From assembly GCA_030440445.1 (NCBI GenBank), contig CP098528.1, forward strand, positions 2,790,001-2,854,000: 64,000 nt of DNA, given 5' to 3'. Positions 1 to 64,000 of this stretch are shown here, one piece after another. The DNA comes from Halomonas sp. KG2 (GTDB lineage: Bacteria > Pseudomonadota > Gammaproteobacteria > Pseudomonadales > Halomonadaceae). Position 1 is the stretch's first letter. Each line of letters starts with the position of its first letter. The notes beneath the pieces are model-generated. The model had not been told where the DNA came from and did not search any database. It was given only the letters and a program-made list of their open reading frames with translations. Made by a program: the position numbers and the translations under genes.

Positions 1-1343
1 CTCAAACACGTATCGCCGATGAAGACCTGGAAGCACTGCAGCGTTCGCTAGTGCTTTCTCATGCCACCGGCGTGGGCGCTGCGATGGATGACAGCCTTGT
101 GCGGCTGATCATGGTGCTTAAGGTTAACAGCCTGGCACGCGGCTTTTCCGGTATTCGTCGTGAAGTGCTTGATGCCCTTATCGCATTGATCAACGCCGAG
201 GTGTATCCGCATATTCCGCTCAAAGGTTCTGTGGGTGCGTCAGGTGATCTCGCGCCACTGGCCCATATGAGTGTGGTACTGATTGGCGAAGGCAAAGCAC
301 GCCACAAAGGCGAGTGGCTCAGTGCCGAAGAAGCGCTAAAAGTCGCCGGTCTTAGCCCGATTGCACTAGCTCCGAAAGAGGGTCTCGCGCTGCTCAACGG
401 CACCCAGGTGTCAACGGCTTACGCGCTACGCGGCCTGTTCGATGCCGAAGACCTCTATGCTGCCGCCACGGTTTGCGGCTCACTGACAGTTGAAGCCACC
501 CTAGGGTCGCGCTCACCGTTCGATGCGCGCATTCATGAAGTACGTGGCCAACGTGGCCAGATCGATGCGGCGGCGGCCTACCGACATTTACTCGGCGAGA
601 GCAGCGACATCGGCAACTCCCACGCCAACTGCGATAAAGTACAAGACCCTTACTCCTTGCGCTGCCAGCCGCAGGTGATGGGCGCCGCGCTCACCCAAAT
701 TCGCCATGTTGCCGACGTATTGGCGATAGAAATCAACGCGGTGTCTGATAACCCGCTGGTGTTTGAAGATACCGACGACATCATCTCCGGCGGCAACTTC
801 CACGCTGAGCCGGTGGCAATGGCTGCTGATAACTTAGCCCTGGCAATTGCCGAAATGGGTTCGCTAGCGGAACGCCGCATCTCGCTAATGATGGACAAAC
901 ACATGTCCCAGTTGCCGCCCTTCCTGGTCGAGAAAGGCGGTGTTAACTCTGGGTTTATGATCGCGCAAGTGACCGCGGCAGCGCTTGCCAGTGAAAACAA
1001 AGCGTTAGCGCACCCGCATAGCGTTGATAGCCTACCTACCTCGGCCAACCAGGAAGACCACGTCTCCATGGCACCGGCAGCGGGTAAACGGCTATGGGAA
1101 ATGGCCGATAACGTGCGTGACATCCTTGCCATTGAGTGGCTCTGTGCCTGCCAAGGGTTGGATATGCGCCACGGTCTAACTACCACTGCGCCGCTGGAGC
1201 AAGCAAAGCAGTTACTTCGTGAGCACGTTGCCCACTACGAACAGGATCGCTTCTTTGCGCCAGACATTGAGGCGGCCAGCCAACTCCTCGCGAAACGCCA
1301 CCTCAATCGTCTGGCACCCGCAGGCCTACTGCCCAGTCATTGA
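1..1343 (+). CDS. hutH: Histidine ammonia-lyase, 5' end outside window
   Basis: Non-oxidative deamination of L-histidine to urocanate, first step of cytoplasmic histidine degradation. The reading frame is open from base 3 with no start, so the gene begins upstream; about 446 codons are present and the family is about 510 residues long, so roughly 65 N-terminal residues are missing. The Ala-Ser-Gly triplet that cyclises to the MIO electrophile is at 237-245 inside [15 protein letters not shown]. Other family blocks seen are [33 protein letters not shown] and [10 protein letters not shown]. The GTG at 51 is internal, not the start. The next gene, etfB, starts 64 bases after the stop. Confidence 0.95.
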
Positions 1344-1407
1344 CTCTAAGCACATGAGCACAGCCAACGCGATAGATTCTTCACCCAACAAAGCGGGGTT
1401 CCAACTA

Positions 1408-2157
1408 ATGAAAATCCTCGTCGCGGTCAAACGCGTCATCGACTACAACGTCAAAATCCGGGTCCAGCCAGATCATAGCGACGTCGACCTCACTAACGTC
1501 AAGATGGCTATGAACCCCTTCTGCGAGATCGCTGTGGAAGAGGCAGTACGACTGAAGGAGCGCGGCGTGGCCACCGAGGTTGTGGTCGTGAGCATCGGCC
1601 CCAAAACCGCCCAGGAGCAGCTGCGTACCGCCCTGGCATTAGGCGCTGATCGAGCCATTCACATTGTGTCTGACAAACGCATCGAATCACTGGCGGTGGC
1701 CAAGCTACTCGCCAAAGTGGTGGAAGAGGAACAGCCGGGACTTGTTATCGTCGGCAAGCAAGCCATCGATACCGATAACAACCAGACAGGCCAGATGCTC
1801 GCTGCCCTAACTGGCCTGCCTCAGGGGACTTTCACCTCCGAGATAATTATTCAAGATGATAAAGCCAGGGTGACACGCGAAGTTGATGGCGGTCTGCAGA
1901 CCATCGAACTGGTGCTCCCGGCCATCATCACTACCGATCTACGCCTTAACGAGCCACGCTACGCCAAGCTGCCGGACATAATGAAGGCGAAAAAGAAGCC
2001 GCTGGACACCACAACCCCCGAGGAAATGGGTATTGACGTTACTACCAAGCTAAAACTGATCGGGGTAGCCCCGCCAACTGAGCGTGAAGGAGGAATCAAG
2101 GTGAGCTCAGTGGACGAGCTGATCGACAAACTCAAGAATGAAGCCAAAGTGCTTTGA
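1408..2157 (+). CDS. etfB: Electron transfer flavoprotein beta subunit
   Basis: Small subunit of the soluble ETF heterodimer, which carries electrons from FAD dehydrogenases to ETF-quinone oxidoreductase. The protein of 249 residues has the usual family length and begins [19 protein letters not shown]. The AMP-binding/recognition region [16 protein letters not shown] and the later block [15 protein letters not shown] are family hallmarks. The frame stays open upstream, but only the ATG at 1408 gives the conserved N terminus. etfA follows after 14 bases. An FAD dehydrogenase gene three places downstream suggests that this is a dedicated ETF copy and not the housekeeping pair (inference). Confidence 0.95.
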
Positions 2158-2171
2158 AAGGAGCTAATTTT

Positions 2172-3098
2172 ATGAGCATTCTTATCCTGGCCGAACATCA
2201 CAATGGCACCCTGGGTAGCGCTACAGCCCATGTGGTCGCAGCTGCAAAGGAGATCGGTGGCAATATCGATATCCTGGTGGCCGGTGAAAACGTCACGGCT
2301 GTGGCTGAGTCAGCCGCCAAACTCGACAATGTCAATAAGGTGCGGGTTGCCGATAACAAAGCATATGCCCATCAACTTGCCGAACCGCTAAGTTCGCTGA
2401 TCTGCGAGCTCACTAGTGATTACAGTCACGTGTTGGCGGTGGCCTCCACCACAGGCAAGAATGTGTTACCGCGTGTGGCCGCACTAAAGGACGTCTCGCA
2501 GATTTCCGAGATCATCGCGGTGGACTCCACCGATACCTTCAAGCGTCCAATCTATGCAGGCAATGCCATCGCCACCGTACAGAGCGACGATGACCTTATA
2601 GTCATATCCGTGCGTCCCACTAGCTTCGATGCAGTTGGCGAAAGCGGCAGTGCCACCATCGAAGCAGTCAATTACGTTGCTGAAAACGCAAAATCCACCT
2701 TCGTTAAAGAAGAGATAGCACAGAGCGACCGCCCCCAATTGGACGCTGCCAAAGTAGTCGTTTCTGGCGGCCGCGGCATGGGCAGCAGTGAGAGTTTCAA
2801 GCTGCTTGATGGAGTCGCCGACAAATTAGGCGCAGCCATCGGCGCATCACGAGCTGCTGTTGATGCAGGCTTTGTGCCCAATGATATGCAGGTGGGACAG
2901 ACCGGTAAGATTGTCGCTCCTGATCTGTATATCGCCGTGGGTATCAGCGGAGCGATCCAACACCTAGCTGGCATGAAGGACTCCAAAGTGATAGTGGCAA
3001 TCAATAAGGACGAGGAGGCACCAATTTTTCAAGTCGCCGACTATGGGTTTGTAGGCGACCTCTTCGAGGCGCTGCCGGAACTGCATAACAAACTATAG
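2172..3098 (+). CDS. etfA: Electron transfer flavoprotein alpha subunit
   Basis: Large, FAD-binding ETF subunit, 308 residues. The start at 2172 is chosen because AAAGGAG lies just upstream and [14 protein letters not shown] is the conserved N terminus. The C-terminal FAD domain is clear: [51 protein letters not shown] and [17 protein letters not shown]. It forms a heterodimer with the adjacent etfB product. The next gene starts 160 bases later, and the same-strand run continues to the aminotransferase at 7364. Confidence 0.95.
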
Positions 3099-3258
3099 CG
3101 GCGGGTTAATTCACCCAAGCCATTACGCGGCCATAGGAGAAATACAAGTAACGCCCCCTGCAGCAGAAAAGCACTGGGGTAGAGCGCATATCCCCAGACA
3201 AACCAATAACGTCATCAATATGTTAACAAGAAGCCAATAACAACGATGGAGACACATA

Positions 3259-4608
3259 ATGCATAACTTGGAAGCCGCAAAAACGAATCAGGGCGGGTTA
3301 TGGAAAGCTGCTATCGGCAGCTTAATCGGTATTTTGTTTTTCTTTTTACCCATACCGCTGGATGACGGAACGAGCAAAATCCCTCTAGTCATTATCATCA
3401 ATGCAATCAAAGGTGGCATGGGGGGAGCCGTCAAATATATGACTCTCGCACTTGCACTAATATTGGCAGCGACCTGGATCCTATCCCTAATAATGCCTAA
3501 TTCGAAGATGGCTAGGTATCACAAAAAAGACGGCGTCATGAATGGCATTCTTTTCATGTTAAGCGCCTTCTTTGCCATATTATTGGTTTTTGGCATTGGA
3601 CCAGACTGGTTGCTTCACGATGATGTTGGCGGCCTATCCCTATACTTAGGTGGCTCGGTCTTCATCACGGTACTGGTAGCGGGTTTCTTTGTACTTTTTC
3701 TGACAGAGTTTGGTTTTTTAGACTTCGTCGGCACCCTCATGGAGCCATTGATGCGCCCACTATATCGCCTACCTGGGCGTTCAGCGGTGGATGCCATTGC
3801 CTCCTTCGTAGCTGCTCCAGCGGTTGGTATCTTCCTGACTAACAAGCTATATACCAGCGGCTATTATAACCAACGGGAAGCTGCTGGCATCGCAACCAAT
3901 TTCAGCATCTGCAGTCTCGGCTTCTTCGCTCTGCTGGCTACCATCGGAGGTATCACCGAGTATCTTCCTCACATGATCCTGGTCTCGTTTATTATTAACT
4001 TTTCGCTTGCTGCCGTCATGATGCGCATTCCGCCTATCAGCAGGAAAAAAGACGAGTACTACGACAAACAAGCAGAGGATCTAATCGAAGAGGATGACAA
4101 CGGCGTTAAAACAAGCCTGTTGGCAAAAGCTACCAGCCGCGCCTCTCTGCGAGCAGCGGAAGCTAACAAGGAAGATCTCCTCAAAGGCTTTTGGGCCGCA
4201 GCAACCTTTGCACAGAAGATACTTGCCTATGTTCTTAGTATTGCCACTGTCGCACTGCTTGTTGCCACCTACACACCGATCTTTGACTACCTAGGCTACC
4301 TCGTCGAGCCCATTATCCAACTGACACAGCTACCAGATGCTGCCGCTATCGCTCCCACGATACTGATATCGATTGCAGAGATTGCACTACCTGCAATCAT
4401 AATCGCTGGTGTAGATAATATAGATCCGATGAGCGTGTTCTTTGTTTGCACCCTCTCCACCGTACAGATCATTTTCTTCACAGAAAGCGCCAACGCGATG
4501 CTCGAGTCCAATATTCCATTAACTGTTCTCGAACTGGTGGTTATTTTCTTGATCAGAACGGCCCTAGCGATTCCGCTAGTCGCCATTGCGACGCACCTAA
4601 TCTTTTAA
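3259..4608 (+). CDS. YjiH-type membrane protein with nucleoside-recognition (Gate) domain, probable transporter
   Basis: Polytopic inner-membrane protein of 449 residues with about ten hydrophobic segments. The first is near residues 18-35 (AIGSLIGILFFFLPIPL). A charged cytoplasmic loop around residues 260-310 contains KKDEYYDKQAEDLIEEDD. It resembles the YjiH family, which carries Gate domains (as in NupC/FeoB-type proteins); the substrate is unknown. GGAG lies 8 bases before the ATG. It sits between etfA and an FAD-linked dehydrogenase, so uptake of the substrate of that dehydrogenase is a reasonable guess (inference). Family assignment is by resemblance only. Confidence 0.75.
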   Translation: MHNLEAAKTNQGGLWKAAIGSLIGILFFFLPIPLDDGTSKIPLVIIINAIKGGMGGAVKYMTLALALILAATWILSLIMPNSKMARYHKKDGVMNGILFMLSAFFAILLVFGIGPDWLLHDDVGGLSLYLGGSVFITVLVAGFFVLFLTEFGFLDFVGTLMEPLMRPLYRLPGRSAVDAIASFVAAPAVGIFLTNKLYTSGYYNQREAAGIATNFSICSLGFFALLATIGGITEYLPHMILVSFIINFSLAAVMMRIPPISRKKDEYYDKQAEDLIEEDDNGVKTSLLAKATSRASLRAAEANKEDLLKGFWAAATFAQKILAYVLSIATVALLVATYTPIFDYLGYLVEPIIQLTQLPDAAAIAPTILISIAEIALPAIIIAGVDNIDPMSVFFVCTLSTVQIIFFTESANAMLESNIPLTVLELVVIFLIRTALAIPLVAIATHLIF

Positions 4609-4655
4609 TGCTGTAAAAAGCATGGCCATCCGCCACTATGTGAAGGAGATAAAAA

Positions 4656-6065
4656 ATGGAAACGGTATCTCGAGAGGAACTTCTTTCAACCCTGAGAGAG
4701 CACCTTGGTGCAGAACTCCTGAATGGCGATGACATTCCAAGCCATTATTATAGCGACTGGACTGGCCATGCCCCCTGTCAACCACTTGCCTTATATCGCC
4801 CGACCACCACGGAGGAAGTGGCACGCTGCCTTGAACTGTGCCACCGCTACCGAGTCCCAGTCGTCCCCCAAGGGGGACTGACTGGCCTAGCGGCAGGCGC
4901 CGAACCTACAGCGGATGCGGTTGCCTTGTCGCTAGAGCGTCTAACAGGGCCTATCGAGATCGACGAGGCGTCTGGAACCTTAACCAGTTGGGCTGGGAAT
5001 ACCCTAGAAGCCGTGCAACAAAAGGCTGAGCAACATGGTTGGCGATATCCGGTGGACTTTGGCGCTCGTGGTAGCTGCCAAATTGGTGGCAACATCGCCA
5101 CCAATGCCGGCGGGCACGCAGTCATCCGACATGGAATGACACGCCAGCAGGTTCTGGGATTAGAGGTCGTGCTAGCCGACGGGCGTATTCTCAACCTGCT
5201 CAGTCCAATGATCAAGAATAATACCGGCTACGATCTGAAACACTTCTTTATCGGCTCGGAAGGGACTCTAGGAATTATTACGCGCGCTGTGCTGCGACTA
5301 TCGCCGCGCCTTGGACATACAGAGACAGTCCTCTGCGCACTCCCTAACTATGCGTCCACCCTAAACCTGCTCGCGCGCCTACGCCGTCCTGGATTGGAGA
5401 TCGAAGCCTTCGAGGTCATGTGGAACTGCTTCTATACTATGAGTTGCGATTGGCTTCAGAAAATGCCTCCTATAGAGACACACCACGCTCTCTACGTACT
5501 TTGCGAAGTCGAAGGGAATGCAACTTTGGTGGAGGAAGCACTAGCGGAAGCCATGGAAGCCGGGGAGGTAATCGATGCCGTGCTTGCTTCCTCCGAGCAA
5601 CAAGCACAGCAACTTTGGGAGATTCGCGAGGCAACCGCCGAATTTCCCGTCAAGATGTCACCGATCAACTTCGACATCAGTCTTCCGTTACCAGAGATTG
5701 GCCATTTTGTTGAATCAGCTACCGCGGCCATCCTCAACGAGTGGCCTGCTGCAAAAGTGGTCAACTTCGGCCATATCGGCGATGGCAACTTACATCTAAC
5801 AATCGATGCGCGCTCTTTACCCGATCAGAATAAAGAAACGGTGCTTGCTGCAGAAGCCATCGTTTATCGCTTGGTTGCCAACTATGCCGGAGCGATTTCT
5901 GCCGAACATGGTATCGGCGTTTTGAAAAAAGCCTTTCTACATCACAGTGTGGATGAGCACGCTCTTAGTGCCATGCGCAGCATCAAGCAGAGCCTTGATC
6001 CAAAAGGTATTCTTAATCCCGGTAAGATTTTCGACCTACCTCGGGACGCTAGCGATTTTTCATAA
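4656..6065 (+). CDS. FAD-linked D-2-hydroxyacid dehydrogenase (GlcD / D-lactate / D-2-hydroxyglutarate type)
   Basis: Flavoprotein of 469 residues in the vanillyl-alcohol-oxidase fold family. The N-terminal PCMH-type FAD domain (about 35-220) shows RPTTTEEVARCLELC, VPQGGLTGLAAGAEP, GSCQIGGNIATNAGG and the NNTGYDLKHFFIGSEGTLGI block. The C-terminal FAD-oxidase domain contains NFGHIGDGNLHLTI (metal/substrate histidines), SAEHGIGVLKK and LDPKGILNPGKIF. No iron-sulfur extension is present. Family members oxidise D-lactate, glycolate, D-2-hydroxyglutarate or similar acids, and some pass electrons to ETF; etfBA just upstream fits that. AAGGAGAT lies before the ATG. The exact substrate cannot be read from sequence. 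Confidence 0.88.
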   Translation: METVSREELLSTLREHLGAELLNGDDIPSHYYSDWTGHAPCQPLALYRPTTTEEVARCLELCHRYRVPVVPQGGLTGLAAGAEPTADAVALSLERLTGPIEIDEASGTLTSWAGNTLEAVQQKAEQHGWRYPVDFGARGSCQIGGNIATNAGGHAVIRHGMTRQQVLGLEVVLADGRILNLLSPMIKNNTGYDLKHFFIGSEGTLGIITRAVLRLSPRLGHTETVLCALPNYASTLNLLARLRRPGLEIEAFEVMWNCFYTMSCDWLQKMPPIETHHALYVLCEVEGNATLVEEALAEAMEAGEVIDAVLASSEQQAQQLWEIREATAEFPVKMSPINFDISLPLPEIGHFVESATAAILNEWPAAKVVNFGHIGDGNLHLTIDARSLPDQNKETVLAAEAIVYRLVANYAGAISAEHGIGVLKKAFLHHSVDEHALSAMRSIKQSLDPKGILNPGKIFDLPRDASDFS

Positions 6066-6104
6066 AATGACGATTTGAATCATTACAACTAAATTATCAC
6101 AATC

Positions 6105-7364
6105 ATGGCACATGAAATGGACATGACAAATATAACTGAGTTCAGCGCTCTTGCTCAGGCACGCTACTCCGAACTGAAAGCACAAAAGCTGTCAATCAAC
6201 ATGGCCCGAGGCCGTCCTTCAGCAAAACAGTTGGACCTATCCTCAGCTCTCCTCAACCTATCGGTGCCTTTCGAGAGTCAAGGCACAGATTATCGAAACT
6301 ATGGAGGAAAGCGCTGCACCCCTGAAGCTCAGCAACTCATGGCAAGTATAATGGAATGTGAGCCTGATGAGGTTTTGGTTGAAGGCAGCTCAAGCCTAGC
6401 TCTGATGCACGATAATCTCGTCTATAGTTTTCTTAAGGGCAATCCAGACAGCCCTCGCCCTTGGCAGCAAGAGGATAGGGTCTCTTTTCTGTGCCCCGTA
6501 CCCGGCTACGATTTTCACTTTCAAATGTGTGAATCTTATGGGATCAAAATGATCCCTATAACACTGAATGACGATGGGCCAGATATGGCAGAGGTCGAAC
6601 GACTGGTCGCTGAGGATAGCTCGATCAAGGGTATCTGGTGCATCCCCAAATACAGCAACCCTACCGGCTGCACTTATTCGACTGACGTTGTGAGACGCCT
6701 GGCTAGCATGACCACAGCCGCTAAGGACTTCCGGATTATCTGGGACAATGCTTATGCTATCCATGCAATCAACGACAAGCAGGATGACGTCATAAATATT
6801 CTGGATGAATGCCGGCGGTCCGGGTGTCCTAATCGTCCTTTAGCTTTTTCATCGACGTCTAAGATCACTTTTCCTGGAGCTGGCCTAGCTGCGATGGCTA
6901 GCTCACCGGCCAATCTGGCTTGGTTCCTTAGCCAGACCTCAAAACGCTCCATACAGCCCGACCGTCTTAATCAGTTGCGGCACACTCAGTTTTTCCCAAA
7001 CCTGAAGGCAGTGAAGCGCCATATGCAGCAACACCAAGAGCTGATTCGCCCAAAATTTGAGATCGTAGACAACACACTAACCAGCATCTTAGGTCGCTCA
7101 GAGCTCGCTAGTTGGACACTGCCAAGAGGAGGATATTTTGTTAGTTTCTACGCACCCACAGGGTGTGCTCGGCGCACCATTCAGCTAGCGTATGAAGCTG
7201 GGGTTGAGTTGACGCCTGCCGGTGCCGCCTTCCCTCATGGGTGCGACCCCCAGGACAGCCATATCCGCATTGCACCAACCTCCATCAGCTTGGACGAAGT
7301 ACGACTAGCAACTGAAGTACTCGCCTATGCAACTATCATTGCCACAGAAGAAACAAGACAGTGA
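6105..7364 (+). CDS. PLP-dependent aminotransferase, aspartate-aminotransferase-like subgroup (PF12897 type)
   Basis: Fold-type I aminotransferase of 419 residues. N-terminal INMARGRPSAKQLDLS and DYRNYGG are typical of the subgroup that contains mycobacterial/corynebacterial aspartate aminotransferases. PLP-site features are IPKYSNPTGCTYS, IIWDNAYAIH (Asp to pyridine nitrogen) and SSTSKITFPGAG (Schiff-base Lys). The C-terminal substrate Arg is likely in DSHIRIAPT. No good ribosome site precedes 6105; ATGs at 6117 and 6123 are alternatives. It is the last gene of the hutH-etfBA run, 39 bases after the dehydrogenase. The amino acid/oxoacid pair is unknown; linking dehydrogenase product to amino acid is plausible (inference). 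Confidence 0.85.
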   Translation: MAHEMDMTNITEFSALAQARYSELKAQKLSINMARGRPSAKQLDLSSALLNLSVPFESQGTDYRNYGGKRCTPEAQQLMASIMECEPDEVLVEGSSSLALMHDNLVYSFLKGNPDSPRPWQQEDRVSFLCPVPGYDFHFQMCESYGIKMIPITLNDDGPDMAEVERLVAEDSSIKGIWCIPKYSNPTGCTYSTDVVRRLASMTTAAKDFRIIWDNAYAIHAINDKQDDVINILDECRRSGCPNRPLAFSSTSKITFPGAGLAAMASSPANLAWFLSQTSKRSIQPDRLNQLRHTQFFPNLKAVKRHMQQHQELIRPKFEIVDNTLTSILGRSELASWTLPRGGYFVSFYAPTGCARRTIQLAYEAGVELTPAGAAFPHGCDPQDSHIRIAPTSISLDEVRLATEVLAYATIIATEETRQ

Positions 7365-7545
7365 GTCCAACACTCGCTCAACTTGACAGGCTCACTGGGA
7401 AACTTCATTTTCGTTTCCCTATGAAATTTCACTGAGTAAATGAAATAATCACAATTTAGCAAGAGTATTAGAATACGTGAAAGCATCCTTAAAGGTGTTT
7501 CTGGGTAAACATTGCTAGCGAATAGTGCCTCTTCCCCAAAACGAA

Positions 7546-7573
7546 GCCACCCCGCTCAGTTGAGCGGGGTGGC
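7546..7573 (-). terminator. Rho-independent terminator of the racemase gene
   Basis: Perfect 13-bp inverted repeat (7546-7558 with 7561-7573), GC-rich. On the minus strand it is followed by TTCGTTTT, so it fits as the terminator of the racemase gene ending at 7617. It could also stop plus-strand transcription from the aminotransferase, though the T run on that side is poor. Confidence 0.75.
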
Positions 7574-7616
7574 CTCGTCAGCAAACACAGTACATTACTA
7601 CCTGTATTGGCAATAA

Positions 7617-8864
7617 TTACTCGCTATCTGTATCGCCATCGCTTGGACGCAACACCTTCGGGTTGGAGTTTCCCCATACCGTGTAAAGGTCGGCAAGTAG
7701 CGCGCCATTGAGGTCTTCAAGTTCTCCAATGGTAATTCGCTCGTCACCCTGGAGCCCGTAAAGTACCACTTCATCGCCCGGTGCCACTCCCTCGACATCC
7801 GTCACGTCTACCATGGTCGTGTTCATTGACACTTTACCCATGACCGGCACGCGCTCACCGTTGACCAGTACAAAGGCAGCGTCTGTGAAAACACGCCGGT
7901 AGCCATCAGAATAGCCAACAGGCAAGTTCGCCAATAAGCTATCCCGCTCCAGCACCCTGACGTTATCGTAACCAACGCCACTGCCTTGCGCGTAATCGTT
8001 AACCGACGCTACCCGCGTGCGAAACGACATCACCGGCTTGAACTGCTCATAATGGGGTAGATCGCCATACAGCAAGCCACCCGGGCGTACCATATCAAGG
8101 CGTGCTTCAGGCACCTCCATGGTGGTAAATGAGTTGGCGGCGTGAAGCGTTAGCGCCTCGCGATCCAGGTTAGCCGTCTCGATTAACCAGTCACTTTGTT
8201 CATGAAACGCCGCTAACCCCTGGCGAACAAAATCTTCGTCCTCAAAGGCAAAGTGGGTCATGATGCCCACCAGCTCTAACGACGCTAAGTCTTGAAGCTC
8301 TAACGCTTCCTGGCGCCCTGCTTCACTATCAAGCGCCATGCCATTGCGTCCCATACCGCCGGCATTGAGGCCCAAATGATAGCGCAGTGTCACCCCTGCC
8401 TCAGCGGCATCGCTGGAGGCCTGGCGAGCAGCTGTTATATCGCCGAATAACTCTTCCATGCCGTAATCGAAAGCGCCGCGCACTTCTTCTGGTGTCGCAC
8501 TACGCACGCGCATTAAACGTCCATCGAAACCAGATGCCCGAACAACTCGCGCTTCTTCGTTACTCGCCACACCAATACAAGGAATACCTAACGCAATCAC
8601 GGAAGGCATTAAATTAGCAATGCCGTGACCATAGGCATCGGCTTTCATAATGGCGCAAAGCTCCGCTTCTTCGCCCAATAATTCCAGAACACCGCGCACG
8701 TTCCCTTCAAAAGCCGATTGCGAGATTTCTACCCAGGCATTGGCACTCAAGTGTTCCGGGCTATCGACGAGCAATGCTTGGTCGCTCAGCAACGGCGCCG
8801 CATAGCTGGTTGTGGTAACGGTGGCAGCAACAGCGGCAGCTAACAGGGTTAGTGGATATTTCAT
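7617..8864 (-). CDS. Periplasmic broad-specificity amino-acid (alanine-type) racemase
   Basis: Alanine-racemase fold-type III PLP enzyme, 415 residues, with a clear signal peptide (MKYPLTLLAAAVAATVTTTSYA, cleavage after SYA). The PLP lysine is K74 in CAIMKADAYGHG; the opposing catalytic Tyr is likely in GSGVGYDNVRV. VSMNTTMVDVT and GDEVVLYG are C-terminal-domain blocks. The exported form corresponds to the Bsr/BsrV class, which makes non-canonical D-amino acids in the periplasm, not to cytoplasmic Alr/DadX. Monocistronic, with its own terminator. Exact substrate range is not predictable. Confidence 0.88.
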   Translation of the reverse strand: MKYPLTLLAAAVAATVTTTSYAAPLLSDQALLVDSPEHLSANAWVEISQSAFEGNVRGVLELLGEEAELCAIMKADAYGHGIANLMPSVIALGIPCIGVASNEEARVVRASGFDGRLMRVRSATPEEVRGAFDYGMEELFGDITAARQASSDAAEAGVTLRYHLGLNAGGMGRNGMALDSEAGRQEALELQDLASLELVGIMTHFAFEDEDFVRQGLAAFHEQSDWLIETANLDREALTLHAANSFTTMEVPEARLDMVRPGGLLYGDLPHYEQFKPVMSFRTRVASVNDYAQGSGVGYDNVRVLERDSLLANLPVGYSDGYRRVFTDAAFVLVNGERVPVMGKVSMNTTMVDVTDVEGVAPGDEVVLYGLQGDERITIGELEDLNGALLADLYTVWGNSNPKVLRPSDGDTDSE

Positions 8865-8944
8865 TATCAGATCCTTGATTCGTTTTCATTGTTAAGACCC
8901 CACCGCTCACACTACCCCTACTAAACAATTCTTAACGATAGCGC

Positions 8945-9220
8945 GTGCCGCGTTTATTAAAAAAAGCAGCGCTAGGACGCAATAACCCGAAGAGAAGGAA
9001 AGCTCTTTCGCTGATTGCTCTGCCTGTAGGCGGGGCAGCTCTTCTGCTCGTCACGTATTCAAGTCTGCGTGTATTCAAGCGCCAAAACTCATTAAAACCC
9101 GCAAGCATTCCAAGCTCTGTTTCAAACCCTGTTTCAAACCCTGTTTCAAGTGCTGTCTCAAGCGCTGTCTTAAGTGCTGTCTTAAGTGCTGTCTTAAGGC
9201 CTTACCCAAAGAGGATTTAG
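8945..9220 (+). CDS. Possible small membrane protein with tandem-repeat tail (doubtful)
   Basis: Open frame of 91 residues from a GTG. Residues 1-20 are very basic, 22-45 form one plausible membrane helix (LSLIALPVGGAALLLVTYSS), and the tail is a four-residue repeat (SNPV/SSAV/LSAV) encoded by a 12-bp DNA repeat. No family is recognised and no ribosome site is obvious. It lies divergent to the racemase. It may be an inner-membrane peptide or simply a chance frame across a repeat. Confidence 0.25.
   Translation: MPRLLKKAALGRNNPKRRKALSLIALPVGGAALLLVTYSSLRVFKRQNSLKPASIPSSVSNPVSNPVSSAVSSAVLSAVLSAVLRPYPKRI
9117..9200. repeat. 12-bp tandem repeat, about seven units
   Basis: Seven head-to-tail 12-bp units starting CTGT. 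The first two are CTGTTTCAAACC, and later units drift to CTGTCTTAAGTG. Because the period is a multiple of three it keeps the frame of the overlapping small reading frame. A slippage-prone microsatellite-like array. Confidence 0.85.
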
Positions 9221-9531
9221 GCCAATAGCAGACTCGACGATCTGTTGGCTACACCGTTTATCAACGCTTACCTAATACACCTGATCGGCAATATATCGCT
9301 CAAAAACACAGCAACTCGTTGAAAATCAATAAAAAATTAATTTATAGATGCAGTTTCGGTTTGGTTTGACATCAGTCAACGTAATGCAAAAATGTTGATG
9401 TTAGACGATTTTATAGAAATTTTTTATAGCCTGAGTACCATGCGTGTGATTAAACTGGGGGCGCAACATGGTTTCGAAACTGAAGCATGGATGCCCTCTA
9501 TAACTCTAAACGCGATCAAGAAAGAGGTTTT
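9221..9531. promoter_or_regulatory. AT-rich leader of the TRAP operon, with a short inverted repeat
   Basis: About 310 bases without a gene, AT-rich, upstream of dctP. At 9366-9379 there is TTGAC-ATCA-GTCAA, a small perfect inverted repeat that could be an operator half-site pair; TTGACA within it also resembles a -35 box, but no convincing -10 lies at the right spacing. The ribosome site AAAGAGG precedes the ATG at 9532. Confidence 0.3.
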
Positions 9532-10551
9532 ATGAAGCTCTCAACATCCGTGAAATGCGCTCTAGCGACGTCCATCGCCGCTTCCATCATGGCTAGCCAA
9601 GCGCTTTATGCCGATACCGTTCGTTTACGCATGCACACGTTTTATGGCACCGAAGTGGATCAGATTGCAGCTGATTTGCGGGAACGGGTAAGTGAAGCGA
9701 GTGATGGCACTATCAACATTCAATTTTTCCGTGGCGGCGAGCTAGTCAGCAGCGACCAGTTTGTCGAAGCCGTTGCCCGTGGGAGCATCGATATCGGCCA
9801 TGGTGTGGGTAGTTACTGGCCTGGCACAGTGGGTATCGGCACGATCGAAGGGGGCCTACCAGGAGCATGGGTAAGCGCTGAAGAAGCCCACGATATATTT
9901 GCCAACCAAGGCCTTGATGAACTCATCGCAGAAGCTTACGAAGAGCAAGGCGTTAAGCTGATTGGCCGCGGCTTTGGTAGCGATTATGGTCTAGTCACCC
10001 GAGAGCCTGTTTCCAGCCTGGAAGACCTTGCCAGCATGCGCATCCGCGCAACCAGCTCCATTGCAACGGTGCTGGAAAAATTCGATATTCCGACAGCCTT
10101 TATTCCCGGTGAAGAGCTCTACGTCGCACTTTCGACTGGCGTTATCGACGGTGCCATTTACGGTGGCCCTGTTGAGTACGAACAGCTACGAATCAATGAA
10201 GTAGCGGGCTACTACACCGATATCAACTTACTTAACCCAGGCTGGACAGAAAACGCATTCATCAACCCCCGCGCTTGGGAACGGATGAGCGAAGAGCAGC
10301 AGCAAATTTTGGTAGATGAGCTGGCTCAGTACCTGGAAGACGTTCACAACTGGCTTGAAGAAGGCAACCAACGGATCATCGATGAAGGTGAGCTGTTTGA
10401 ATTCGCCACCCTGCCAGCAGAAGATTCACAACGCCTAGCGGAAGCATCTTTGCCGATTTGGGAAGAAGAAGCGGCACGCTCTGAGCGAAATGCCCAAGCC
10501 GTTGAAATCTTGATTAACAACGCCAAAGCGCAAGGAAGATTGAGTGAGTAA
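9532..10551 (+). CDS. dctP: TRAP transporter solute-binding protein (DctP family)
   Basis: Periplasmic binding component of a tripartite ATP-independent transporter, 339 residues. The start at 9532 follows AAAGAGG and yields a proper signal peptide (MKLSTSVKCALATSIAASIM, cleavage near ALYA). The ligand-carboxylate arginine of the family is expected in LASMRIRATSS (R170/R172). VALSTGVIDGAIYGGPVEY matches the usual substrate-selecting block. dctQ overlaps the end by 8 bases. Ligand is likely an organic acid or similar anion; the neighbouring gab genes do not identify it. Confidence 0.92.
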   Translation: MKLSTSVKCALATSIAASIMASQALYADTVRLRMHTFYGTEVDQIAADLRERVSEASDGTINIQFFRGGELVSSDQFVEAVARGSIDIGHGVGSYWPGTVGIGTIEGGLPGAWVSAEEAHDIFANQGLDELIAEAYEEQGVKLIGRGFGSDYGLVTREPVSSLEDLASMRIRATSSIATVLEKFDIPTAFIPGEELYVALSTGVIDGAIYGGPVEYEQLRINEVAGYYTDINLLNPGWTENAFINPRAWERMSEEQQQILVDELAQYLEDVHNWLEEGNQRIIDEGELFEFATLPAEDSQRLAEASLPIWEEEAARSERNAQAVEILINNAKAQGRLSE

Positions 10552-11086
10552 GATTAACCGATATCTACGCTTTCAGGATGGGCTTTCCGACTGGGTCGGA
10601 CGAGTCACCGCCTGGCTGACGCTAGGTATTATCGGTGTACTGCTCTATGAAGTAGTCGCTCGCTATGTACTCAATGCCCCCACGGTGTGGGGGCACGAAC
10701 TAGCGACGATGTTCTTCGGTGCACTGAGCATCCTGGCTGGCAGCTATACCTTACGCCACCAAAGCCACGTGCGCAGTGATGTCATTTATCGCCTGCTGCC
10801 CTTCCGCATGCAGGCGTTGTGTGACGTGATTGTGTTCTCACTGGGTATTTTGGTGTTGTGCATATTTTTCACCATGGCCGTGGAGTTTGCCCACCGCTCC
10901 TGGCTAATTGGCGAGTATTCCAACCGAAGCATTTGGCGTCCAGCGCTTTGGCCGATAAAAGCGACCATTCCAATTGCCGTTGGATTGCTAATTCTGCAGA
11001 GCGTAGCAGAGCTAGTGAGGGCCATCGTGCGTTTACTTGGCATTCCCTATGATGATCCGCGAGACGACATTAGCGACGCTGATTAA
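10544..11086 (+). CDS. dctQ: TRAP transporter small membrane subunit (DctQ)
   Basis: Four-helix inner-membrane subunit, 180 residues, with the family signatures YEVVARYVLNAPTVWGHELA and GSYTLRHQSHVRSDVIY. Translationally coupled with dctP (8-base overlap). It pairs with DctM at 11215 to form the sodium-driven transport unit. The C-terminal tail is acidic (DDPRDDISDAD). Confidence 0.92.
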   Translation: MSKINRYLRFQDGLSDWVGRVTAWLTLGIIGVLLYEVVARYVLNAPTVWGHELATMFFGALSILAGSYTLRHQSHVRSDVIYRLLPFRMQALCDVIVFSLGILVLCIFFTMAVEFAHRSWLIGEYSNRSIWRPALWPIKATIPIAVGLLILQSVAELVRAIVRLLGIPYDDPRDDISDAD

Positions 11087-11214
11087 ATACAGCCCGACTC
11101 TGTTTAAACAGAGTGCTGCTTAACCCTCGCTCTATTTCAACGTGGTTTTACCGTGAAAAATAAGAGACACACCCCGGCACGTCCTTGTGGATATGCCATG
11201 CAAAGGGTATCCCT

Positions 11215-12534
11215 ATGTTAAATTTAGACCCCATGATAATTACGGCGATCATGTTTCTCTCCATGATCGTCCTAATGGCAATAGGCGCTCCGCTAGCGTG
11301 GGCGTTGATGATATCGGGCATGGGAAGTGCCTACATGATGTTTGGCCCTGGTGGCTTGGACTTCTTGCTCTCATCGGCATACAGCACCATGGACAACTTT
11401 CTCCTGGTGGCCCTGCCGCTGTTCATCTTTATGGGATTGGTACTGGAACGTTCCGGTATTACCGATGACCTTTTCGAGATGATGCATAAGCTGATGGGCA
11501 GCCTTCCAGGCGGGCTCGGGATTGGCACCATTCTGATCTGCGCTCTTATCGCTGCCATGGCGGGAGTCTCAGGGGCTGCCACTGTCAGCTTAGGGATCAT
11601 TGCACTACCGGCAATGCTCAAGCGGGGCTATCACAAGCGGCTAGTCACCGGCACGATCATGGCTGGTGGTGCATTAGGTTTTCTCATCCCACCTAGTATC
11701 TTAATGATTGTCTATGCGTTTCTGGCCCGTGAATCGGTAGGAAAGCTATTTGCTGCAGGCTTAGTACCCGGCCTAATGCTTGCCGCTATTTACATGGCCT
11801 ATATATTAATACGCTGCCGCATAAACCCTTCTCTAGGTCCCGCTGCGCCAGTAGAAGAACGCTTTAGTGCCAAAGAAAAGCTGATGTCTTTGCGCCACGT
11901 CATTGCCCCAGGCCTTTTGGTTACTGCCGTATTGGGCTGCATTATCGGAGGGGTAACCTCGCCTTCGGAAGCCTCTGCAGTCGGGGCTGGCGGTGCCATG
12001 CTTATTGCAGCGCTGAGAGGCCGGCTTAACTGGGGCCTGCTGCGCTACGCGATGCTCAGCACGGCCAAAATAACCGGTATGTTGCTCTGGATTGCCATTG
12101 CCGCGGTATTCTTTAGCCGTATCTATATGGGCTTAGGCGCCGGTATGATCGTCAGTGATTTTATTAATGACTTCTCGCTGTCGCCCTATACCGTCATCAT
12201 CATCATGCTGATTAGCTTTTTTGCACTAGGCATGTTTCTCGATGACTTTGCGATCCTGTTCATCACGATTCCGCTTTATGTGCCAATCGTACGTGACTTA
12301 GGGTTCGACACTACCTGGTTTGCGGTGCTGTTTATTATAAGTATGCAGTCCGCTTATCTGACACCGCCCTTTGGGTATAACCTGTTCTATATGCGATCAG
12401 TCGCACCAAAATCCATTACTATCGTCGATATCTATCGTTCAGCACTGCCGTATGTTGCTCTACAGATAGTGGGGTTAGCAATTATCGTACTATTCCCAAG
12501 TATTGCGCTGTGGTTGCCCAACCTACTGTTCTAA
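11215..12534 (+). CDS. dctM: TRAP transporter large membrane subunit (DctM)
   Basis: Large permease subunit with about 12 membrane segments, 439 residues from the ATG at 11215, which has AAAGGG upstream; a GTG start at 11185 would add ten hydrophilic residues and is less likely. Family blocks include GAPLAWALMISG, GVSGAATVSLGIIALPAMLKRGY, GALGFLIPPSILMIVYAFLA and GMFLDDFAILFITIPLYVPI. The gap from dctQ is 128 bases, longer than usual, with no strong hairpin. A strong terminator follows. Confidence 0.92.
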   Translation: MLNLDPMIITAIMFLSMIVLMAIGAPLAWALMISGMGSAYMMFGPGGLDFLLSSAYSTMDNFLLVALPLFIFMGLVLERSGITDDLFEMMHKLMGSLPGGLGIGTILICALIAAMAGVSGAATVSLGIIALPAMLKRGYHKRLVTGTIMAGGALGFLIPPSILMIVYAFLARESVGKLFAAGLVPGLMLAAIYMAYILIRCRINPSLGPAAPVEERFSAKEKLMSLRHVIAPGLLVTAVLGCIIGGVTSPSEASAVGAGGAMLIAALRGRLNWGLLRYAMLSTAKITGMLLWIAIAAVFFSRIYMGLGAGMIVSDFINDFSLSPYTVIIIMLISFFALGMFLDDFAILFITIPLYVPIVRDLGFDTTWFAVLFIISMQSAYLTPPFGYNLFYMRSVAPKSITIVDIYRSALPYVALQIVGLAIIVLFPSIALWLPNLLF

Positions 12535-12572
12535 ACAAGCGTATCAAACGGCTATCGGCAGAAATCCAACTA

Positions 12573-12605
12573 AAAAGGCCCTAATCATTAGGGCCTTTTC
12601 TTTTA
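12573..12605. terminator. Bidirectional terminator between dctM and csiR
   Basis: Perfect 12-bp stem (12573-12584 with 12588-12599), loop TCA. A-rich and T-rich flanks on both sides allow it to end both the plus-strand TRAP operon and the minus-strand regulator gene, which converge here. Confidence 0.85.
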
Positions 12606-12631
12606 ACGTTTCTTCGCTGCCTTCTGTTGCC

Positions 12632-13342
12632 CTATGCGACACTTTGTTGGCGCATTACCTGGGCAATAATCGGCACAGGAGACATCAAGTGTTCGTGCAT
12701 CAATGCCACTGCTTCATCCTTGCGGCGCTCAAGCGTGGCATCTACCAGCGCGGCATGCTCTTGGCGCTTTTCTTCAAGGGCCTGAGCAGAAAACACGGTT
12801 TCTTTAAGCCACAAAAAGCGATAACGCTGAACTTTATCAAACAGCCCAGCGCGCACTTTCATCAAGTGAGGAGAGTTACAGCCAACCACCATCGCGGTGT
12901 GAAAATCACTATGCCGACGATCCCAACTATCTAACAGCCCTTCTGGCGAGTTCATTTCCGTCAGCTTTGCTAATTGATAAGACTTTGCCAAGATATTAGC
13001 TTCCCAGGCATCATCGCCGCGCTCGATTGCAAGCCCCAACATCATCGCTTCAACCTGCGCCCGGGCATCGTAAATATCGTTAAGCTCAGCAAGCGACATG
13101 GGTGCCACACGATAGCCACGCTGGCTAATTGCCACCACTAAATGTTCAGCAACAAGCTGGGAAAGTGCTTCTCGCAGAGGACCAATACCTAGGTCATAGC
13201 GCGCTTTAAGCACACTCATACGCAATTTTTCGTCAGGCTGAAAAGTGCCTTTAATAATATCTATTTTAAGTAGCTTGTAGGCACGAATACCCAAGTTTTC
13301 CTTGGCATCCGCCTTTTCGTCTGGGAAGAAAGATGAATTCAT
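12632..13342 (-). CDS. csiR: GntR/FadR-family (FCD domain) regulator, CsiR-like repressor of GABA genes
   Basis: 236-residue DNA-binding regulator starting at MNSSFFPDEK. The N-terminal winged helix (about residues 15-80) contains DIIKGTFQPDEKLRMSVL and LGIGPLREALSQLVAEHLV, which closely recall E. coli CsiR (GabC). The FCD effector domain follows (DIYDARAQVEAMMLGLAIERG, with metal/ligand residues in RHSDFHTAMV). The open frame continues upstream but without support. Lying downstream of gabT-gabD on the same strand, it most likely represses those genes (inference from the family and position). Confidence 0.85.
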   Translation of the reverse strand: MNSSFFPDEKADAKENLGIRAYKLLKIDIIKGTFQPDEKLRMSVLKARYDLGIGPLREALSQLVAEHLVVAISQRGYRVAPMSLAELNDIYDARAQVEAMMLGLAIERGDDAWEANILAKSYQLAKLTEMNSPEGLLDSWDRRHSDFHTAMVVGCNSPHLMKVRAGLFDKVQRYRFLWLKETVFSAQALEEKRQEHAALVDATLERRKDEAVALMHEHLMSPVPIIAQVMRQQSVA

Positions 13343-13441
13343 GAGTATGCATTTGGCAAAGTGGGTCAAAATAATAGCACACCTTGTAACAGCTGTTTGA
13401 ACGTGTTCTTCCCCCGCCTCAATAACAAATGCAACAAGCAA

Positions 13442-13476
13442 TAAAAAAAGCCGATGCAGACTAGCTGCACCGGCTT
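13442..13476 (-). terminator. Rho-independent terminator after gabT
   Basis: Twelve-base stem AAGCCG-A-TGCAG / CTGCA-C-CGGCTT with one mismatch and a five-base loop. On the minus strand it is followed by a run of seven Ts. It separates the gabD-gabT transcript from csiR. Confidence 0.8.
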
Positions 13477-13566
13477 CTATCAACACTCTCTATATATCAG
13501 CACACTTATCAGCGCTCTCTACAAAAGCTTCTATTGGCGCTTAACTAACCAATGAGACGCTAGATA

Positions 13567-14844
13567 TTACGCTGTAAGCTCTTCGAGCAATTCTTCAACA
13601 ATCGTCAACCCTTCTTCAAGGATGCTGTCTTCAATAGTGACCGGCATCAAGAAGCGGATCGTATTACCGTAAAGCCCACACGACAGCAGGATAAGCCCCT
13701 TCTCCCGTGCACGTTTGCACATGGCCGCAGCGAGTTCTGGATCGGGGGTTTGATCAGCTGCAACAATATCCAATGCCGCCATCGAACCTAAATGGCGCAC
13801 GTTTTCGACACAAGCAAAGCGTTGCTGCCACTGAGTAAAGCGCTGCCCCAGAACCTCTCCTAAGGCTTGGCTCTTTTCAAGAATCTTTTCTTCTTCGAAT
13901 ACTTCAAGTACCGCTAACACGGCCGCACAAGAAACCGGACTACCTGAATAGGTGCCACCCAGCGAGTTAGGGCCACACGCATCCATATGCTCAGCCGTTC
14001 CCACGACGGCTGAAATCGGCATGCCACCGGCCATACTCTTAGCCATGGTCATCAGGTCAGGCTCAACACCACTGTGTTCAATGGCAAACAGCTTACCGGT
14101 ACGGCCAAAGCCAGACTGAACTTCATCGACGATCATCAGCATGCCGTGCTCGTCGCAAATTTCACGCACCGCTTTAAGGAAGCTGGCCGGTGCAGGATAG
14201 AACCCACCTTCACCCAACACAGGCTCAATCACGATAGCCGCGGTGTCTCTGGGGTTGGCATCGGTCTTCAGCGTCATTTTAAGACCGCGGATAGCGTCTT
14301 CTTCGCTGACCCCATGGAACGGAACGGGGTAAGGCGCACGGAAAACATTCCCCGGCATGCTGCCGAAATCAGCCGAGTAAGGCACCACTTTGCCGTTCAT
14401 TGCCATGGTCATAAAGGTACGGCCATGGTAGCCACCATCGAAGCAGATCACGTTATTCTTGCCGGTGGCGGCACGTGCAATCTTGACGGCATTCTCCAGC
14501 GCTTCAGCCCCGGAGTTAACCAGCATAACTTTGCCATGGCCGCGCACAGGCGTGAGCTGACTGAGTTTTTCAGCGACTTTCACGTAGCCTTCGTAAGGAA
14601 TAACAGTCTGGCAAGTGTGCATCACCCGACCTAACTGCTCCCTAACCGCTTCGACGACTTTGGGATGGCAATGGCCGATATTAAGCACGCCAATACCGCC
14701 CGCGAAATCAATAATACGGTTACCATCCGCATCCCAGATAATCGCGTTCTCAGCACGATCCGCAAATTGCGTTGCAGGGCTGGCGGCACCATTAGCGACA
14801 TATTTCTGTTTAAGCTCATTCAGCTGTGCATTGCTCATCTTCAT
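13567..14844 (-). CDS. gabT: 4-aminobutyrate--2-oxoglutarate aminotransferase
   Basis: Class III PLP aminotransferase, 425 residues, converting GABA and 2-oxoglutarate into succinate semialdehyde and glutamate. The Schiff-base lysine is K269 in [12 protein letters not shown]. Other landmarks are [19 protein letters not shown] (phosphate loop), [32 protein letters not shown] and [15 protein letters not shown] (pyridine Asp). GAGGAA lies before the start. It is 34 bases downstream of gabD in one operon; the two together form the GABA shunt. Confidence 0.93.
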
Positions 14845-14878
14845 TTACTGCATTCCTCAGTTAATTAGTGAAAATCGC

Positions 14879-16324
14879 TTATAGGCCGCCAACACAGACG
14901 TATTTCAACTCAGTAAACTCATCAAGCCCATGACGTGAACCTTCACGGCCCAGCCCAGACTCTTTCACCCCACCAAAGGGCGCTAGCTCGGTAGACAGAA
15001 TGCCTTCGTTAACGGCTACCATGCCGTATTCCAGCCCTTCCATTACGTGCCAAATTCTGCGGTAGTCACGGGCATAGAAGTAAGCTGCCAACCCGAACTC
15101 AGTCGCATTCGCCATGGCAATGGCTTCTTCGTCCGTCTCGAAACGGAACACAGGCGCCAAGGGACCAAACGTCTCTTCACGGGCAACCCGCATGGTGTCG
15201 GTCACATCAGCAATAATCGTCGGTTCGAAGAACGTGCCGCCCAACGTGTGCGGCTTGCCGCCACAAACCAACCGCCCACCCTTTTCCAACGCATCGCCAA
15301 TGTGGGACTCGACCTTCTCGACTGCGGCCTGATTGATCAGCGGGCCTTGCATAACGCCATCATCCAGCCCATTGCCCACGTTCAGTTGCGCCACCCGCTT
15401 GGCAAACTTTTCGACAAAAGCGTCGTAAACGCCGCTTTGCACCAAGAAACGGTTGGTACACACACAGGTCTGGCCAGAGTTGCGATACTTGGAGGCAACA
15501 GCTCCTTCAACGGCGGCGTCTAGGTCGGCGTCATCAAACACGATGAAAGGTGCGTTACCGCCTAACTCCAGCGATACTTTTTTGACCGTACCGGCACATT
15601 GAGCAAGCAGCTTTTTACCCACTGGCGTAGAGCCCGTGAAAGAGAACTTACGCACGCGCGGATCGGTGGTTAACACCTCGCCAATCGGCGCAGGCTGGCT
15701 GGCCGTGACCACATTGATTACCCCAGCGGGCAGGCCAGCAAGCTCAGCCAAGCGCGCCACCGCCAACGCCGTGAGTGGCGTTGCTTCTGCAGGTTTGATA
15801 ACCACCGTACAGCCTGCCGCTAAAGCGGGGGCACACTTACGGGTGATCATTGCTAGCGGGAAGTTCCAGGGCGTAACGGCGGCCACAACGCCAATCGGTT
15901 CGCGAAACACCAGAATGCGCTTATCAACACCATGGCCCGGCAAGGTTTCACCGGCCATACGCTTGGACTCTTCGGCATAAAACTCGACAAATGACGCGCC
16001 ATACGCCACTTCACCCCGGGATTCTGCCAGCGGCTTGCCCTGCTCCAACGTCATTAGCCGAGCCAGATCTTCCTGGTGCGCCATGATGGCGTCGAACCAG
16101 GCGCGTAACAGCGTTGCACGCTCTTTCGCAGTACGCTTTTTCCAGCCAGATCCTGCTGCCTCCGCTGCGGCAACCGCTGCTCGTGCACCATCAGCATCCA
16201 GGTCAGGGACTTCTGCTAATAGCTCGCCATTTGCCGGGTTAGTGACCGCAAAGCGCTTTTCAGCACCGCACCACTCTCCGCCAATAAATGCGTCAGGTAT
16301 CAAAATATCGGGTAACTCACTCAT
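14879..16324 (-). CDS. gabD: Succinate-semialdehyde dehydrogenase (NADP+)
   Basis: Aldehyde dehydrogenase of 481 residues completing GABA breakdown to succinate. The catalytic cysteine is C287 in SGQTCVCTNRFLV; a second cysteine two residues later is typical of GabD enzymes. The general base Glu is in LELGGNAPFIVFDDADL, and the nucleotide loop in FTGSTPVGKKLL. The oxyanion Asn is in TPWNFPLAM. AAGGAAAAC precedes the ATG. First gene of the gabD-gabT operon. Confidence 0.93.
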   Translation of the reverse strand: MSELPDILIPDAFIGGEWCGAEKRFAVTNPANGELLAEVPDLDADGARAAVAAAEAAGSGWKKRTAKERATLLRAWFDAIMAHQEDLARLMTLEQGKPLAESRGEVAYGASFVEFYAEESKRMAGETLPGHGVDKRILVFREPIGVVAAVTPWNFPLAMITRKCAPALAAGCTVVIKPAEATPLTALAVARLAELAGLPAGVINVVTASQPAPIGEVLTTDPRVRKFSFTGSTPVGKKLLAQCAGTVKKVSLELGGNAPFIVFDDADLDAAVEGAVASKYRNSGQTCVCTNRFLVQSGVYDAFVEKFAKRVAQLNVGNGLDDGVMQGPLINQAAVEKVESHIGDALEKGGRLVCGGKPHTLGGTFFEPTIIADVTDTMRVAREETFGPLAPVFRFETDEEAIAMANATEFGLAAYFYARDYRRIWHVMEGLEYGMVAVNEGILSTELAPFGGVKESGLGREGSRHGLDEFTELKYVCVGGL

Positions 16325-16711
16325 CTTGTTTTCCTTTTTGCCATGACATTAGAGCGTGCTCTCAAACGCTGGCCGCGCTTCCCACGAACTCGCTACAACG
16401 CCATTGCCTGTACTTCCGAAAGCACTAGCGAGCCAGCTTCTTCATTTTCAGATAGGCAGCATCAACCGTAATGACTAACAAAAATATCTACATTTATAAA
16501 AAACGTCAAAATATATTTTTAGCATATACACTAAAAACTGGACGGTAGGGTTGGATGACACCGAAAATGGTGGCTAGGCTGCGGGCAGGATTGGTACAAA
16601 AATCGATCAAGGCGCGTGCCTCAGCGTTTCCGGCCAGGAAGCAAGCCTTTATCGGGTATCGCTTTCGGATAAAATCAATCTAAAAAAGAGGCCGCCCCTA
16701 CATGGGCGAAA
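16325..16711. promoter_or_regulatory. Divergent intergenic region gabD / CAP protein
   Basis: 387 bases without a supported gene. The stretch at about 16480-16540 is strongly AT-rich (runs such as TTTATAAAAAACG and ATATATTTTTAGC), so it probably holds the minus-strand gab promoter and CsiR operator. No exact operator repeat was identified by eye. Confidence 0.35.
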
Positions 16712-17290
16712 ATGAGCAACTTAACGGCTAACCCCACCTTAAAGCGCCCTACCCACTGGGCACTATTCAGCGTGATAGCACTGATGTTGATAGGCAGCGG
16801 CACGCAGGCCGTTGGTGATTCACACGGCGACAGTCCTTATAGCGACAGCACCAACAGCGCGTGTGGGCTGACTGATCAGCAACAGGAAATGCTAAGACTG
16901 GTGAACGAGGCACGAAACAATGCTCGTCAATGTGGCGATCAAGCATCTCCAGCAGCCAGCCCGTTGACCTGGAGCTGCCAACTGGAGGCCGCTGCCGCGA
17001 TGCACGCAAGCAATATGGCCAACAACGACTATGTTAGCCATACCGATACTGACAGCGCAGGAATTGAGCAACGCGCTAATCAACATGGCTACGCGTGGCA
17101 AGCCTTGGGTGAAAATATTGCTGCTGGGCACGCATCTGCTGCCGCCGTGATAAACGGCTGGCTAGAGAGCCCAGGCCATTGCCGCAATATGATGAATAGC
17201 ACCTTCACCGAAATGGACATGGCCAAGGCCAGCAATGCTGATTCGCGCTATACCACCTTCTGGACACAGATGCTGGGGAACCCCCGCTAA
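16712..17290 (+). CDS. CAP/SCP-domain (PR-1-like) secreted protein
   Basis: 192 residues. An N-terminal hydrophobic segment (ALFSVIALMLIGSGTQAVG) acts as signal or anchor. The CAP domain runs from about residue 55 to the end: LVNEARNNARQCG, LTWSCQLEAAAAMHASNMA, YVSHTDTDSAGIEQRANQHGY, ALGENIAAGH, VINGWLESPGHCRNMM. The two CAP histidines (SHTD and GHCRN) and the glutamates are present. Cysteines suggest disulfides outside the cytoplasm. Function of bacterial YkwD-type CAP proteins is mostly unknown. No clear ribosome site before the ATG. Confidence 0.82.
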   Translation: MSNLTANPTLKRPTHWALFSVIALMLIGSGTQAVGDSHGDSPYSDSTNSACGLTDQQQEMLRLVNEARNNARQCGDQASPAASPLTWSCQLEAAAAMHASNMANNDYVSHTDTDSAGIEQRANQHGYAWQALGENIAAGHASAAAVINGWLESPGHCRNMMNSTFTEMDMAKASNADSRYTTFWTQMLGNPR

Positions 17291-17296
17291 CCCTTC

Positions 17297-17776
17297 TTAA
17301 AACCCACCGTAATGAACCGCCGAAATCGCATTCTTTGGTGAACCATCCACCAGCTTGGTGCTGTAAGTTAAGTACACAAAGGTTTCGGTTTCAGCATCGT
17401 GCATACGCACCACGCGCATATTCTTAAATAGCGCCGAGCGGCGTTGGTTAAAAACGACTTCTTGCTCGTCTACCTCATCAGGGTCGAAGACAATCTCTCC
17501 CGTTTGCCGACATGCCACGCTCGCCTCGCTAGCTTCCTCAGCAAGCCCGACCGCACCCGATAAGCCGCCCACCTGGGAGTAAGAGAGATAGCAGGAGACT
17601 CCCTGTACTTTTGGGTCGTCAAAACGTTCCACTTCAATCGTACTGTTCGGGCCAATCAACCTAAACTCCGTTCGCACGCTGCCAATATGGGCATCCTGCG
17701 CCAGAAGCGCAGTAGGCAGCAGTAACGAAGACATCATCACAAGCGACGTAATGGCAACCGGTGTTGAGAAACGCAT
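17297..17776 (-). CDS. creA: CreA family periplasmic protein
   Basis: 159 residues with a signal peptide (hydrophobic 8-25, ending LLAQDA). The body matches the CreA family: IGSVRTEFRLIGPNSTIEVE, FDDPKVQGVSCYLSYSQVGG, VACRQTGEI, RRSALFKNMRVVRMHD, FVYLTYSTKLVDGSPKNA. CreA is a conserved exported protein of unknown role. It converges with the CAP gene, with only 6 bases between the stops. Confidence 0.85.
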   Translation of the reverse strand: MRFSTPVAITSLVMMSSLLLPTALLAQDAHIGSVRTEFRLIGPNSTIEVERFDDPKVQGVSCYLSYSQVGGLSGAVGLAEEASEASVACRQTGEIVFDPDEVDEQEVVFNQRRSALFKNMRVVRMHDAETETFVYLTYSTKLVDGSPKNAISAVHYGGF

Positions 17777-18022
17777 AGAAATGTCCTTAGCAGGTGCAGC
17801 AGAAACGGCAAGCCAAGAGCATACCTGATACAGACAGAGCCGGGGCAGTCAAGAAAGGTTTAATATCGGAATGGAAAGCGGTGGCAAAGGAAGGCCGAAG
17901 TGGGGATTATGGCATAATTCTAAAAAATCATTCAATATCATAAATTTAAGGATGATATTAAAAACACCCCTGACTTCAGTGATAATACGGCCATCTTCAA
18001 CCGCACAGGATTCAGCACTGCC

Positions 18023-18360
18023 ATGGATCAGATCACTTTCTCCGAAGCCGAATACCAGAATAAGAAGCAAAGACCCGCCGCTAAATATTTCTGAAGCGGA
18101 TGGACAGGCTGACCCCCTGGAAGCTGTTGGAGAAGTAAGGTAGTCCGTTATTATCCCAAAGGCGGGAGCGGGCGGCCGTCGTATCCGCTGACTGTCATGC
18201 CTCGCGTCCACTGCATGCAAGTGTTCTACAACTTGAGTGATCCGACCATGGAAGATGCTCTCTATGAGATCGAGTCTATGCACCACCTCGCCGGCTTAAA
18301 ACTGGATCGATTGCCGGACGAGACGTCGCTTCTCAAGTTCCGTCATTGCGCGAGAAATAC
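18023..18360 (+). pseudogene. IS5-family transposase remnant (N-terminal part)
   Basis: Starts MDQITFSEAEYQNKK, as IS5 transposases do, then runs through stops and frame changes: RMDRLTPWKLLEK in one frame, VVRYYPKGGSGRPSYPLT in the next. It continues with HCMQVFYNLSDPTMEDALYEIES and RLPDETSLLKFRH. Sequence stops matching after about 18355, so the catalytic DDE domain is gone. A dead insertion sequence at the left edge of the mobile region. Confidence 0.75.
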
Positions 18361-18687
18361 CTGGGGGAGTAGGGTTACTGCGCCTGTTTTCCACTCAATG
18401 AGTGGGAAACAGGCGAATATAGACAAAGAACGGGAGAAAAGTGTCTGACTTTTCGATTGTCCAACAGCGCACGTGAGAGTTGACAAGTACTGGCAGTTAT
18501 TCAGATCTTCCCTAGGAAAGCACCTGAGAAAGCCAGAAAATGTTCGCTGACGTGGCGTTCGAGCCACATCGATAGCGACTGTTCAGCGGTTTCCTAGAGT
18601 CGATTGGCAGATGATCACACAAATAATCAAGTTAACTTGTAGTACCATGCAGTCTTCCCCACACTGCGCATTATAAGGAACGTTGTA
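18361..18687. other. Non-coding stretch before lemA
   Basis: About 330 bases with no gene. It contains a long imperfect hairpin at 18382-18414 (16-bp stem, one G-T pair, no T run, so not a normal terminator). Otherwise it looks like scar DNA between the IS5 relic and the lemA operon; the lemA promoter should be in its last 100 bases. Confidence 0.4.
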
Positions 18688-19260
18688 ATGAATTGGGTTA
18701 TCTTGGCTGTCATAGCTGCTTTAATTTTACTTTACTTTTGGTATGCCGCTATTGTTTCTCGACGTAACGCGGCTCAGGAAGCTTTTTCAGGGATTGATGT
18801 CCAGTTGAAGAAACGCACCGACCTGATCCCCAATATTTTGAAAATTGCCGCTCGCTTCATGGAGCACGAGAAGACACTACTCACTGACATTACTCAACTG
18901 CGCACGGAAGTGTTAAAAGCGGCAAAGGCAAACGACCGCGAAGGCGCCGAGAAGAGATTCGAGTTAGAGGCGGCTCTGGAAGACAAACTGTCGGGACTAA
19001 TGGTGGCGGTTGAAAACTACCCCGACCTTAAGTCTCACACCAACATGCTGGAAGCTCAGCGAGCATATGCGGATGTAGAGGAGCATATCTCAGCCGCTCG
19101 ACGTAGCTACAATGCCGCGGGACGCCGGTTCAAGGATGCCATCCAGATCTTTCCGGGGACATTGATTGCGAAGGTAATGGGCTTAGAGCCCTTGCCGTTC
19201 TTCGAGGCATCTAAAACCGATCGCGCACCGGTCAACGCTGACCATTATCTCAGCTCATGA
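18688..19260 (+). CDS. lemA: LemA family membrane protein
   Basis: 190 residues. One N-terminal membrane helix (MNWVILAVIAALILLYFWYA) is followed by a long helical domain typical of LemA: RRNAAQEAFSGIDVQLKKR, DLIPNILKIAARFMEHEK, AVENYPDLKSHTNMLEAQ, ISAARRSYNAAGRRFKDAI, FPGTLIAKVMGLEPLPFFEA. AAGGAA lies upstream. Function unknown. The stop overlaps the start of the next gene by four bases (ATGA), so the two are co-translated. Confidence 0.9.
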   Translation: MNWVILAVIAALILLYFWYAAIVSRRNAAQEAFSGIDVQLKKRTDLIPNILKIAARFMEHEKTLLTDITQLRTEVLKAAKANDREGAEKRFELEAALEDKLSGLMVAVENYPDLKSHTNMLEAQRAYADVEEHISAARRSYNAAGRRFKDAIQIFPGTLIAKVMGLEPLPFFEASKTDRAPVNADHYLSS

Positions 19261-20312
19261 GTATTCTGAAGACATTTTTTCAGGCTGGTGAGGCGCTCAA
19301 GCAGCTAGGCAGCGGGACGGCCTTCCAGCACCCTGAGATAACGACCGAGTTATCCGACGACATCCGCGCGACGATAGAACGAGATGTCTTACCATTGCTA
19401 GAACCACTAGAGCAGTTCAGGCTGGAAAAGCTGGCGAGCAAGACACGTCGCAAGACTTTGTTTCGGCGCCTTGGCTGGTTGCTTTGGTTGCCATCGCTAG
19501 CGCTAGACCTCTTCATGCTGGTGTCTGGCGAACCTACGCTCTACACCCTGTTTGTAGTCGGCGGACTGGGCGCCTGGGTTGTCTACCCGGAGCTGCAGTA
19601 CACGCGGCACTACAAACAAAAGCTTATCCCGGTACTACTCCAAGCCTTTGGCGATCACACCTACGACAAAGATGGTTGTATAGACCTAGAAGCCGTCAAG
19701 TCATTCGATATTTTGCCGCGTTTTTCGAGTAAGAGCAGTGAAGACTACATCAGTGGCAACATCGCAGGCGTCCAGTTTGAGTTCTGTGAGTTAAAGCTCA
19801 AACGCCGCGGCAGAAAATCAAATACCACAGTTCATGGTGGCGGAGCGCTTCTCATCGTCATGCCCTTCCAATTTACTGGATATACTGTGGTAGATACCGA
19901 CTACGGCAAGGTTGGCAACCGCCTGGTATCACCACTGGCCAAATCCAGAGTAGCGCTGGAAAACCCAATGTTCGAGGACCGTTTCGAGGTCTACGGTTCT
20001 GACCAGCAGTACGCCCGCTATCTTCTGTCACCGAGTTTAATGGAGCGTATTATTGCTCTCGATGAGCTGTTCCGAGCTCGGGCCAAGGGCACGGGAATTA
20101 CCTGCGAGTTCCGAGACAATAAGGCCCTATTCATGCTGTCCTATTTCGGCGACTTGCTAGATGTGGCAGATATTGACGTTTCTGCCTATGACTTGGACAA
20201 GATGCCACTGCTAGAACAGGAACTGGCCATGATCACAGATATTATTCAGCAACTAAAACTTGACTCTCTCGCTGCCAGGAATGTCGCAAGTACACGCTTG
20301 GCCGAAGGATAA
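19257..20312 (+). CDS. DUF3137 family membrane protein, LemA partner
   Basis: 351 residues. Two adjacent membrane helices near residues 77-115 (LGWLLWLPSLALDLFMLV, LYTLFVVGGLGAWVVYPEL) are followed by a cytoplasmic domain with FDILPRFSSKSSEDYISGN, GVQFEFCELKL and FRDNKALFMLSY. This is the usual DUF3137 companion of lemA. Unknown function. Intact, although surrounded by transposon debris. Confidence 0.8.
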   Translation: MSILKTFFQAGEALKQLGSGTAFQHPEITTELSDDIRATIERDVLPLLEPLEQFRLEKLASKTRRKTLFRRLGWLLWLPSLALDLFMLVSGEPTLYTLFVVGGLGAWVVYPELQYTRHYKQKLIPVLLQAFGDHTYDKDGCIDLEAVKSFDILPRFSSKSSEDYISGNIAGVQFEFCELKLKRRGRKSNTTVHGGGALLIVMPFQFTGYTVVDTDYGKVGNRLVSPLAKSRVALENPMFEDRFEVYGSDQQYARYLLSPSLMERIIALDELFRARAKGTGITCEFRDNKALFMLSYFGDLLDVADIDVSAYDLDKMPLLEQELAMITDIIQQLKLDSLAARNVASTRLAEG

Positions 20313-20329
20313 TGGCAACTCTGACATTT

Positions 20330-20606
20330 TCCCTCGACAGCGTCAGAAAGGGGCGCAGGTGGACATTAAACAGGCCAGAAGGTACGTAAAGTAGTGACAA
20401 AGAATCCAGTAAGCCCATCAGAAGGCGGCTGGCAAGGCCACCTACGGCGAGCAGTAAGACAAATAATATCAGCCCCAATAAAAAAGGACGGACACCCAAT
20501 GCCTTAAGCTTCTCGAAACGAGTTTCGAACCCCAGTGCAGCCATAGCCATGGTTAACGCCATCTGTCCTGCCAATACTAGATTTTGTACCTTTCACAGTC
20601 GTAGGT
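20330..20606 (-). pseudogene. C-terminal fragment of a UPF0324 (YeiH-like) membrane protein
   Basis: The minus-strand frame reads LVLAGQMALTMAMAALGFET, then LKALGVRPFLLGLILFVLLL and GGLASRLLMGLL, which resembles the C-terminal helices of YeiH/UPF0324 putative sulfate exporters. The upstream part is removed exactly where the IS3 left end begins (20607). The 3' end runs on into the DUF3137 gene without a clean family-like stop, so it may be frameshifted too. Confidence 0.55.
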
Positions 20607-20673
20607 TGTAGTGGTTCAATAAAACCGGACACCAACGTAGGTGGTAATATTGCCACCCTAAGCGAGGTGTCTG

Positions 20674-20972
20674 ATGACTAAGAAACGACGTACTTTTTCG
20701 CCTGAATTTAAGCAGGAAGCTGCCAGCCTGGTACTAGATCAGGGGTACAGCTATCCCCAAGCTTGTACCTCGTTGGGTGTCAGAGAAAGCGTTGGGTCCA
20801 CCAGCTTGCGGACGAGCGTCAGGGGGTAACGCCACAGGGTAATGCGTTAACTCCAGAACAGCAGCGTATTCAGGAGCTTGAGGCTCGCTGCAAACGCCTT
20901 GAGATGGAAAAAACCAGCCTAAAAAAGACCACTGCTCTCTTGATGTCGGACGACATGAATCGTATGCGCTGA
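20674..20972 (+). pseudogene. IS3 orfA (helix-turn-helix), frameshifted
   Basis: Begins MTKKRRTFSPEFKQEAASLV (HTH part). Around 20775-20790 bases are lost and the frame changes; the second half reads VHQLADERQGVTPQGNALTP, then QQRIQELEARCKRLEMEKTS (leucine-zipper part) and ends MSDDMNRMR. Both halves match one IS3-type OrfA, so this is a true lesion and not the normal programmed frameshift, which lies further on at the orfA/orfB junction. Confidence 0.75.
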
Positions 20973-21150
20973 TAGACCAGTTGAGTGAGCAAATGCCTGT
21001 TGAAATGGTCTGTAACGCGTTTGATATTAGCCGCTCCAGTTACTACGAGTACCGCCAGCGGCGGGACCGCGTGGATGTTGAGCGTTTGGTCTTAAAGGCT
21101 CAGGTAAGCCGCCTTTTCAAAAAGAGTCGCAGCTCAGCTGGCAGCCGCTG
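20950..21150 (+). pseudogene. IS3 orfB transposase, 5' part
   Basis: In the -1 frame relative to the end of orfA it reads YALIDQLSEQMPVEMVCNAF, then DISRSSYYEYRQRRDR and LKAQVSRLFKKSRSSAGSR. The match to IS3 OrfB ends at about 21148, where the group II intron sequence begins. The continuation of the gene appears 3 kb later. Confidence 0.75.
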
Positions 21151-22815
21151 TCGAACGAAGAAGTTCGAACAGGTAAGTCGGACGTCGGGACAGCAGTATC
21201 CCTCACAGGCGGGACTGCTGCTGCCTGTCAACTTGCGGCAAGCAAGGATAAAAGAGTGCATTGGGCAGCCTCCTCAGCATGTTGAAGTCCAGATAGGTGA
21301 ACCGGGGAAAGTCAATATCGGATGCCAAGGGGGCATGACCCCGAAGCCGAATTGACTGGCGGAGCTCCCGTAGTGGTCCGCGATGGGGAAAGCCCATCAC
21401 ATGGCAAAGGGGAGCAGTTTAAACGTGTTTGCCAAGCAAACTACCTGACCAAACAAGGTGAAGACCTTTGATAATCAGCGAAATGCAACGCAAGCTAGCG
21501 ACTTGGACAACAGCCGACTCCGATCGCCGAGTGGATCGGTTGTTGCGCCTGATAGCACAGCCTGACTGGCTAGCAGAAGCGGCTCGGATCACCCTATCTT
21601 CCAAAGGGTCACATACGCCTGGGATAGACGGGGAGGTCAAGCTGACTGCGCAGGCCAGACTGCCGGCTATTCTTCAACAAATCAGGAATGATTTACTCTC
21701 CGATGCCTATAGCCCGTCACCGGTCCGAAGGGTCTATATCCCGAAGGCCAACGGCAAGCAACGGCCACTGGGTATCCCGACCTTGCGCGACCGTATCGTT
21801 CAACGGGCCATGGTAATGGCAATGGAGCCGTGTGGGAAAGTGACTTTCATACGCTCTCCTACGGGTTCCGGCCGGAACAAAGCGTTCATCACGCCATCCG
21901 CACAGTGAAACTGCAACTGACGGATAATAAAGTAACGCGTGGACGCTGGGTCATCGAAGGGGACCTGTCCAGCTACTTCGATACCGTGCACCACCGGCTG
22001 CTGATGAAAGCTGTACGCCGCAGAATCAGGGATCGACGCTTCCTGAATCTTCTCTGGCGATTCATCAAAGCCGGCCAGATTGATGCAGGGCTCTTTCGGG
22101 CCGCCAGTGAAGGCGTGCCCCAGGGCGGTGTTCTATCACCGCTGCTGCCGAACATCATGTTGCATGAATTCGATCAGCACCTGAACCAGCGCTACCTTGG
22201 CAAAAAGGCCCGGAAAGATCGGTGGTACTGGAACCATAGTATCCAGATCGGTCGAAGCTCAGCCATCCGAGAGAACCGGCAATGGAAGCCAGCTGTCGCC
22301 TACTGCCGCTATGCCGATGACTTCGTCGTTATCGGCAAGGGCACTAAAGCTCAGGCAGAAGCGATCAGAGAAGAATGCCGGGAAATGCTGGAAGGAACTC
22401 TCAAGCTGACACTGAACATGGAGAAAACCAAAATTACCCATGTGAACGACGGCTTCGTGTTCCTGGGCCATCGCATCATCCGCAAGCGGAGCCGCTATGG
22501 AGGCATGCGGGTGGTGACGACGATCCCCCAGGATAAGGCCCGTAACTTTGCGGCATCTTTAACCGCCAAGCTGTCAGGCAATTAATGCCCCAGTCTCGGG
22601 TCAAAGTAAGACCTGGGTGCTGTATGGCAAAACCAATCAGGGGTTACTCGGTGGAGCTATTCTTCACCGACTCGTCGGTCATGGGAAGAAGCGATTCCGA
22701 TGGCGTCTCCCGGAGGGTAATCCCTACCTGAGGACTGAGCCCAGAAACACTTGGACCTCTCGCTTTCCTGAAGTCGCGATGGCACTTGCCAACGCTTAAA
22801 CGGCCGGATGCAGGT
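21150..22815 (+). mobile_element. Group II intron, degenerate and 3'-truncated
   Basis: About 320 bases of structured non-coding RNA region precede an intron-type reverse transcriptase. The right limit is inside what looks like the start of domain V (GGCCGGATGCAGGTC at about 22800-22815), just after the stop of the intron protein; the rest of domain V and domain VI are missing and IS110 sequence follows. The left limit is inferred from where IS3 orfB stops matching; a short inverted repeat with arms CTGTCGAAC and GTTCGAACAG lies there. The intron cannot be active. Confidence 0.6.
21468..22799 (+). pseudogene. Group II intron reverse transcriptase/maturase, frameshift plus deletion
   Basis: First part (from 21468) has TPGIDGEVKLTAQARLPAIL, SPSPVRRVYIPKANGKQRPL and GIPTLRDRIVQRAMVMAMEP. 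A frameshift near 21829 moves to WESDFHTLSYGFRPEQSVHH, IEGDLSSYFDTV, GVPQGGVLSPLL and the catalytic CRYADDFVVIG. After SLTAKLSGN at 22585 a deletion removes most of the maturase domain; the C-terminal end resumes in another frame (GKKRFRWRLPEGNPYLRTEP to VAMALANA, stop 22797). Two independent lesions make it inactive. Confidence 0.85.
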
Positions 22816-23170
22816 CTTGTTGTGAAAGCGCTGGATCACAACGTGGTCAGCCAAAGAGCGTTATGTTCCATTCCGATAGTAAGACTACAAGGTGCCAGGT
22901 GTTTCTGGGTTGATCCGGCACTTATAGTAATCGACCTATTCTGAAGACCTGGTGCCGTGAGGGCTCCTGGGTCTCCTGACCCACATTCCGATCGACCCGG
23001 CTAGTGTGTCTTTCCTTGGACCTGTCGGTGATCCGGGAGCACTGGCGGCGAGGTTTCGCCTCGTCGAAGCATGTGACTCAAGAAGGGCCTGACAGCCTGT
23101 CTCATTACTGTCGTGTCCAGGCTATCGAACTCGGTGAAGCCATCCTGAATCAATAGCTTGGAGATCCACC
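22816..23170 (+). ncRNA. Candidate IS110 bridge-RNA region (left end)
   Basis: Non-coding stretch directly upstream of the IS110 transposase. In IS110-group elements the left end encodes a structured bridge RNA that base-pairs with target and donor DNA. Self-complementary segments are visible, for example CGAGG-tttcg-CCTCG near 23050. The guide loops were not resolved by eye; assignment is by family and position. Confidence 0.35.
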
Positions 23171-24250
23171 ATGAGTCAGCAACCCAGTGATCGCTCTGTC
23201 ATTATCGGCGGTGTTGATACCCACAAAGAGCTGCATGTGGCCGCCGTCGTGGATGCCCATGACCGTGTGCTTGGCACCGCCAGCTTTCCTACCACCCGGC
23301 ATGGCTACAAGACCATGCTGACCTGGATGCGCTCCTTCGGCGAGCTCAGCCGTGTGGGGATCGAATGCACCGGCACCTATGGAGCTGGCCTGCTGCGCTA
23401 CTTACAGCGCGCAGGCATCACTATTTTGGAAGTCACGACACCCGATAAGACTGTACGGCGCAAGCGCGGCAAGGATGACGCAATCGATGCAGAGAATGCC
23501 GCTCATGCGGCCTATGCGGGTATTCGCACTGTCACCCCGAAGACACGTGACGGGATGATCGAGTCCTTGCGTGTCCTGAAGGTTTGCCGAAAAACCGCGG
23601 TCGCGGCTCGCCGTGTGGCCCTCCAGATGATCCAGACTCAAGTGGTCTCGGCGCCAGAGGAATTGCGCGACCTGTTAAGGAACATGACGCGAATGCAGTT
23701 GCTTCGGACACTGGCGGCATGGCGACCCGATTTGAACGGGTACCGGGATGTCACGATGGCTTACCGCATCGCCCTGAAATCCCTCGCGCGCCGCTACCTG
23801 GAACTGCACGACGAGATTGCCGATTTGGACGTCATGATCAAGGCTATCGTCGATGAGCTGGCACCAAAGTTGGTGTCGCGAACGGCAGTAGGCTACGAGA
23901 CGGCCGCACAGCTACTGATCACGGCAGGCGACAATCCGGATCGCCTTGGCTCAGAAGCCAGCTTTGCGGCGCTATGTGGCGTTAGTCCTATTCCTGCCTC
24001 GTCAGGTAAGACGCAGCGGCACCGGCTCAACCGGGGTGGCGATCGCGCCGCCAATAGTGCGCTGCATATCATCGCCATCGGGCGACTACGCCTGGATGCC
24101 GATACTCAGGCATACATTGCCCGGCGGGTGGGAGAGGGCCACTCCAAATTGGAAGCCATCCGATGCCTGAAACGCTATATTGCCCGGGAGATCTATTATG
24201 TGCTGCGCAGCCGTCATCGGGAGATCAACCAGACGCAAATTGCCACTTGA
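23171..24250 (+). CDS. IS110-family transposase (DEDD recombinase)
   Basis: 359 residues, apparently intact. The N-terminal RuvC-like domain has GGVDTHKELHVAAVV (first Asp, D16), GIECTGTYGAGLLRYL (Glu) and RGKDDAIDAENAAHAAYAG (two Asp). The C-terminal transposase-20 domain has FAALCGVSPIPASSG with the expected catalytic serine, then HRLNRGGDRAANSALHIIAI. GGAG lies 8 bases before the ATG. The only element in this cluster that still looks functional. Confidence 0.92.
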   Translation: MSQQPSDRSVIIGGVDTHKELHVAAVVDAHDRVLGTASFPTTRHGYKTMLTWMRSFGELSRVGIECTGTYGAGLLRYLQRAGITILEVTTPDKTVRRKRGKDDAIDAENAAHAAYAGIRTVTPKTRDGMIESLRVLKVCRKTAVAARRVALQMIQTQVVSAPEELRDLLRNMTRMQLLRTLAAWRPDLNGYRDVTMAYRIALKSLARRYLELHDEIADLDVMIKAIVDELAPKLVSRTAVGYETAAQLLITAGDNPDRLGSEASFAALCGVSPIPASSGKTQRHRLNRGGDRAANSALHIIAIGRLRLDADTQAYIARRVGEGHSKLEAIRCLKRYIAREIYYVLRSRHREINQTQIAT

Positions 24251-24257
24251 CACTTAG

Positions 24258-24562
<305 letters not shown>

Positions 24563-24570
24563 CCGCTACA

Positions 24571-25096
24571 ATCGCGACAAAAGGCGTGCAGGCGGCGTCT
24601 CTGTTCGAATTTCCCTAAATCTTCAAGCGTGCGCAGTATGCCTAGCCATTCGAGGGGCAGAATGCTTTCTATCGGCCGATTCCCTACTTTTGGGAACACA
24701 TACATTTCAAGCACGCGCCTGCTGTCATTGGCACGCTTAGAACTCTCTTTCCAGCGCGGCACCATGGCAGCGTGCCACTCCATGGCCAGCACTTCAAAGG
24801 TGTTTTCAGTTGCATACTGTCGTTGGCGTTTGTCACTCTGCTTTTGCTCTACGGGGTCAATGCCTTGGGATATTAAACGTCTCATATCCGTCCGCTTTTC
24901 CCTTGCTTCGGCAAGGCGCACCTTAGGGTTGGCCAAGGCTGATCATGTTGCGTTTGCCGTTAGGGCGTGTGTAGCGCAAACGCCATCCACGGCTGCCGTT
25001 GGTTGAGATCCTAAGTGCTAATCCCATGCCATCTGAGAAGGTAATAATTTTCGTGCCGGGCTTAGTTGCGTTTATTTGTCGGATAGTTAGCGCCAT
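24571..25096 (-). pseudogene. P4-type tyrosine integrase, N-terminal part, frameshifted and truncated
   Basis: MALTIRQINATKPGTKIITF begins the DUF4102 arm-binding domain: DGMGLALRISTNGSRGWRLR, then NGKRNMISLG. A frameshift at about 24930 is followed by VRLAEAREKRTDMRRLISQG, NTFEVLAMEWH and IESILPLEWLGILRTLEDLG. The coding sequence ends at RRLHAFCRDC exactly at the IS3 right end, so the catalytic RHRY domain is lost. Its position beside tRNA-Arg is typical for island integrases. Confidence 0.85.
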
Positions 25097-25251
25097 GGCG
25101 GTATACCGAGTATTTCCGAATGAAGACATATACCGGAATGTATACCACTTGGCAGCGGGGTTTGGAAGGAACTGCGAGGAGCTAAAAAACAATGTATATC
25201 AGAGTATTATACTCTTTTTAGGCCTTCTCAGGACTTGCAAAGAACCCCCGT

Positions 25252-25328
25252 TGGCGTCCCTGGCAGGAGTCGAACCTGCGACCTGCCGCTTAGGAGGCGG
25301 CTGCTCTATCCTACTGAGCTACAGGGAC
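25252..25328 (-). tRNA. tRNA-Arg (anticodon CCT)
   Basis: Full cloverleaf of 77 bases including encoded CCA. Acceptor GTCCCTG/CAGGGAC, D-stem GCTC/GAGC, anticodon stem GCCGC/GCGGC with loop CTCCTAA (anticodon CCT, reads AGG), T-stem GCAGG/CCTGC. The truncated integrase gene starts 156 bases from its 3' end, which makes the tRNA 3' end the probable attachment site. No second copy of the tRNA 3' end was noticed in the window. Confidence 0.97.
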
Positions 25329-25378
25329 TTGAGGGGCGCATAGTATAGCGTGTTGGTGAGTGTCAGCCAACCGCGCAG

Positions 25379-26326
25379 TTAAATCCATCCTAGCAGGCGC
25401 AGCACAAAGATACCGCTGGTGACGGTGACGCTGGCCATTAAGGTGGTTATGGCGATGATATTGGCGGCCAGCGCTACATTGCCGTTAATTGCTTTTACCA
25501 TCACAAAGCTGGCGGCGGCAGTTGGGCTGGCGAAAAATAGAAATAACAGCCCAAGCTGCTCTCCAGAGAACCCCACCGCCCACGCTGCTAGCGTGGAAAG
25601 CAACGGCAGCACAATCATTTTCATACTACTGGCGCTTAATGCGATTTGGCTGCCGCTGCGCATGCTGGCAACCGAGAGTGTGGCGCCGACACAGATCAAT
25701 GCTAGCGGTAACGTTAACGAGGCGAAGTAATCGCCTGAGGTAATCAGCCAACTGGGCAGTGGAATCGAAAATGCTGTGAATGGCAGCGCGGCGATCACAG
25801 AAATAATCAGTGGATTAGTGACGATATGCTTTAACAGGCTGCGCCAATTTGTCGATTGCCCAGGTTGGTAGGCTGCCAGAGCCACCACCGAAAGTGCGTT
25901 ATACATTACAATCACCACGCCAAGCAGCAGGCTACCAGCAGAAAGCCCGTAGTTACCGTACATTCCCGCCGCCAGTGCTAACCCTACGATGCCGCAGTTA
26001 CCCCGGAACGCGCCCTGAACATAAATACCGCGGTCGGCTTTAGGCACCCGATAGCTCGCCCATAGCCAACTGATCAGGAATTGGCCGAGTGTCGCGGCGG
26101 CAAAAAACAGCAGCAACGGCACATCTAATGCAACGCTTAGATCGGCTTTTATTAAACTCAAAAAAATCAGCGTGGGGAGCGTTGCTTTGAAGACGAGGGC
26201 TGACGCTGTAGAGACAAATTCTCTGTCGATCCACTTTAGGCGCTTTAAGCCGATACCGACGAACACCATGGCAAAAACAGGCAACGTGATATCCAGCGTG
26301 CGGGAAAATAGCTCAAGTAGGTTCAC
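25379..26326 (-). CDS. AEC (auxin efflux carrier) family permease
   Basis: 315 residues, about ten membrane helices in two inverted halves. Family traits: LPVFAMVFVGIGLKRLKWID, LVFKATLPTLIFLSL at the first half, YVQGAFRGNCGIVGLALAAG in the conserved central helix pair, and LALICVGATLSVASM in the second half. Bacterial members export or exchange carboxylates or amino acids; the substrate is not known here. Single gene, adjacent to tRNA-Arg. Confidence 0.87.
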   Translation of the reverse strand: MNLLELFSRTLDITLPVFAMVFVGIGLKRLKWIDREFVSTASALVFKATLPTLIFLSLIKADLSVALDVPLLLFFAAATLGQFLISWLWASYRVPKADRGIYVQGAFRGNCGIVGLALAAGMYGNYGLSAGSLLLGVVIVMYNALSVVALAAYQPGQSTNWRSLLKHIVTNPLIISVIAALPFTAFSIPLPSWLITSGDYFASLTLPLALICVGATLSVASMRSGSQIALSASSMKMIVLPLLSTLAAWAVGFSGEQLGLLFLFFASPTAAASFVMVKAINGNVALAANIIAITTLMASVTVTSGIFVLRLLGWI

Positions 26327-26441
26327 GAAAGCCCTCTCATTCGAATAAGCAGACGCTTATATTCTACTGTCAACCAAGGTTTGTCGACTAATGGGAATGA
26401 ATAAGAGACGCAATATAGAAGGCGAACCCAAAGACCACGTG

Positions 26442-28487
26442 TTATTCAAATAACGACATTGGGTCTAGTGCCTTTGGCAGTTTGACCACCACACTATCAC
26501 GCCCATGCCCTTTGGCTTCGTAGCTGGCGGCATCCGCTCGGGAAAGTGCCACGTTGTAGTTAGTGTCATTCTCATCAAAGCTGGTCACACCAATACTCAA
26601 CGTCACGGTGTACTCTTTGCCTTCATGGGAAACCGACACTTCGCTCACCGCTTGGCGTAGCGATTCAGCAATGCGTTGCGCCTGGCCTAAGGTACAACTC
26701 GGCAGCAACACCCCGAATTCGTCACCACCTTGACGTGCCACGTGGTCGCTGCGACGAACCTCCCACGCGACTACCTGGGCAATACGGCGCAGCATTTCGT
26801 CCCCTAACGCATGTCCACCTTCATCGTTAATGGGTTTGAAGTGATCAAGGTCGAACAGCAGCAGCGCTGACGGTGTACTGGTTTTCCGGAAGTCGGCAAA
26901 GGCCTCTTCAAGACGACGATCAAAACCACGGCGGTTGAGCAAGCCAGTCAATGGATCATGCTCTGCTTCCCAACGTTGAAGCGCTTCCTGCTCACGCCGT
27001 TCGGTAATGTCTTTTACCACACCCACCAAGCCAAGCGAGTTCCCACCCTGGGAAAGCATGACCACACGGGCGTGAATCTCAAGCCAAAGCATCTCTTTGT
27101 CACTGCGTATAAAGCGCAGTTGGCGCACGTAGTCATTGCCGGTTTTTAAGCTATGCATCCACATATCTTTCGCACCGGAACGATCATCTATATGGATTTG
27201 CTCAAGCCAGGCTTCCATAGGCATATCAGGTTCAATACCCAAGATATCTAATAGCGCGGGGTTCATATAGGTAATGTCGCCGCCAAAGTCAGCCACAAAC
27301 ATTCCTTGGGGCGAGGCATTGAGCACCGAATCCAAAAATGCTTCACGCTCTTGAAGGTGCCCTACTAGCAGCTGACGCTCATTCTCAACACGATTAAAGG
27401 TACTGGCTACTTGTTTTAGCTCTTGCATATTGGTCGCAAGATCAACGCCAGAACGGCGTCCAAGCCCTACTTCACCAATTTGTGTTTCCAGCAGATTTAA
27501 TGGCGTTAAAATACGTGCCAGCAACCACCATAAAATAGGCATCATTAATACCGCAGCAACGCACCAAATCCACCATAGTTTATGGATAAAACCAGATAAC
27601 GGTAATTGAGCTTGTTTTATAGGAAGATAAAGCCCTACCACCCAGTTCGCCGACCATACCTGCGCATAGGACTGTAGACCAACTCGGCCATCAAGCAACA
27701 TACCAACGCCATCGCCCTGCCAGCCATCGAGTGCTAAGTCCAACAGCGGGATAGCCGTTGCATCAAAGCTATCGTTATTAATTAGCGCCCTATTCGGGTG
27801 ATATAATATTTGGCCAGTTGCAGTAGAAATCGCGGCATAACCTTCACTACCCAATCGAATGGTTGCTAGGCGTTTGAATAACCCACTGCTATTTAAGCTG
27901 ACGACCCCGCCAATCATGCCCGAGAATCGCCCGTCGCTGTCTAACCGGGGCACACTTACTAACACCATTGGCATTTCACTAGCCCGACCAACAAACGGCT
28001 CACTGACATAAGGCCTTCGCGTGCCTCTGAGCATTCTAAAATATTCAAACTCTGCTGTATCAAGGCCCACACGCCCCGCCACTGCTGGCCAATCAGACAC
28101 AATTATGCCGTTGCTATTGCTGACAACGATAGCGTCGAACCATGCCAATAGTGCATCGTTTTTGCGCAGCTCATAGCCAAGCCATTCAGGGTCATTCGAC
28201 ATTCCAAGGATGTCGCTTAGTCGCTCTAGCGCTTGAAAACGGTGGTCGATTTGCTGAGTAACTTCATCCGCAATCAGGTCGGCTTCATAACGCATGTGGG
28301 CCATATTAGCTTCTTGCACCATGGTTTTTCCCACCTGCCACGCCATCCCCAACACCAACCCAGCCAGTATCAACAGCGCACACAAAAGCCCCAGCAGCAG
28401 CCGGCCTTTTAAAGAACTAAGGATTGATTTACTCGGCACCGATTTCCTAAACATCGATCTTTTGCAGGCAGGAGCCAGACGCACCAA
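26442..28487 (-). CDS. Membrane diguanylate cyclase with dCache, HAMP, PAS and GGDEF domains
   Basis: About 681 residues. Membrane helix near 28-52 (LLLGLLCALLILAGLVLGMA), periplasmic sensor of dCache type (about 55-300), second helix WWIWCVAAVLMMPILWWLLA, HAMP (LTPLNLLETQIGEVGLG), PAS with PAC (LNASPQGMFVADFGGDITYM), then GGDEF (DPLTGLLNRRGFDRRL, RQGGDEFGVLLP). An intact active-site GGDEF and the RRSD motif five residues before it (inhibitory c-di-GMP site) indicate an active, feedback-controlled cyclase. No EAL domain. Start uncertain: TTG at 28487 or GTG at 28484 follow AAGAAGG; ATG at 28454 is an alternative. It lies divergent to the capsule operon. Confidence 0.9.
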   Translation of the reverse strand: MVRLAPACKRSMFRKSVPSKSILSSLKGRLLLGLLCALLILAGLVLGMAWQVGKTMVQEANMAHMRYEADLIADEVTQQIDHRFQALERLSDILGMSNDPEWLGYELRKNDALLAWFDAIVVSNSNGIIVSDWPAVAGRVGLDTAEFEYFRMLRGTRRPYVSEPFVGRASEMPMVLVSVPRLDSDGRFSGMIGGVVSLNSSGLFKRLATIRLGSEGYAAISTATGQILYHPNRALINNDSFDATAIPLLDLALDGWQGDGVGMLLDGRVGLQSYAQVWSANWVVGLYLPIKQAQLPLSGFIHKLWWIWCVAAVLMMPILWWLLARILTPLNLLETQIGEVGLGRRSGVDLATNMQELKQVASTFNRVENERQLLVGHLQEREAFLDSVLNASPQGMFVADFGGDITYMNPALLDILGIEPDMPMEAWLEQIHIDDRSGAKDMWMHSLKTGNDYVRQLRFIRSDKEMLWLEIHARVVMLSQGGNSLGLVGVVKDITERREQEALQRWEAEHDPLTGLLNRRGFDRRLEEAFADFRKTSTPSALLLFDLDHFKPINDEGGHALGDEMLRRIAQVVAWEVRRSDHVARQGGDEFGVLLPSCTLGQAQRIAESLRQAVSEVSVSHEGKEYTVTLSIGVTSFDENDTNYNVALSRADAASYEAKGHGRDSVVVKLPKALDPMSLFE

Positions 28488-28764
28488 TCACCACCTTCTT
28501 ATTAACGTTTGCTACCTTTGCGTCCAATGAGCCTGCCCCAATCGCGTTATAAACCGACAACTTACCAAAATGGTGGAAGAAGTGCGCGTTGGTGAAATTC
28601 AACGTGGTTGTACTTTTAATATGTATCATTATGTAACAAGGAACCCTCTTACCGTAAGACCACTTTAGGCTTAATTGATAAGCTAGACCTTTTCACGTAT
28701 GTTCGCCGCTTTAATTGTTTGCGTTTATATTTACGCTTGTTTTTGACTCTATTTCGGCTCTTTC

Positions 28765-30828
28765 ATGGCAAAACTAATAGCAGGCTATACATCTCCCGGT
28801 ATTACCAAGATCAACGCGCTTGCTTCTTTTTTGCCTGAATACTCGCATTTTTCACGCATTAGGCCACTGAGCTCTAAACCGAATGCGGTTATTGGCTGGG
28901 GGCTCAAGCCCACAAGTGATGGTGCGCGAAATTATGCCGCTCGTCATCGCCTACCGTATGTCGCTCTTGAGGATGGCTTTCTTCGTTCTTTAGGACTAGG
29001 AGTCGAAGGTTATCAGCCTCATAGCATGGTCGTCGATTACACGGGCATCTATTATGACGCCTCTCGACCTAGTGATTTAGAAAACTGGCTTAATCATGCC
29101 ACGTTTGACGACGAGGAGCTTGCCCAGGCCACGCGCTGTATTGAGCAACTATCGCGTTATCGCTTATCGAAATACAACCACGCGCCTGATTACTCGCTTC
29201 CCGTTGCTGGAACTGACAATGTTGGAACTGACACAGTATTTGGGACTGACAATGTATTGGTGGTGGATCAAACGGCAGGCGATGCCTCTATTCACTATGG
29301 TGGCGCTAACGCAGACAGTTTTCGGCAGATGTTAGCGTGCGCTTTAAACAACCATCCTGATGCCGATATTTTTATTAAAGTACATCCTGACGTTATCGCA
29401 GGTAAAAAGCAGGGGCATCTAGCAGACGCCCACGAGAACCCTCGTTGCCATATCATCAGCGATAACATTAACCCCTGGGCACTGTTTGACCGAGTTAAAA
29501 CCGTTTATGTCGTCACCAGCCAGTTAGGTTTCGAAGCCCTGATGGCAGGTAAGCAAGTACACTGCTTTGGCCTGCCCTTCTATGCGGGATGGGGATTAAC
29601 GCACGACCAGCTCAGCTGTACACGTAGAAGGGTCTCTCGGCGCTTAGAAGAGGTATTTGCCGCCGCCTATCTTCGTTACACCCGATATGCCAACCCCTAT
29701 ACGGGCAAGGCCGCGACGCTGGAAGAAACGATTGCTCTGATTGCCGACCAAAAGCGCCAGCAGGAGCGCCTGCGTGGTGAGTGGTTAGCCTGCGGCTTCT
29801 CTTCATGGAAAAAGCGCTTCATTGGCCATTTTCTTGGCCCAGCGGCCAAGATTGATTATCAAAAAGAGCTGCCAGCCGCTTTTTCGGCGGATGTTGAAAA
29901 AACCAATCTGTTGGTGTGGTCCAGTCGTATTAACGATGACTTTAAAGCCCGTCATCGTGACCATATAGCGGCATTATGGCGAATGGAAGACGGCTTTATA
30001 CGCTCCGTGGGCCTTGGGGTAGACCTCACTCAGCCACTCTCTTTGGTCATTGATCGACAGGGCATTTACTACGACCCAAGCCAGCCCAGCGAGCTAGAAA
30101 CGTTGCTCAATAGCGCTGATTTCAGCGATGACTTATTAGAGCGAGCGGAACGATTGCGCGAACGGTTGGTCGCATTGAAGCTTTCCAAATATAATGTACC
30201 GGGCAAAGCAGCCATTGAATTGCCCGCCAACAAACACATTATTTTGGTGCCTGGCCAGGTAGAAAGCGATGCGTCAATTGCCACAGGGTCGCCAGAGATA
30301 AGTACTAACAGTGCGCTGTTAAAAGCCGTACGGGACACCAACCCCGATGCTTTTATCGTTTACAAAGCCCACCCTGACGTGATTACCGGTGCCCGTGTCG
30401 GAGCACTCGATACCAACGCCAAACGCCTGTATGATCTCGACGCTAGTCATATCGATATCACCATATTGTTAGCACGCGTTGATGCAGTGCATACCATGAG
30501 CTCGCTCACTGGTTTTGAAGCGCTACTTCGTCGACGCCAGGTATGCACCTATGGCCTTCCGTTTTATGCCGGCTGGGGGCTAACCCAGGATGCCATGCAC
30601 TGCCCGCGACGCAACCGGGCGCTGTCGCTGGATGCGCTAGTCGCAGGAACACTGCTTCTATACCCAAGCTACGTCGATCCCGGCTCTCGACAGCTGTGTA
30701 ATGCTGAAACGGTAGTCAGCCTGTTGGAGCAGGCTAAATTAGAACAAGTTAAGTCTCAAAAACATATGCTTACATGGAAGCAGCGGCTATATCGCTGCTA
30801 TCGTAACTTATTCATTGGAAGTCATTAA
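28765..30828 (+). CDS. kpsC: Capsule Kdo-transferase KpsC (WcbA-like)
   Basis: 687 residues, two homologous halves. KpsC enzymes are dual beta-Kdo transferases that build the poly-Kdo linker on the lipid anchor of group 2-type capsules at the inner membrane. The duplication is visible: ALEDGFLRSLGLGVEGYQPH / RMEDGFIRSVGLGVDLTQPL; GIYYDASRPSDLE / GIYYDPSQPSELE; DQTAGDASI / GQVESDASI; KVHPDVIAGK / KAHPDVITGA; GLPFYAGWGLT twice. First gene of a seven-gene operon. A small GTD(N/T)V repeat sits around residues 150-165. No strong ribosome site or ops element was found upstream. Confidence 0.92.
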   Translation: MAKLIAGYTSPGITKINALASFLPEYSHFSRIRPLSSKPNAVIGWGLKPTSDGARNYAARHRLPYVALEDGFLRSLGLGVEGYQPHSMVVDYTGIYYDASRPSDLENWLNHATFDDEELAQATRCIEQLSRYRLSKYNHAPDYSLPVAGTDNVGTDTVFGTDNVLVVDQTAGDASIHYGGANADSFRQMLACALNNHPDADIFIKVHPDVIAGKKQGHLADAHENPRCHIISDNINPWALFDRVKTVYVVTSQLGFEALMAGKQVHCFGLPFYAGWGLTHDQLSCTRRRVSRRLEEVFAAAYLRYTRYANPYTGKAATLEETIALIADQKRQQERLRGEWLACGFSSWKKRFIGHFLGPAAKIDYQKELPAAFSADVEKTNLLVWSSRINDDFKARHRDHIAALWRMEDGFIRSVGLGVDLTQPLSLVIDRQGIYYDPSQPSELETLLNSADFSDDLLERAERLRERLVALKLSKYNVPGKAAIELPANKHIILVPGQVESDASIATGSPEISTNSALLKAVRDTNPDAFIVYKAHPDVITGARVGALDTNAKRLYDLDASHIDITILLARVDAVHTMSSLTGFEALLRRRQVCTYGLPFYAGWGLTQDAMHCPRRNRALSLDALVAGTLLLYPSYVDPGSRQLCNAETVVSLLEQAKLEQVKSQKHMLTWKQRLYRCYRNLFIGSH

Positions 30829-30829
30829 G

Positions 30830-32065
30830 TTGAAGCAAAAGCGTGCATTCTTATTTCTCCAAGGCGTCTGCTCGCCCTTTTACCAGCGTCTCGCCCGTCG
30901 GCTAACCGACGATGGCCATCGCGTGGTAAAGGTTAACTTCAACGCTGGCGATATCGTCTACTGGCAGCGCACCCATAGCCAGAACCATTTGTTTCGCGGC
31001 CCGCTAAGCGAGCTACCGGCTTATATCCAGTCGTTGTGGCAACGTTACGACATTACCGATCAGGTGCTGTTTGGTGACCGGCGTCCGATTCACCGCCCCG
31101 CGGTTGACTTAGCATCCGCGGCTGGCATTCGTACCCACGTCTTTGAAGAAGGCTACTTTCGCCCTTTCTGGGTCACCCTTGAACGCGAGGGTGTTAATGG
31201 TCACTCGCTGCTGCCCAGAGACCCCAAGTGGTTTTTTGAAACTGGCAAAGCGCTGCCCAAACTCCCTGCACCGGTTCGCTTTCGTTCGTCTTTTAAAATC
31301 CGTGCCGCTCACGACATGTGCTATCACCTGGCGGGGTTAGCGAATCCTCTGGTGGCTCCCCACTATCGTAACCATGCGCCGATCACTGCGCCGGTGGAGT
31401 ATGCGGGCTACGCCAAACGCTTTACCTTACTTAAGTACTGGAAAAAGCGTGATGCTGCGCGGATTAAAAACCTTATCGAAGGCGGAAAGCCTTATTTTAT
31501 GCTGCCGCTGCAGCTCAACACCGATGCGCAGATTCGCGACCACTCACCTTATGCCAATATGGAAGAGGTGATGGATCACGTGATGGGATCCTTTGCGCTA
31601 AACGCCCCTAGTGATGCGCTGCTGTGTATAAAAAACCACCCGCTGGATATGGGGCTGGTTAATTACCCGAACATCATTAAAAGGCTGGAAGATTTTTACG
31701 GCCTACATGGGCGCATCATTTACCTGGAATCAGGCAATCTCAACCCATTGCTTAAACACGCCACGGGCACCGTCACAGTAAACAGCACGGTCGGCATTGT
31801 TTCCCTTGAAAAACAGTGTCCTACCTTTGCGCTCAGCGACCCCATCTACAATTTAGCGGGCCTCACCTACGAAGGCTCTCTAGACGAGTTTTGGCACCAA
31901 CCGCCGCTGCCCAGCCAAGCGCTCTTTGGCTATTTTCGCAACACGGTGATGTACACGACGCAAATTAATGGTGGTTTTTACTGCCAACCCAGTATCGATT
32001 TAGCGGTGAACAATGCAGCGCGTATACTAGAAGCCTGCCCTTCACCACTGGAGACGTTGCTGTGA
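30830..32065 (+). CDS. kpsS: Capsule Kdo-transferase KpsS (WcbO-like)
   Basis: 411 residues from a TTG at 30830, one base after the kpsC stop, with GGAAG eight bases upstream; a TTG at 30815 is the alternative. KpsS adds the first Kdo to lysophosphatidylglycerol-type anchors before KpsC extends it. Family blocks: KRAFLFLQGVCSPFYQRLAR, VFEEGYFRPFWVTLEREGVN, FMLPLQLNTDAQIRDHSPY, IKNHPLDMGLVNY and TVTVNSTVGIVSLEKQCPTF. Together with kpsC this shows that the host makes a Kdo-linked capsule-like polymer. It overlaps the next gene by four bases. Confidence 0.92.
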   Translation: MKQKRAFLFLQGVCSPFYQRLARRLTDDGHRVVKVNFNAGDIVYWQRTHSQNHLFRGPLSELPAYIQSLWQRYDITDQVLFGDRRPIHRPAVDLASAAGIRTHVFEEGYFRPFWVTLEREGVNGHSLLPRDPKWFFETGKALPKLPAPVRFRSSFKIRAAHDMCYHLAGLANPLVAPHYRNHAPITAPVEYAGYAKRFTLLKYWKKRDAARIKNLIEGGKPYFMLPLQLNTDAQIRDHSPYANMEEVMDHVMGSFALNAPSDALLCIKNHPLDMGLVNYPNIIKRLEDFYGLHGRIIYLESGNLNPLLKHATGTVTVNSTVGIVSLEKQCPTFALSDPIYNLAGLTYEGSLDEFWHQPPLPSQALFGYFRNTVMYTTQINGGFYCQPSIDLAVNNAARILEACPSPLETLL

Positions 32066-32880
32066 GCGTTGGTGTGAACGTTGATGTAACGACCTCTTAC
32101 CCTTCTAATGCACCCCGCTGCGTGCTGATTACCGGTGCCACCGGTGCAATAGGCGGGGCGCTAGCCCGTGCTTATGCAGCCCCTGCTACGCACTTGGTGC
32201 TACACGGCCGCAACCAGCAGACGCTTGAAGGGTTGGCGATGGCGTGTCGAGAAAAAGGCGCACAGGTGTCGCTATCATCAGCCAGCTTAACCGACCAAAG
32301 CGAACTCAACGACTGGCTTGATGCGCTATGTGCCGAGCACGTTCCAGATATTGTGATTGCCAATGCGGGCATCAATACTCATCCAAGCGCAAGCACGCTA
32401 GAACCGTGGGACGAGGTTCAAGCGCTACTCGATGTCAACTTGAAAGCTCCCATTGCAATGGCCCAGCGACTGGTTCCCGCCATGCAAGCACGCGGCAGCG
32501 GTCAATTGGTGTTTATTAGCTCGTTGGCAGGCTGGCACGGCCTACCGACAACGCCAAGCTACAGCGCCAGCAAAGCGGGCATCAAAGCCTACGGAGAAGG
32601 CCTAAGAGGCTTACTCGAACCCCATGGCATTGGTGTGACCGTGGTAATGCCTGGCTACGTCACTTCCGCCATGTGCAATGCCATGCCTGGCCCCAAGCCT
32701 TGGGAATGGCCGCCGGAGCGGGCTGCCAACGCCATACAACGTGGCATCACCGCTAACCGCGCTCGTATCAGTTTTCCCTTCCCGCTGAATTTCGGTACTT
32801 GGTGGCTGGCCGTGCTACCGGCAGGCATTTCTCAATGGCTCATCAAACGCCTTGGCTTTAATCATACCGGGGGCGCGTAG
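32062..32880 (+). CDS. Short-chain dehydrogenase/reductase (WcbP-like, possibly 3-ketosphinganine reductase-like)
   Basis: 272 residues, GTG start overlapping the kpsS stop. Rossmann motif LITGATGAIGGALA, NAG motif in VIANAGINTHP, catalytic Ser in VFISSLAGWHG and Tyr/Lys in SYSASKAGIKAYGEGLRG. The C terminus has a hydrophobic amphipathic segment (WWLAVLPAGISQWLI), suggesting membrane association, as in reductases acting on lipid substrates. In an operon with a PKS and an alpha-oxoamine synthase, reduction of a 3-keto aminolipid is a sensible role (inference). The family alone would allow many substrates. Confidence 0.85.
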   Translation: MSVGVNVDVTTSYPSNAPRCVLITGATGAIGGALARAYAAPATHLVLHGRNQQTLEGLAMACREKGAQVSLSSASLTDQSELNDWLDALCAEHVPDIVIANAGINTHPSASTLEPWDEVQALLDVNLKAPIAMAQRLVPAMQARGSGQLVFISSLAGWHGLPTTPSYSASKAGIKAYGEGLRGLLEPHGIGVTVVMPGYVTSAMCNAMPGPKPWEWPPERAANAIQRGITANRARISFPFPLNFGTWWLAVLPAGISQWLIKRLGFNHTGGA

Positions 32881-32881
32881 C

Positions 32882-34504
32882 GTGGCGTTCTTTCTATCAT
32901 CCACATTTATTAGCCCACTTTTAGTAGGCTTGTTAGGTAGTGTGCTGTTCGAGGCGCTGCTGAGCCCTCGCCCACAACCGTTTTGGAAACGCGGCATAGC
33001 CGCAAACACGCTGCACCTTGGTAGCTGGTTACTGCTGTTTGGCGCCTTTATGTTGCTTCTGCAACGCCCTTGGTTTGCTGTTGTTTTCATCTTATCGCTG
33101 CAACTCGTGGTCGTGCAGTCCAGCAACACTAAATCACGCACGCTGAACGAACCCTTTATCTGTCACGATTTTGAATACTTCTGGGATGCTATTCTGCACC
33201 CACGTCTGTATGTGCCTTTTTTCGGCATTGGTCTCGCCATTGCGGCTAGCAGCGCCGGTACGGTTGCCATTGGTAGCTTTTTGGTTTTTGAACCATCGCT
33301 GGTTCGCCAATGGGGTGGCACAGCGTTTCTAGTGAATAGCCTAGTGCTGATAGCAATCGGCACGCTGCTCGTTTGGCTGGGATGGCGAAAACTGCCGCCT
33401 ATCACGCTTACCCCTACCATTGACCTAAATCGACTGGGGCTATTTTCCAGCCTGTGGGCATACGGCATTGCCCTGATGCACTCACAACCGCCTACACCCG
33501 ACGCATCGCCCTTTCAGCCACTTTCTCAACATAACCTTGAGCTAGACGCCGATGCGGTAAAGCCAAACGTTGTGCTGGTACAAAGTGAATCGTTTTTTGA
33601 TCCTCGCCCCTGGTGTAGCGAGATTGCCGCTGACTTACTGCCGAATTATGATGCTACCTGCCAGGAAGCTATCGTGCAGGGAGCACTGAATGTACCCGCA
33701 TGGGGCGCAAACACTGTGCGCACCGAATGCGCCGTTTTAACTGGCATAGCGCCTGATGCCTGGGGAGCGCGCCAGTTTAATCCATACCGTACGCTGTCGC
33801 GCCACACACTTCCCAGCATTGCCAGTGCATTTAAAGCCCAAGGATATCGAACTGTTTGTGTTCATCCTTATCCCGCTACTTTCTACATGCGAGACAGCGT
33901 TATTCCCAAACTGGGGTTTGAGACGTTTATCGACATTAGTGCATTCGAAAGCCAGGATAAGCATGGTCAGTACACTGGTGACCAAGCCGTTGCACGTAGA
34001 GTTGGACGCCTGCTTGAAGATAACGATAATAGGCCTCTCTTTGTGTTTGTAATTACCATGGAGAATCACGGCCCTTTACACTTAGAAGCACCGGAAAAGG
34101 CCTCAGTAGCGTCCACATTGCCAGCAGCGCCGTGGCCGCTACCGCCTCATTTACGCGATTTGGCTGTTTACCTGCACCATTTGGGTGAATCAGATAAAAT
34201 GCTCGGAAGCGTTAAAGCAGCGCTAAACTCTGCTATAAGACCAGGGCTGCTGGGCTGGTACGGTGACCACGTACCCATACTGCCTGCCGCATATAGGCAC
34301 TATTCGCCTCCTGCTAGCAGCACCCCGTACATGATATGGTCAACGGAAGTAGATCGTAATTTGCATGATAAGACGCCCATTGAGCGCACCTCATGCACGC
34401 TGGAAGCAAACGAACTTGGCGTCTACCTATTTAAACGAGCGTTTGGACGCGATATAAGTAGCGATGTGATCAAGGCAGAACCAGAACCTCAGGAGCAAGA
34501 ATGA
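32882..34504 (+). CDS. LtaS/sulfatase-like membrane phosphotransferase (WcbQ-like)
   Basis: 540 residues from the GTG at 32882; the frame extends 30 bases further into the previous gene. About five membrane helices occupy residues 1-190. The extracytoplasmic alkaline-phosphatase-fold domain follows: NVVLVQSESFFDPRPW (metal Glu), GANTVRTECAVLTGIAP (candidate nucleophile T278) and GWYGDHVPILPA (metal Asp-His). LtaS-type enzymes transfer phosphoglycerol or phosphoethanolamine from phospholipids; sulfatases share the fold. Acting on the operon's glycolipid or capsule is likely (inference). The stop overlaps the PKS start (ATGA). Confidence 0.8.
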   Translation: MAFFLSSTFISPLLVGLLGSVLFEALLSPRPQPFWKRGIAANTLHLGSWLLLFGAFMLLLQRPWFAVVFILSLQLVVVQSSNTKSRTLNEPFICHDFEYFWDAILHPRLYVPFFGIGLAIAASSAGTVAIGSFLVFEPSLVRQWGGTAFLVNSLVLIAIGTLLVWLGWRKLPPITLTPTIDLNRLGLFSSLWAYGIALMHSQPPTPDASPFQPLSQHNLELDADAVKPNVVLVQSESFFDPRPWCSEIAADLLPNYDATCQEAIVQGALNVPAWGANTVRTECAVLTGIAPDAWGARQFNPYRTLSRHTLPSIASAFKAQGYRTVCVHPYPATFYMRDSVIPKLGFETFIDISAFESQDKHGQYTGDQAVARRVGRLLEDNDNRPLFVFVITMENHGPLHLEAPEKASVASTLPAAPWPLPPHLRDLAVYLHHLGESDKMLGSVKAALNSAIRPGLLGWYGDHVPILPAAYRHYSPPASSTPYMIWSTEVDRNLHDKTPIERTSCTLEANELGVYLFKRAFGRDISSDVIKAEPEPQEQE

Positions 34505-37500
34505 CTAAACGCGTTGCCATTATCGGCGCCGCCCATCGTTTCCCCGGCACCACACCTGAAACGTTCTGGCAGGACTTGCAAGCCGAAAAAGACCTCGTCA
34601 CCCAAGTGGCCCCCGACCGTTGGAGCCTCGATGCTTTCCTGCATCCGGACAAGCGCCATCCCGGCACCAGCGTAACGTTTGCCGCGGGTAGCCTAGGCGA
34701 TATAAGCGGATTCGACGCAGAGTTTTTTGGCATTTCGCCCCGTGAGGCGGCGAACATGGACCCGCAACAGCGCATGCTGTTAGAACTTACCTGGGAAGCC
34801 ATGGAAAGCGCGGGCATAGTGCCCAGCACCCTGCGCGGTAGCCAGTGTGGCGTTTTCCTTGGCATCGCCAGCCTTGATTATTCCTATCGCCTTGCCGATG
34901 ACATGTCGGCGATTGATGCCTCGACCGCGACAGGTAATACATCAAGTATCGCCTCTAACCGGCTTTCTTACGTCTTTGATCTACATGGCCCCAGCATGTC
35001 GCTGGATACCGCCTGTTCATCTTCCATGGTGGCATTCCACCAGGCATGCCAATCGATTCGCAGCGGCGAAACCAATATGGCGCTAGCAGGCGGCATCAGC
35101 CTGCACCTGCACCCCTATGGTTTTATTATTTTCTCGAAGGCCAGCATGCTCTCGCCCACTGGCCGCTGCCAAGTCTTCGATGAAGCCGGTAATGGTTACG
35201 TGCGCTCCGAGGGTGCCGGGCTGTTTTTACTAAAAGATTATGATCAAGCCGTGGCCGATGGCGATAATATCCTGGCCGTGGTAGCAGGCTCAGCGGTTAA
35301 CACTGACGGCCACAAATCTGGCCTGACGGTACCCAACCCTAGCGCCCAAATTGAGTTAATGCGCCGTGCCTACGAACAGGCAGGCATTTCGCCGGACGAG
35401 ATCGACTACCTTGAAGCTCACGGCACCGGCACCGCTGTTGGCGACCCCATTGAAACCCGAGCTATCGGCGAAGCACTTGGTAAGCATCGTAAAACACCGC
35501 TGCTGATTGGCTCAGTGAAAAGTAATCTCGGCCATTTAGAAACAGCGTCAGGCGTTGCCGGGCTCGCTAAGGCGCTGTACAGCCTGCAGCACCGTGAAGT
35601 GCCCGCTACGATTGGCATACGCAATCTTAATCCACGCATCAAATTTGATGAGTGGAACATTAGCGTTGTCACCAAAGCCCAAGCGCTCAAAAAGCAGGGC
35701 CGCTTGGTCATTGGCGTTAATTCCTTTGGTTTTGGTGGTGCCAATGCTCACGTCATACTGGAAAGTGCTCCCGAAAAAGCACCAGCGCCTCGTCAAGTGC
35801 CCGATGCTGCGCTACCAATTCGCATTAGCGCACGAAGCCAGGAAGCACTGGCGGCTAATGCTCGTGGACTAGCTAATTTCCTACGCGAAAGCGACCATGC
35901 TTTCTATGATACCGCTCACACGCTGAACAGCCACCGCGAACAACACACGTTTGGCGCGCTGTGTTTCGCCCAAACAGCGGAAGCCGCCGCCAGCGCGCTC
36001 AGCCAGTTTGCTGAAGGTGAAACCAACAGCGTTGTGACACTGGAGCGCTTAGCTAACGCCCGGGGCCCGGTGTTTGTTTACGACGGTAACGGCTGCCAAT
36101 GGGAAACCATGGGCCACGACCTATTAGACAGCGAACCCGTGTTTAGCGACGCCATTGATCGTGTGGATGCGCTGTTCCAGCAGCACGGTGATTTTTCGTT
36201 ACGTGACGAGCTTGCGGGGCGTAACCAGGCAGAGTCCAGCGAAGAAGGCCGCTTTGAACGCACCGAAATCGCTCAACCCGCCCTGTTTGCACTGCAGGTC
36301 GCGTTAACCGAATGGCTTAAATCCAAGGGCATCGTGCCCACCGCCGTATTCGGCCACAGCGTCGGCGAAGTTGCTGCCGCGTGGGCATCCGGTGCATTAA
36401 CGCTAGAAGACGCCGTTAAAGTTATTTATTACCGCAGCTTCTACCAGGGCAAAACCCGTGGTCTTGGGGAAATGACGGCTGTCGCCATCAGCGCGGAAGA
36501 GATCGCCCCCTGGCTTGAAAAACCCGAATTTAGCAATATTAGCCTGGCAGGCATTAACAGCCCCAAAGGCATTACGTTAGCGGGTGATCGTGACCAACTA
36601 AGCACCATCGAGGCAGCCCTTAGCGAACAGAGCACCTTTGCAAAGCGCCTGCCACTGGATTACGCCTTCCACAGCCCCGCCATGGACAGTATCAAAGCAG
36701 GCGTCGTGGAAGCCCTGGCTGACATTAGTCCACGCACCACCCAGATTCCTTATGTGTCCACCGTGACCAGCACCATCAGTGAAGGCACACAGCTGGATGC
36801 CCATTACTGGTGGCTCAATATTCGCGAGCCCGTCCTGTTTGATAACGCCACTACGGTGCTTATTGAGCAGGGTTACAATGTATTTGTAGAAGTCGGTGCC
36901 CATCCCATCCTGCGCCGCTATCTGAACGAGTCTCTGCGTCAGCAAGAGCGCAGCGGATTAGTGCTAGGTACTATTGAGCGCCACATGCCTGGCGTAGACG
37001 GTTTAACTCGCTGCCTCGGCCAATTGCTGCTAAGCGGATTAAGCCTCGATAGTCACCACTTCTTCCCCGTAGAAGGCCAGCGCGTCCTGCTGCCACGCTA
37101 CGCCTGGCAACGCACTCAACTTTGGGTGCAAGGCACCAACGATGGCCAAGGGTTGCTCGCGCGTTACTATCAGCACCCGCTACTTGGCTACCCATTGGCG
37201 CAGCAGGATCACACCTGGGAAAGCCAGTTGGATACCAAGCGCCAGCCATGGCTTGCCGATCACGTCGTCGGCGAAGGCGCCGTTTTCCCAGGCGCTGGGT
37301 TTGTGGAACTTACGCTAGCGGCGGCCCTGCAGCAGAAAGACACTCCGCTTTTAGACATTGAAGAGCTGGAGATTCGCGCTCCGCTACTGCTGGATGGCCA
37401 CAACGGGCGCTCCATGCGCTTAACGCTGGACCCAGACGATGGCCGCTTAGCCATCCACTCCCGCGAGCCAGCCACTGGTAGCGAATGGCAGTTAAATGCC

Positions 37501-40500
37501 GTTGCCCGCCGCATGCGCGAAAGCCGAGGCTTCTTACTCAACCGAAAAGCGCCAAGCCTGCCAAACCGCGCGCCAGACTATACCCTGGCCGAGCACTTGC
37601 AGATGGCCGAACGTATCGGACTACATTACGGACCTGCGTTCCAAGCCATTAGCCGTGGCTGGATTGAAGGCGACAGCGTCATTGGTGAAATTACCCTATC
37701 CGATAGTGTCCAGTCGCAGCTCGATACGCTGTACGTTCATCCGGGCATTCTGGATAGTGCTTTTCAGATGTTCATTCCGCTGCTGGCTCAACACAGCGAG
37801 TTTGCAGCCCAGCTAGCCTTCGTGCCGGTTCGTGTTGGGCGCATCCAGGTGAATGCTGAAGCCGGCGCGCCTGTGCTGGCACGAGCAGTAATGGGTAAGC
37901 GCGCACCTCACTCCTTCACCGCCGATTTCGAACTGTATGACGCTGCCGGCAACGCCGTGGCCGTGCTTAGTGAAACCCGCTTCAAGGCGATTCGCTTAAA
38001 CCGCGCTCATCACCAGCATTTTAGCTACCTGGATGTTGAGTTAACGCCTGCTCCGCTTAACGCGGCGACGCTTTCGCTGCCAGGCAGTGCAATCGCCCGG
38101 CTGGCTGGGCTAAGCGATGCGTTTACTGCCAGTACCGGTCAACGCTATGCCCAAGAAGTATCACCGCTGCTCGATAGCCTTAGTGAGGCCTTTGCTGGTG
38201 TTAATATTAACGCTGGCGAGGATCAGCTCGCACCGGAAACCATTTGGCAGTTACTGGTACAGGATTACCCCGATTATTTTGCCCCTATTCATATGGTGGG
38301 TCGCTTAGGGCTACACCGTGAGCGATTGACCAGCGGCAACGACACTCTTGAAAGCCTAGGCATTACCACTGAGCACCTAGCAGGCATTAATCGCGTCCTT
38401 ATCGGCGAAAACGGCTGGCAAGTGTTAGCCGCCGAGCTTGGCGCATTAATGGAAGCCACGCTAGACACGCTGCCCACCGGTCAGCGGCTGCAGTTGCTAG
38501 AAGCAGGCCCCTGTACCCCCGCCCTGGGGCAGCGACTGCTTGAACAATTAGCGAATACGGCGATCGCTAAAGATGCGCACCACTACCGTGCTATCACTAC
38601 CAGCGACACTGCTCGCCATCAGGCGGAACAGCTTCAAGAGCGTTTCCCGCTGATGGATATCCAGCCACTGGAAGATTCACTGCCAACGCTTAGTAATGCA
38701 GAGAAAGCCCCACTGGCGTTTATCAGCGTGGACGTGACCCAGCCTGAACGCACTCGCCAGTTGATTGAAGCGCTGCCAGGCCAGCTTGCACCAGGCGCTC
38801 AGGTAATGGTGATTGGTGTTCACCCGAGCCGTTGGCTTGATGACTTACTGGCGACACCCGGCATCGACCAAACCGCCCTGGAACAAGACAACCTAGTCGA
38901 GTGGTTAGCGCAACAAGGTCTCAGCGTTTCGCCGCCGGTTGAGCTGGAAGAAAATGGTGCTTACCTACTGCATGGCCAATACGCAGCCAGCAATGACTCA
39001 CTGACTCAAACGGCAGCAGAGGCATACCATTTGATTGTCTCAGACGCTGAGAACGAAGCACTTGCTGCCCAGCTTGCAGAGCGGTTAGGCACCGCCAACA
39101 TATGGCTAACCGTCAGCGATGCAACTCCGCAAGCCCTGTTAAATACAGCGCTAGGCGAACGCCAAGACGCACCTGCCGCACTCAATGTGATTGATCTGCG
39201 TGGGCTAAAGGGCTGTACAACCGCCGCTCAAACCCAACGCTGCTACATGGCACAACAGTGGTCACTGGCATTAGAAGCAAGTGGGCTTGAAAGCCAAGGC
39301 AGCCGTGTCACGCTTTGGCTGCCGACCCAGGCTGCCAGTACAGGCGATGACGCCGCACTATGGGGCTTTGGCCGTTCGCTCGCCAATGAAGCGGTTGGCC
39401 ATAGCGTCACGCTGATCGATCTACCAAACGCTCCCAGCGATGCGGCGTTAAACGCCTTTGCAGCGTCACTTGCTACGCCAGATAGCGAAAACGAGCTGGT
39501 AATAACGGTTGAAGGCGAGCGATTTGCTACCCGTCTTCGTACCCTGCCCGCGCCTCACCCGGTCAAGCAGGCAAGCGCTGCGCCTCATCAGGCAATGACG
39601 CTGGGCTTCGCCCTACCAGGGCAATTGCGTCAGCTGCAGTGGCGGCCACGCCCACTGCCTGAACTTGGCGCGGATGAGGTAGAAATTCGTGTCAAAGCGA
39701 CCGGGCTCAACTTCCGCGATGTGATGTACACCCTTGGCTTACTGTCTGATGAAGCAATTGAAAATGGCTTCGCTGGCCCAACCCTAGGGCTTGAGTTCTC
39801 GGGAGAGGTTCTCGCGGTGGGTGCCAATGTTCAGCACGTTGCGCCCGGCCAAGCGGTCGTGGGCTTTGGACCCGCCAGCTTCAGCGACCGCCTGATTGCT
39901 AGCCAGAATGCCGTCGCGCCCCTACCGGAAGGCGTCAGCTTTGCTGCTGCCGCAACAATACCGACCACATTCTTCACCGTGTACTACGCGCTAAAACATC
40001 TGGCGCGCCTGGAGCCCGGTGAGAAAGTACTGATTCACGGTGCCGCTGGCGGTGTGGGTATTGCCGCGCTGCAAATTGCCCAGTGGCTGGGCGCCGATAT
40101 CTACGCCACCGTTGGGTCTGAAGAGAAGCGCGACTTCCTGCGCCTTATGGGTGAAGAGCGTATCTACGACTCCCGCTCGCTGACGTTTGCCGAAGAGATC
40201 CTAGAGGATACGCAAAGCGAAGGTGTTGATGTCGTACTGAACTCCTTGGCAGGCGAAGCGATTAACCAAAACCTCCGTGCATTACGCCCGTTTGGTCGCT
40301 TCCTGGAATTAGGTAAACGGGACTTCTATGAAAACACTCATATTGGCCTGCGCCCGTTCCGCAACAACTTAAGCTACTTCGGCATCGACTCCGACCAGTT
40401 GATGAAAGTGCAGCCTGCCCTCACCCAGCGCCTGTTCGGTGAAATGATGGCGCTATTTAACGATGGCACACTCAGCCCGCTGCCGTTCACGGCGTTCAGT

Positions 40501-41817
40501 CACAACCAAGTGATTGATGCCTTCCGTTATATGCAGCAAGCACGCCAGATCGGCAAAGTGGTGGTCACCTACGAACAGCCTATTGCTCCACCGCGTAACG
40601 AGCTATTAGGCACCGGCGCTATGACACTCGCAGCCGACGCCAGCTATCTAGTGACCGGTGGTTTGGGTGGCTTTGGCCTAAAAACGGCTCAATGGTTAGT
40701 CAGCAAAGGGGCACGTCAGCTTATCCTGCTAAGCCGCAGCGGCCCCGCTAGCGAAGAAGCCCAAGCCGCTATCGCGACCTTTGAAGCCCAAGGCGTGAAG
40801 GTACTGGCTGCAGCCTGTGATATCACCGATTACGACGCGCTAGCAAGCGTTATGGCGCGCGTGCAACGCGAACTTAGCCCACTGCGTGGCATCGTGCATG
40901 CCGCAACAGTGATCGACGACGGCTTGATTCGTAACTTAGATGCCGAGCGTATTCAAAAGGTGCTGGCTCCTAAAATTGACGGTGCCCGCCATCTGGATGC
41001 TCTCACCCAGGACATCCCACTCGACTTCTTTGTGCTCTACTCCTCGGCGACCACGCTATTTGGCAACCCAGGACAGGCCAATTACGTTGCCGCCAACCAC
41101 TGGCTAGAAGCCTTTGCTGCCCGCCGTCGCGCCGCTGGTCTTCCTGCTACCTGCGTCCGCTGGGGGGCCATTGAAGATGTCGGTTTCTTGGCGCGCAATA
41201 CGCGTACACGGGATGCATTGCAAGAGCGCTTAGGCGGTTCTGCGCTGCGCTCTGATGATGCCCTCAGCGTGCTCGAACAAATGCTGCTGACGCCTGGGCC
41301 AAGCCTTGGTGTTCTTGAGCTTGAATGGGGAGCACTGGCGCGTTTCTTGCCCACCGCCCAGGCACCGCGGTTTAACGAAATTGCCCGCACCAGCGATGAT
41401 GATGGCAGCGTTGACCACGATGACGATATCAGCGCGCTACTGGCCGACCTCTCGCCGGAAGAGCTGCATAGCACCATTACCGACCTACTGCGCGCAGAAC
41501 TGGCCAGTATCCTGCTGATTGATGAAGAGAAAATCGACATCAATCGTTCGGTATACGATATGGGGTTTGACTCGCTCATGGGCGTTGAATTGATGACTGC
41601 CATCGAGAACCGCCTGAACGTGCAAGTACCGGTGATGGTGTTGAGTGAAGCGTCAACGCTGAACAAACTGGCAGGTGTGCTGATTCAAAAATTACATCAG
41701 CATGACAATGATGTTGAAGAAGCGCCACAAGATGCGTTAGCCTCTCTGGCCGCTCGCCACGGGGCGGACGGACTCAACAATGAGTCGGCTTCAACATCTA
41801 CCACCGAGACACCATGA
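34501..41817 (+). CDS. Single-module highly reducing type I polyketide/fatty acid synthase, KS-AT-DH-(psi-MT)-ER-KR-ACP (WcbR-like)
   Basis: 2438 residues. KS (1-425) has the triad C172 in DTACSSS, H307 in EAHGTGT and H345 in NLGHLE. AT (about 510-830) has nucleophile S620 in GHSVGE and AFH at 722-724, favouring malonyl units. DH (about 880-1180) has H921 in HVVGEGAVFPG and D1085 in GILDSAFQ. About 1190-1680 carries no working motif, only LQLLEAGPC at 1331-1339 where a methyltransferase would have its SAM loop. ER (about 1690-2025) has GAAGGVG at 1847, KR has GGLGGFG at 2053 and Tyr2195, ACP carries S2358 (GFDSL). No thioesterase is present. All reducing domains are intact, so the expected product is a saturated acyl chain on ACP, made iteratively. 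Confidence 0.92.
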   Translation: MTKRVAIIGAAHRFPGTTPETFWQDLQAEKDLVTQVAPDRWSLDAFLHPDKRHPGTSVTFAAGSLGDISGFDAEFFGISPREAANMDPQQRMLLELTWEAMESAGIVPSTLRGSQCGVFLGIASLDYSYRLADDMSAIDASTATGNTSSIASNRLSYVFDLHGPSMSLDTACSSSMVAFHQACQSIRSGETNMALAGGISLHLHPYGFIIFSKASMLSPTGRCQVFDEAGNGYVRSEGAGLFLLKDYDQAVADGDNILAVVAGSAVNTDGHKSGLTVPNPSAQIELMRRAYEQAGISPDEIDYLEAHGTGTAVGDPIETRAIGEALGKHRKTPLLIGSVKSNLGHLETASGVAGLAKALYSLQHREVPATIGIRNLNPRIKFDEWNISVVTKAQALKKQGRLVIGVNSFGFGGANAHVILESAPEKAPAPRQVPDAALPIRISARSQEALAANARGLANFLRESDHAFYDTAHTLNSHREQHTFGALCFAQTAEAAASALSQFAEGETNSVVTLERLANARGPVFVYDGNGCQWETMGHDLLDSEPVFSDAIDRVDALFQQHGDFSLRDELAGRNQAESSEEGRFERTEIAQPALFALQVALTEWLKSKGIVPTAVFGHSVGEVAAAWASGALTLEDAVKVIYYRSFYQGKTRGLGEMTAVAISAEEIAPWLEKPEFSNISLAGINSPKGITLAGDRDQLSTIEAALSEQSTFAKRLPLDYAFHSPAMDSIKAGVVEALADISPRTTQIPYVSTVTSTISEGTQLDAHYWWLNIREPVLFDNATTVLIEQGYNVFVEVGAHPILRRYLNESLRQQERSGLVLGTIERHMPGVDGLTRCLGQLLLSGLSLDSHHFFPVEGQRVLLPRYAWQRTQLWVQGTNDGQGLLARYYQHPLLGYPLAQQDHTWESQLDTKRQPWLADHVVGEGAVFPGAGFVELTLAAALQQKDTPLLDIEELEIRAPLLLDGHNGRSMRLTLDPDDGRLAIHSREPATGSEWQLNAVARRMRESRGFLLNRKAPSLPNRAPDYTLAEHLQMAERIGLHYGPAFQAISRGWIEGDSVIGEITLSDSVQSQLDTLYVHPGILDSAFQMFIPLLAQHSEFAAQLAFVPVRVGRIQVNAEAGAPVLARAVMGKRAPHSFTADFELYDAAGNAVAVLSETRFKAIRLNRAHHQHFSYLDVELTPAPLNAATLSLPGSAIARLAGLSDAFTASTGQRYAQEVSPLLDSLSEAFAGVNINAGEDQLAPETIWQLLVQDYPDYFAPIHMVGRLGLHRERLTSGNDTLESLGITTEHLAGINRVLIGENGWQVLAAELGALMEATLDTLPTGQRLQLLEAGPCTPALGQRLLEQLANTAIAKDAHHYRAITTSDTARHQAEQLQERFPLMDIQPLEDSLPTLSNAEKAPLAFISVDVTQPERTRQLIEALPGQLAPGAQVMVIGVHPSRWLDDLLATPGIDQTALEQDNLVEWLAQQGLSVSPPVELEENGAYLLHGQYAASNDSLTQTAAEAYHLIVSDAENEALAAQLAERLGTANIWLTVSDATPQALLNTALGERQDAPAALNVIDLRGLKGCTTAAQTQRCYMAQQWSLALEASGLESQGSRVTLWLPTQAASTGDDAALWGFGRSLANEAVGHSVTLIDLPNAPSDAALNAFAASLATPDSENELVITVEGERFATRLRTLPAPHPVKQASAAPHQAMTLGFALPGQLRQLQWRPRPLPELGADEVEIRVKATGLNFRDVMYTLGLLSDEAIENGFAGPTLGLEFSGEVLAVGANVQHVAPGQAVVGFGPASFSDRLIASQNAVAPLPEGVSFAAAATIPTTFFTVYYALKHLARLEPGEKVLIHGAAGGVGIAALQIAQWLGADIYATVGSEEKRDFLRLMGEERIYDSRSLTFAEEILEDTQSEGVDVVLNSLAGEAINQNLRALRPFGRFLELGKRDFYENTHIGLRPFRNNLSYFGIDSDQLMKVQPALTQRLFGEMMALFNDGTLSPLPFTAFSHNQVIDAFRYMQQARQIGKVVVTYEQPIAPPRNELLGTGAMTLAADASYLVTGGLGGFGLKTAQWLVSKGARQLILLSRSGPASEEAQAAIATFEAQGVKVLAAACDITDYDALASVMARVQRELSPLRGIVHAATVIDDGLIRNLDAERIQKVLAPKIDGARHLDALTQDIPLDFFVLYSSATTLFGNPGQANYVAANHWLEAFAARRRAAGLPATCVRWGAIEDVGFLARNTRTRDALQERLGGSALRSDDALSVLEQMLLTPGPSLGVLELEWGALARFLPTAQAPRFNEIARTSDDDGSVDHDDDISALLADLSPEELHSTITDLLRAELASILLIDEEKIDINRSVYDMGFDSLMGVELMTAIENRLNVQVPVMVLSEASTLNKLAGVLIQKLHQHDNDVEEAPQDALASLAARHGADGLNNESASTSTTETP

Positions 41818-43148
41818 CCGTAAAGCGCTCTGAACTGAAACGACAGCTGCTGGAACAGGCACGCAAGCGCCCAACGCCCCGTGCCACCAGCACCCAGGCC
41901 CCTGCTATCTCAGGCGTCGAGGCAACTCGGACGGTTCCCGAGCGCTTTACACGATTTGATGCCCACCCGGGCTATCAACAGCTCGTCATGATGCGCCAAG
42001 GCGCAAAACAGCTAGGGCTGATAGACCCATTTTTTAAAGTCCATGACGGCCTCGCTGGTGCTACTAGCGTGATTGATGGGCATGCGTGCATCAATTTCGC
42101 CAGCTACAACTACCTGGGTTACTCCGGTGACCCACGGGTTGTTCAAGCGGCATCCGACGCCGCGGCTCACTACGGCACCTCCGTTTCTGCCAGTCGCGTC
42201 GTCTCGGGTGAACGACCTATTCACGGTGAACTAGAGCAAGCGATCGCCAACATCTATGGTGTTGAAGACGCGGTTGTTTTTGTCAGCGGTCACGCAACAA
42301 ATGTGTCTACCCTTGGCTACCTATTGGGCCCGAAAGACCTCGTGCTTCACGACGAGTACATCCACAACAGCTCGTTAGTCGGCGCACAGCTTTCCGGCGC
42401 CAAGCGTATATCTTTCAGCCATAACGATCCCGCCGCACTTGATGCTCTGTTAAGTCGTCATCGCCATCAATTTGAACGCGTTCTTGTCGTCATTGAAGGG
42501 CTTTACAGCATGGATGGCGACATCCCCGACCTGCCCCGCTTTATTGAACTAAAGCAACGCCATCAGGCGTGGCTGATGGTCGATGAAGCGCATTCGTTTG
42601 GCGTCATGGGCGACACTGGCCTAGGCTTACGAGAGCACTTTGCGATTGATCCAACCGATGTTGATATCTGGATGGGGACGATGAGCAAAACGCTGTCAGG
42701 CTGCGGGGGCTATATCGCAGGCAATAAAGCACTGGTCGAAACACTGCGCTACTTTGCACCCGGCTTTCTTTACAGCGTCGGCATGCCCGCTCAAGTGGCC
42801 GCGCCTTCGCTTAAAGTACTGGAATTGATGCCCCAGGAAACCGAGCGCGTTACCCAGCTACAGGCAATTTCACGCTACTTCCTCGAGCAGGCTCAAGCTA
42901 GAGGAATGGACACCGGCCACAGTATTGGCTCTGCTGTCGTGCCCGTTATTGTGGGAAGCTCGCCGCTCGCGGCACACCTCTCCCACGCACTGTTTGCACA
43001 GCACATTAACGTGCAGCCTATTCTGTATCCTGCGGTTCCCGAGAAAAGCGCTCGGCTGCGCTTTTTTCTTTCCTGTGAACACACGAAAGACCATGTTGAC
43101 CAAACGCTGGATGCACTCGCGCTACTGCTCGCAAACGCCAAAGGGTGA
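41814..43148 (+). CDS. Alpha-oxoamine synthase (AONS / serine palmitoyltransferase family, WcbT-like)
   Basis: 444 residues, overlapping the PKS stop by four bases. PLP fold-type I enzyme that condenses an acyl thioester with an amino acid with loss of CO2. Motifs: ASYNYLGYSGDPRV, GTSVSASRVVSGERPIHGEL, HDEYIHNSSLVGAQLSGAKR, MVDEAHSFGVMG (Asp and His) and TMSKTLSGCGGYIAG with Schiff-base K292. The N terminus has about 45 extra basic residues before the catalytic fold. It follows a PKS with no thioesterase, so it probably releases the acyl chain from the ACP as an amino ketone. A biotin role is unlikely: no bio genes are nearby. The amino acid partner (serine, glycine or alanine) is not predictable. 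Confidence 0.88.
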   Translation: MTVKRSELKRQLLEQARKRPTPRATSTQAPAISGVEATRTVPERFTRFDAHPGYQQLVMMRQGAKQLGLIDPFFKVHDGLAGATSVIDGHACINFASYNYLGYSGDPRVVQAASDAAAHYGTSVSASRVVSGERPIHGELEQAIANIYGVEDAVVFVSGHATNVSTLGYLLGPKDLVLHDEYIHNSSLVGAQLSGAKRISFSHNDPAALDALLSRHRHQFERVLVVIEGLYSMDGDIPDLPRFIELKQRHQAWLMVDEAHSFGVMGDTGLGLREHFAIDPTDVDIWMGTMSKTLSGCGGYIAGNKALVETLRYFAPGFLYSVGMPAQVAAPSLKVLELMPQETERVTQLQAISRYFLEQAQARGMDTGHSIGSAVVPVIVGSSPLAAHLSHALFAQHINVQPILYPAVPEKSARLRFFLSCEHTKDHVDQTLDALALLLANAKG

Positions 43149-43151
43149 TTT

Positions 43152-43679
43152 ATGGAGGAATTCGAAACCCAAGCAGAGCGGATTAACCCCTGCTGGTATG
43201 TGATTCAATGCAAAGGCGGCGAGTCATTTCGTGCCGCTGAACATCTCACCAATCAAGGCTATGAGGTGTTCCACCCAGTGCTTAACGCTAAACGTAAGCG
43301 CCAAGGCAAACTCACGCTGGTGACCGAGCCACTTTTCCCCTACTACCTGTTTATTCGGCTGGATCAGACCATCAGCAACTGGCGGCCAATTCGCTCTACC
43401 CGCGGCGTACTGCGCCTACTCACCTTTGGCAACACGCCCATCGCCGTGCCGAATGCCTTGGTAGATACCCTTCGCGCACAGCCGCATCATCAGGAAGGCA
43501 GCCACAGCTACTTCTGCGCAGGGGAAAAAGTGACGATCACCGACGGCCCCTTCAAAGATTTAGAAGCCGTTTTCAAACGTTGCAAAGGCGAAGAGCGCGC
43601 CATTGTGCTGCTTAACGTGCTACAACGCCCACAGGATGTCGAGATCTCTGTTGATAGCTTACAGAAGCGCGAGGGGTGA
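43152..43679 (+). CDS. rfaH: NusG-family transcription antiterminator, RfaH-like
   Basis: 175 residues. NGN domain (about 13-105): CWYVIQCKGGESFRAAEHL, QGYEVFHPVLNAKRKRQGK, TEPLFPYYLFIRLDQTISNW and IRSTRGVLRLLTFGN. C-terminal KOW domain: CAGEKVTITDGPFKDLEAVF and LQRPQDVEISVDSLQK. RfaH-type paralogs let RNA polymerase read through long surface-polysaccharide operons. It starts 3 bases after the oxoamine synthase stop with AAGGGTGA upstream, so it is the last gene of a roughly 15-kb operon and may control it. Confidence 0.87.
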   Translation: MEEFETQAERINPCWYVIQCKGGESFRAAEHLTNQGYEVFHPVLNAKRKRQGKLTLVTEPLFPYYLFIRLDQTISNWRPIRSTRGVLRLLTFGNTPIAVPNALVDTLRAQPHHQEGSHSYFCAGEKVTITDGPFKDLEAVFKRCKGEERAIVLLNVLQRPQDVEISVDSLQKREG

Positions 43680-43693
43680 TACTCCCCTCTTTA
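43671..43693. terminator. Possible short terminator between rfaH and rnk
   Basis: Stem GAGGGG (43671-43676) with CCCCTC (43684-43689), loop TGATACT that includes the rfaH stop, followed by TTTATCG on the plus strand. Short and with a weak T run; it may work in both directions between the convergent genes. Confidence 0.4.
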
Positions 43694-44104
43694 TCGATGA
43701 AACTGCTTCTCCCGCTCGGGCTGCCAGAAAATCGCATCGATACGCAGGCGTACTTCGGTGTTGTTGGGTAGCGGCCACTCAATGACATCGCCCACTCGTA
43801 AGCCAATTAACGCCGCGCCAATTGGCGCCATCACCGAAATGCCATCCTCAACGCTTTCAAGCGCATGAGGATACACTAATGTGCGAATCATCTGACGTTC
43901 GCGTGTCAAGTCAGTAAAGCGTATCTGGCTGTTCATACTGACCACATCCTCAGGGATGTCCTGAGGGTCAAGCACCTCCCCGCGCTCCAACTCCTCTTCC
44001 AGTAGCTCCGCCACCATCATGTCTTTTTCAGATGCATTATCAATCAGGCGCTGAAGTCGTTCAGCATCAAGACGATTAATGATAATAGGAGGACGCTGCC
44101 CCAT
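43691..44104 (-). CDS. rnk: Regulator of nucleoside diphosphate kinase, GreA/GreB-type C-terminal domain
   Basis: 137 residues starting MGQRPPIIINRLDAERLQRL after a strong GAGGAGAG; the frame extends upstream without support. A short N-terminal coiled coil (residues 10-40) is followed by the Gre-like FKBP-fold domain (VSMNSQIRFTDL, RTLVYPHALE, ISVMAPIGAALIGLRVGD, IEWPLPN). Rnk binds RNA polymerase and affects Ndk levels. It converges with rfaH. Confidence 0.88.
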   Translation of the reverse strand: MGQRPPIIINRLDAERLQRLIDNASEKDMMVAELLEEELERGEVLDPQDIPEDVVSMNSQIRFTDLTRERQMIRTLVYPHALESVEDGISVMAPIGAALIGLRVGDVIEWPLPNNTEVRLRIDAIFWQPEREKQFHR

Positions 44105-44162
44105 TTCTACTCTCCTCGGAAAGCAATCAATAGTGATGTTAGTGAGCATAAAACGCACCAAC

Positions 44163-44194
44163 GAAAACAGCCCTTCCCCAGAGGGAAAGGACTG
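44163..44194 (-). terminator. Terminator after gdhA
   Basis: Stem CAGCCCTTCCC paired with GGGAAAGGACTG (one G-T pair), small loop, followed on the minus strand by TTTTCGT. It lies just beyond the gdhA stop and before the rnk gene. Confidence 0.65.
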
Positions 44195-44232
44195 TGTTAC
44201 GACAGTGTATGTGGTTTAGCTAATAAAAGCGA

Positions 44233-46071
<1,839 letters not shown>

Positions 46072-46623
46072 ATGCGTTTATTGAACGTCTCTCGCACTGC
46101 TAGCCTTGGCACTTTGGCAGCGACACTTTTTGTTGCATCCAGCTTAGCCCAAGCCCAGAGCGTTACCGGCACCATTGATGCCTCTATCACCTTGGAAGCC
46201 GCTTGCTCGGTTGGCGGCACTGAAGGTACGGGGGTCGACTTCGGCAGTCTAGCCTTTGGCAGCCACTCAGCTCTATTCGGCCAGGTCAATGCTGAGATAG
46301 CGGGCGGTAACGGCATCACTATACTCTGCTCACCGGGCGTCACGCCGACCTTTACCTTGCTGGAGGGAGCTAATGATGGCCAAGCAGCTCCTGCTATTCA
46401 TGCAATGGAAAATACTCCAGATGGCAACACGTTTGTCGGCTATACGCTATATACCGATGCTAACCACACGAACCTGCTTGCTCTAAGCGGAACCATCGCA
46501 CTAGACCCATTTACGGATGACACCACTCAATCCATTGCGCTTTATGGCCAAGCCTTCGGTAACCCAGGCAATCTTCCTGCTGGCACCTACGAAGACATAC
46601 TACAAGTTCAGCTAACTTGGTAA
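46072..46623 (+). CDS. Spore coat U-domain pilin subunit (CsuA/B-like)
   Basis: 183 residues, signal peptide ending LAQAQS. SCPU domain: ITLEAACSVGG (first Cys), VDFGSLAFGSHSALFGQVNA, GITILCSPGVTPTFTLLEG (second Cys, disulfide), and PAGTYEDILQVQLTW at the C terminus, the usual donor/edge strand. It is the first gene of a five-gene Csu-type archaic chaperone-usher operon that builds thin adhesive pili. A strong AGGAGC precedes it, as suits the major subunit. Confidence 0.87.
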   Translation: MRLLNVSRTASLGTLAATLFVASSLAQAQSVTGTIDASITLEAACSVGGTEGTGVDFGSLAFGSHSALFGQVNAEIAGGNGITILCSPGVTPTFTLLEGANDGQAAPAIHAMENTPDGNTFVGYTLYTDANHTNLLALSGTIALDPFTDDTTQSIALYGQAFGNPGNLPAGTYEDILQVQLTW

Positions 46624-46629
46624 CGCTGA

Positions 46630-47151
46630 ATGATCAAAGGCTGGCAACTTGTCAGCTCAATCGTGATGGTGGCGGGGCTTGCTCAAGCCTCGCCAACGGA
46701 TACTTTTATAGTATCGGCCACCATCACACCGGGCTGCTTAGTTAACCAAGAGATCCCGTCTAATGGCGTACAGCTTGGCATAATAGGTAGCTTAGCCTTC
46801 GGTGCCGCATCAGCGCTTTCCCAAGAAACGCGCAGTGCGTCACTGGTCACCTCAGGCTCTTTTACGTTGAGTTGCACACCAGGGATTTCGTTAACACTGC
46901 GAATTGATGGTGGCCAGCAGCCGGACGGAGAGCGCCAACTCAAACGCGCCAATGGCAACGAAGTGCTTGCCTATCAGCTCTATCGAGACGCCGCTTTTCA
47001 GAGCGCCATAGGAATCAGCCAGCCAGTATCCGTAGACACGTCGACAACACCAGACAATATTACCCTGCCGGTCTGGGGCAGGGTTATGCTACCCGGCAAT
47101 CTGCCTGCTGGCAGCTATAGCGATGAATTAGTGGTCACTTTAGAGTGGTGA
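46630..47151 (+). CDS. Spore coat U-domain pilin, second subunit
   Basis: 173 residues, signal peptide ending AQAS. SCPU pattern as in the previous gene: ATITPGCLVN, IGSLAFGAASALSQETRSAS, FTLSCTPGISLTLRIDGGQQ and PAGSYSDELVVTLEW. It follows after 6 bases and is a diverged paralogue, likely CsuA or CsuB position. No strong ribosome site, so expression is probably coupled. Confidence 0.82.
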   Translation: MIKGWQLVSSIVMVAGLAQASPTDTFIVSATITPGCLVNQEIPSNGVQLGIIGSLAFGAASALSQETRSASLVTSGSFTLSCTPGISLTLRIDGGQQPDGERQLKRANGNEVLAYQLYRDAAFQSAIGISQPVSVDTSTTPDNITLPVWGRVMLPGNLPAGSYSDELVVTLEW

Positions 47152-47192
47152 TATCTCATCGATGAGATAATAGGAAACCAAGGGGAATACCG

Positions 47193-47966
47193 ATGCTAAC
47201 AATGCGCCTCCGTTACGTGACTGGCGTTCTCACTTTGCTGGGCCTGCTTGCGAGCCCGCTTTCCGCAACCGCTAACTCTCTGCTGATTTGGCCCATTTAT
47301 CCTGTTATTCAGAACGACCAGCAAGCAAGCGCCCTTTGGCTCGAAAATCAGGGCAACCAAGCCGTCAATATGCAGTTGCGCATATTTTCATGGTCGCAGG
47401 AAGGGGGGGATGACCATTACCAACCTCAGCAGTCCGTCGTTGGCAGCCCGCCAATGATGACAATCGCTCCCGGCGAGCGCCAGATGGTGCGCCTGATTCG
47501 GCAGGCAACACCGCCAACTGGCCAAGAGCAGGCCTACCGCATTATCGTCGATGAGATTCCTGCACTAGCACCCAACGATGAACCGCAAAACGCGCCTCGT
47601 GCCGCGGTGCGGTTACAGATGCGTTACTCGTTACCACTTTTCGTTTACGGCGAGGGAGCCACACCACCTGAACGTCTAGCCAACCATAGCAGCGATAACA
47701 GCGGGCTTTATCCAGGGCTAAGCTGGCGGATTATTCAACAGAACGGGCAACCGCAGTTGGAAATTCAGAATACCGGCCAACATCATGTACGCCTAAGCCA
47801 AGTGGTGTTCAAGCAAGGAGCAACCCATGAGGAAGTATCCAAAGGACTACTCGGCTATGTACTGCCTGGCGATACACGCCGCTGGCCATTACCTTCAGGG
47901 GTCAGGCCGATAGGCGAGCTGCACGCATACATATTGGGTGAAAACCATCGTATTTCACCTAAATAG
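47193..47966 (+). CDS. Periplasmic pilus chaperone (CsuC-like)
   Basis: 257 residues with signal peptide (LLGLLASPLSATANS). Pap-like N-terminal domain: LLIWPIYPVIQNDQQASALW (the archaic form of the alternating G1 strand start), RIFSWSQEGGDDHY, MMTIAPGERQMVRLIRQ and AYRIIVDEIP. The C-terminal domain has QLEIQNTGQHHVRLSQVVF. It stabilises SCPU subunits by donor-strand complementation and delivers them to the usher encoded next. Confidence 0.87.
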   Translation: MLTMRLRYVTGVLTLLGLLASPLSATANSLLIWPIYPVIQNDQQASALWLENQGNQAVNMQLRIFSWSQEGGDDHYQPQQSVVGSPPMMTIAPGERQMVRLIRQATPPTGQEQAYRIIVDEIPALAPNDEPQNAPRAAVRLQMRYSLPLFVYGEGATPPERLANHSSDNSGLYPGLSWRIIQQNGQPQLEIQNTGQHHVRLSQVVFKQGATHEEVSKGLLGYVLPGDTRRWPLPSGVRPIGELHAYILGENHRISPK

Positions 47967-47974
47967 CCATTCGT

Positions 47975-50341
47975 ATGCCTGTTTGTTTCACTAGCCTCAC
48001 ACAGGTATGGCTAATGTCTCGCTGCTGCACCTTGCTACTAGCAATGGCGCCAATGATGGCGCTTAGCCAAACACTTCCAGCACCTCCCACTGCGGGTACT
48101 ACCAATACGACTCAGGCGCTATATTTAGAAATCGTCCTTAATCAACGCCCTACTCAGCAGGTTATCCCCGTTATCCAGCAAGATGGTTCACTGTTGATTG
48201 AGCGCGAGCGTTTGCTAGAAATCGGGCTACCCACCGAGCACTTAGGCAGTCAGGATGAGACCATCAATATAGGCCGCTTGAACGGCGTTGAGGCCCAATA
48301 CCACAGCCCGACTCAACGACTTTATATCGATGTTCCAGCTCACTGGCTGCCCCATCAGTATCACGCTAGCACACGTTCTAACCGTAGCTACCCACTACAA
48401 GCCAGCCCAGGCGCGTTATTCAATTATGACGCCTACATCAGCCATGCTCGGCAAGGTAGCACGACGGCTAGTCTTGGTCACGAAGCTCGTCTTTTTGGCA
48501 CCACCGGAACATTCAGCACCACTGGGGTTTACCGACAAGCCTTAACGGGCGAAAGCGGCATTAACGAAGGCTATCGACGTTTTGATACCCGCTGGGAGCA
48601 CGCTGACCAGGAGACAATGACCCACTACACCGCAGGTGACGTGATAACCCGGCCGCTAGGCTGGACCAACGCGGTACGCTTAGGGGGCATTCAAATCTCC
48701 CGTGATTTCGCTCTTCGGCCGGACCTAGTGACTTATCCTCTGCCTGAGTTCTCTGGCGAAGTTGCTGTTCCTACAACCCTCGACCTGTTTATTGATGGAA
48801 CGCGCCAATCCTCTACGGCATTGACTCCAGGCCCCTTCACTCTAACCAATATGCCAATGGTTACCGGGGCGGGTGAAGCAACGATAGTAACCACGGATAG
48901 CCAAGGCCGCCGAGTATCCACCAACCTACCCTTTTATATTTCTAGTGAACTGTTGAGCCCAGGCCTAACTAGCTACAGTACTAGCGTCGGCGCCCTACGC
49001 AAAGACTTTGGCCAGCGCGATTTTGCTTACGGTACCATTGCAGCGACCGGCAGCTACCGCCGTGGCATCAATGACTACTTCACCCTTGAACTTCAAGCTG
49101 AGACAACCAGTGATGTCACCACGGCGGGTGCAGGCGGCACCTTTAAGCTATGGCGGCTTGGCACACTGGAGAGCGCCTATCGCCAGAGCTACAGCCAAGG
49201 CACTACAGGCGAGTCATACACGGCGGGATATCGCTACCGTAGTCGCGGCTTCAATCTAGGGCTGCGCCATCAGATAGAACAGGCGGAGTTCACCGACCTA
49301 GCCAGCAACACGCACCGCCATTCAAACAACAGCTCTCAGCGCGAGGTCTCTCAGCTCACTGCTGGCCTCAACCTTGGTCGCCTAGGCTCTTTAGCTGGTG
49401 GCTACTTCGATATTAAAACAGATCAAGATAGCCGTTCACGGCTACTGAACCTGACCTACAGCCGTCCTTTATGGGAACGTATGCACTTCTCGCTATCGGC
49501 CAACCGAGAAGTCGGCGGGGATTGGAATGCTATAGCGCAAGTTACTCTACCGCTAAGCAGCCGTCCTGGCACGCTAAGCGCTAGCGTTCGCCGAGATGCA
49601 GAAGGCAGCATGTCAACTCGCACCCAATACACCCAAACAACGCCAATTCAGGGTGGCTGGGGCTGGAATCTAGCCTATGAACAGCGCAGTTCAGAAAGCG
49701 ACTATCGCCAAGCAGAGCTGGCTTGGCGCGGGGCCGCCACTGAGCTTCGAGGTGGCGTGTACGGTACCCACAACGATACCGTGCACTATGCTGATGCCAA
49801 AGGCTCAATAGTACGCATGGACAACCAATGGTTTGCTGCTAACTACGTACGCGACGGATTTGTTGTTGTCAGCACCGATGGCCAAGCCGACGTTCCTGTG
49901 CGCTACGAGAATCAGCTAGTTGGTAGTACCCGCGACAGTGGCCACCTGCTCGTCCCCTGGGCACGCGCCTACTACGCAGGCAAATATGAGATAGACCCGT
50001 TAGTACTACCCGCTAACCTTAGTGCAACACACGTTGAACAGCGCGTAGCCGTCAATACCAGAAGCGGCTATCTGCTTAACTTTCCGGTTAAGCGCGTCAT
50101 CGCAGCAACGCTTGTATTAGTCGACTCACAGGGCAACCCTTTACCACTAGGCTCCCGTGTCATAACCGACAGCGGCGCAGCTTCGCTGGTAGGCTGGGAT
50201 GGCCAGACCTACCTAGAAGGTTTAGAAAGTGATAATCAGCTCCACGTAACGCTACCCAGCGGCGATAGCTGTAAGCTAAGCCTACCCATTGACACTCTTT
50301 CTGATGCAATACACCACTTGGGAAGTCAACTATGTCGTTAG
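47975..50341 (+). CDS. Outer-membrane usher (CsuD-like)
   Basis: 788 residues, signal peptide near residues 14-32. N-terminal binding domain (about 45-130: LYLEIVLNQRPTQQVIPVIQ), 24-strand barrel with plug (TLDLFIDGTRQSSTALTPGP, TNMPMVTGAGEATIVTTDSQ), and the C-terminal domains (RVIAATLVLVDSQGNPLPLG, GWDGQTYLEGL, LHVTLPSGDSCKL). It secretes and assembles the subunits at the outer membrane. The ATG at 48014 is an alternative start. It overlaps the tip-protein gene by 10 bases. Confidence 0.88.
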   Translation: MPVCFTSLTQVWLMSRCCTLLLAMAPMMALSQTLPAPPTAGTTNTTQALYLEIVLNQRPTQQVIPVIQQDGSLLIERERLLEIGLPTEHLGSQDETINIGRLNGVEAQYHSPTQRLYIDVPAHWLPHQYHASTRSNRSYPLQASPGALFNYDAYISHARQGSTTASLGHEARLFGTTGTFSTTGVYRQALTGESGINEGYRRFDTRWEHADQETMTHYTAGDVITRPLGWTNAVRLGGIQISRDFALRPDLVTYPLPEFSGEVAVPTTLDLFIDGTRQSSTALTPGPFTLTNMPMVTGAGEATIVTTDSQGRRVSTNLPFYISSELLSPGLTSYSTSVGALRKDFGQRDFAYGTIAATGSYRRGINDYFTLELQAETTSDVTTAGAGGTFKLWRLGTLESAYRQSYSQGTTGESYTAGYRYRSRGFNLGLRHQIEQAEFTDLASNTHRHSNNSSQREVSQLTAGLNLGRLGSLAGGYFDIKTDQDSRSRLLNLTYSRPLWERMHFSLSANREVGGDWNAIAQVTLPLSSRPGTLSASVRRDAEGSMSTRTQYTQTTPIQGGWGWNLAYEQRSSESDYRQAELAWRGAATELRGGVYGTHNDTVHYADAKGSIVRMDNQWFAANYVRDGFVVVSTDGQADVPVRYENQLVGSTRDSGHLLVPWARAYYAGKYEIDPLVLPANLSATHVEQRVAVNTRSGYLLNFPVKRVIAATLVLVDSQGNPLPLGSRVITDSGAASLVGWDGQTYLEGLESDNQLHVTLPSGDSCKLSLPIDTLSDAIHHLGSQLCR

Positions 50342-51339
50342 GAAATCTTGAGGATACGCCGAAACGGCCCAAGCACTGCTGGCTAATCGGCCTCATACTA
50401 TTAGCCTTAGTAACCATTAGTCCTAATGCCTGGGCCTGTACGATCAGCCCGAGCGTCAACGCCACCTTTGGCAACGTCAGTTCCTTCGCTATTGGAAGCA
50501 CACCCCAGACTACCTCAGCCCAACCCAACGCAGGGGCTGTGTGCCGAGGGGCTTTTCTCGGACTAGCTATTGTGTCCAGCCAATGGATTCGTGCCACACT
50601 CTCTAGCGTCAACCAAGGACAACTGGTTAATGCCGCGAGTAGCGACGCAATTCCTTATCGTATCTTCGCCCTTGCCTCACAGAACGAAGAAATCTTCCTC
50701 AATACGACCTATAACTACTTTAACTCTGTACTGATCGACCTACTCGGCCTAGTCGGCAGCCAGAACGTTGCGATACCCATGGAATTTCGTACTCAGCCGA
50801 CTGCCAATATCTCTGCAGGCACCTACACCGATACGCTCACAGTTAACTGGAACTGGCGAATCTGCAATGCGGGACTATTCATATGTCTCAGCTTTCGCAC
50901 CGGCTCAGGCACCAGCTCAATCAATCTGAGCCTAACCGTTACCCCCGACTGCTCGATTCAATCCCCTGACGTGGACTTCGGCAGTGCCCCACTCGTGGCT
51001 GGCTTTAATCCAGTCACACGAACGATTGATATTACCTGCACCAAAGGCAGCGACTACTCAGTGGGATTAAGCGATGGCCAACATGCTGCGGGTAACATCC
51101 GTCGAATGGAAAACAGCGGCCAATACCTAGATTATCAGCTTTACAAAGGTGCCTCTGGCAACAACCGCTGGGGAAATGGTGGCAGCGAACGGCGCGCGTC
51201 TTCCACTGCCGACACAAACCCCGGCACGCCAAGCGGCATACCTCAAGGTTTTACTTACCGTGCCGAGATACTGCCGGGACAAAACACACCACCACCAGGT
51301 ACCTACACCGATATGATTGTTGTCGATGTTATTTTTTAG
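50332..51339 (+). CDS. Two-domain SCPU tip adhesin (CsuE-like)
   Basis: 335 residues with a hydrophobic signal segment (CWLIGLILLALVTISPNAWA). It contains two SCPU domains: residues 38-190 (CTISPSVNATFGNVSSFAIG ending YTDTLTVNWNW) and 205-335 (VTPDCSIQSPDVDFGSAPLV, TIDITCTKGSDYSVGLSDGQ ending YTDMIVVDVIF). The two-domain form at the 3' end of the operon is the usual tip subunit. Its stop overlaps by 4 bases the convergent flippase gene. Confidence 0.85.
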   Translation: MSLGNLEDTPKRPKHCWLIGLILLALVTISPNAWACTISPSVNATFGNVSSFAIGSTPQTTSAQPNAGAVCRGAFLGLAIVSSQWIRATLSSVNQGQLVNAASSDAIPYRIFALASQNEEIFLNTTYNYFNSVLIDLLGLVGSQNVAIPMEFRTQPTANISAGTYTDTLTVNWNWRICNAGLFICLSFRTGSGTSSINLSLTVTPDCSIQSPDVDFGSAPLVAGFNPVTRTIDITCTKGSDYSVGLSDGQHAAGNIRRMENSGQYLDYQLYKGASGNNRWGNGGSERRASSTADTNPGTPSGIPQGFTYRAEILPGQNTPPPGTYTDMIVVDVIF

Positions 51340-52592
51340 CCAAGGCTCTTTTCGATCCCAAAATACCGGCTCACCAACTGCCGATACCAGAGCATTCGAA
51401 AAATATTGATTCCCCCGAGCAGCACTGGCAATAGATAAACAATAAAGGACACATCTTGCATAGAGGGAAAGAGATTAGGCAGTATAAATACCATCATGAC
51501 GCCTAAAAAAATAATGAGATTAAAGTAAAATGCTTGTCGCTCATATCCACATAAATTAATCATGACGGACTCAACAACACCAAACTGGGCGGTGGCAATA
51601 TAAAATCCAAGTGCAACTACGAAAACAACCGATGCTAAAAAATCATTGATCTCGACAAAAATATACAAATAAAAAAAAATAAAGAGTGTTAAAGAAGGAA
51701 ATAACGTAGCGATAATAACTTTCACTTTGTGACGCAGGCTAAATATAAACTGACTGTCAAAATGTTTTGCCAATATCATTTTTGATAAAGCCGCCGTGCC
51801 GTTATTGATCACGCCCCTAGGAACAGCGGAGATAGAGCTAAAAACCAAGGCTGCAATAGAGGCAACAATCGCGATCTCGCCCCCGCCCAAAGCGGCAAAA
51901 AAGGAAGGAAGAATAAAACTTACGCCCCCGCTTGCCGCATTCGACAGGCCTACCACCAAGCTAGAGACCATTTTATCCTTAGATATCAATGCTACATCAT
52001 CTTCACTAGGCGCTTCGCACGATTGATAGTAACGCCAGAAAAAGACAACACACAGCGATGCTAAATATGAAAAAGACAAGAAAGAAAAAATAGCAGAGCT
52101 ATCAATTTTATCTTGATAAACATAAGCCCCCAGCATGCAAGCAACGAACAAAAAACCTATTAAAATATCGTTCACCAACAGCCGATAGAAATCTTTCTTA
52201 AAAATAAGATAATTTCTAAACACCTGATAAACCGATGTTGAAATCACTAAGAAAAACAGTGAGAAAAAATCCGAAATAATTAGAAACCACGACACTAGCA
52301 GCAAAGCAATGAGAGATACCGCCCCTCCAACAACAACAGATGACAAAGAATAGCTTAAAAAGGTATTAACGCTACTTTCTTTCGCCATACCTTTAACTAG
52401 TATCGTAGAAAATCCTATACCACAAATCATCACAAAAAATGCGGCAAGCGTATACTGCGTGGAAAAAGCCACCACCTCTTCGCTGGCGATAAAGAACATA
52501 GAAAATGTAATAACAAATATTCTAAAAGCACCAGGCGTAGCTGCTGTAATGATTGGTAATGAACGTAAAAAAAAGCTCGGCAATAGTGCCAT
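51336..52592 (-). CDS. Polysaccharide flippase-like protein (MOP superfamily)
   Basis: 418 residues from MALLPSFFLRSLP. About 12 hydrophobic helices, with the short polar loops of Wzx/MATE-like exporters (FRIFVITFSMFFI, GIGFSTILVKGMAKE, GVSFILPSFFAALGGGEIAI, AVPRGVINNGTAALSKMILA). Such proteins move lipid-linked sugars across the inner membrane. It is alone, visibly AT-richer than its neighbours with lysine AAA and many ATA/ATT codons, and not next to other glycan genes, so it was probably acquired or relocated. No glycan partner can be named. Confidence 0.7.
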   Translation of the reverse strand: MALLPSFFLRSLPIITAATPGAFRIFVITFSMFFIASEEVVAFSTQYTLAAFFVMICGIGFSTILVKGMAKESSVNTFLSYSLSSVVVGGAVSLIALLLVSWFLIISDFFSLFFLVISTSVYQVFRNYLIFKKDFYRLLVNDILIGFLFVACMLGAYVYQDKIDSSAIFSFLSFSYLASLCVVFFWRYYQSCEAPSEDDVALISKDKMVSSLVVGLSNAASGGVSFILPSFFAALGGGEIAIVASIAALVFSSISAVPRGVINNGTAALSKMILAKHFDSQFIFSLRHKVKVIIATLFPSLTLFIFFYLYIFVEINDFLASVVFVVALGFYIATAQFGVVESVMINLCGYERQAFYFNLIIFLGVMMVFILPNLFPSMQDVSFIVYLLPVLLGGINIFRMLWYRQLVSRYFGIEKSLG

Positions 52593-52735
52593 AAAGCAAT
52601 CTCTTGTAGCCAAATGAAGGAACTAGCGCAGCCCAAAGTATACTCGCCAATGGCTATACGATGGAAACCAATCTAAGTGTAGCCGCTCTCGATGCAGCGA
52701 CGAATCTCGTGAGGGATGAGCGAAGGGGGCAACCG

Positions 52736-53010
52736 CGTCATTCCCGATTCCACATAACCGTCATTCCCGAGTGGGGTTATCGGGAATCCACCTTGACCTT
52801 ACCCGCCGAGGCCCGAATGCCTAAACCAAACTGGATTCCCGCTAAGAGCATGCGGGAATGACAAGGCGGAAGGCGTCATTCCCGGCTCCACATAGCCGTC
52901 ATTCCCGAGTGGGGTTATCGGGAATCCACCTTGACCTTACCCGTCGAGGCCCGAATGCCTGAACCAAACTGGATTCCCGCTAAGGACATGCGGGAATGAC
53001 AGAACGGAGG
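52736..53010. repeat. Two tandem copies of a 138-bp GTCATTCCCG repeat element
   Basis: Copy 1 at 52736-52873, copy 2 at 52874-53010, differing at only a few bases. Each holds several inverted motifs GTCATTCCCG / CGGGAATGAC (outer) and CATTCCCGAGTG / TATCGGGAATCC (inner), so each copy folds into long hairpins. It resembles the widespread GTCATTCCCG-type intergenic palindromic repeats. Non-coding, between the flippase and glmS. Confidence 0.85.
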
Positions 53011-53065
53011 GAATGCCCCACATTCCTACTAAGGCACCCGCAGAGGCGGCGAAGCCGCCCCTGGA

Positions 53066-54913
53066 TTACTCCACCGTGACACTTTTCGCCAAGTTACGGG
53101 GCTTGTCTACGTCGGTGCCTTTTACCAGCGCTACGTGGTACGACAACAACTGAAGTGCCACGACATGTAGCACAGGGGAAAGCAGGCCGTAGTTTTCCGG
53201 CATCACCAGTACATTAACGCCCTCACTTGGCTTAACGGTGCTGCCCCCATCGGCAAACACATAAAGCTGACCGCCACGAGCGCTCACTTCCTGCATATTG
53301 GCTTTTAGCTTTTCTAACAACTCATCGTTAGGCGCAACCACCACCACAGGCATTTCAGCATCAACTAATGCCAGCGGGCCGTGTTTCAACTCCCCAGCAG
53401 GGTAAGCTTCCGCATGAATATAAGAGATTTCTTTTAGCTTCAGCGCCCCTTCCAACGCAATTGGGAAGTGGCGGCCACGGCCTAAGAACAGCGCATGCTG
53501 CTTATTAGCGAAATGCTTCGACCACGCCTTTATGCTTGGCTCTAGTGCCAGCACTTTTTTAACAGCGATTGGCAAATGGCGTAGTTCGTCTAGATAAGCT
53601 TTCTCGGCTGTTTCATCTAGCCGATGATTCGCTTTTGCCAACAAAAGCGTAAGCAAAAATAGTGCGCTCAACTGAGTAGTAAAGGCTTTCGTAGAAGCAA
53701 CACCAATTTCTGGACCAGCGCGAGTAATAAAGCGCAGTAGCGTTTCACGCACAATGGCAGATCCAGGAACGTTACAAATCGCAAGCGTGTGGGTGTGGCC
53801 CATAGATTTGGCGTACTGTAGTGCAGCGAGCGTATCAGCAGTTTCACCTGACTGAGAAATAACCACCACTAGCTGGTTAGGATTCGCTACACTTTGGCGG
53901 TAACGGTATTCACTGGCAATTTCGACATTGCACGGGATACCAGCCACTTGCTCAACCCAGTACTTAGCCGTCATACCCGCATAGCTGGACGTACCACAGG
54001 CCAGGATCAGTACGGAATCTACTTTCTCAAAAACGGCTTGAGCTTCTGCACCAAAGATACCCGGCTGCAGTTGACCGGCGCCGCTCAGCATTTCCAATGT
54101 ATTGCCCAACGCTTGGGGCTGCTCAAATATTTCTTTTTGCATGTAGTGATTAAACTCGCCTAGCTCAACCGCATTCGCAGAAAGGCTAGAGATAACTACA
54201 TCACGCTGAGCAGGCTGGCCGAGAGCATCGACCAGAGTGACCGAATCACGCGTTAAGCGCGCCACATCACCGTTTTCCAGGTACATCATACGCTGGGTGA
54301 CAGACAGCAGCGCCGAGGCATCTGAAGCGGCATAGTGGCCATCATCACCAATACCTAACATCAGCGGCGAACCTTCACGAGCCACGACCAAGCAATCCGG
54401 CTCTTCTTCACTTATCACGGCCAGAGCAAAAGCACCATGCAAATGCGCCACGGCGCAACGTACCGCAGAAAATAAGTTTTCCGCTGGTTCGCCAATTTCA
54501 CCTTTAAAGCAGGCTTGAATTAAGTGAGCAATGGTTTCAGTGTCGGTGTCTGAAGTGAACTCATACCCTAACCCCTGAAGCTTTTCACGTAGGGTTTCAT
54601 AGTTTTCAATGATGCCGTTATGCACCACCGCCAATCCACTCGAAATATGCGGATGAGCGTTACGTTCAGCAGGAACACCATGAGTTGCCCAACGGGTATG
54701 AGCAATGCCCACTTTCCCCTCGACGCCTTCCTCTTCAACGCGGGCTTCAAGTGCCGACACTCGCCCCTTGGCGCGGGCACGTGCTAGCGTACCAGAGTCA
54801 CTTAGCACGGCTAACCCAGCAGAGTCATAGCCACGGTATTCAAGCACTTTCAAGCCTGAAAGCAAAAACGGGGTACATTCCATTGCGCCAACGGCGCCGA
54901 CAATTCCACACAT
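53066..54913 (-). CDS. glmS: Glutamine--fructose-6-phosphate aminotransferase
   Basis: 615 residues from MCGIVGAVG, so that Met removal exposes the catalytic Cys; the ATG two codons earlier would block this. Glutaminase domain 1-240 ([42 protein letters not shown]), then two SIS isomerase domains ([60 protein letters not shown]) and the end [12 protein letters not shown]. It makes glucosamine-6-phosphate for peptidoglycan, LPS and capsule. Confidence 0.96.
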
Positions 54914-55059
54914 ACGCAATCCTTTAATGACGACTTATAACGAAAATGACCTTCACTCTTATGCAAAGAGCCAATAGTAGATGGCTATCCACAAAAGATT
55001 AGCCGCAAAGGATTAGCCACAGAAAGTATCCCATGAACGGCCTTTTAAAGGGGAGCATA

Positions 55060-55860
55060 TTACTCTCCCCCTAGCTCAGCCTTCAAAGCACGATCTTCCT
55101 GGCTGCCCCACGCCACAAAATCAGGGTTGAGCTTTTCGCTGGGATTGGCATAGCTCAGTGGCTCGCCATCTAAGGTCTCAACACGCCCTCCGGCTTGAAG
55201 CAGAATAGCGTGTGCGGCACCGGTGTCCCATAAACAGGTAGGACCAAGGCGCGGATACGCATCGGCTTTGCCTTCTGCAATCACGCAGAGCTTAAGCGAG
55301 CTCCCCATGGGCAGTATTTCATACTTACCTAACCTTTCAAGCCATACTGCAAGATCAGGACTAGAGTGCGACCGACTACCCATCACACGCCAACTGGCAC
55401 CCGAAGTAGGCTTGCCCGCTACGTGAAGAGCATAACGATGGCCTGCAGCATCAATTTTAAAAGCGCCAACCCCCTCAGCTGCTATATACGCAACATTTAG
55501 CACCGGCGCTGTCACTACCCCAAGAATAGGCTTACCGTTTTCAATCAGCGCAATGTTCACGGTAAACTCATCGTTGCGTTTGATAAACTCCTTCGTGCCA
55601 TCTAACGGATCTACCAGCCAATAGCGCCCTTCGCTATTGATGCCAGCAAAGCTATCAACGTCTTCTTCGGAAAGAATTGGCAACTGTACAGTAAGCTTTT
55701 TTAGACCGCGCACAATGACATCATGCGCCGCCTGATCAGCTTCGGTCACAGGGCTGCTGTCACCTTTTAGCTCAACACTGAATTCACGAGCATAGACGGC
55801 AGCGATGGCAGCGTCCGCTTCGTACGCAATTTTTAATACCTGCTCCAGTAACGCTCGCAT
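55060..55860 (-). CDS. cysQ: 3'(2'),5'-bisphosphate nucleotidase
   Basis: 266 residues of the inositol-monophosphatase fold. Metal site motifs: LSEEDVDSF (Glu), WLVDPLDGTKEFIKRNDEFT (DPxDGT) and CLWDTGAAHAILLQAGG (last Asp). The FIKRNDEFTVN insertion is characteristic of CysQ. It removes phosphate from PAP left by sulfate activation. It lies between glmS and galU on the same strand but with separate control (gaps of over 140 bases). Confidence 0.9.
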   Translation of the reverse strand: MRALLEQVLKIAYEADAAIAAVYAREFSVELKGDSSPVTEADQAAHDVIVRGLKKLTVQLPILSEEDVDSFAGINSEGRYWLVDPLDGTKEFIKRNDEFTVNIALIENGKPILGVVTAPVLNVAYIAAEGVGAFKIDAAGHRYALHVAGKPTSGASWRVMGSRSHSSPDLAVWLERLGKYEILPMGSSLKLCVIAEGKADAYPRLGPTCLWDTGAAHAILLQAGGRVETLDGEPLSYANPSEKLNPDFVAWGSQEDRALKAELGGE

Positions 55861-55907
55861 GCCACCCCCTATATTGATTAATGTAGTCGCTGGTAAGGCA
55901 CTCGCTT

Positions 55908-55936
55908 GTAGGAGGCCACTTCAGTGGGCGATGGCG
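55908..55936. repeat. REP-like palindrome
   Basis: GTAGGAGGCCACT-TC-AGTGGGCGATGGCG looks like the REP repeats of pseudomonads and relatives (GTAGGAG, small stem, GATGGC). A GC-rich stem GGCGGCGCAGCCGCC follows immediately. A diverged partner in opposite orientation may lie at about 56000-56025. Assigned by resemblance only. Confidence 0.4.
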
Positions 55937-56042
55937 GCGCAGCCGCCCTTGGGCCGTACAAGCGGCAAAGCCTCAACCATCGTGAATTCCCCCCGCTCCT
56001 ATAAAGTGCTGCACCGCGATCAAATTAGTAATATGAATGACC

Positions 56043-56076
56043 AAAAAAAGCCGCTGCAGTATGAACTGAGCGGCTT
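56043..56076 (-). terminator. Terminator after galU
   Basis: Stem AAGCCGCT / AGCGGCTT extended by CAGT / ACTG with one bulge and loop ATGA; on the minus strand it is followed by seven Ts. It closes the galU transcript. Confidence 0.85.
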
Positions 56077-56103
56077 TAGTTACTAATACGATTCTTTCTA
56101 ACC

Positions 56104-56961
56104 TTACACGTCGTAACCCGCTTCGCGAGCGAGCGTCGTGTTGGCTTTTAGCCACCCTTCAATGTGCCCACAGTCAAAGGTGCGGCCATGCATGCGGAAC
56201 GCCTGCACGGTTTTACCTTCCTGCATCAAACGGTCAATGGCATCCGTTAGCTGGATTTCATTACCTGCACCAGGCGGCTGGTCGCGCAGCAGCTCCATAA
56301 TGCGATAAGGAAGCACGTAACGACCAATGACTGAAAGACGTGAAGGCGCTTCTTCAGGTGTCGGCTTTTCTACGACACCACGCATGTTGGCGCTCTCACC
56401 GGCAGCAGGTTCATCACAGTCAACAATGCCATAACGATAAACGTCTTCCCTAGGCACCGCTTCCACCATAATTTGCGAAGCGCTATTTGTATTCCAACGC
56501 TCTACCATGCTGCCTAAATCACAGGCATTGCTACCAACCTGTGGCTTTACCAATACATCAGGAAGGATAACGGCAAACGGCTCGTCTTTGTCTAACAGAT
56601 GCGCGGCACAGAAAATCGCATGACCCAGGCCCTTGGCATTAGGCTGACGAACGCTAGTCACCTTGAGTTTTTTCGGTGAAATAGCAGACAGTGTTTCTAG
56701 TAGCGCATCCTTACCCTTGCTAGCCAGTGAGTGCTCAAGTTCAAAGTGGGCATCAAAATGGTCTTCAATGGCTGATTTCCCAGCCCGAGTCACCAAAATG
56801 ATTTCATTAATACCCGCCGCCAGCGCTTCTTCCACCACATGTTGAATGAGCGGACGATCCACAACGGGCACCATCTCCTTGGGAATCGCCTTGCTGATAG
56901 GTAGCAAGCGTGTGCCAAAACCGGCTACCGGGATAATCGCTTTACGCACTTGGGTCATCAT
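56104..56961 (-). CDS. galU: UTP--glucose-1-phosphate uridylyltransferase
   Basis: 285 residues. Nucleotidyltransferase signature AIIPVAGFGTRLLPISKAIP with the K of PKEMVPVVDRP. Further blocks: GINEIILVTRAGKSAIEDHF, FAVILPDVLV, YGIVDCDEP, VVEKPTPEEAPS and GRYVLPYRIMELL. It makes UDP-glucose from glucose-1-phosphate supplied by pgm just upstream. AAAGGACG precedes the start. It is 127 bases after pgm, same strand. Confidence 0.95.
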   Translation of the reverse strand: MMTQVRKAIIPVAGFGTRLLPISKAIPKEMVPVVDRPLIQHVVEEALAAGINEIILVTRAGKSAIEDHFDAHFELEHSLASKGKDALLETLSAISPKKLKVTSVRQPNAKGLGHAIFCAAHLLDKDEPFAVILPDVLVKPQVGSNACDLGSMVERWNTNSASQIMVEAVPREDVYRYGIVDCDEPAAGESANMRGVVEKPTPEEAPSRLSVIGRYVLPYRIMELLRDQPPGAGNEIQLTDAIDRLMQEGKTVQAFRMHGRTFDCGHIEGWLKANTTLAREAGYDV

Positions 56962-57088
56962 TAACGTCCTTTCTGTTGCGGGTGCGCTGTGGGCTTACCT
57001 CGCACTGCAAAACCGATAAAATAAATATTCTGCACCTACCGTAGCGCGGTGCGACAACTCTCGCTAGGAACCAGCGAATAAGTCACAC

Positions 57089-58714
57089 TTACTCCTTTAG
57101 CACGCTAGAAAGCAGCGCGGTGGCGCTTTCAATTAACTCATCTAAATGCTGCGGACCTTTGAAGCTCTCCGCATAGACTTTGTAGAGTGATTCCGTTCCG
57201 CTTGGGCGGGCAGCAAACCAGCCATTGTCAGTGGTAACTTTCAAGCCACCAATGGCCGCTCCATTGCCAGGGGCGTTAACCAGCACAGCAGTGATTGGGT
57301 CACCAGCCAAGATGGTTTCAGTAACGCTTTCTGCACTTAGCTTTTTAAATGCAACCTTTTCTTCCACAGTGCACGCCGTATCCACACGTTTATAGAACGG
57401 CTCACCGAACCGCTCGGTTAATGAACGGTAGTATTCACTAGGCGTTTTCCCTGTGACCGCAGTGATTTCTGCCGCTAACAAGCAAAGCGCAATGCCGTCT
57501 TTATCAGTAGACCAAGCCTTCCCAGCGCGCGTTAACAAGCTCGCACCGGCACTCTCTTCACCTCCGAAAGCAAGCCAGCCATCGTGCAGACCTTCTACAA
57601 ACCACTTAAAGCCAACCGGAACTTCATAAAGTTCACGCTGATGAGAAACCACGATCCTATCAATCATTGAAGAAGACACCAGCGTCTTACCGATGCTGAG
57701 CGTTTCCACCCACTCAGGCCGATGACCAATCAAATAGTCCACGCACACCGCCAAAAAATGGTTCGGATTCATCAGCCCATTGGCATCCACAATGCCATGA
57801 CGATCAGCGTCAGGGTCATTGCCAAAAGCGAGATCAAAGCGATCTTTGACCTGTAACAGGTTAGCCATGGCATCAGGACTAGAGCAATCCATGCGAATCT
57901 TACCGTCGTGATCCGGCGGCATAAAACCAAAGCTGGCATCGACAGACGTATTGACCACCTCAAGATTCAAGCCATAGTGTTTAGCCACTGCCTGCCATAC
58001 CGGCAGCGCTGTACCGCCCATGGGGTCAACACCAAGAGTAAGATTGGCATTTTGAATAGCGGCCATGTCCACCACGTTGCTCAGCTGAGCCACATAGTGA
58101 GCCGTAAAATCGTACTCTTGAGCATGGGCAAGCCCCTGCTCTAAAGATAGCGGAGAAATGTCACATAATTGCCGGAGTAAATAGGCATTCGCGCGAAACT
58201 CAATCCACTTTGTAGCTTCAGTATCAGCTGGTCCACCATGAGACGGATTGTACTTTATGCCGCCATCTTCAGGTGGATTATGCGAAGGCGTAATAATCAA
58301 ACCATCGGCCAACGCTGCACCATACACTGCCTGATCTTGAAGATGCTGCTTTTGAGGACAGTTATACTGCAAAATTGCACGGCTGATCAGTGGCGTAGCC
58401 GTAATAGCATGGTCTTTCTCAATAAATACGGGCACCTTATTGGCGGCCAGCACACGAAGAGCACACTCCCAGGCGGGTTTTGAAAGTGCATGGGTATCGT
58501 AGCCAACGAACATCGGGCCTTGGTAGCCAGCCTCAGAGCGGTAATCAACCACCGCTTGAGTAATCGCAAAAATATGCGCGGCATTGAAAGTACGCTCCTT
58601 CGCTCTGCCCCGGTGTCCCGACGTACCGAACGCCACGCGCTCTTCAGGCACACTTGCATCCGGGGTTTCATCAAAAAAGGAATTGATGATATTCGCTACC
58701 ATGGCATTTTCCAT
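57089..58714 (-). CDS. pgm: Phosphoglucomutase (alpha-D-glucose-specific)
   Basis: 541 residues from MENAMVANI, with AAGGTG upstream; a start three codons earlier is possible. E. coli Pgm type, about 546 residues. Motifs: VAFGTSGHRG, LIITPSHNPPEDGGIKYNP with the phosphoserine, DPDADRHGIVD for Mg, GGEESAGASLL sugar loop, and ARPSGTESLYKVYAES phosphate loop. It interconverts glucose-6- and glucose-1-phosphate and feeds galU. Confidence 0.95.
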   Translation of the reverse strand: MENAMVANIINSFFDETPDASVPEERVAFGTSGHRGRAKERTFNAAHIFAITQAVVDYRSEAGYQGPMFVGYDTHALSKPAWECALRVLAANKVPVFIEKDHAITATPLISRAILQYNCPQKQHLQDQAVYGAALADGLIITPSHNPPEDGGIKYNPSHGGPADTEATKWIEFRANAYLLRQLCDISPLSLEQGLAHAQEYDFTAHYVAQLSNVVDMAAIQNANLTLGVDPMGGTALPVWQAVAKHYGLNLEVVNTSVDASFGFMPPDHDGKIRMDCSSPDAMANLLQVKDRFDLAFGNDPDADRHGIVDANGLMNPNHFLAVCVDYLIGHRPEWVETLSIGKTLVSSSMIDRIVVSHQRELYEVPVGFKWFVEGLHDGWLAFGGEESAGASLLTRAGKAWSTDKDGIALCLLAAEITAVTGKTPSEYYRSLTERFGEPFYKRVDTACTVEEKVAFKKLSAESVTETILAGDPITAVLVNAPGNGAAIGGLKVTTDNGWFAARPSGTESLYKVYAESFKGPQHLDELIESATALLSSVLKE

Positions 58715-58894
58715 GAAGAGCACCTTAACATTTAAGAATTCAGAAACACTTCAGCTTGAACGCTTTCCCCTACCCAACGCAGTATACCAAAAGACGAAAA
58801 TCTAATTGGCGTCTCCTTATCGCTCTGCAACATTTATTAATTATATAGCGACGCGGAATAATGCAGAAAATGGAAGAAGCACAATAAAACCAAT

Positions 58895-60118
58895 TCAAAG
58901 AACACCTGAAATAAGCTGCTTATAAACTTTAGCCTCTTTTTTCCAGTTGTGACGGGGCGCAGCAAAAGCCATCGGATCAGAGTAGTGATAAACGCCCTCC
59001 TCCTCTACGTTGCCATCGATACTCAAGCCAATCATACTATTTTTAGGAAAGTAGCCTAGAACTCGATAAATAGTATAGCAAGTCATCAAGCCAGATGAAG
59101 GTGGAGAACCAATCATGGATTGCAGCTCAAAAAATAATTTTTCATCAAAAAAATCGGTAGATTCTACCTGAGAAGAAATCTCAAGTACCTCTGACCACTT
59201 CGGTATAGAACGATAGATAGAATTAGGCCCGGTAAAAACAACTAAGCTGACGCCTGGTTGCAATGTGCGGTCAATCAGTGGTGTCGGAAGCATTCGTACC
59301 CAAACATCCGTTTTGGAGCCAATGTCATCTATAAACTCAGGCCCTAAAGAGTAGTTATTAAACCTGATCACAACGCGTTGAGCATCAACCCACTTACCTA
59401 CATTAGTACCAATAACACTAGGAGAATTCCCCACTACGCATATTGACCCCTCCGACATTTTGACAATATCTATTAAACTTACCCCTGGGGAGACTAATCG
59501 ATCAACTTCACTATGCGCAGACGATGGGTCAAAATAATGGGTTAGTGCTAGATAGCTAGCAGAGGAAAATGGAGATAAACGGCCAACTTGATACCACTTT
59601 TTAGCCTCGTCTACTTTATTTTGCTGTAAAAATTCAGAAGCCAACTCCAAACAAGCACGATAGTAAAAATTTTTATACAATAGACCAGCTGAAGCCATTT
59701 CAGAGTCAAAGGTACGTAACTCAGAGTCTGTCATTCTGCGGGTTTCTCGCAATGTCGCAATTAACTTAAAGAGATAGTAATTCTTTAGTACTTTAGCCCC
59801 CCTGTTAGCGGCTGCTACTAGAAGACTAATGGTTCTATCATTCACCTTTCCAGTCGCTCGCCGAGATAATGCGATAGAAAGAAGAAACAAGCCTGACGAT
59901 TTTTTCAAATCACCTTGGCGATATAGCAAAAGCACTTCTTTAAATTTCTTCTTCTCGAACAAGCGGTAGGCAAAAATTCCTTTAATCCAAGGGAAAGATT
60001 GCTTCATAAAAAAAAGTGCAAACGCATCTAAGCGATTGCTCAGAAAAAAGCAATTTCGGCAATAAGAGACACAAAAAACAAAAAGCTGAACTGGCAAAAA
60101 TATAATTTTTAAAATCAC
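58895..60118 (-). CDS. GT29 (sialyltransferase)-like glycosyltransferase with helical-repeat N terminus
   Basis: 407 residues. The N terminus (1-40) is hydrophobic and basic and may anchor it to the membrane; 45-205 is helical with repeat-like spacing. From about residue 225 a GT29-like domain: SICVVGNSPSVIGTNVGKWV, then RVVIRFNNYSLGPEF and DIGSKTDVWVR, recalling the large sialylmotif of animal sialyltransferases. GLMTCYTIYRVLGYFPKNSM and HYSDPMAF recall the small and VS motifs. GT29 enzymes use CMP-sugars (sialic acid, possibly Kdo). Last gene of an AT-rich four-gene operon. Assigned by motif resemblance, not by search. Confidence 0.65.
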   Translation of the reverse strand: MILKIIFLPVQLFVFCVSYCRNCFFLSNRLDAFALFFMKQSFPWIKGIFAYRLFEKKKFKEVLLLYRQGDLKKSSGLFLLSIALSRRATGKVNDRTISLLVAAANRGAKVLKNYYLFKLIATLRETRRMTDSELRTFDSEMASAGLLYKNFYYRACLELASEFLQQNKVDEAKKWYQVGRLSPFSSASYLALTHYFDPSSAHSEVDRLVSPGVSLIDIVKMSEGSICVVGNSPSVIGTNVGKWVDAQRVVIRFNNYSLGPEFIDDIGSKTDVWVRMLPTPLIDRTLQPGVSLVVFTGPNSIYRSIPKWSEVLEISSQVESTDFFDEKLFFELQSMIGSPPSSGLMTCYTIYRVLGYFPKNSMIGLSIDGNVEEEGVYHYSDPMAFAAPRHNWKKEAKVYKQLISGVL

Positions 60119-60126
60119 TTATTCCT

Positions 60127-61479
60127 CTACCAGTTATCAATAGACATAATATTATTTCTTAAAAACAACAAAGCGTCCCCAATACGGCTCTCTTTTTGTT
60201 TCTCTAAATTTCTAAGGCAATGAAAATAACAAGCCCACCATGTAAAAAGCTTATTATGTACAGAAAATGGAAATTGATCATGCAAAAAAAACTGAACCTC
60301 AGAGTATTTCAAATTTGCTTCAGACACAAAAGTCGCAATATCATATCCCAAAGGGCCAAAAGACAAATTCCCCCAATCAATGACAAAAAACTCTCCATCA
60401 CTCGAAAGAATCACATTATCTGCTTTAAGATCAGCATGACAAAAACCACTATCCAGCGTATCATCACCCAACAGCTTATTAAAATGAGCTTTCTTTAAGA
60501 AGAAAAAACCTATATCAAGCGCATATTGCTTTGATGAAACCGAAACATTACGAAGATGCTTTATCCTTCTCAAGGAGAAAATAAGCATCAATCTAAGATA
60601 TTTATAAGATGTAGGATAATGCGCATTAAAGAGAGTATTCCTTAGGTTCACCATATTGCGCCCTAATGACAGAGGCAAAGTCGGAACTCGAAATCTATCT
60701 ATCTTAATACTAGAAAGTCCACCACTACTCTCAAGCTCATGGTCATCAAACTCACGACCAATTAGTTTATCAGCATAAAAACTAGCGTTACCTAAACGCT
60801 CTACTAACTCTAAAACCTTGTCATGCGGAATAATTTCAATAGGTTCAACACTACCCTCACCTTGACTTATGTAAGGAAAGCAAGTTGCTTTAAATGGACT
60901 TTTATGGCCAGAATAATAAACCGGCCTTAAAACAAAGGTGGATGAGATGAGAGGAGCGCAACATTCATAGAAAAATGCTTCGCGGATATAGTTGTCTTTC
61001 TCCTTGTAGAACTTAGTAATAAACTCAGTCTTCTTATTGGCTACATGAAGTATACACCCTCTATTTGCAAACCCGCCGGGAAAAGAAAATTGCTTAGTCA
61101 CACGGCCAGCCACGGGCAGCGCGTCCCGTAACTCTCGCATCATTCTTTTCCACTGCTCAGAGTCCCTTGTCTCCATAGCCAAGTTAAAATAGGATAAAGC
61201 ACTACGCTTTTTCCCCAAGGCACTGAATAATCGCGAGCATGCCCAGTAGTAACGGCATTGCTCGCTAATCACTAGCTTATCTGGCCGTACCCTATCTATA
61301 TAGCTAAGTGCCGAAACCCATTCTCTCTCCCACACTTCCGCCTCTATACGGAGTAAATATATATAATCAGTAACATTTGGTTGCAGGCATGCTAATTTCA
61401 GATAAGCAAGGGCAAGCTTTCGCTTACCCTCCTTAAATTTATCAATTGCGACCACTGCATAGTGCTCAGCCAGCATCAA
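60127..61479 (-). CDS. TPR-like plus APH/choline-kinase-fold phosphotransferase
   Basis: 450 residues. Residues 1-110 are helix pairs with TPR-like spacing (AIDKFKEGKRKLALAYLKLA, ALGKKRSALSYFNLAMETRD). The kinase-like part has KTEFITKFYKEKD (possible ATP lysine), FCHADLKADNVILSSDGEFF (catalytic HxDxxxxN) and VIDWGNLSFGPLGYDIATFV (metal Asp). This is the aminoglycoside phosphotransferase fold, also used by sugar, choline and Kdo kinases. In a surface-glycan operon, phosphorylation of a sugar or glycan end is most likely (inference). It starts right next to the stop of the previous gene and is 8 bases from the next. Confidence 0.7.
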   Translation of the reverse strand: MMLAEHYAVVAIDKFKEGKRKLALAYLKLACLQPNVTDYIYLLRIEAEVWEREWVSALSYIDRVRPDKLVISEQCRYYWACSRLFSALGKKRSALSYFNLAMETRDSEQWKRMMRELRDALPVAGRVTKQFSFPGGFANRGCILHVANKKTEFITKFYKEKDNYIREAFFYECCAPLISSTFVLRPVYYSGHKSPFKATCFPYISQGEGSVEPIEIIPHDKVLELVERLGNASFYADKLIGREFDDHELESSGGLSSIKIDRFRVPTLPLSLGRNMVNLRNTLFNAHYPTSYKYLRLMLIFSLRRIKHLRNVSVSSKQYALDIGFFFLKKAHFNKLLGDDTLDSGFCHADLKADNVILSSDGEFFVIDWGNLSFGPLGYDIATFVSEANLKYSEVQFFLHDQFPFSVHNKLFTWWACYFHCLRNLEKQKESRIGDALLFLRNNIMSIDNW

Positions 61480-63219
61480 TTATAACCCTACGGAATGGCA
61501 TTTAGCTGTGTTTCGCTCAGCATAAAAATCAAGAGCCATTAGCGCGTTAGTGCTAATAATAGGCACTGGCATGTTTCTAATCGTGGCAGCCTCCCACCAC
61601 GTATGTTTAGTAAGCTCAGTCGTTGTCTTCATAGATACAAAATACTTGTTAGGAACATCAATTTTATAGACGAAATTTAGAATATATTCATCTTTCCTGT
61701 GTGCTTCAGGATAAGAAATCAATTGTTCAAAGCCTACTATAGGTTGAGCTTGAAGACGCAACACCTCAGAACCAAGCAGATCCTTCGTCAGCTTACCAAA
61801 AGCACTATCTAAAGTAAGGCCTGGGGCAACACGCATTGACGGTAAATCAAACTGGTTACGCGATGGGAAAGAGCGTCTTTCAGCCATCAGCACCCTACCT
61901 TCGCCATCCTCAATTACCAAACTAATCTTGATTGAAAAAACAAAAGGCTGCGGTTTACTATAATTAATAGTAAGAGCATCCAGGTACTTAAAGGCATCAC
62001 CGGACAGATTCGTTCGCGGCATAAGGACTTGTTCACACTCTGGTATAGCCGCACATAGATCCGCGAGCGTTGGCTTTGGCTCCTCATCAGTTGCTGCTAC
62101 TTCTGCTTCCGGCACTGGTTTTGGTACTAGCGTTTGTCCATATGTAGAGGTAGCGCTAAGTGCAGGTTTAGGTGTCTCACTTGTATAGACAAACGTATTT
62201 TCTTCCACCAGGAATTTAATTAATTTCTCACCATCAACTGCGATATTAAATGTTAATGCTGTTCGCTTTAGTGTCTTGCCAGCAGAGTTTTGGCGTACTT
62301 GTAACACATCATCAGTAATATCCATAAAGGATAGTACGCCATCTGGTAACTTACTCAAATTTGGGGAGATACCATAATACTCACCCAGTAGGCGTTTTAA
62401 CCCCATTGCGATAGTTTCTTTTGGGTTCAGCATTACAAAGGGCGTGGTTGCACCTGCATGTTCAATAGGATGTAATCGCACCACACGCAAGAGCGGCCCA
62501 CCTACCTTTACTAGCCTTGCAAGCTCTTTTTGTGGATCTTCAATAACAACGGGGGCAACTGGTTGAGGTAATGAAGGTATTTCACATACCTCAACTTTGC
62601 TATCAGACGTGCTGTGGCGGCGATAAAAATCTTCCGCTGCATCAAAGATTGGTTTTTGATTTGGTTTTAAGCGTAACTTACTAAATGGAGGTAGCTTAAA
62701 GCTCAGCAGTTTAATCTGGTCTACATTTGCTTCAGACAAATTATCTAACGCAGTACAAAACCAACTGGCAATGATAGTTGGCTTTACTTCCATACGCATT
62801 AGCTCTAGCTCATAAGGCAAACCAAATCGTTTGACTTCCACGCCTATATTTTTCTTTATCTTTTGGCCAAACGCATCACTTTCTCTAGGATGAAGCAAGT
62901 AGATAAAGTCAGCATCTTGGGGAAATTTCTGCCGGATACCTTTAAGCCAGTTAATATAGTGAAACTCTTTTAACCGGTCACGCTCAACAAAAGGAGCCCC
63001 TAGAAAATGAATAAGATTACTATCAGATGGCTTTGCTAGCAACGCCTCTTTTAGCAAGGGTTGACTATTATGGACAACCTTAACACCATTGACTGGAAAC
63101 AAGTCATAAACAGTAAATATGCTTTGGCTCTTAGGGAGGTTCACATGGTTTTTCAGCACCTTCCTGTGCCATAAATGATTATAAGCTCTACGATATAATT
63201 TTTGCACACCAAGCTTCAT
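61480..63219 (-). CDS. Polysialyltransferase-like segment fused to degenerate Nudix-like domains
   Basis: 579 residues, not a standard protein. Residues 1-200 resemble the C-terminal half of bacterial polysialyl-/LOS-sialyltransferases: SNLIHFLGAPFVERDRLKEF, then DADFIYLLHPRES with the HP motif, and KPTIIASWFCTALDNL. Residues about 235-355 and 440-560 each resemble a Nudix fold (PKETIAMGLKRLLGEYYGIS; EDGEGRVLMAERRSFPSRNQ with LDSAFGKLTKDLLGSE), but the Nudix box lacks most metal glutamates, so hydrolysis is doubtful. A Pro/Ala-rich linker joins them. The previous gene may supply the missing N-terminal half of the transferase. Confidence 0.5.
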   Translation of the reverse strand: MKLGVQKLYRRAYNHLWHRKVLKNHVNLPKSQSIFTVYDLFPVNGVKVVHNSQPLLKEALLAKPSDSNLIHFLGAPFVERDRLKEFHYINWLKGIRQKFPQDADFIYLLHPRESDAFGQKIKKNIGVEVKRFGLPYELELMRMEVKPTIIASWFCTALDNLSEANVDQIKLLSFKLPPFSKLRLKPNQKPIFDAAEDFYRRHSTSDSKVEVCEIPSLPQPVAPVVIEDPQKELARLVKVGGPLLRVVRLHPIEHAGATTPFVMLNPKETIAMGLKRLLGEYYGISPNLSKLPDGVLSFMDITDDVLQVRQNSAGKTLKRTALTFNIAVDGEKLIKFLVEENTFVYTSETPKPALSATSTYGQTLVPKPVPEAEVAATDEEPKPTLADLCAAIPECEQVLMPRTNLSGDAFKYLDALTINYSKPQPFVFSIKISLVIEDGEGRVLMAERRSFPSRNQFDLPSMRVAPGLTLDSAFGKLTKDLLGSEVLRLQAQPIVGFEQLISYPEAHRKDEYILNFVYKIDVPNKYFVSMKTTTELTKHTWWEAATIRNMPVPIISTNALMALDFYAERNTAKCHSVGL

Positions 63220-63253
63220 AGCATCACCAAATTTTAGGAAGAAATGTTAATTT

Positions 63254-64000
63254 TTAACGTTTTCTTGATGGATTCACTTTAGCTTTTGCGGGAGCTTTTC
63301 TTCCAGCTGCCGCTCTAGCACCAACTTTCCTTCCTTCGGAAGCTTTAGAGCCTAGTGACTTTCTTGGTACCCCTTTAGTAGAAGAATTTTTATTAATAGC
63401 TTTTCTTGCAGCAGGCTTAGCAGCTCCGGTCTTTTTGATCGCAGCAGTAGATGCCCGAGCTTTAGAAACTGGCTTTTTAGCAATGGCTGTTTTTTTAGAT
63501 GCTACTGCCTTCTTGCCTACTGCAGGTTTCTTAGTTGAAGCCTTAGCTACGGCAGGTTGTTTAGCAGCAGCCGCCTTACTAGCCACTGCTGGTTTCTTAC
63601 CAGCAACCGCCTTACTAGCCACTGCTGGTTTCTTACCAGCAACCGCCTTACTAGCCACTGCTGGTTTCTTACCAGCAACTGCTTTTTTAGCTGCAGCCTT
63701 GGAACGACGCTTCCGCACTTCAGGAGTAAACACCCTCTCCTCTTGCCATAAAAAATAAGAGAGCGTGCCATCTTCTAACCAGATTAGCTCTCTTGCATCT
63801 AAGTAACTAGCTATTACTCTGTTGTCTACTTGGCGATTATGGCAAAGAAAGACAAATTGTACACCTTTCGCAAAATCTAACTTACGCTGCCATTCTCTAA
63901 AAAACTTATACTGCAAATATCTTTTTTTGTTTCCCTTTGCTTTTAAGCGTGGCGGCACAGGAAACGGATCTATCCTTATCACCTCCTTCCACTTGACCAA
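63254..64000 (-). CDS. Polysialyltransferase-like N-terminal piece with histone-H1-like Lys/Ala/Pro tail, 5' end may lie outside window
   Basis: Frame open to the window edge; the first codon there is TTG, so the true start may be further upstream. Residues 1-95 read like a Rossmann half of a polysialyltransferase-type enzyme (FAKGVQFVFLCHNRQVDNRV, ELIWLEDGTLSYFLW, in the place of the acidic EDG motif). From residue 98 to 248 the protein is almost only K, A, P, V, R, S, including a 12-residue repeat (AVAGKKPAVASK), like AlgP or histone H1 tails. Such a tail binds polyanions, either DNA or an acidic polysaccharide. 34 bases separate it from the next gene. Confidence 0.5.
   Translation of the reverse strand: MVKWKEVIRIDPFPVPPRLKAKGNKKRYLQYKFFREWQRKLDFAKGVQFVFLCHNRQVDNRVIASYLDARELIWLEDGTLSYFLWQEERVFTPEVRKRRSKAAAKKAVAGKKPAVASKAVAGKKPAVASKAVAGKKPAVASKAAAAKQPAVAKASTKKPAVGKKAVASKKTAIAKKPVSKARASTAAIKKTGAAKPAARKAINKNSSTKGVPRKSLGSKASEGRKVGARAAAGRKAPAKAKVNPSRKR
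63574..63681. repeat. 36-bp tandem repeat inside the Lys/Ala-rich tail
   Basis: Three nearly identical 36-bp units beginning at 63574, 63610 and 63646, each coding on the minus strand for the 12-residue unit with core GKKPAVASK. Copy number changes would lengthen or shorten the tail without loss of frame. Confidence 0.9.

What the first reader, a model, noticed from the sequence alone, without database searches (positions are those of the whole stretch)
28765..43679. Seven-gene operon that joins Kdo capsule priming to a polyketide-derived aminolipid
KpsC, KpsS, SDR, LtaS-like enzyme, reducing PKS, alpha-oxoamine synthase and RfaH follow each other with gaps or overlaps of a few bases. As I recall, the same set (wcbA, O, P, Q, R, T) occurs in the Burkholderia pseudomallei capsule locus, where the role of the lipid-type genes is poorly defined. 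Read as a pathway, the PKS makes a saturated chain, the oxoamine synthase couples it to an amino acid, the SDR reduces the ketone to a sphingoid-like amino alcohol, the LtaS-like enzyme adds a phospho head group, and KpsS/KpsC put Kdo on that or on phosphatidylglycerol. This would be a new capsule anchor or companion lipid. The exporter genes kpsMT/E/D are not in the window.
Basis: partly seen in the sequence, partly recalled or inferred. Interest (0 to 1): 0.8.

Follow-up and report, generated by a model that had tools for sequence, protein, structure and literature searches.

The report
Sphingolipid-type capsule anchor operon in Halomonas
This salt-loving bacterium carries genes that probably build a sphingolipid-like molecule on which its sugar capsule is started, instead of the ordinary membrane lipid used by E. 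coli; the gene set was known, but the idea that its product is this lipid is new and testable.

Summary
The seven genes are real, on one strand, nearly all overlapping: KpsC, KpsS, SDR, LtaS-like enzyme, PKS, alpha-oxoamine synthase (AOS), RfaH. By its protein relatives the host is a Halomonas/Vreelandella. The exporter lies about 60 kb downstream, behind a perfect RfaH-target (ops) site. The set itself is not new: it is the rkp-1/wcb lipid module. The added value is its likely product. A 2025 paper showed that a Pseudomonas PKS-AOS pair makes C24-C28 sphinganines and, by mass, phosphoglycerol-sphinganines, without mentioning capsules. I find that most Pseudomonas PKS-AOS loci fetched are Kdo-capsule loci with the same LtaS-like enzyme, SDR, KpsS and KpsC. 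Across 28 genomes KpsS, which touches the lipid, follows the lipid module more closely than KpsC, which only extends Kdo (weaker). Best explanation: PKS+AOS+SDR make long-chain sphinganine, the LtaS-like enzyme adds phosphoglycerol, and this lyso-PG look-alike is the KpsS acceptor and capsule anchor (about 0.5). Main weakness: LtaS-type enzymes act in the periplasm, KpsS in the cytoplasm. No lipid has been measured. New variant of a known kind.

The parts
28765..30828 (+). KpsC-like dual-module beta-Kdo transferase (687 aa)
   Evidence: Pfam PF05159 in two stretches, 318 bits
30815..32065 (+). KpsS-like first beta-Kdo transferase (416 aa; belongs to the KpsS clade that goes with the lipid module)
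   Evidence: Pfam PF05159 270 bits; NCBIfam KpsS 268 bits, below its cut-off of 600; trees
32062..32880 (+). SDR, proposed 3-ketosphinganine reductase (SgaC/RkpH-like)
   Evidence: adh_short; 51% identical to the SDR of the Pseudomonas plasmid locus; such an SDR is within 6 kb of KpsS in 11 of 14 module genomes and 0 of 23 others
32852..34504 (+). LtaS-like membrane enzyme, proposed phosphoglycerol transferase (RkpI/WcbQ-like)
   Evidence: Sulfatase PF00884; nearest solved structures GacH, LtaP, LtaS; E246, T288, H338, R347, H406, D472, H473 identical in 26 of 26 aligned
34501..41817 (+). Iterative fully reducing type I PKS, KS-AT-DH-ER-KR-ACP, no thioesterase (RkpA/WcbR/SgaA-like)
   Evidence: Pfam; KS, AT, ER and KR motifs found by pattern; the exact DH motif pattern was not matched
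41814..43148 (+). PLP alpha-oxoamine synthase, proposed serine palmitoyltransferase-like (RkpG/WcbT/SgaB-like)
   Evidence: best solved relatives are bacterial SPTs 3a2b/8guh, 225 bits; 60% identical to a Pseudomonas plasmid AOS
43152..43679 (+). RfaH antiterminator, last gene of the operon
   Evidence: NCBIfam TIGR01955 168 bits, cut-off 144.5; the only RfaH over the cut-off in the genome; best solved relatives are RfaH chains

Best explanation
The operon builds and primes an alternative capsule anchor. (1) The iterative PKS makes a long saturated acyl chain that stays on its ACP. (2) The AOS condenses it with L-serine to a 3-ketosphinganine, releasing it from the PKS. (3) The SDR reduces the ketone to a very-long-chain sphinganine. 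(4) The LtaS-like enzyme transfers phosphoglycerol from phosphatidylglycerol onto it, giving phosphoglycero-sphinganine, a single-chain lipid with the same head group as lyso-PG. (5) KpsS puts the first Kdo on this head group and KpsC extends the Kdo linker, on which the polysaccharide is built. (6) RfaH, made from the end of the same transcript, lets RNA polymerase run through the long export and polysaccharide operon whose ops site lies about 60 kb away. Status: steps 1-3 are shown by others for a Pseudomonas homologue (the SDR step is presumed there) and inferred here; the product of step 4 was proposed there from mass, and its enzyme is my assignment; step 5 is inference; step 6 is inferred from a conserved ops site.
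For: PKS-AOS chemistry: P. fluorescens MYb115 sgaA/sgaB make C24-C28 sphinganines and products 154 Da heavier, assigned as most likely phosphoglycerol sphingolipids; purified SgaB is nearly serine-exclusive. 154 Da is glycerophosphate minus water, i.e. LtaS chemistry; the passages and sections I read name no transferase. The window AOS is 60% and the PKS 49% identical to a Pseudomonas-plasmid pair. PKS and AOS are one polypeptide in Planktothrix and in G169. Locus: of 13 Pseudomonas PKS-AOS neighbourhoods fetched (of 14 found in 298 genomes), KpsC is near in 12, an LtaS-like gene in 12 (one shortened, one cut by the stretch end), SDR and KpsS in 10. Co-occurrence in 398 genomes of the phylum: KpsS in 14 of 18 genomes with adjacent PKS and AOS (14 of 20 if two weaker cases are added) against 44 of the other 380, p 9e-10. 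SDR within 6 kb of KpsS in 11 of 14 against 0 of 23; LtaS-like gene in 10 of 14 against 3 of 23. In a quick tree all 29 module KpsS rows fall in one clade of 32 (SH-aLRT 96); the three others in it all have an LtaS-like gene beside KpsS; E. coli K1 KpsS lies outside. For the same 28 genomes a single module clade is rejected for KpsC (AU p 1e-76) and not for KpsS (p 0.063). ops: a 13-mer just upstream of lipoprotein-kpsD in 3 of 3 genomes with RfaH in the operon.
Against: No lipid or capsule terminus was measured. LtaS-type catalytic domains face the periplasm, KpsS the cytoplasm (family knowledge), so the product of step 4 would have to be flipped inward; no flippase is in the operon. Four PKS+AOS genomes lack KpsS at E<=1e-20 (G012, G324, G169, G322), and Burkholderia-type loci have an LpxC-like gene in the module, so the lipid can serve without KpsS in sight. 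Three KpsS-LtaS neighbour pairs occur without PKS-AOS (G303, G317, G327), so the LtaS-like enzyme is not bound to sphinganine. One of 13 Pseudomonas neighbourhoods (L297) shows none of the other genes. KpsS and the module are linked genes and may simply travel together; the KpsC label is also more clustered than most shuffles (5 changes against a mean of 9.3). The label 'LtaS or PKS' was fixed partly after seeing a tree; with the plain PKS label and five awkward rows dropped, KpsS and KpsC need the same number of changes, 3 each, and support for the KpsS clade in the careful trees is moderate (91/85 and 82/86). The 11-base ops pattern is no commoner in the genome than its reversed control (22 against 23), so the ops claim rests on place and conservation. 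The S. meliloti SDR is only 24% identical to the window's.
Confidence: 0.5

Rival explanations
1. Companion lipid: the operon makes phosphoglycero-sphinganine as a free outer-membrane lipid that is co-regulated with, and perhaps stabilises or helps to export, the capsule, while KpsS/KpsC still start on ordinary phosphatidylglycerol.
For: In MYb115 the sphinganines and phosphoglycerol-sphinganines are found as free lipids. The periplasmic side of LtaS-type enzymes fits a lipid finished on the outer leaflet. Four PKS+AOS genomes have no KpsS at the threshold used.
Against: KpsS, which touches only the lipid and the first Kdo, follows the module (or its LtaS-like gene) more closely than KpsC does (but). 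SDR and LtaS-like genes sit beside KpsS even where PKS-AOS lies on another contig (G095, G151, G271, G185).
Confidence: 0.25
2. The LtaS-like enzyme decorates the exported polysaccharide (as GacH does for the group A streptococcal carbohydrate), and PKS-AOS-SDR make the anchor without phosphoglycerol; KpsS then adds Kdo to the sphinganine itself.
For: The closest solved structure is the phosphoglycerol transferase GacH, which adds glycerol phosphate to a polysaccharide (role recalled). LtaS-like genes occur beside KpsS without PKS-AOS in G303, G317 and G327. Periplasmic action needs no flip step.
Against: Phosphoglycerol-sphinganines are reported in MYb115 (mass-based assignment), and Pseudomonas loci of that type offer the LtaS-like gene as a candidate. 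LtaS-like genes follow the KpsS clade although the polymers of these organisms presumably differ.
Confidence: 0.17
3. The PKS-AOS product is a secondary metabolite or signal that happens to sit beside capsule genes.
For: MYb115 sphingolipids act on a nematode host and were described as secondary metabolites. PKS-AOS pairs also occur in Actinomycetota and other phyla without Kps genes in the flanks held.
Against: KpsS in 14 of 18 module genomes against 44 of 380; 29 of 44 named loci with a full PKS have a Kps gene in the flanks held, at most 10 kb; rkp-1 mutants of rhizobia are described as capsule-deficient (PMC4881576, passages).
Confidence: 0.08

Closest known systems
rkp-1 lipid module of Sinorhizobium (rkpA-rkpG-rkpH-rkpI-rkpJ; which gene bears which letter is recalled, the genes themselves were seen)
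   Same: PKS, AOS, SDR, LtaS-like gene (not annotated in the table, found by profile) and KpsS in a row; [quoted passage not shown]
   Different: Different gene order, no KpsC match in the stretch, no RfaH; proteins 24-48% identical to the window's (SDR 24, LtaS-like 26, PKS 35 over its first half, KpsS 38, AOS 48); lipid structure not stated in what I read
wcb capsule genes of Burkholderia and relatives (WcbR, WcbQ, WcbT and others)
   Same: In Caballeronia SDR-LtaS-PKS-LpxC-AOS with exporter; in two other Burkholderia genomes LtaS-PKS-LpxC-AOS. In the window's own family, Halomonas piscis is annotated with WcbQ, WcbR, KpsC, KpsD and KpsS in its genome (PMC10752968, passages), and Cobetia marina with a wcb operon downstream of kpsSC (PMC11766843, passages)
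   Different: In the Burkholderia type an LpxC-like gene sits between PKS and AOS; no KpsC/KpsS in the Caballeronia stretch fetched; no RfaH there
PfSgaAB(C) sphingolipid cluster of Pseudomonas fluorescens MYb115 (Peters et al. 2025, PMC12134224: outline, sections 6, 7, 8, 15 and passages read)
   Same: Iterative PKS plus serine-using AOS plus SDR; product class long-chain sphinganines and phosphoglycerol-sphinganines
   Different: Described as a two-gene metabolite cluster; 'capsul' and 'polysaccharide' do not occur in the main text. MYb115's own DNA was not read here; its locus-tag spacing equals that of the capsule-type Pseudomonas plasmid locus
Group 2/3 ABC-transporter capsules of E. coli (KpsS/KpsC on (lyso)PG; PMC7694667 passages)
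   Same: KpsC, KpsS, KdsB and KpsM/T/E/D-type genes; control by RfaH/ops is recalled
   Different: No PKS, AOS, SDR or LtaS-like gene is annotated in the UTI89 K1 stretch fetched; its KpsS lies in another clade
LtaS / LtaP / GacH phosphoglycerol transferases
   Same: Fold, catalytic Thr, metal ligands and glycerol-phosphate-binding His/Arg/His (residue roles recalled)
   Different: Acceptor here presumed a sphinganine, not teichoic acid, glycolipid or polysaccharide

Membership tests
rkp-1/wcb-type capsule lipid module | PKS and AOS adjacent | tested here: met
   4-base overlap; Pfam
rkp-1/wcb-type capsule lipid module | SDR and LtaS-like gene linked to KpsS | tested here: met
rkp-1/wcb-type capsule lipid module | required for capsule production | not testable with these tools
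   literature only, for rhizobia
Sga-type PKS-derived sphingolipid pathway | KS-AT-DH-ER-KR-ACP iterative PKS without thioesterase | tested here: met
   domains; iteration itself not tested
Sga-type PKS-derived sphingolipid pathway | AOS related to SPT, PLP lysine and partner residues kept | tested here: met
   best solved relatives are SPTs; residues invariant in alignment A1; residue roles recalled
Sga-type PKS-derived sphingolipid pathway | AOS uses L-serine; product is sphinganine | not testable with these tools
   shown for PfSgaB only
Group 2-type ABC-dependent capsule | KpsC and KpsS homologues | tested here: met
   KpsS is below the curated cut-off of the NCBIfam KpsS equivalog (268 of 600 bits)
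Group 2-type ABC-dependent capsule | KpsM/T/E/D-type exporter | tested here: met
   ABC2_membrane, ABC_tran and Poly_export genes about 50-63 kb from the operon; the KpsE-like protein has no Pfam hit and rests on matches to relatives
Group 2-type ABC-dependent capsule | (lyso)PG as terminal lipid | not testable with these tools
   the point at issue
LtaS-type phosphoglycerol transferase | sulfatase-fold domain after membrane helices, catalytic Thr, metal ligands | tested here: met
LtaS-type phosphoglycerol transferase | transfers glycerol phosphate from PG | not testable with these tools
   inferred; the NCBIfam LtaS equivalog is far below cut-off (25 of 970 bits)
RfaH | over curated cut-off, and an ops site before a target operon | tested here: met
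   action not tested

The most novel reading that the evidence does not exclude
A widespread class of Gram-negative capsules is anchored by PKS-derived phosphoglycero-sphinganine, a lyso-PG mimic made by an LtaS-type enzyme, with its own KpsS subfamily; the 'secondary metabolite' sphingolipids of Pseudomonas and the unexplained lipid genes of the rkp and wcb capsule loci are one and the same pathway.
Probability: 0.45. Interest if true: 0.86.

Novelty: new variant of a known kind. Interest (0 to 1): 0.72.

Why it matters
The lipid genes of rkp/wcb capsule loci have been called a 'specific lipid carrier' pathway, without a structure in what I read. Joining them to a biochemically tested PKS-sphingolipid pathway gives a definite predicted molecule, and so makes an old question directly testable by mass spectrometry. 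It would mean that KpsS enzymes use more than one lipid, that bacterial sphingolipids have a structural role as polysaccharide anchors, and that the host-active sphingolipids of Pseudomonas are capsule precursors. It also names a candidate, the LtaS-like enzyme, for the unassigned phosphoglycerol transfer step.

Tried and rejected
Considered and set aside: (a) a new operon peculiar to this organism: rejected, the set is widespread. (b) 'No exporter': rejected. (c) ops upstream of the PKS operon itself: none found; in the window ops-like matches are near chance level (19 found, 14 expected), and the 11-base pattern is at control level in the genome. (d) LtaS-like gene found only with PKS-AOS: not so (G303, G317, G327). 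(e) PKS-AOS always with KpsS: not so (G012, G324, G169, G322). (f) A clade of PKS-positive KpsS alone: not obtained; two or three PKS-negative rows fall inside. (g) With five rows dropped, the plain PKS label gives 3 changes on both the KpsS and the KpsC tree; only the LtaS-or-PKS label separates them (1 against 4). (h) In G308, which has no RfaH match in the stretch fetched, the 13-mer ops lies inside the kpsD-like coding region and may be chance. (i) A positive-inside reading of the LtaS-like protein was ambiguous; its periplasmic side rests on family knowledge. (j) AOS substrate residues were compared by alignment only. Papers sought and not held: Kiss 1997, Mueller 2009, and one DOI tried for a B. 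pseudomallei capsule-region paper. Searches for a published link between sphinganine or WcbR and capsule anchors found none (open-access library only, no preprints, listings of at most 20 rows; not exhaustive).

Full report
What is there. Searches confirm seven genes on the + strand at 28765-43679, with overlaps of 4 to 29 bases and one 3-base gap. Pfam and NCBIfam give KpsC (two Capsule_synth stretches), KpsS, an SDR, a sulfatase-fold membrane protein, a 2438-aa PKS with KS, AT, DH, ER, KR and ACP but no thioesterase, an AOS, and RfaH. The closest relatives listed are Halomonas and Vreelandella proteins. Of 8 other genomes of the family in a 398-genome sample, 3 have the PKS; two same-genus ones keep all seven genes, and G308 keeps the first six in the same order.

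Where the rest of the capsule system is. The window is G000:C1:2790001-2854000. Downstream, a long minus-strand block leads away from an export operon: a lipoprotein (2896151-2896573), a KpsD-like Poly_export/SLBB protein (2894424-2896148), a KpsM-like ABC2_membrane protein (2893479-2894288) and a KpsE-like protein (2892378-2893475; no Pfam hit), with an ABC ATPase (KpsT-like, 2883641-2884522), a dTDP-sugar isomerase and a UDP-sugar dehydrogenase, and a CTP_transf_3 (KdsB-like) gene at 2856497-2857333. A 13-base ops element, GGCGGTAGCGTGC, lies on the same strand and ends 19 bases before the lipoprotein start. In the two same-genus genomes that also carry RfaH in the operon, the same element stands just upstream of the same lipoprotein-kpsD pair; the 13-mer occurs once or twice in each of these three genomes, and its reversed control none or once. 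The looser 11-base pattern is at control level (22 against 23). This RfaH is the only one over the family cut-off in the genome. So the last gene of the lipid operon very probably controls the export and polysaccharide operon.

What the lipid genes make. The set is the rkp-1/wcb module. [quoted passage not shown] WcbR/RkpA is a recognised PKS family (PMC3908369, parts 1-2 of 5 read). The biochemistry comes from a different literature: PMC12134224 (outline, sections 6, 7, 8, 15 and passages read) shows that the P. fluorescens MYb115 pair SgaA (iterative PKS) and SgaB (AOS) makes C24, C26 and C28 sphinganines, that purified SgaB takes serine and hardly alanine or glycine, that an SDR (SgaC) presumably reduces the ketone, and that products 154 Da heavier are most likely phosphoglycerol sphingolipids. 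The words 'capsul', 'polysaccharide' and 'LTA synthase' have no occurrence in its main text.

Joining the two. On a Pseudomonas plasmid the PKS and AOS are followed by PhyH, KpsC, GNAT, LTA synthase family protein, SDR, KpsS, KpsC, a phosphotransferase, KpsF, KdsB and KdsA (KpsC/KpsS by profile). In 298 genomes of the genus of Pseudomonas sp. S37, 14 have such an AOS; I fetched 13 neighbourhoods. KpsC is near in 12, an LtaS-like gene in 12 (shortened in L285, cut by the stretch end in L296), and SDR and KpsS in 10; L297 has none of them within its 20 kb. The MYb115 locus tags, PKS RS19805, AOS RS19800, SDR RS19775, have the same spacing as PKS RS26445, AOS RS26440, SDR RS26415 on the plasmid, so the published sga genes likely lie in this kind of capsule locus; MYb115 itself was not read. 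The window proteins are 60% (AOS), 49% (PKS), 51% (SDR), 50% (KpsS), 44% (LtaS-like) and 40% (KpsC) identical to that plasmid's.

The LtaS-like enzyme. Sequence and fold searches put GacH, LtaP and LtaS first; phosphoethanolamine transferases and sulfatases follow in the fold search. The model (pLDDT 87.7, pTM 0.87) has five long helices that I read as membrane-spanning, and a sulfatase-fold domain. E246, T288, H338, R347, H406, D472 and H473 are identical in 26 of 26 proteins aligned, 3 of them from PKS-negative genomes, and match the catalytic and glycerol-phosphate-binding positions of LtaS (roles recalled; alignment). Adding phosphoglycerol to sphinganine gives +154 Da. The product resembles lyso-PG, and (lyso)PG is the acceptor of KpsS in E. 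coli (PMC7694667, passages).

Is the lipid tied to KpsS? In 398 genomes of the phylum, 18 have adjacent PKS and AOS by my criterion (AOS at least 380 bits); 14 of these have KpsS, against 44 of the other 380 (14 of 20 if G041 and G157 are added). Within 6 kb of KpsS an SDR stands in 11 of 14 module genomes and 0 of 23 others, an LtaS-like gene in 10 of 14 and 3 of 23 (several stretches are cut by contig ends). In a quick tree of 72 KpsS proteins all 29 module rows, named ones among them from alpha-, beta- and gammaproteobacteria, lie in one clade of 32 (SH-aLRT 96), while E. coli K1 KpsS and 25 KpsS of one unnamed family (f55) lie outside. The three strangers in the clade, G303, G317 and G327, are the three PKS-negative genomes, of 23 examined, with an LtaS-like gene beside KpsS. 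As a control I built KpsS and KpsC trees for the same 28 genomes: the module label needs 2 changes on KpsS (bootstrap 2-3) and 5 on KpsC (4-6), shuffled means about 9; one module clade is rejected for KpsC (AU p 1e-76) but not for KpsS (p 0.063); with the label 'module or LtaS-like neighbour' KpsS needs 1 change (clade support 91/85) and KpsC 6. Dropping five long or gappy rows leaves 1 against 4 for that label but 3 against 3 for the plain PKS label. KpsS meets the lipid, KpsC only the Kdo chain, so this is what a different acceptor would predict; it is not proof, because linked genes can move together and the second label was set partly after a tree was seen.

Wider distribution. Of 80 named loci found with an AOS profile (the best 80 of 582 confirmed, itself a capped list), 44 have a full PKS (at least 1700 bits); 29 of these have a Kps gene, 17 KpsS or KpsC, 22 an LtaS-like gene and 19 an SDR (loose cut-off of 60 bits) within the flanks held, 37 at least one of these; 7 show none, and some flanks are short. 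Of the other 36 loci, most of them outside Pseudomonadota or on short contigs, 5 have a Kps gene. In Planktothrix and in G169 PKS and AOS are one protein, which supports direct hand-over from ACP to AOS. In Burkholderia-type loci an LpxC-like gene lies between PKS and AOS.

Weak points. The topology (periplasmic transferase, cytoplasmic KpsS) needs an inward flip or another order of steps. Four module genomes have no KpsS at my threshold, and three KpsS-LtaS pairs have no PKS-AOS. No chemistry was done here. I therefore give about 0.85 that PKS, AOS and SDR make a long-chain sphinganine, about 0.65 that the LtaS-like enzyme adds phosphoglycerol to it, and about 0.5 that this lipid is the capsule anchor.

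Novelty. The genes and the notion of a special capsule lipid are old, and kps-wcb gene sets have been noted in Halomonas piscis and Cobetia marina (passages); the sphinganine chemistry was published in 2025. I found no paper joining them (open-access library only). The finding is a variant of a known kind, with a precise and testable new claim.

Noticed in passing
window 46072-51339: Spore-coat-U type chaperone-usher pilus cluster (SCPU, PapD-like chaperone, usher) downstream of the lipid operon (46072, 47193 and 47975 scanned).
   Followed up: no
window 53066-58723, - strand: Sugar-nucleotide genes at the near end of the minus-strand capsule block: a GATase/SIS protein (glmS-like), an inositol-phosphatase family protein (CysQ-like?), a nucleotidyl transferase (galU-like) and a phosphoglucomutase.
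   Followed up: no
L073 15372-16415 and 18531-19133; Pseudomonas loci L285-L296: Pseudomonas loci add a phytanoyl-CoA dioxygenase-like gene (7 of 13 fetched) and a GNAT gene (12 of 13): possible hydroxylation and N-acylation of the sphingoid base.
   Followed up: no
L074 13018-13944; L199, L203, L207, L208, L211, L212, L216: An LpxC-like deacetylase gene sits beside the AOS in Burkholderia-type loci, and the Caballeronia stretch shows no KpsC/KpsS: a likely different primer chemistry.
   Followed up: partly
L170 (G303), L169 (G317), L312 (G327): LtaS-like gene beside a KpsS of the module clade, but no PKS-AOS detected at the thresholds used: the LtaS-KpsS pair may work on another lipid.
   Followed up: partly
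   Followed up: no
L214, L215, L217, L219, L221-L223, L227, L230, L237, L241, L265: Planctomycetota (Rhodopirellula, Pirellula and relatives) have an AOS 49-56% identical to the Pseudomonas one with no PKS of this type in the DNA held.
   Followed up: no
G000:C1:1917618-1917630: A second perfect ops 13-mer, followed by CTTTTTTA; its surroundings were not examined beyond the first ORF.
   Followed up: no
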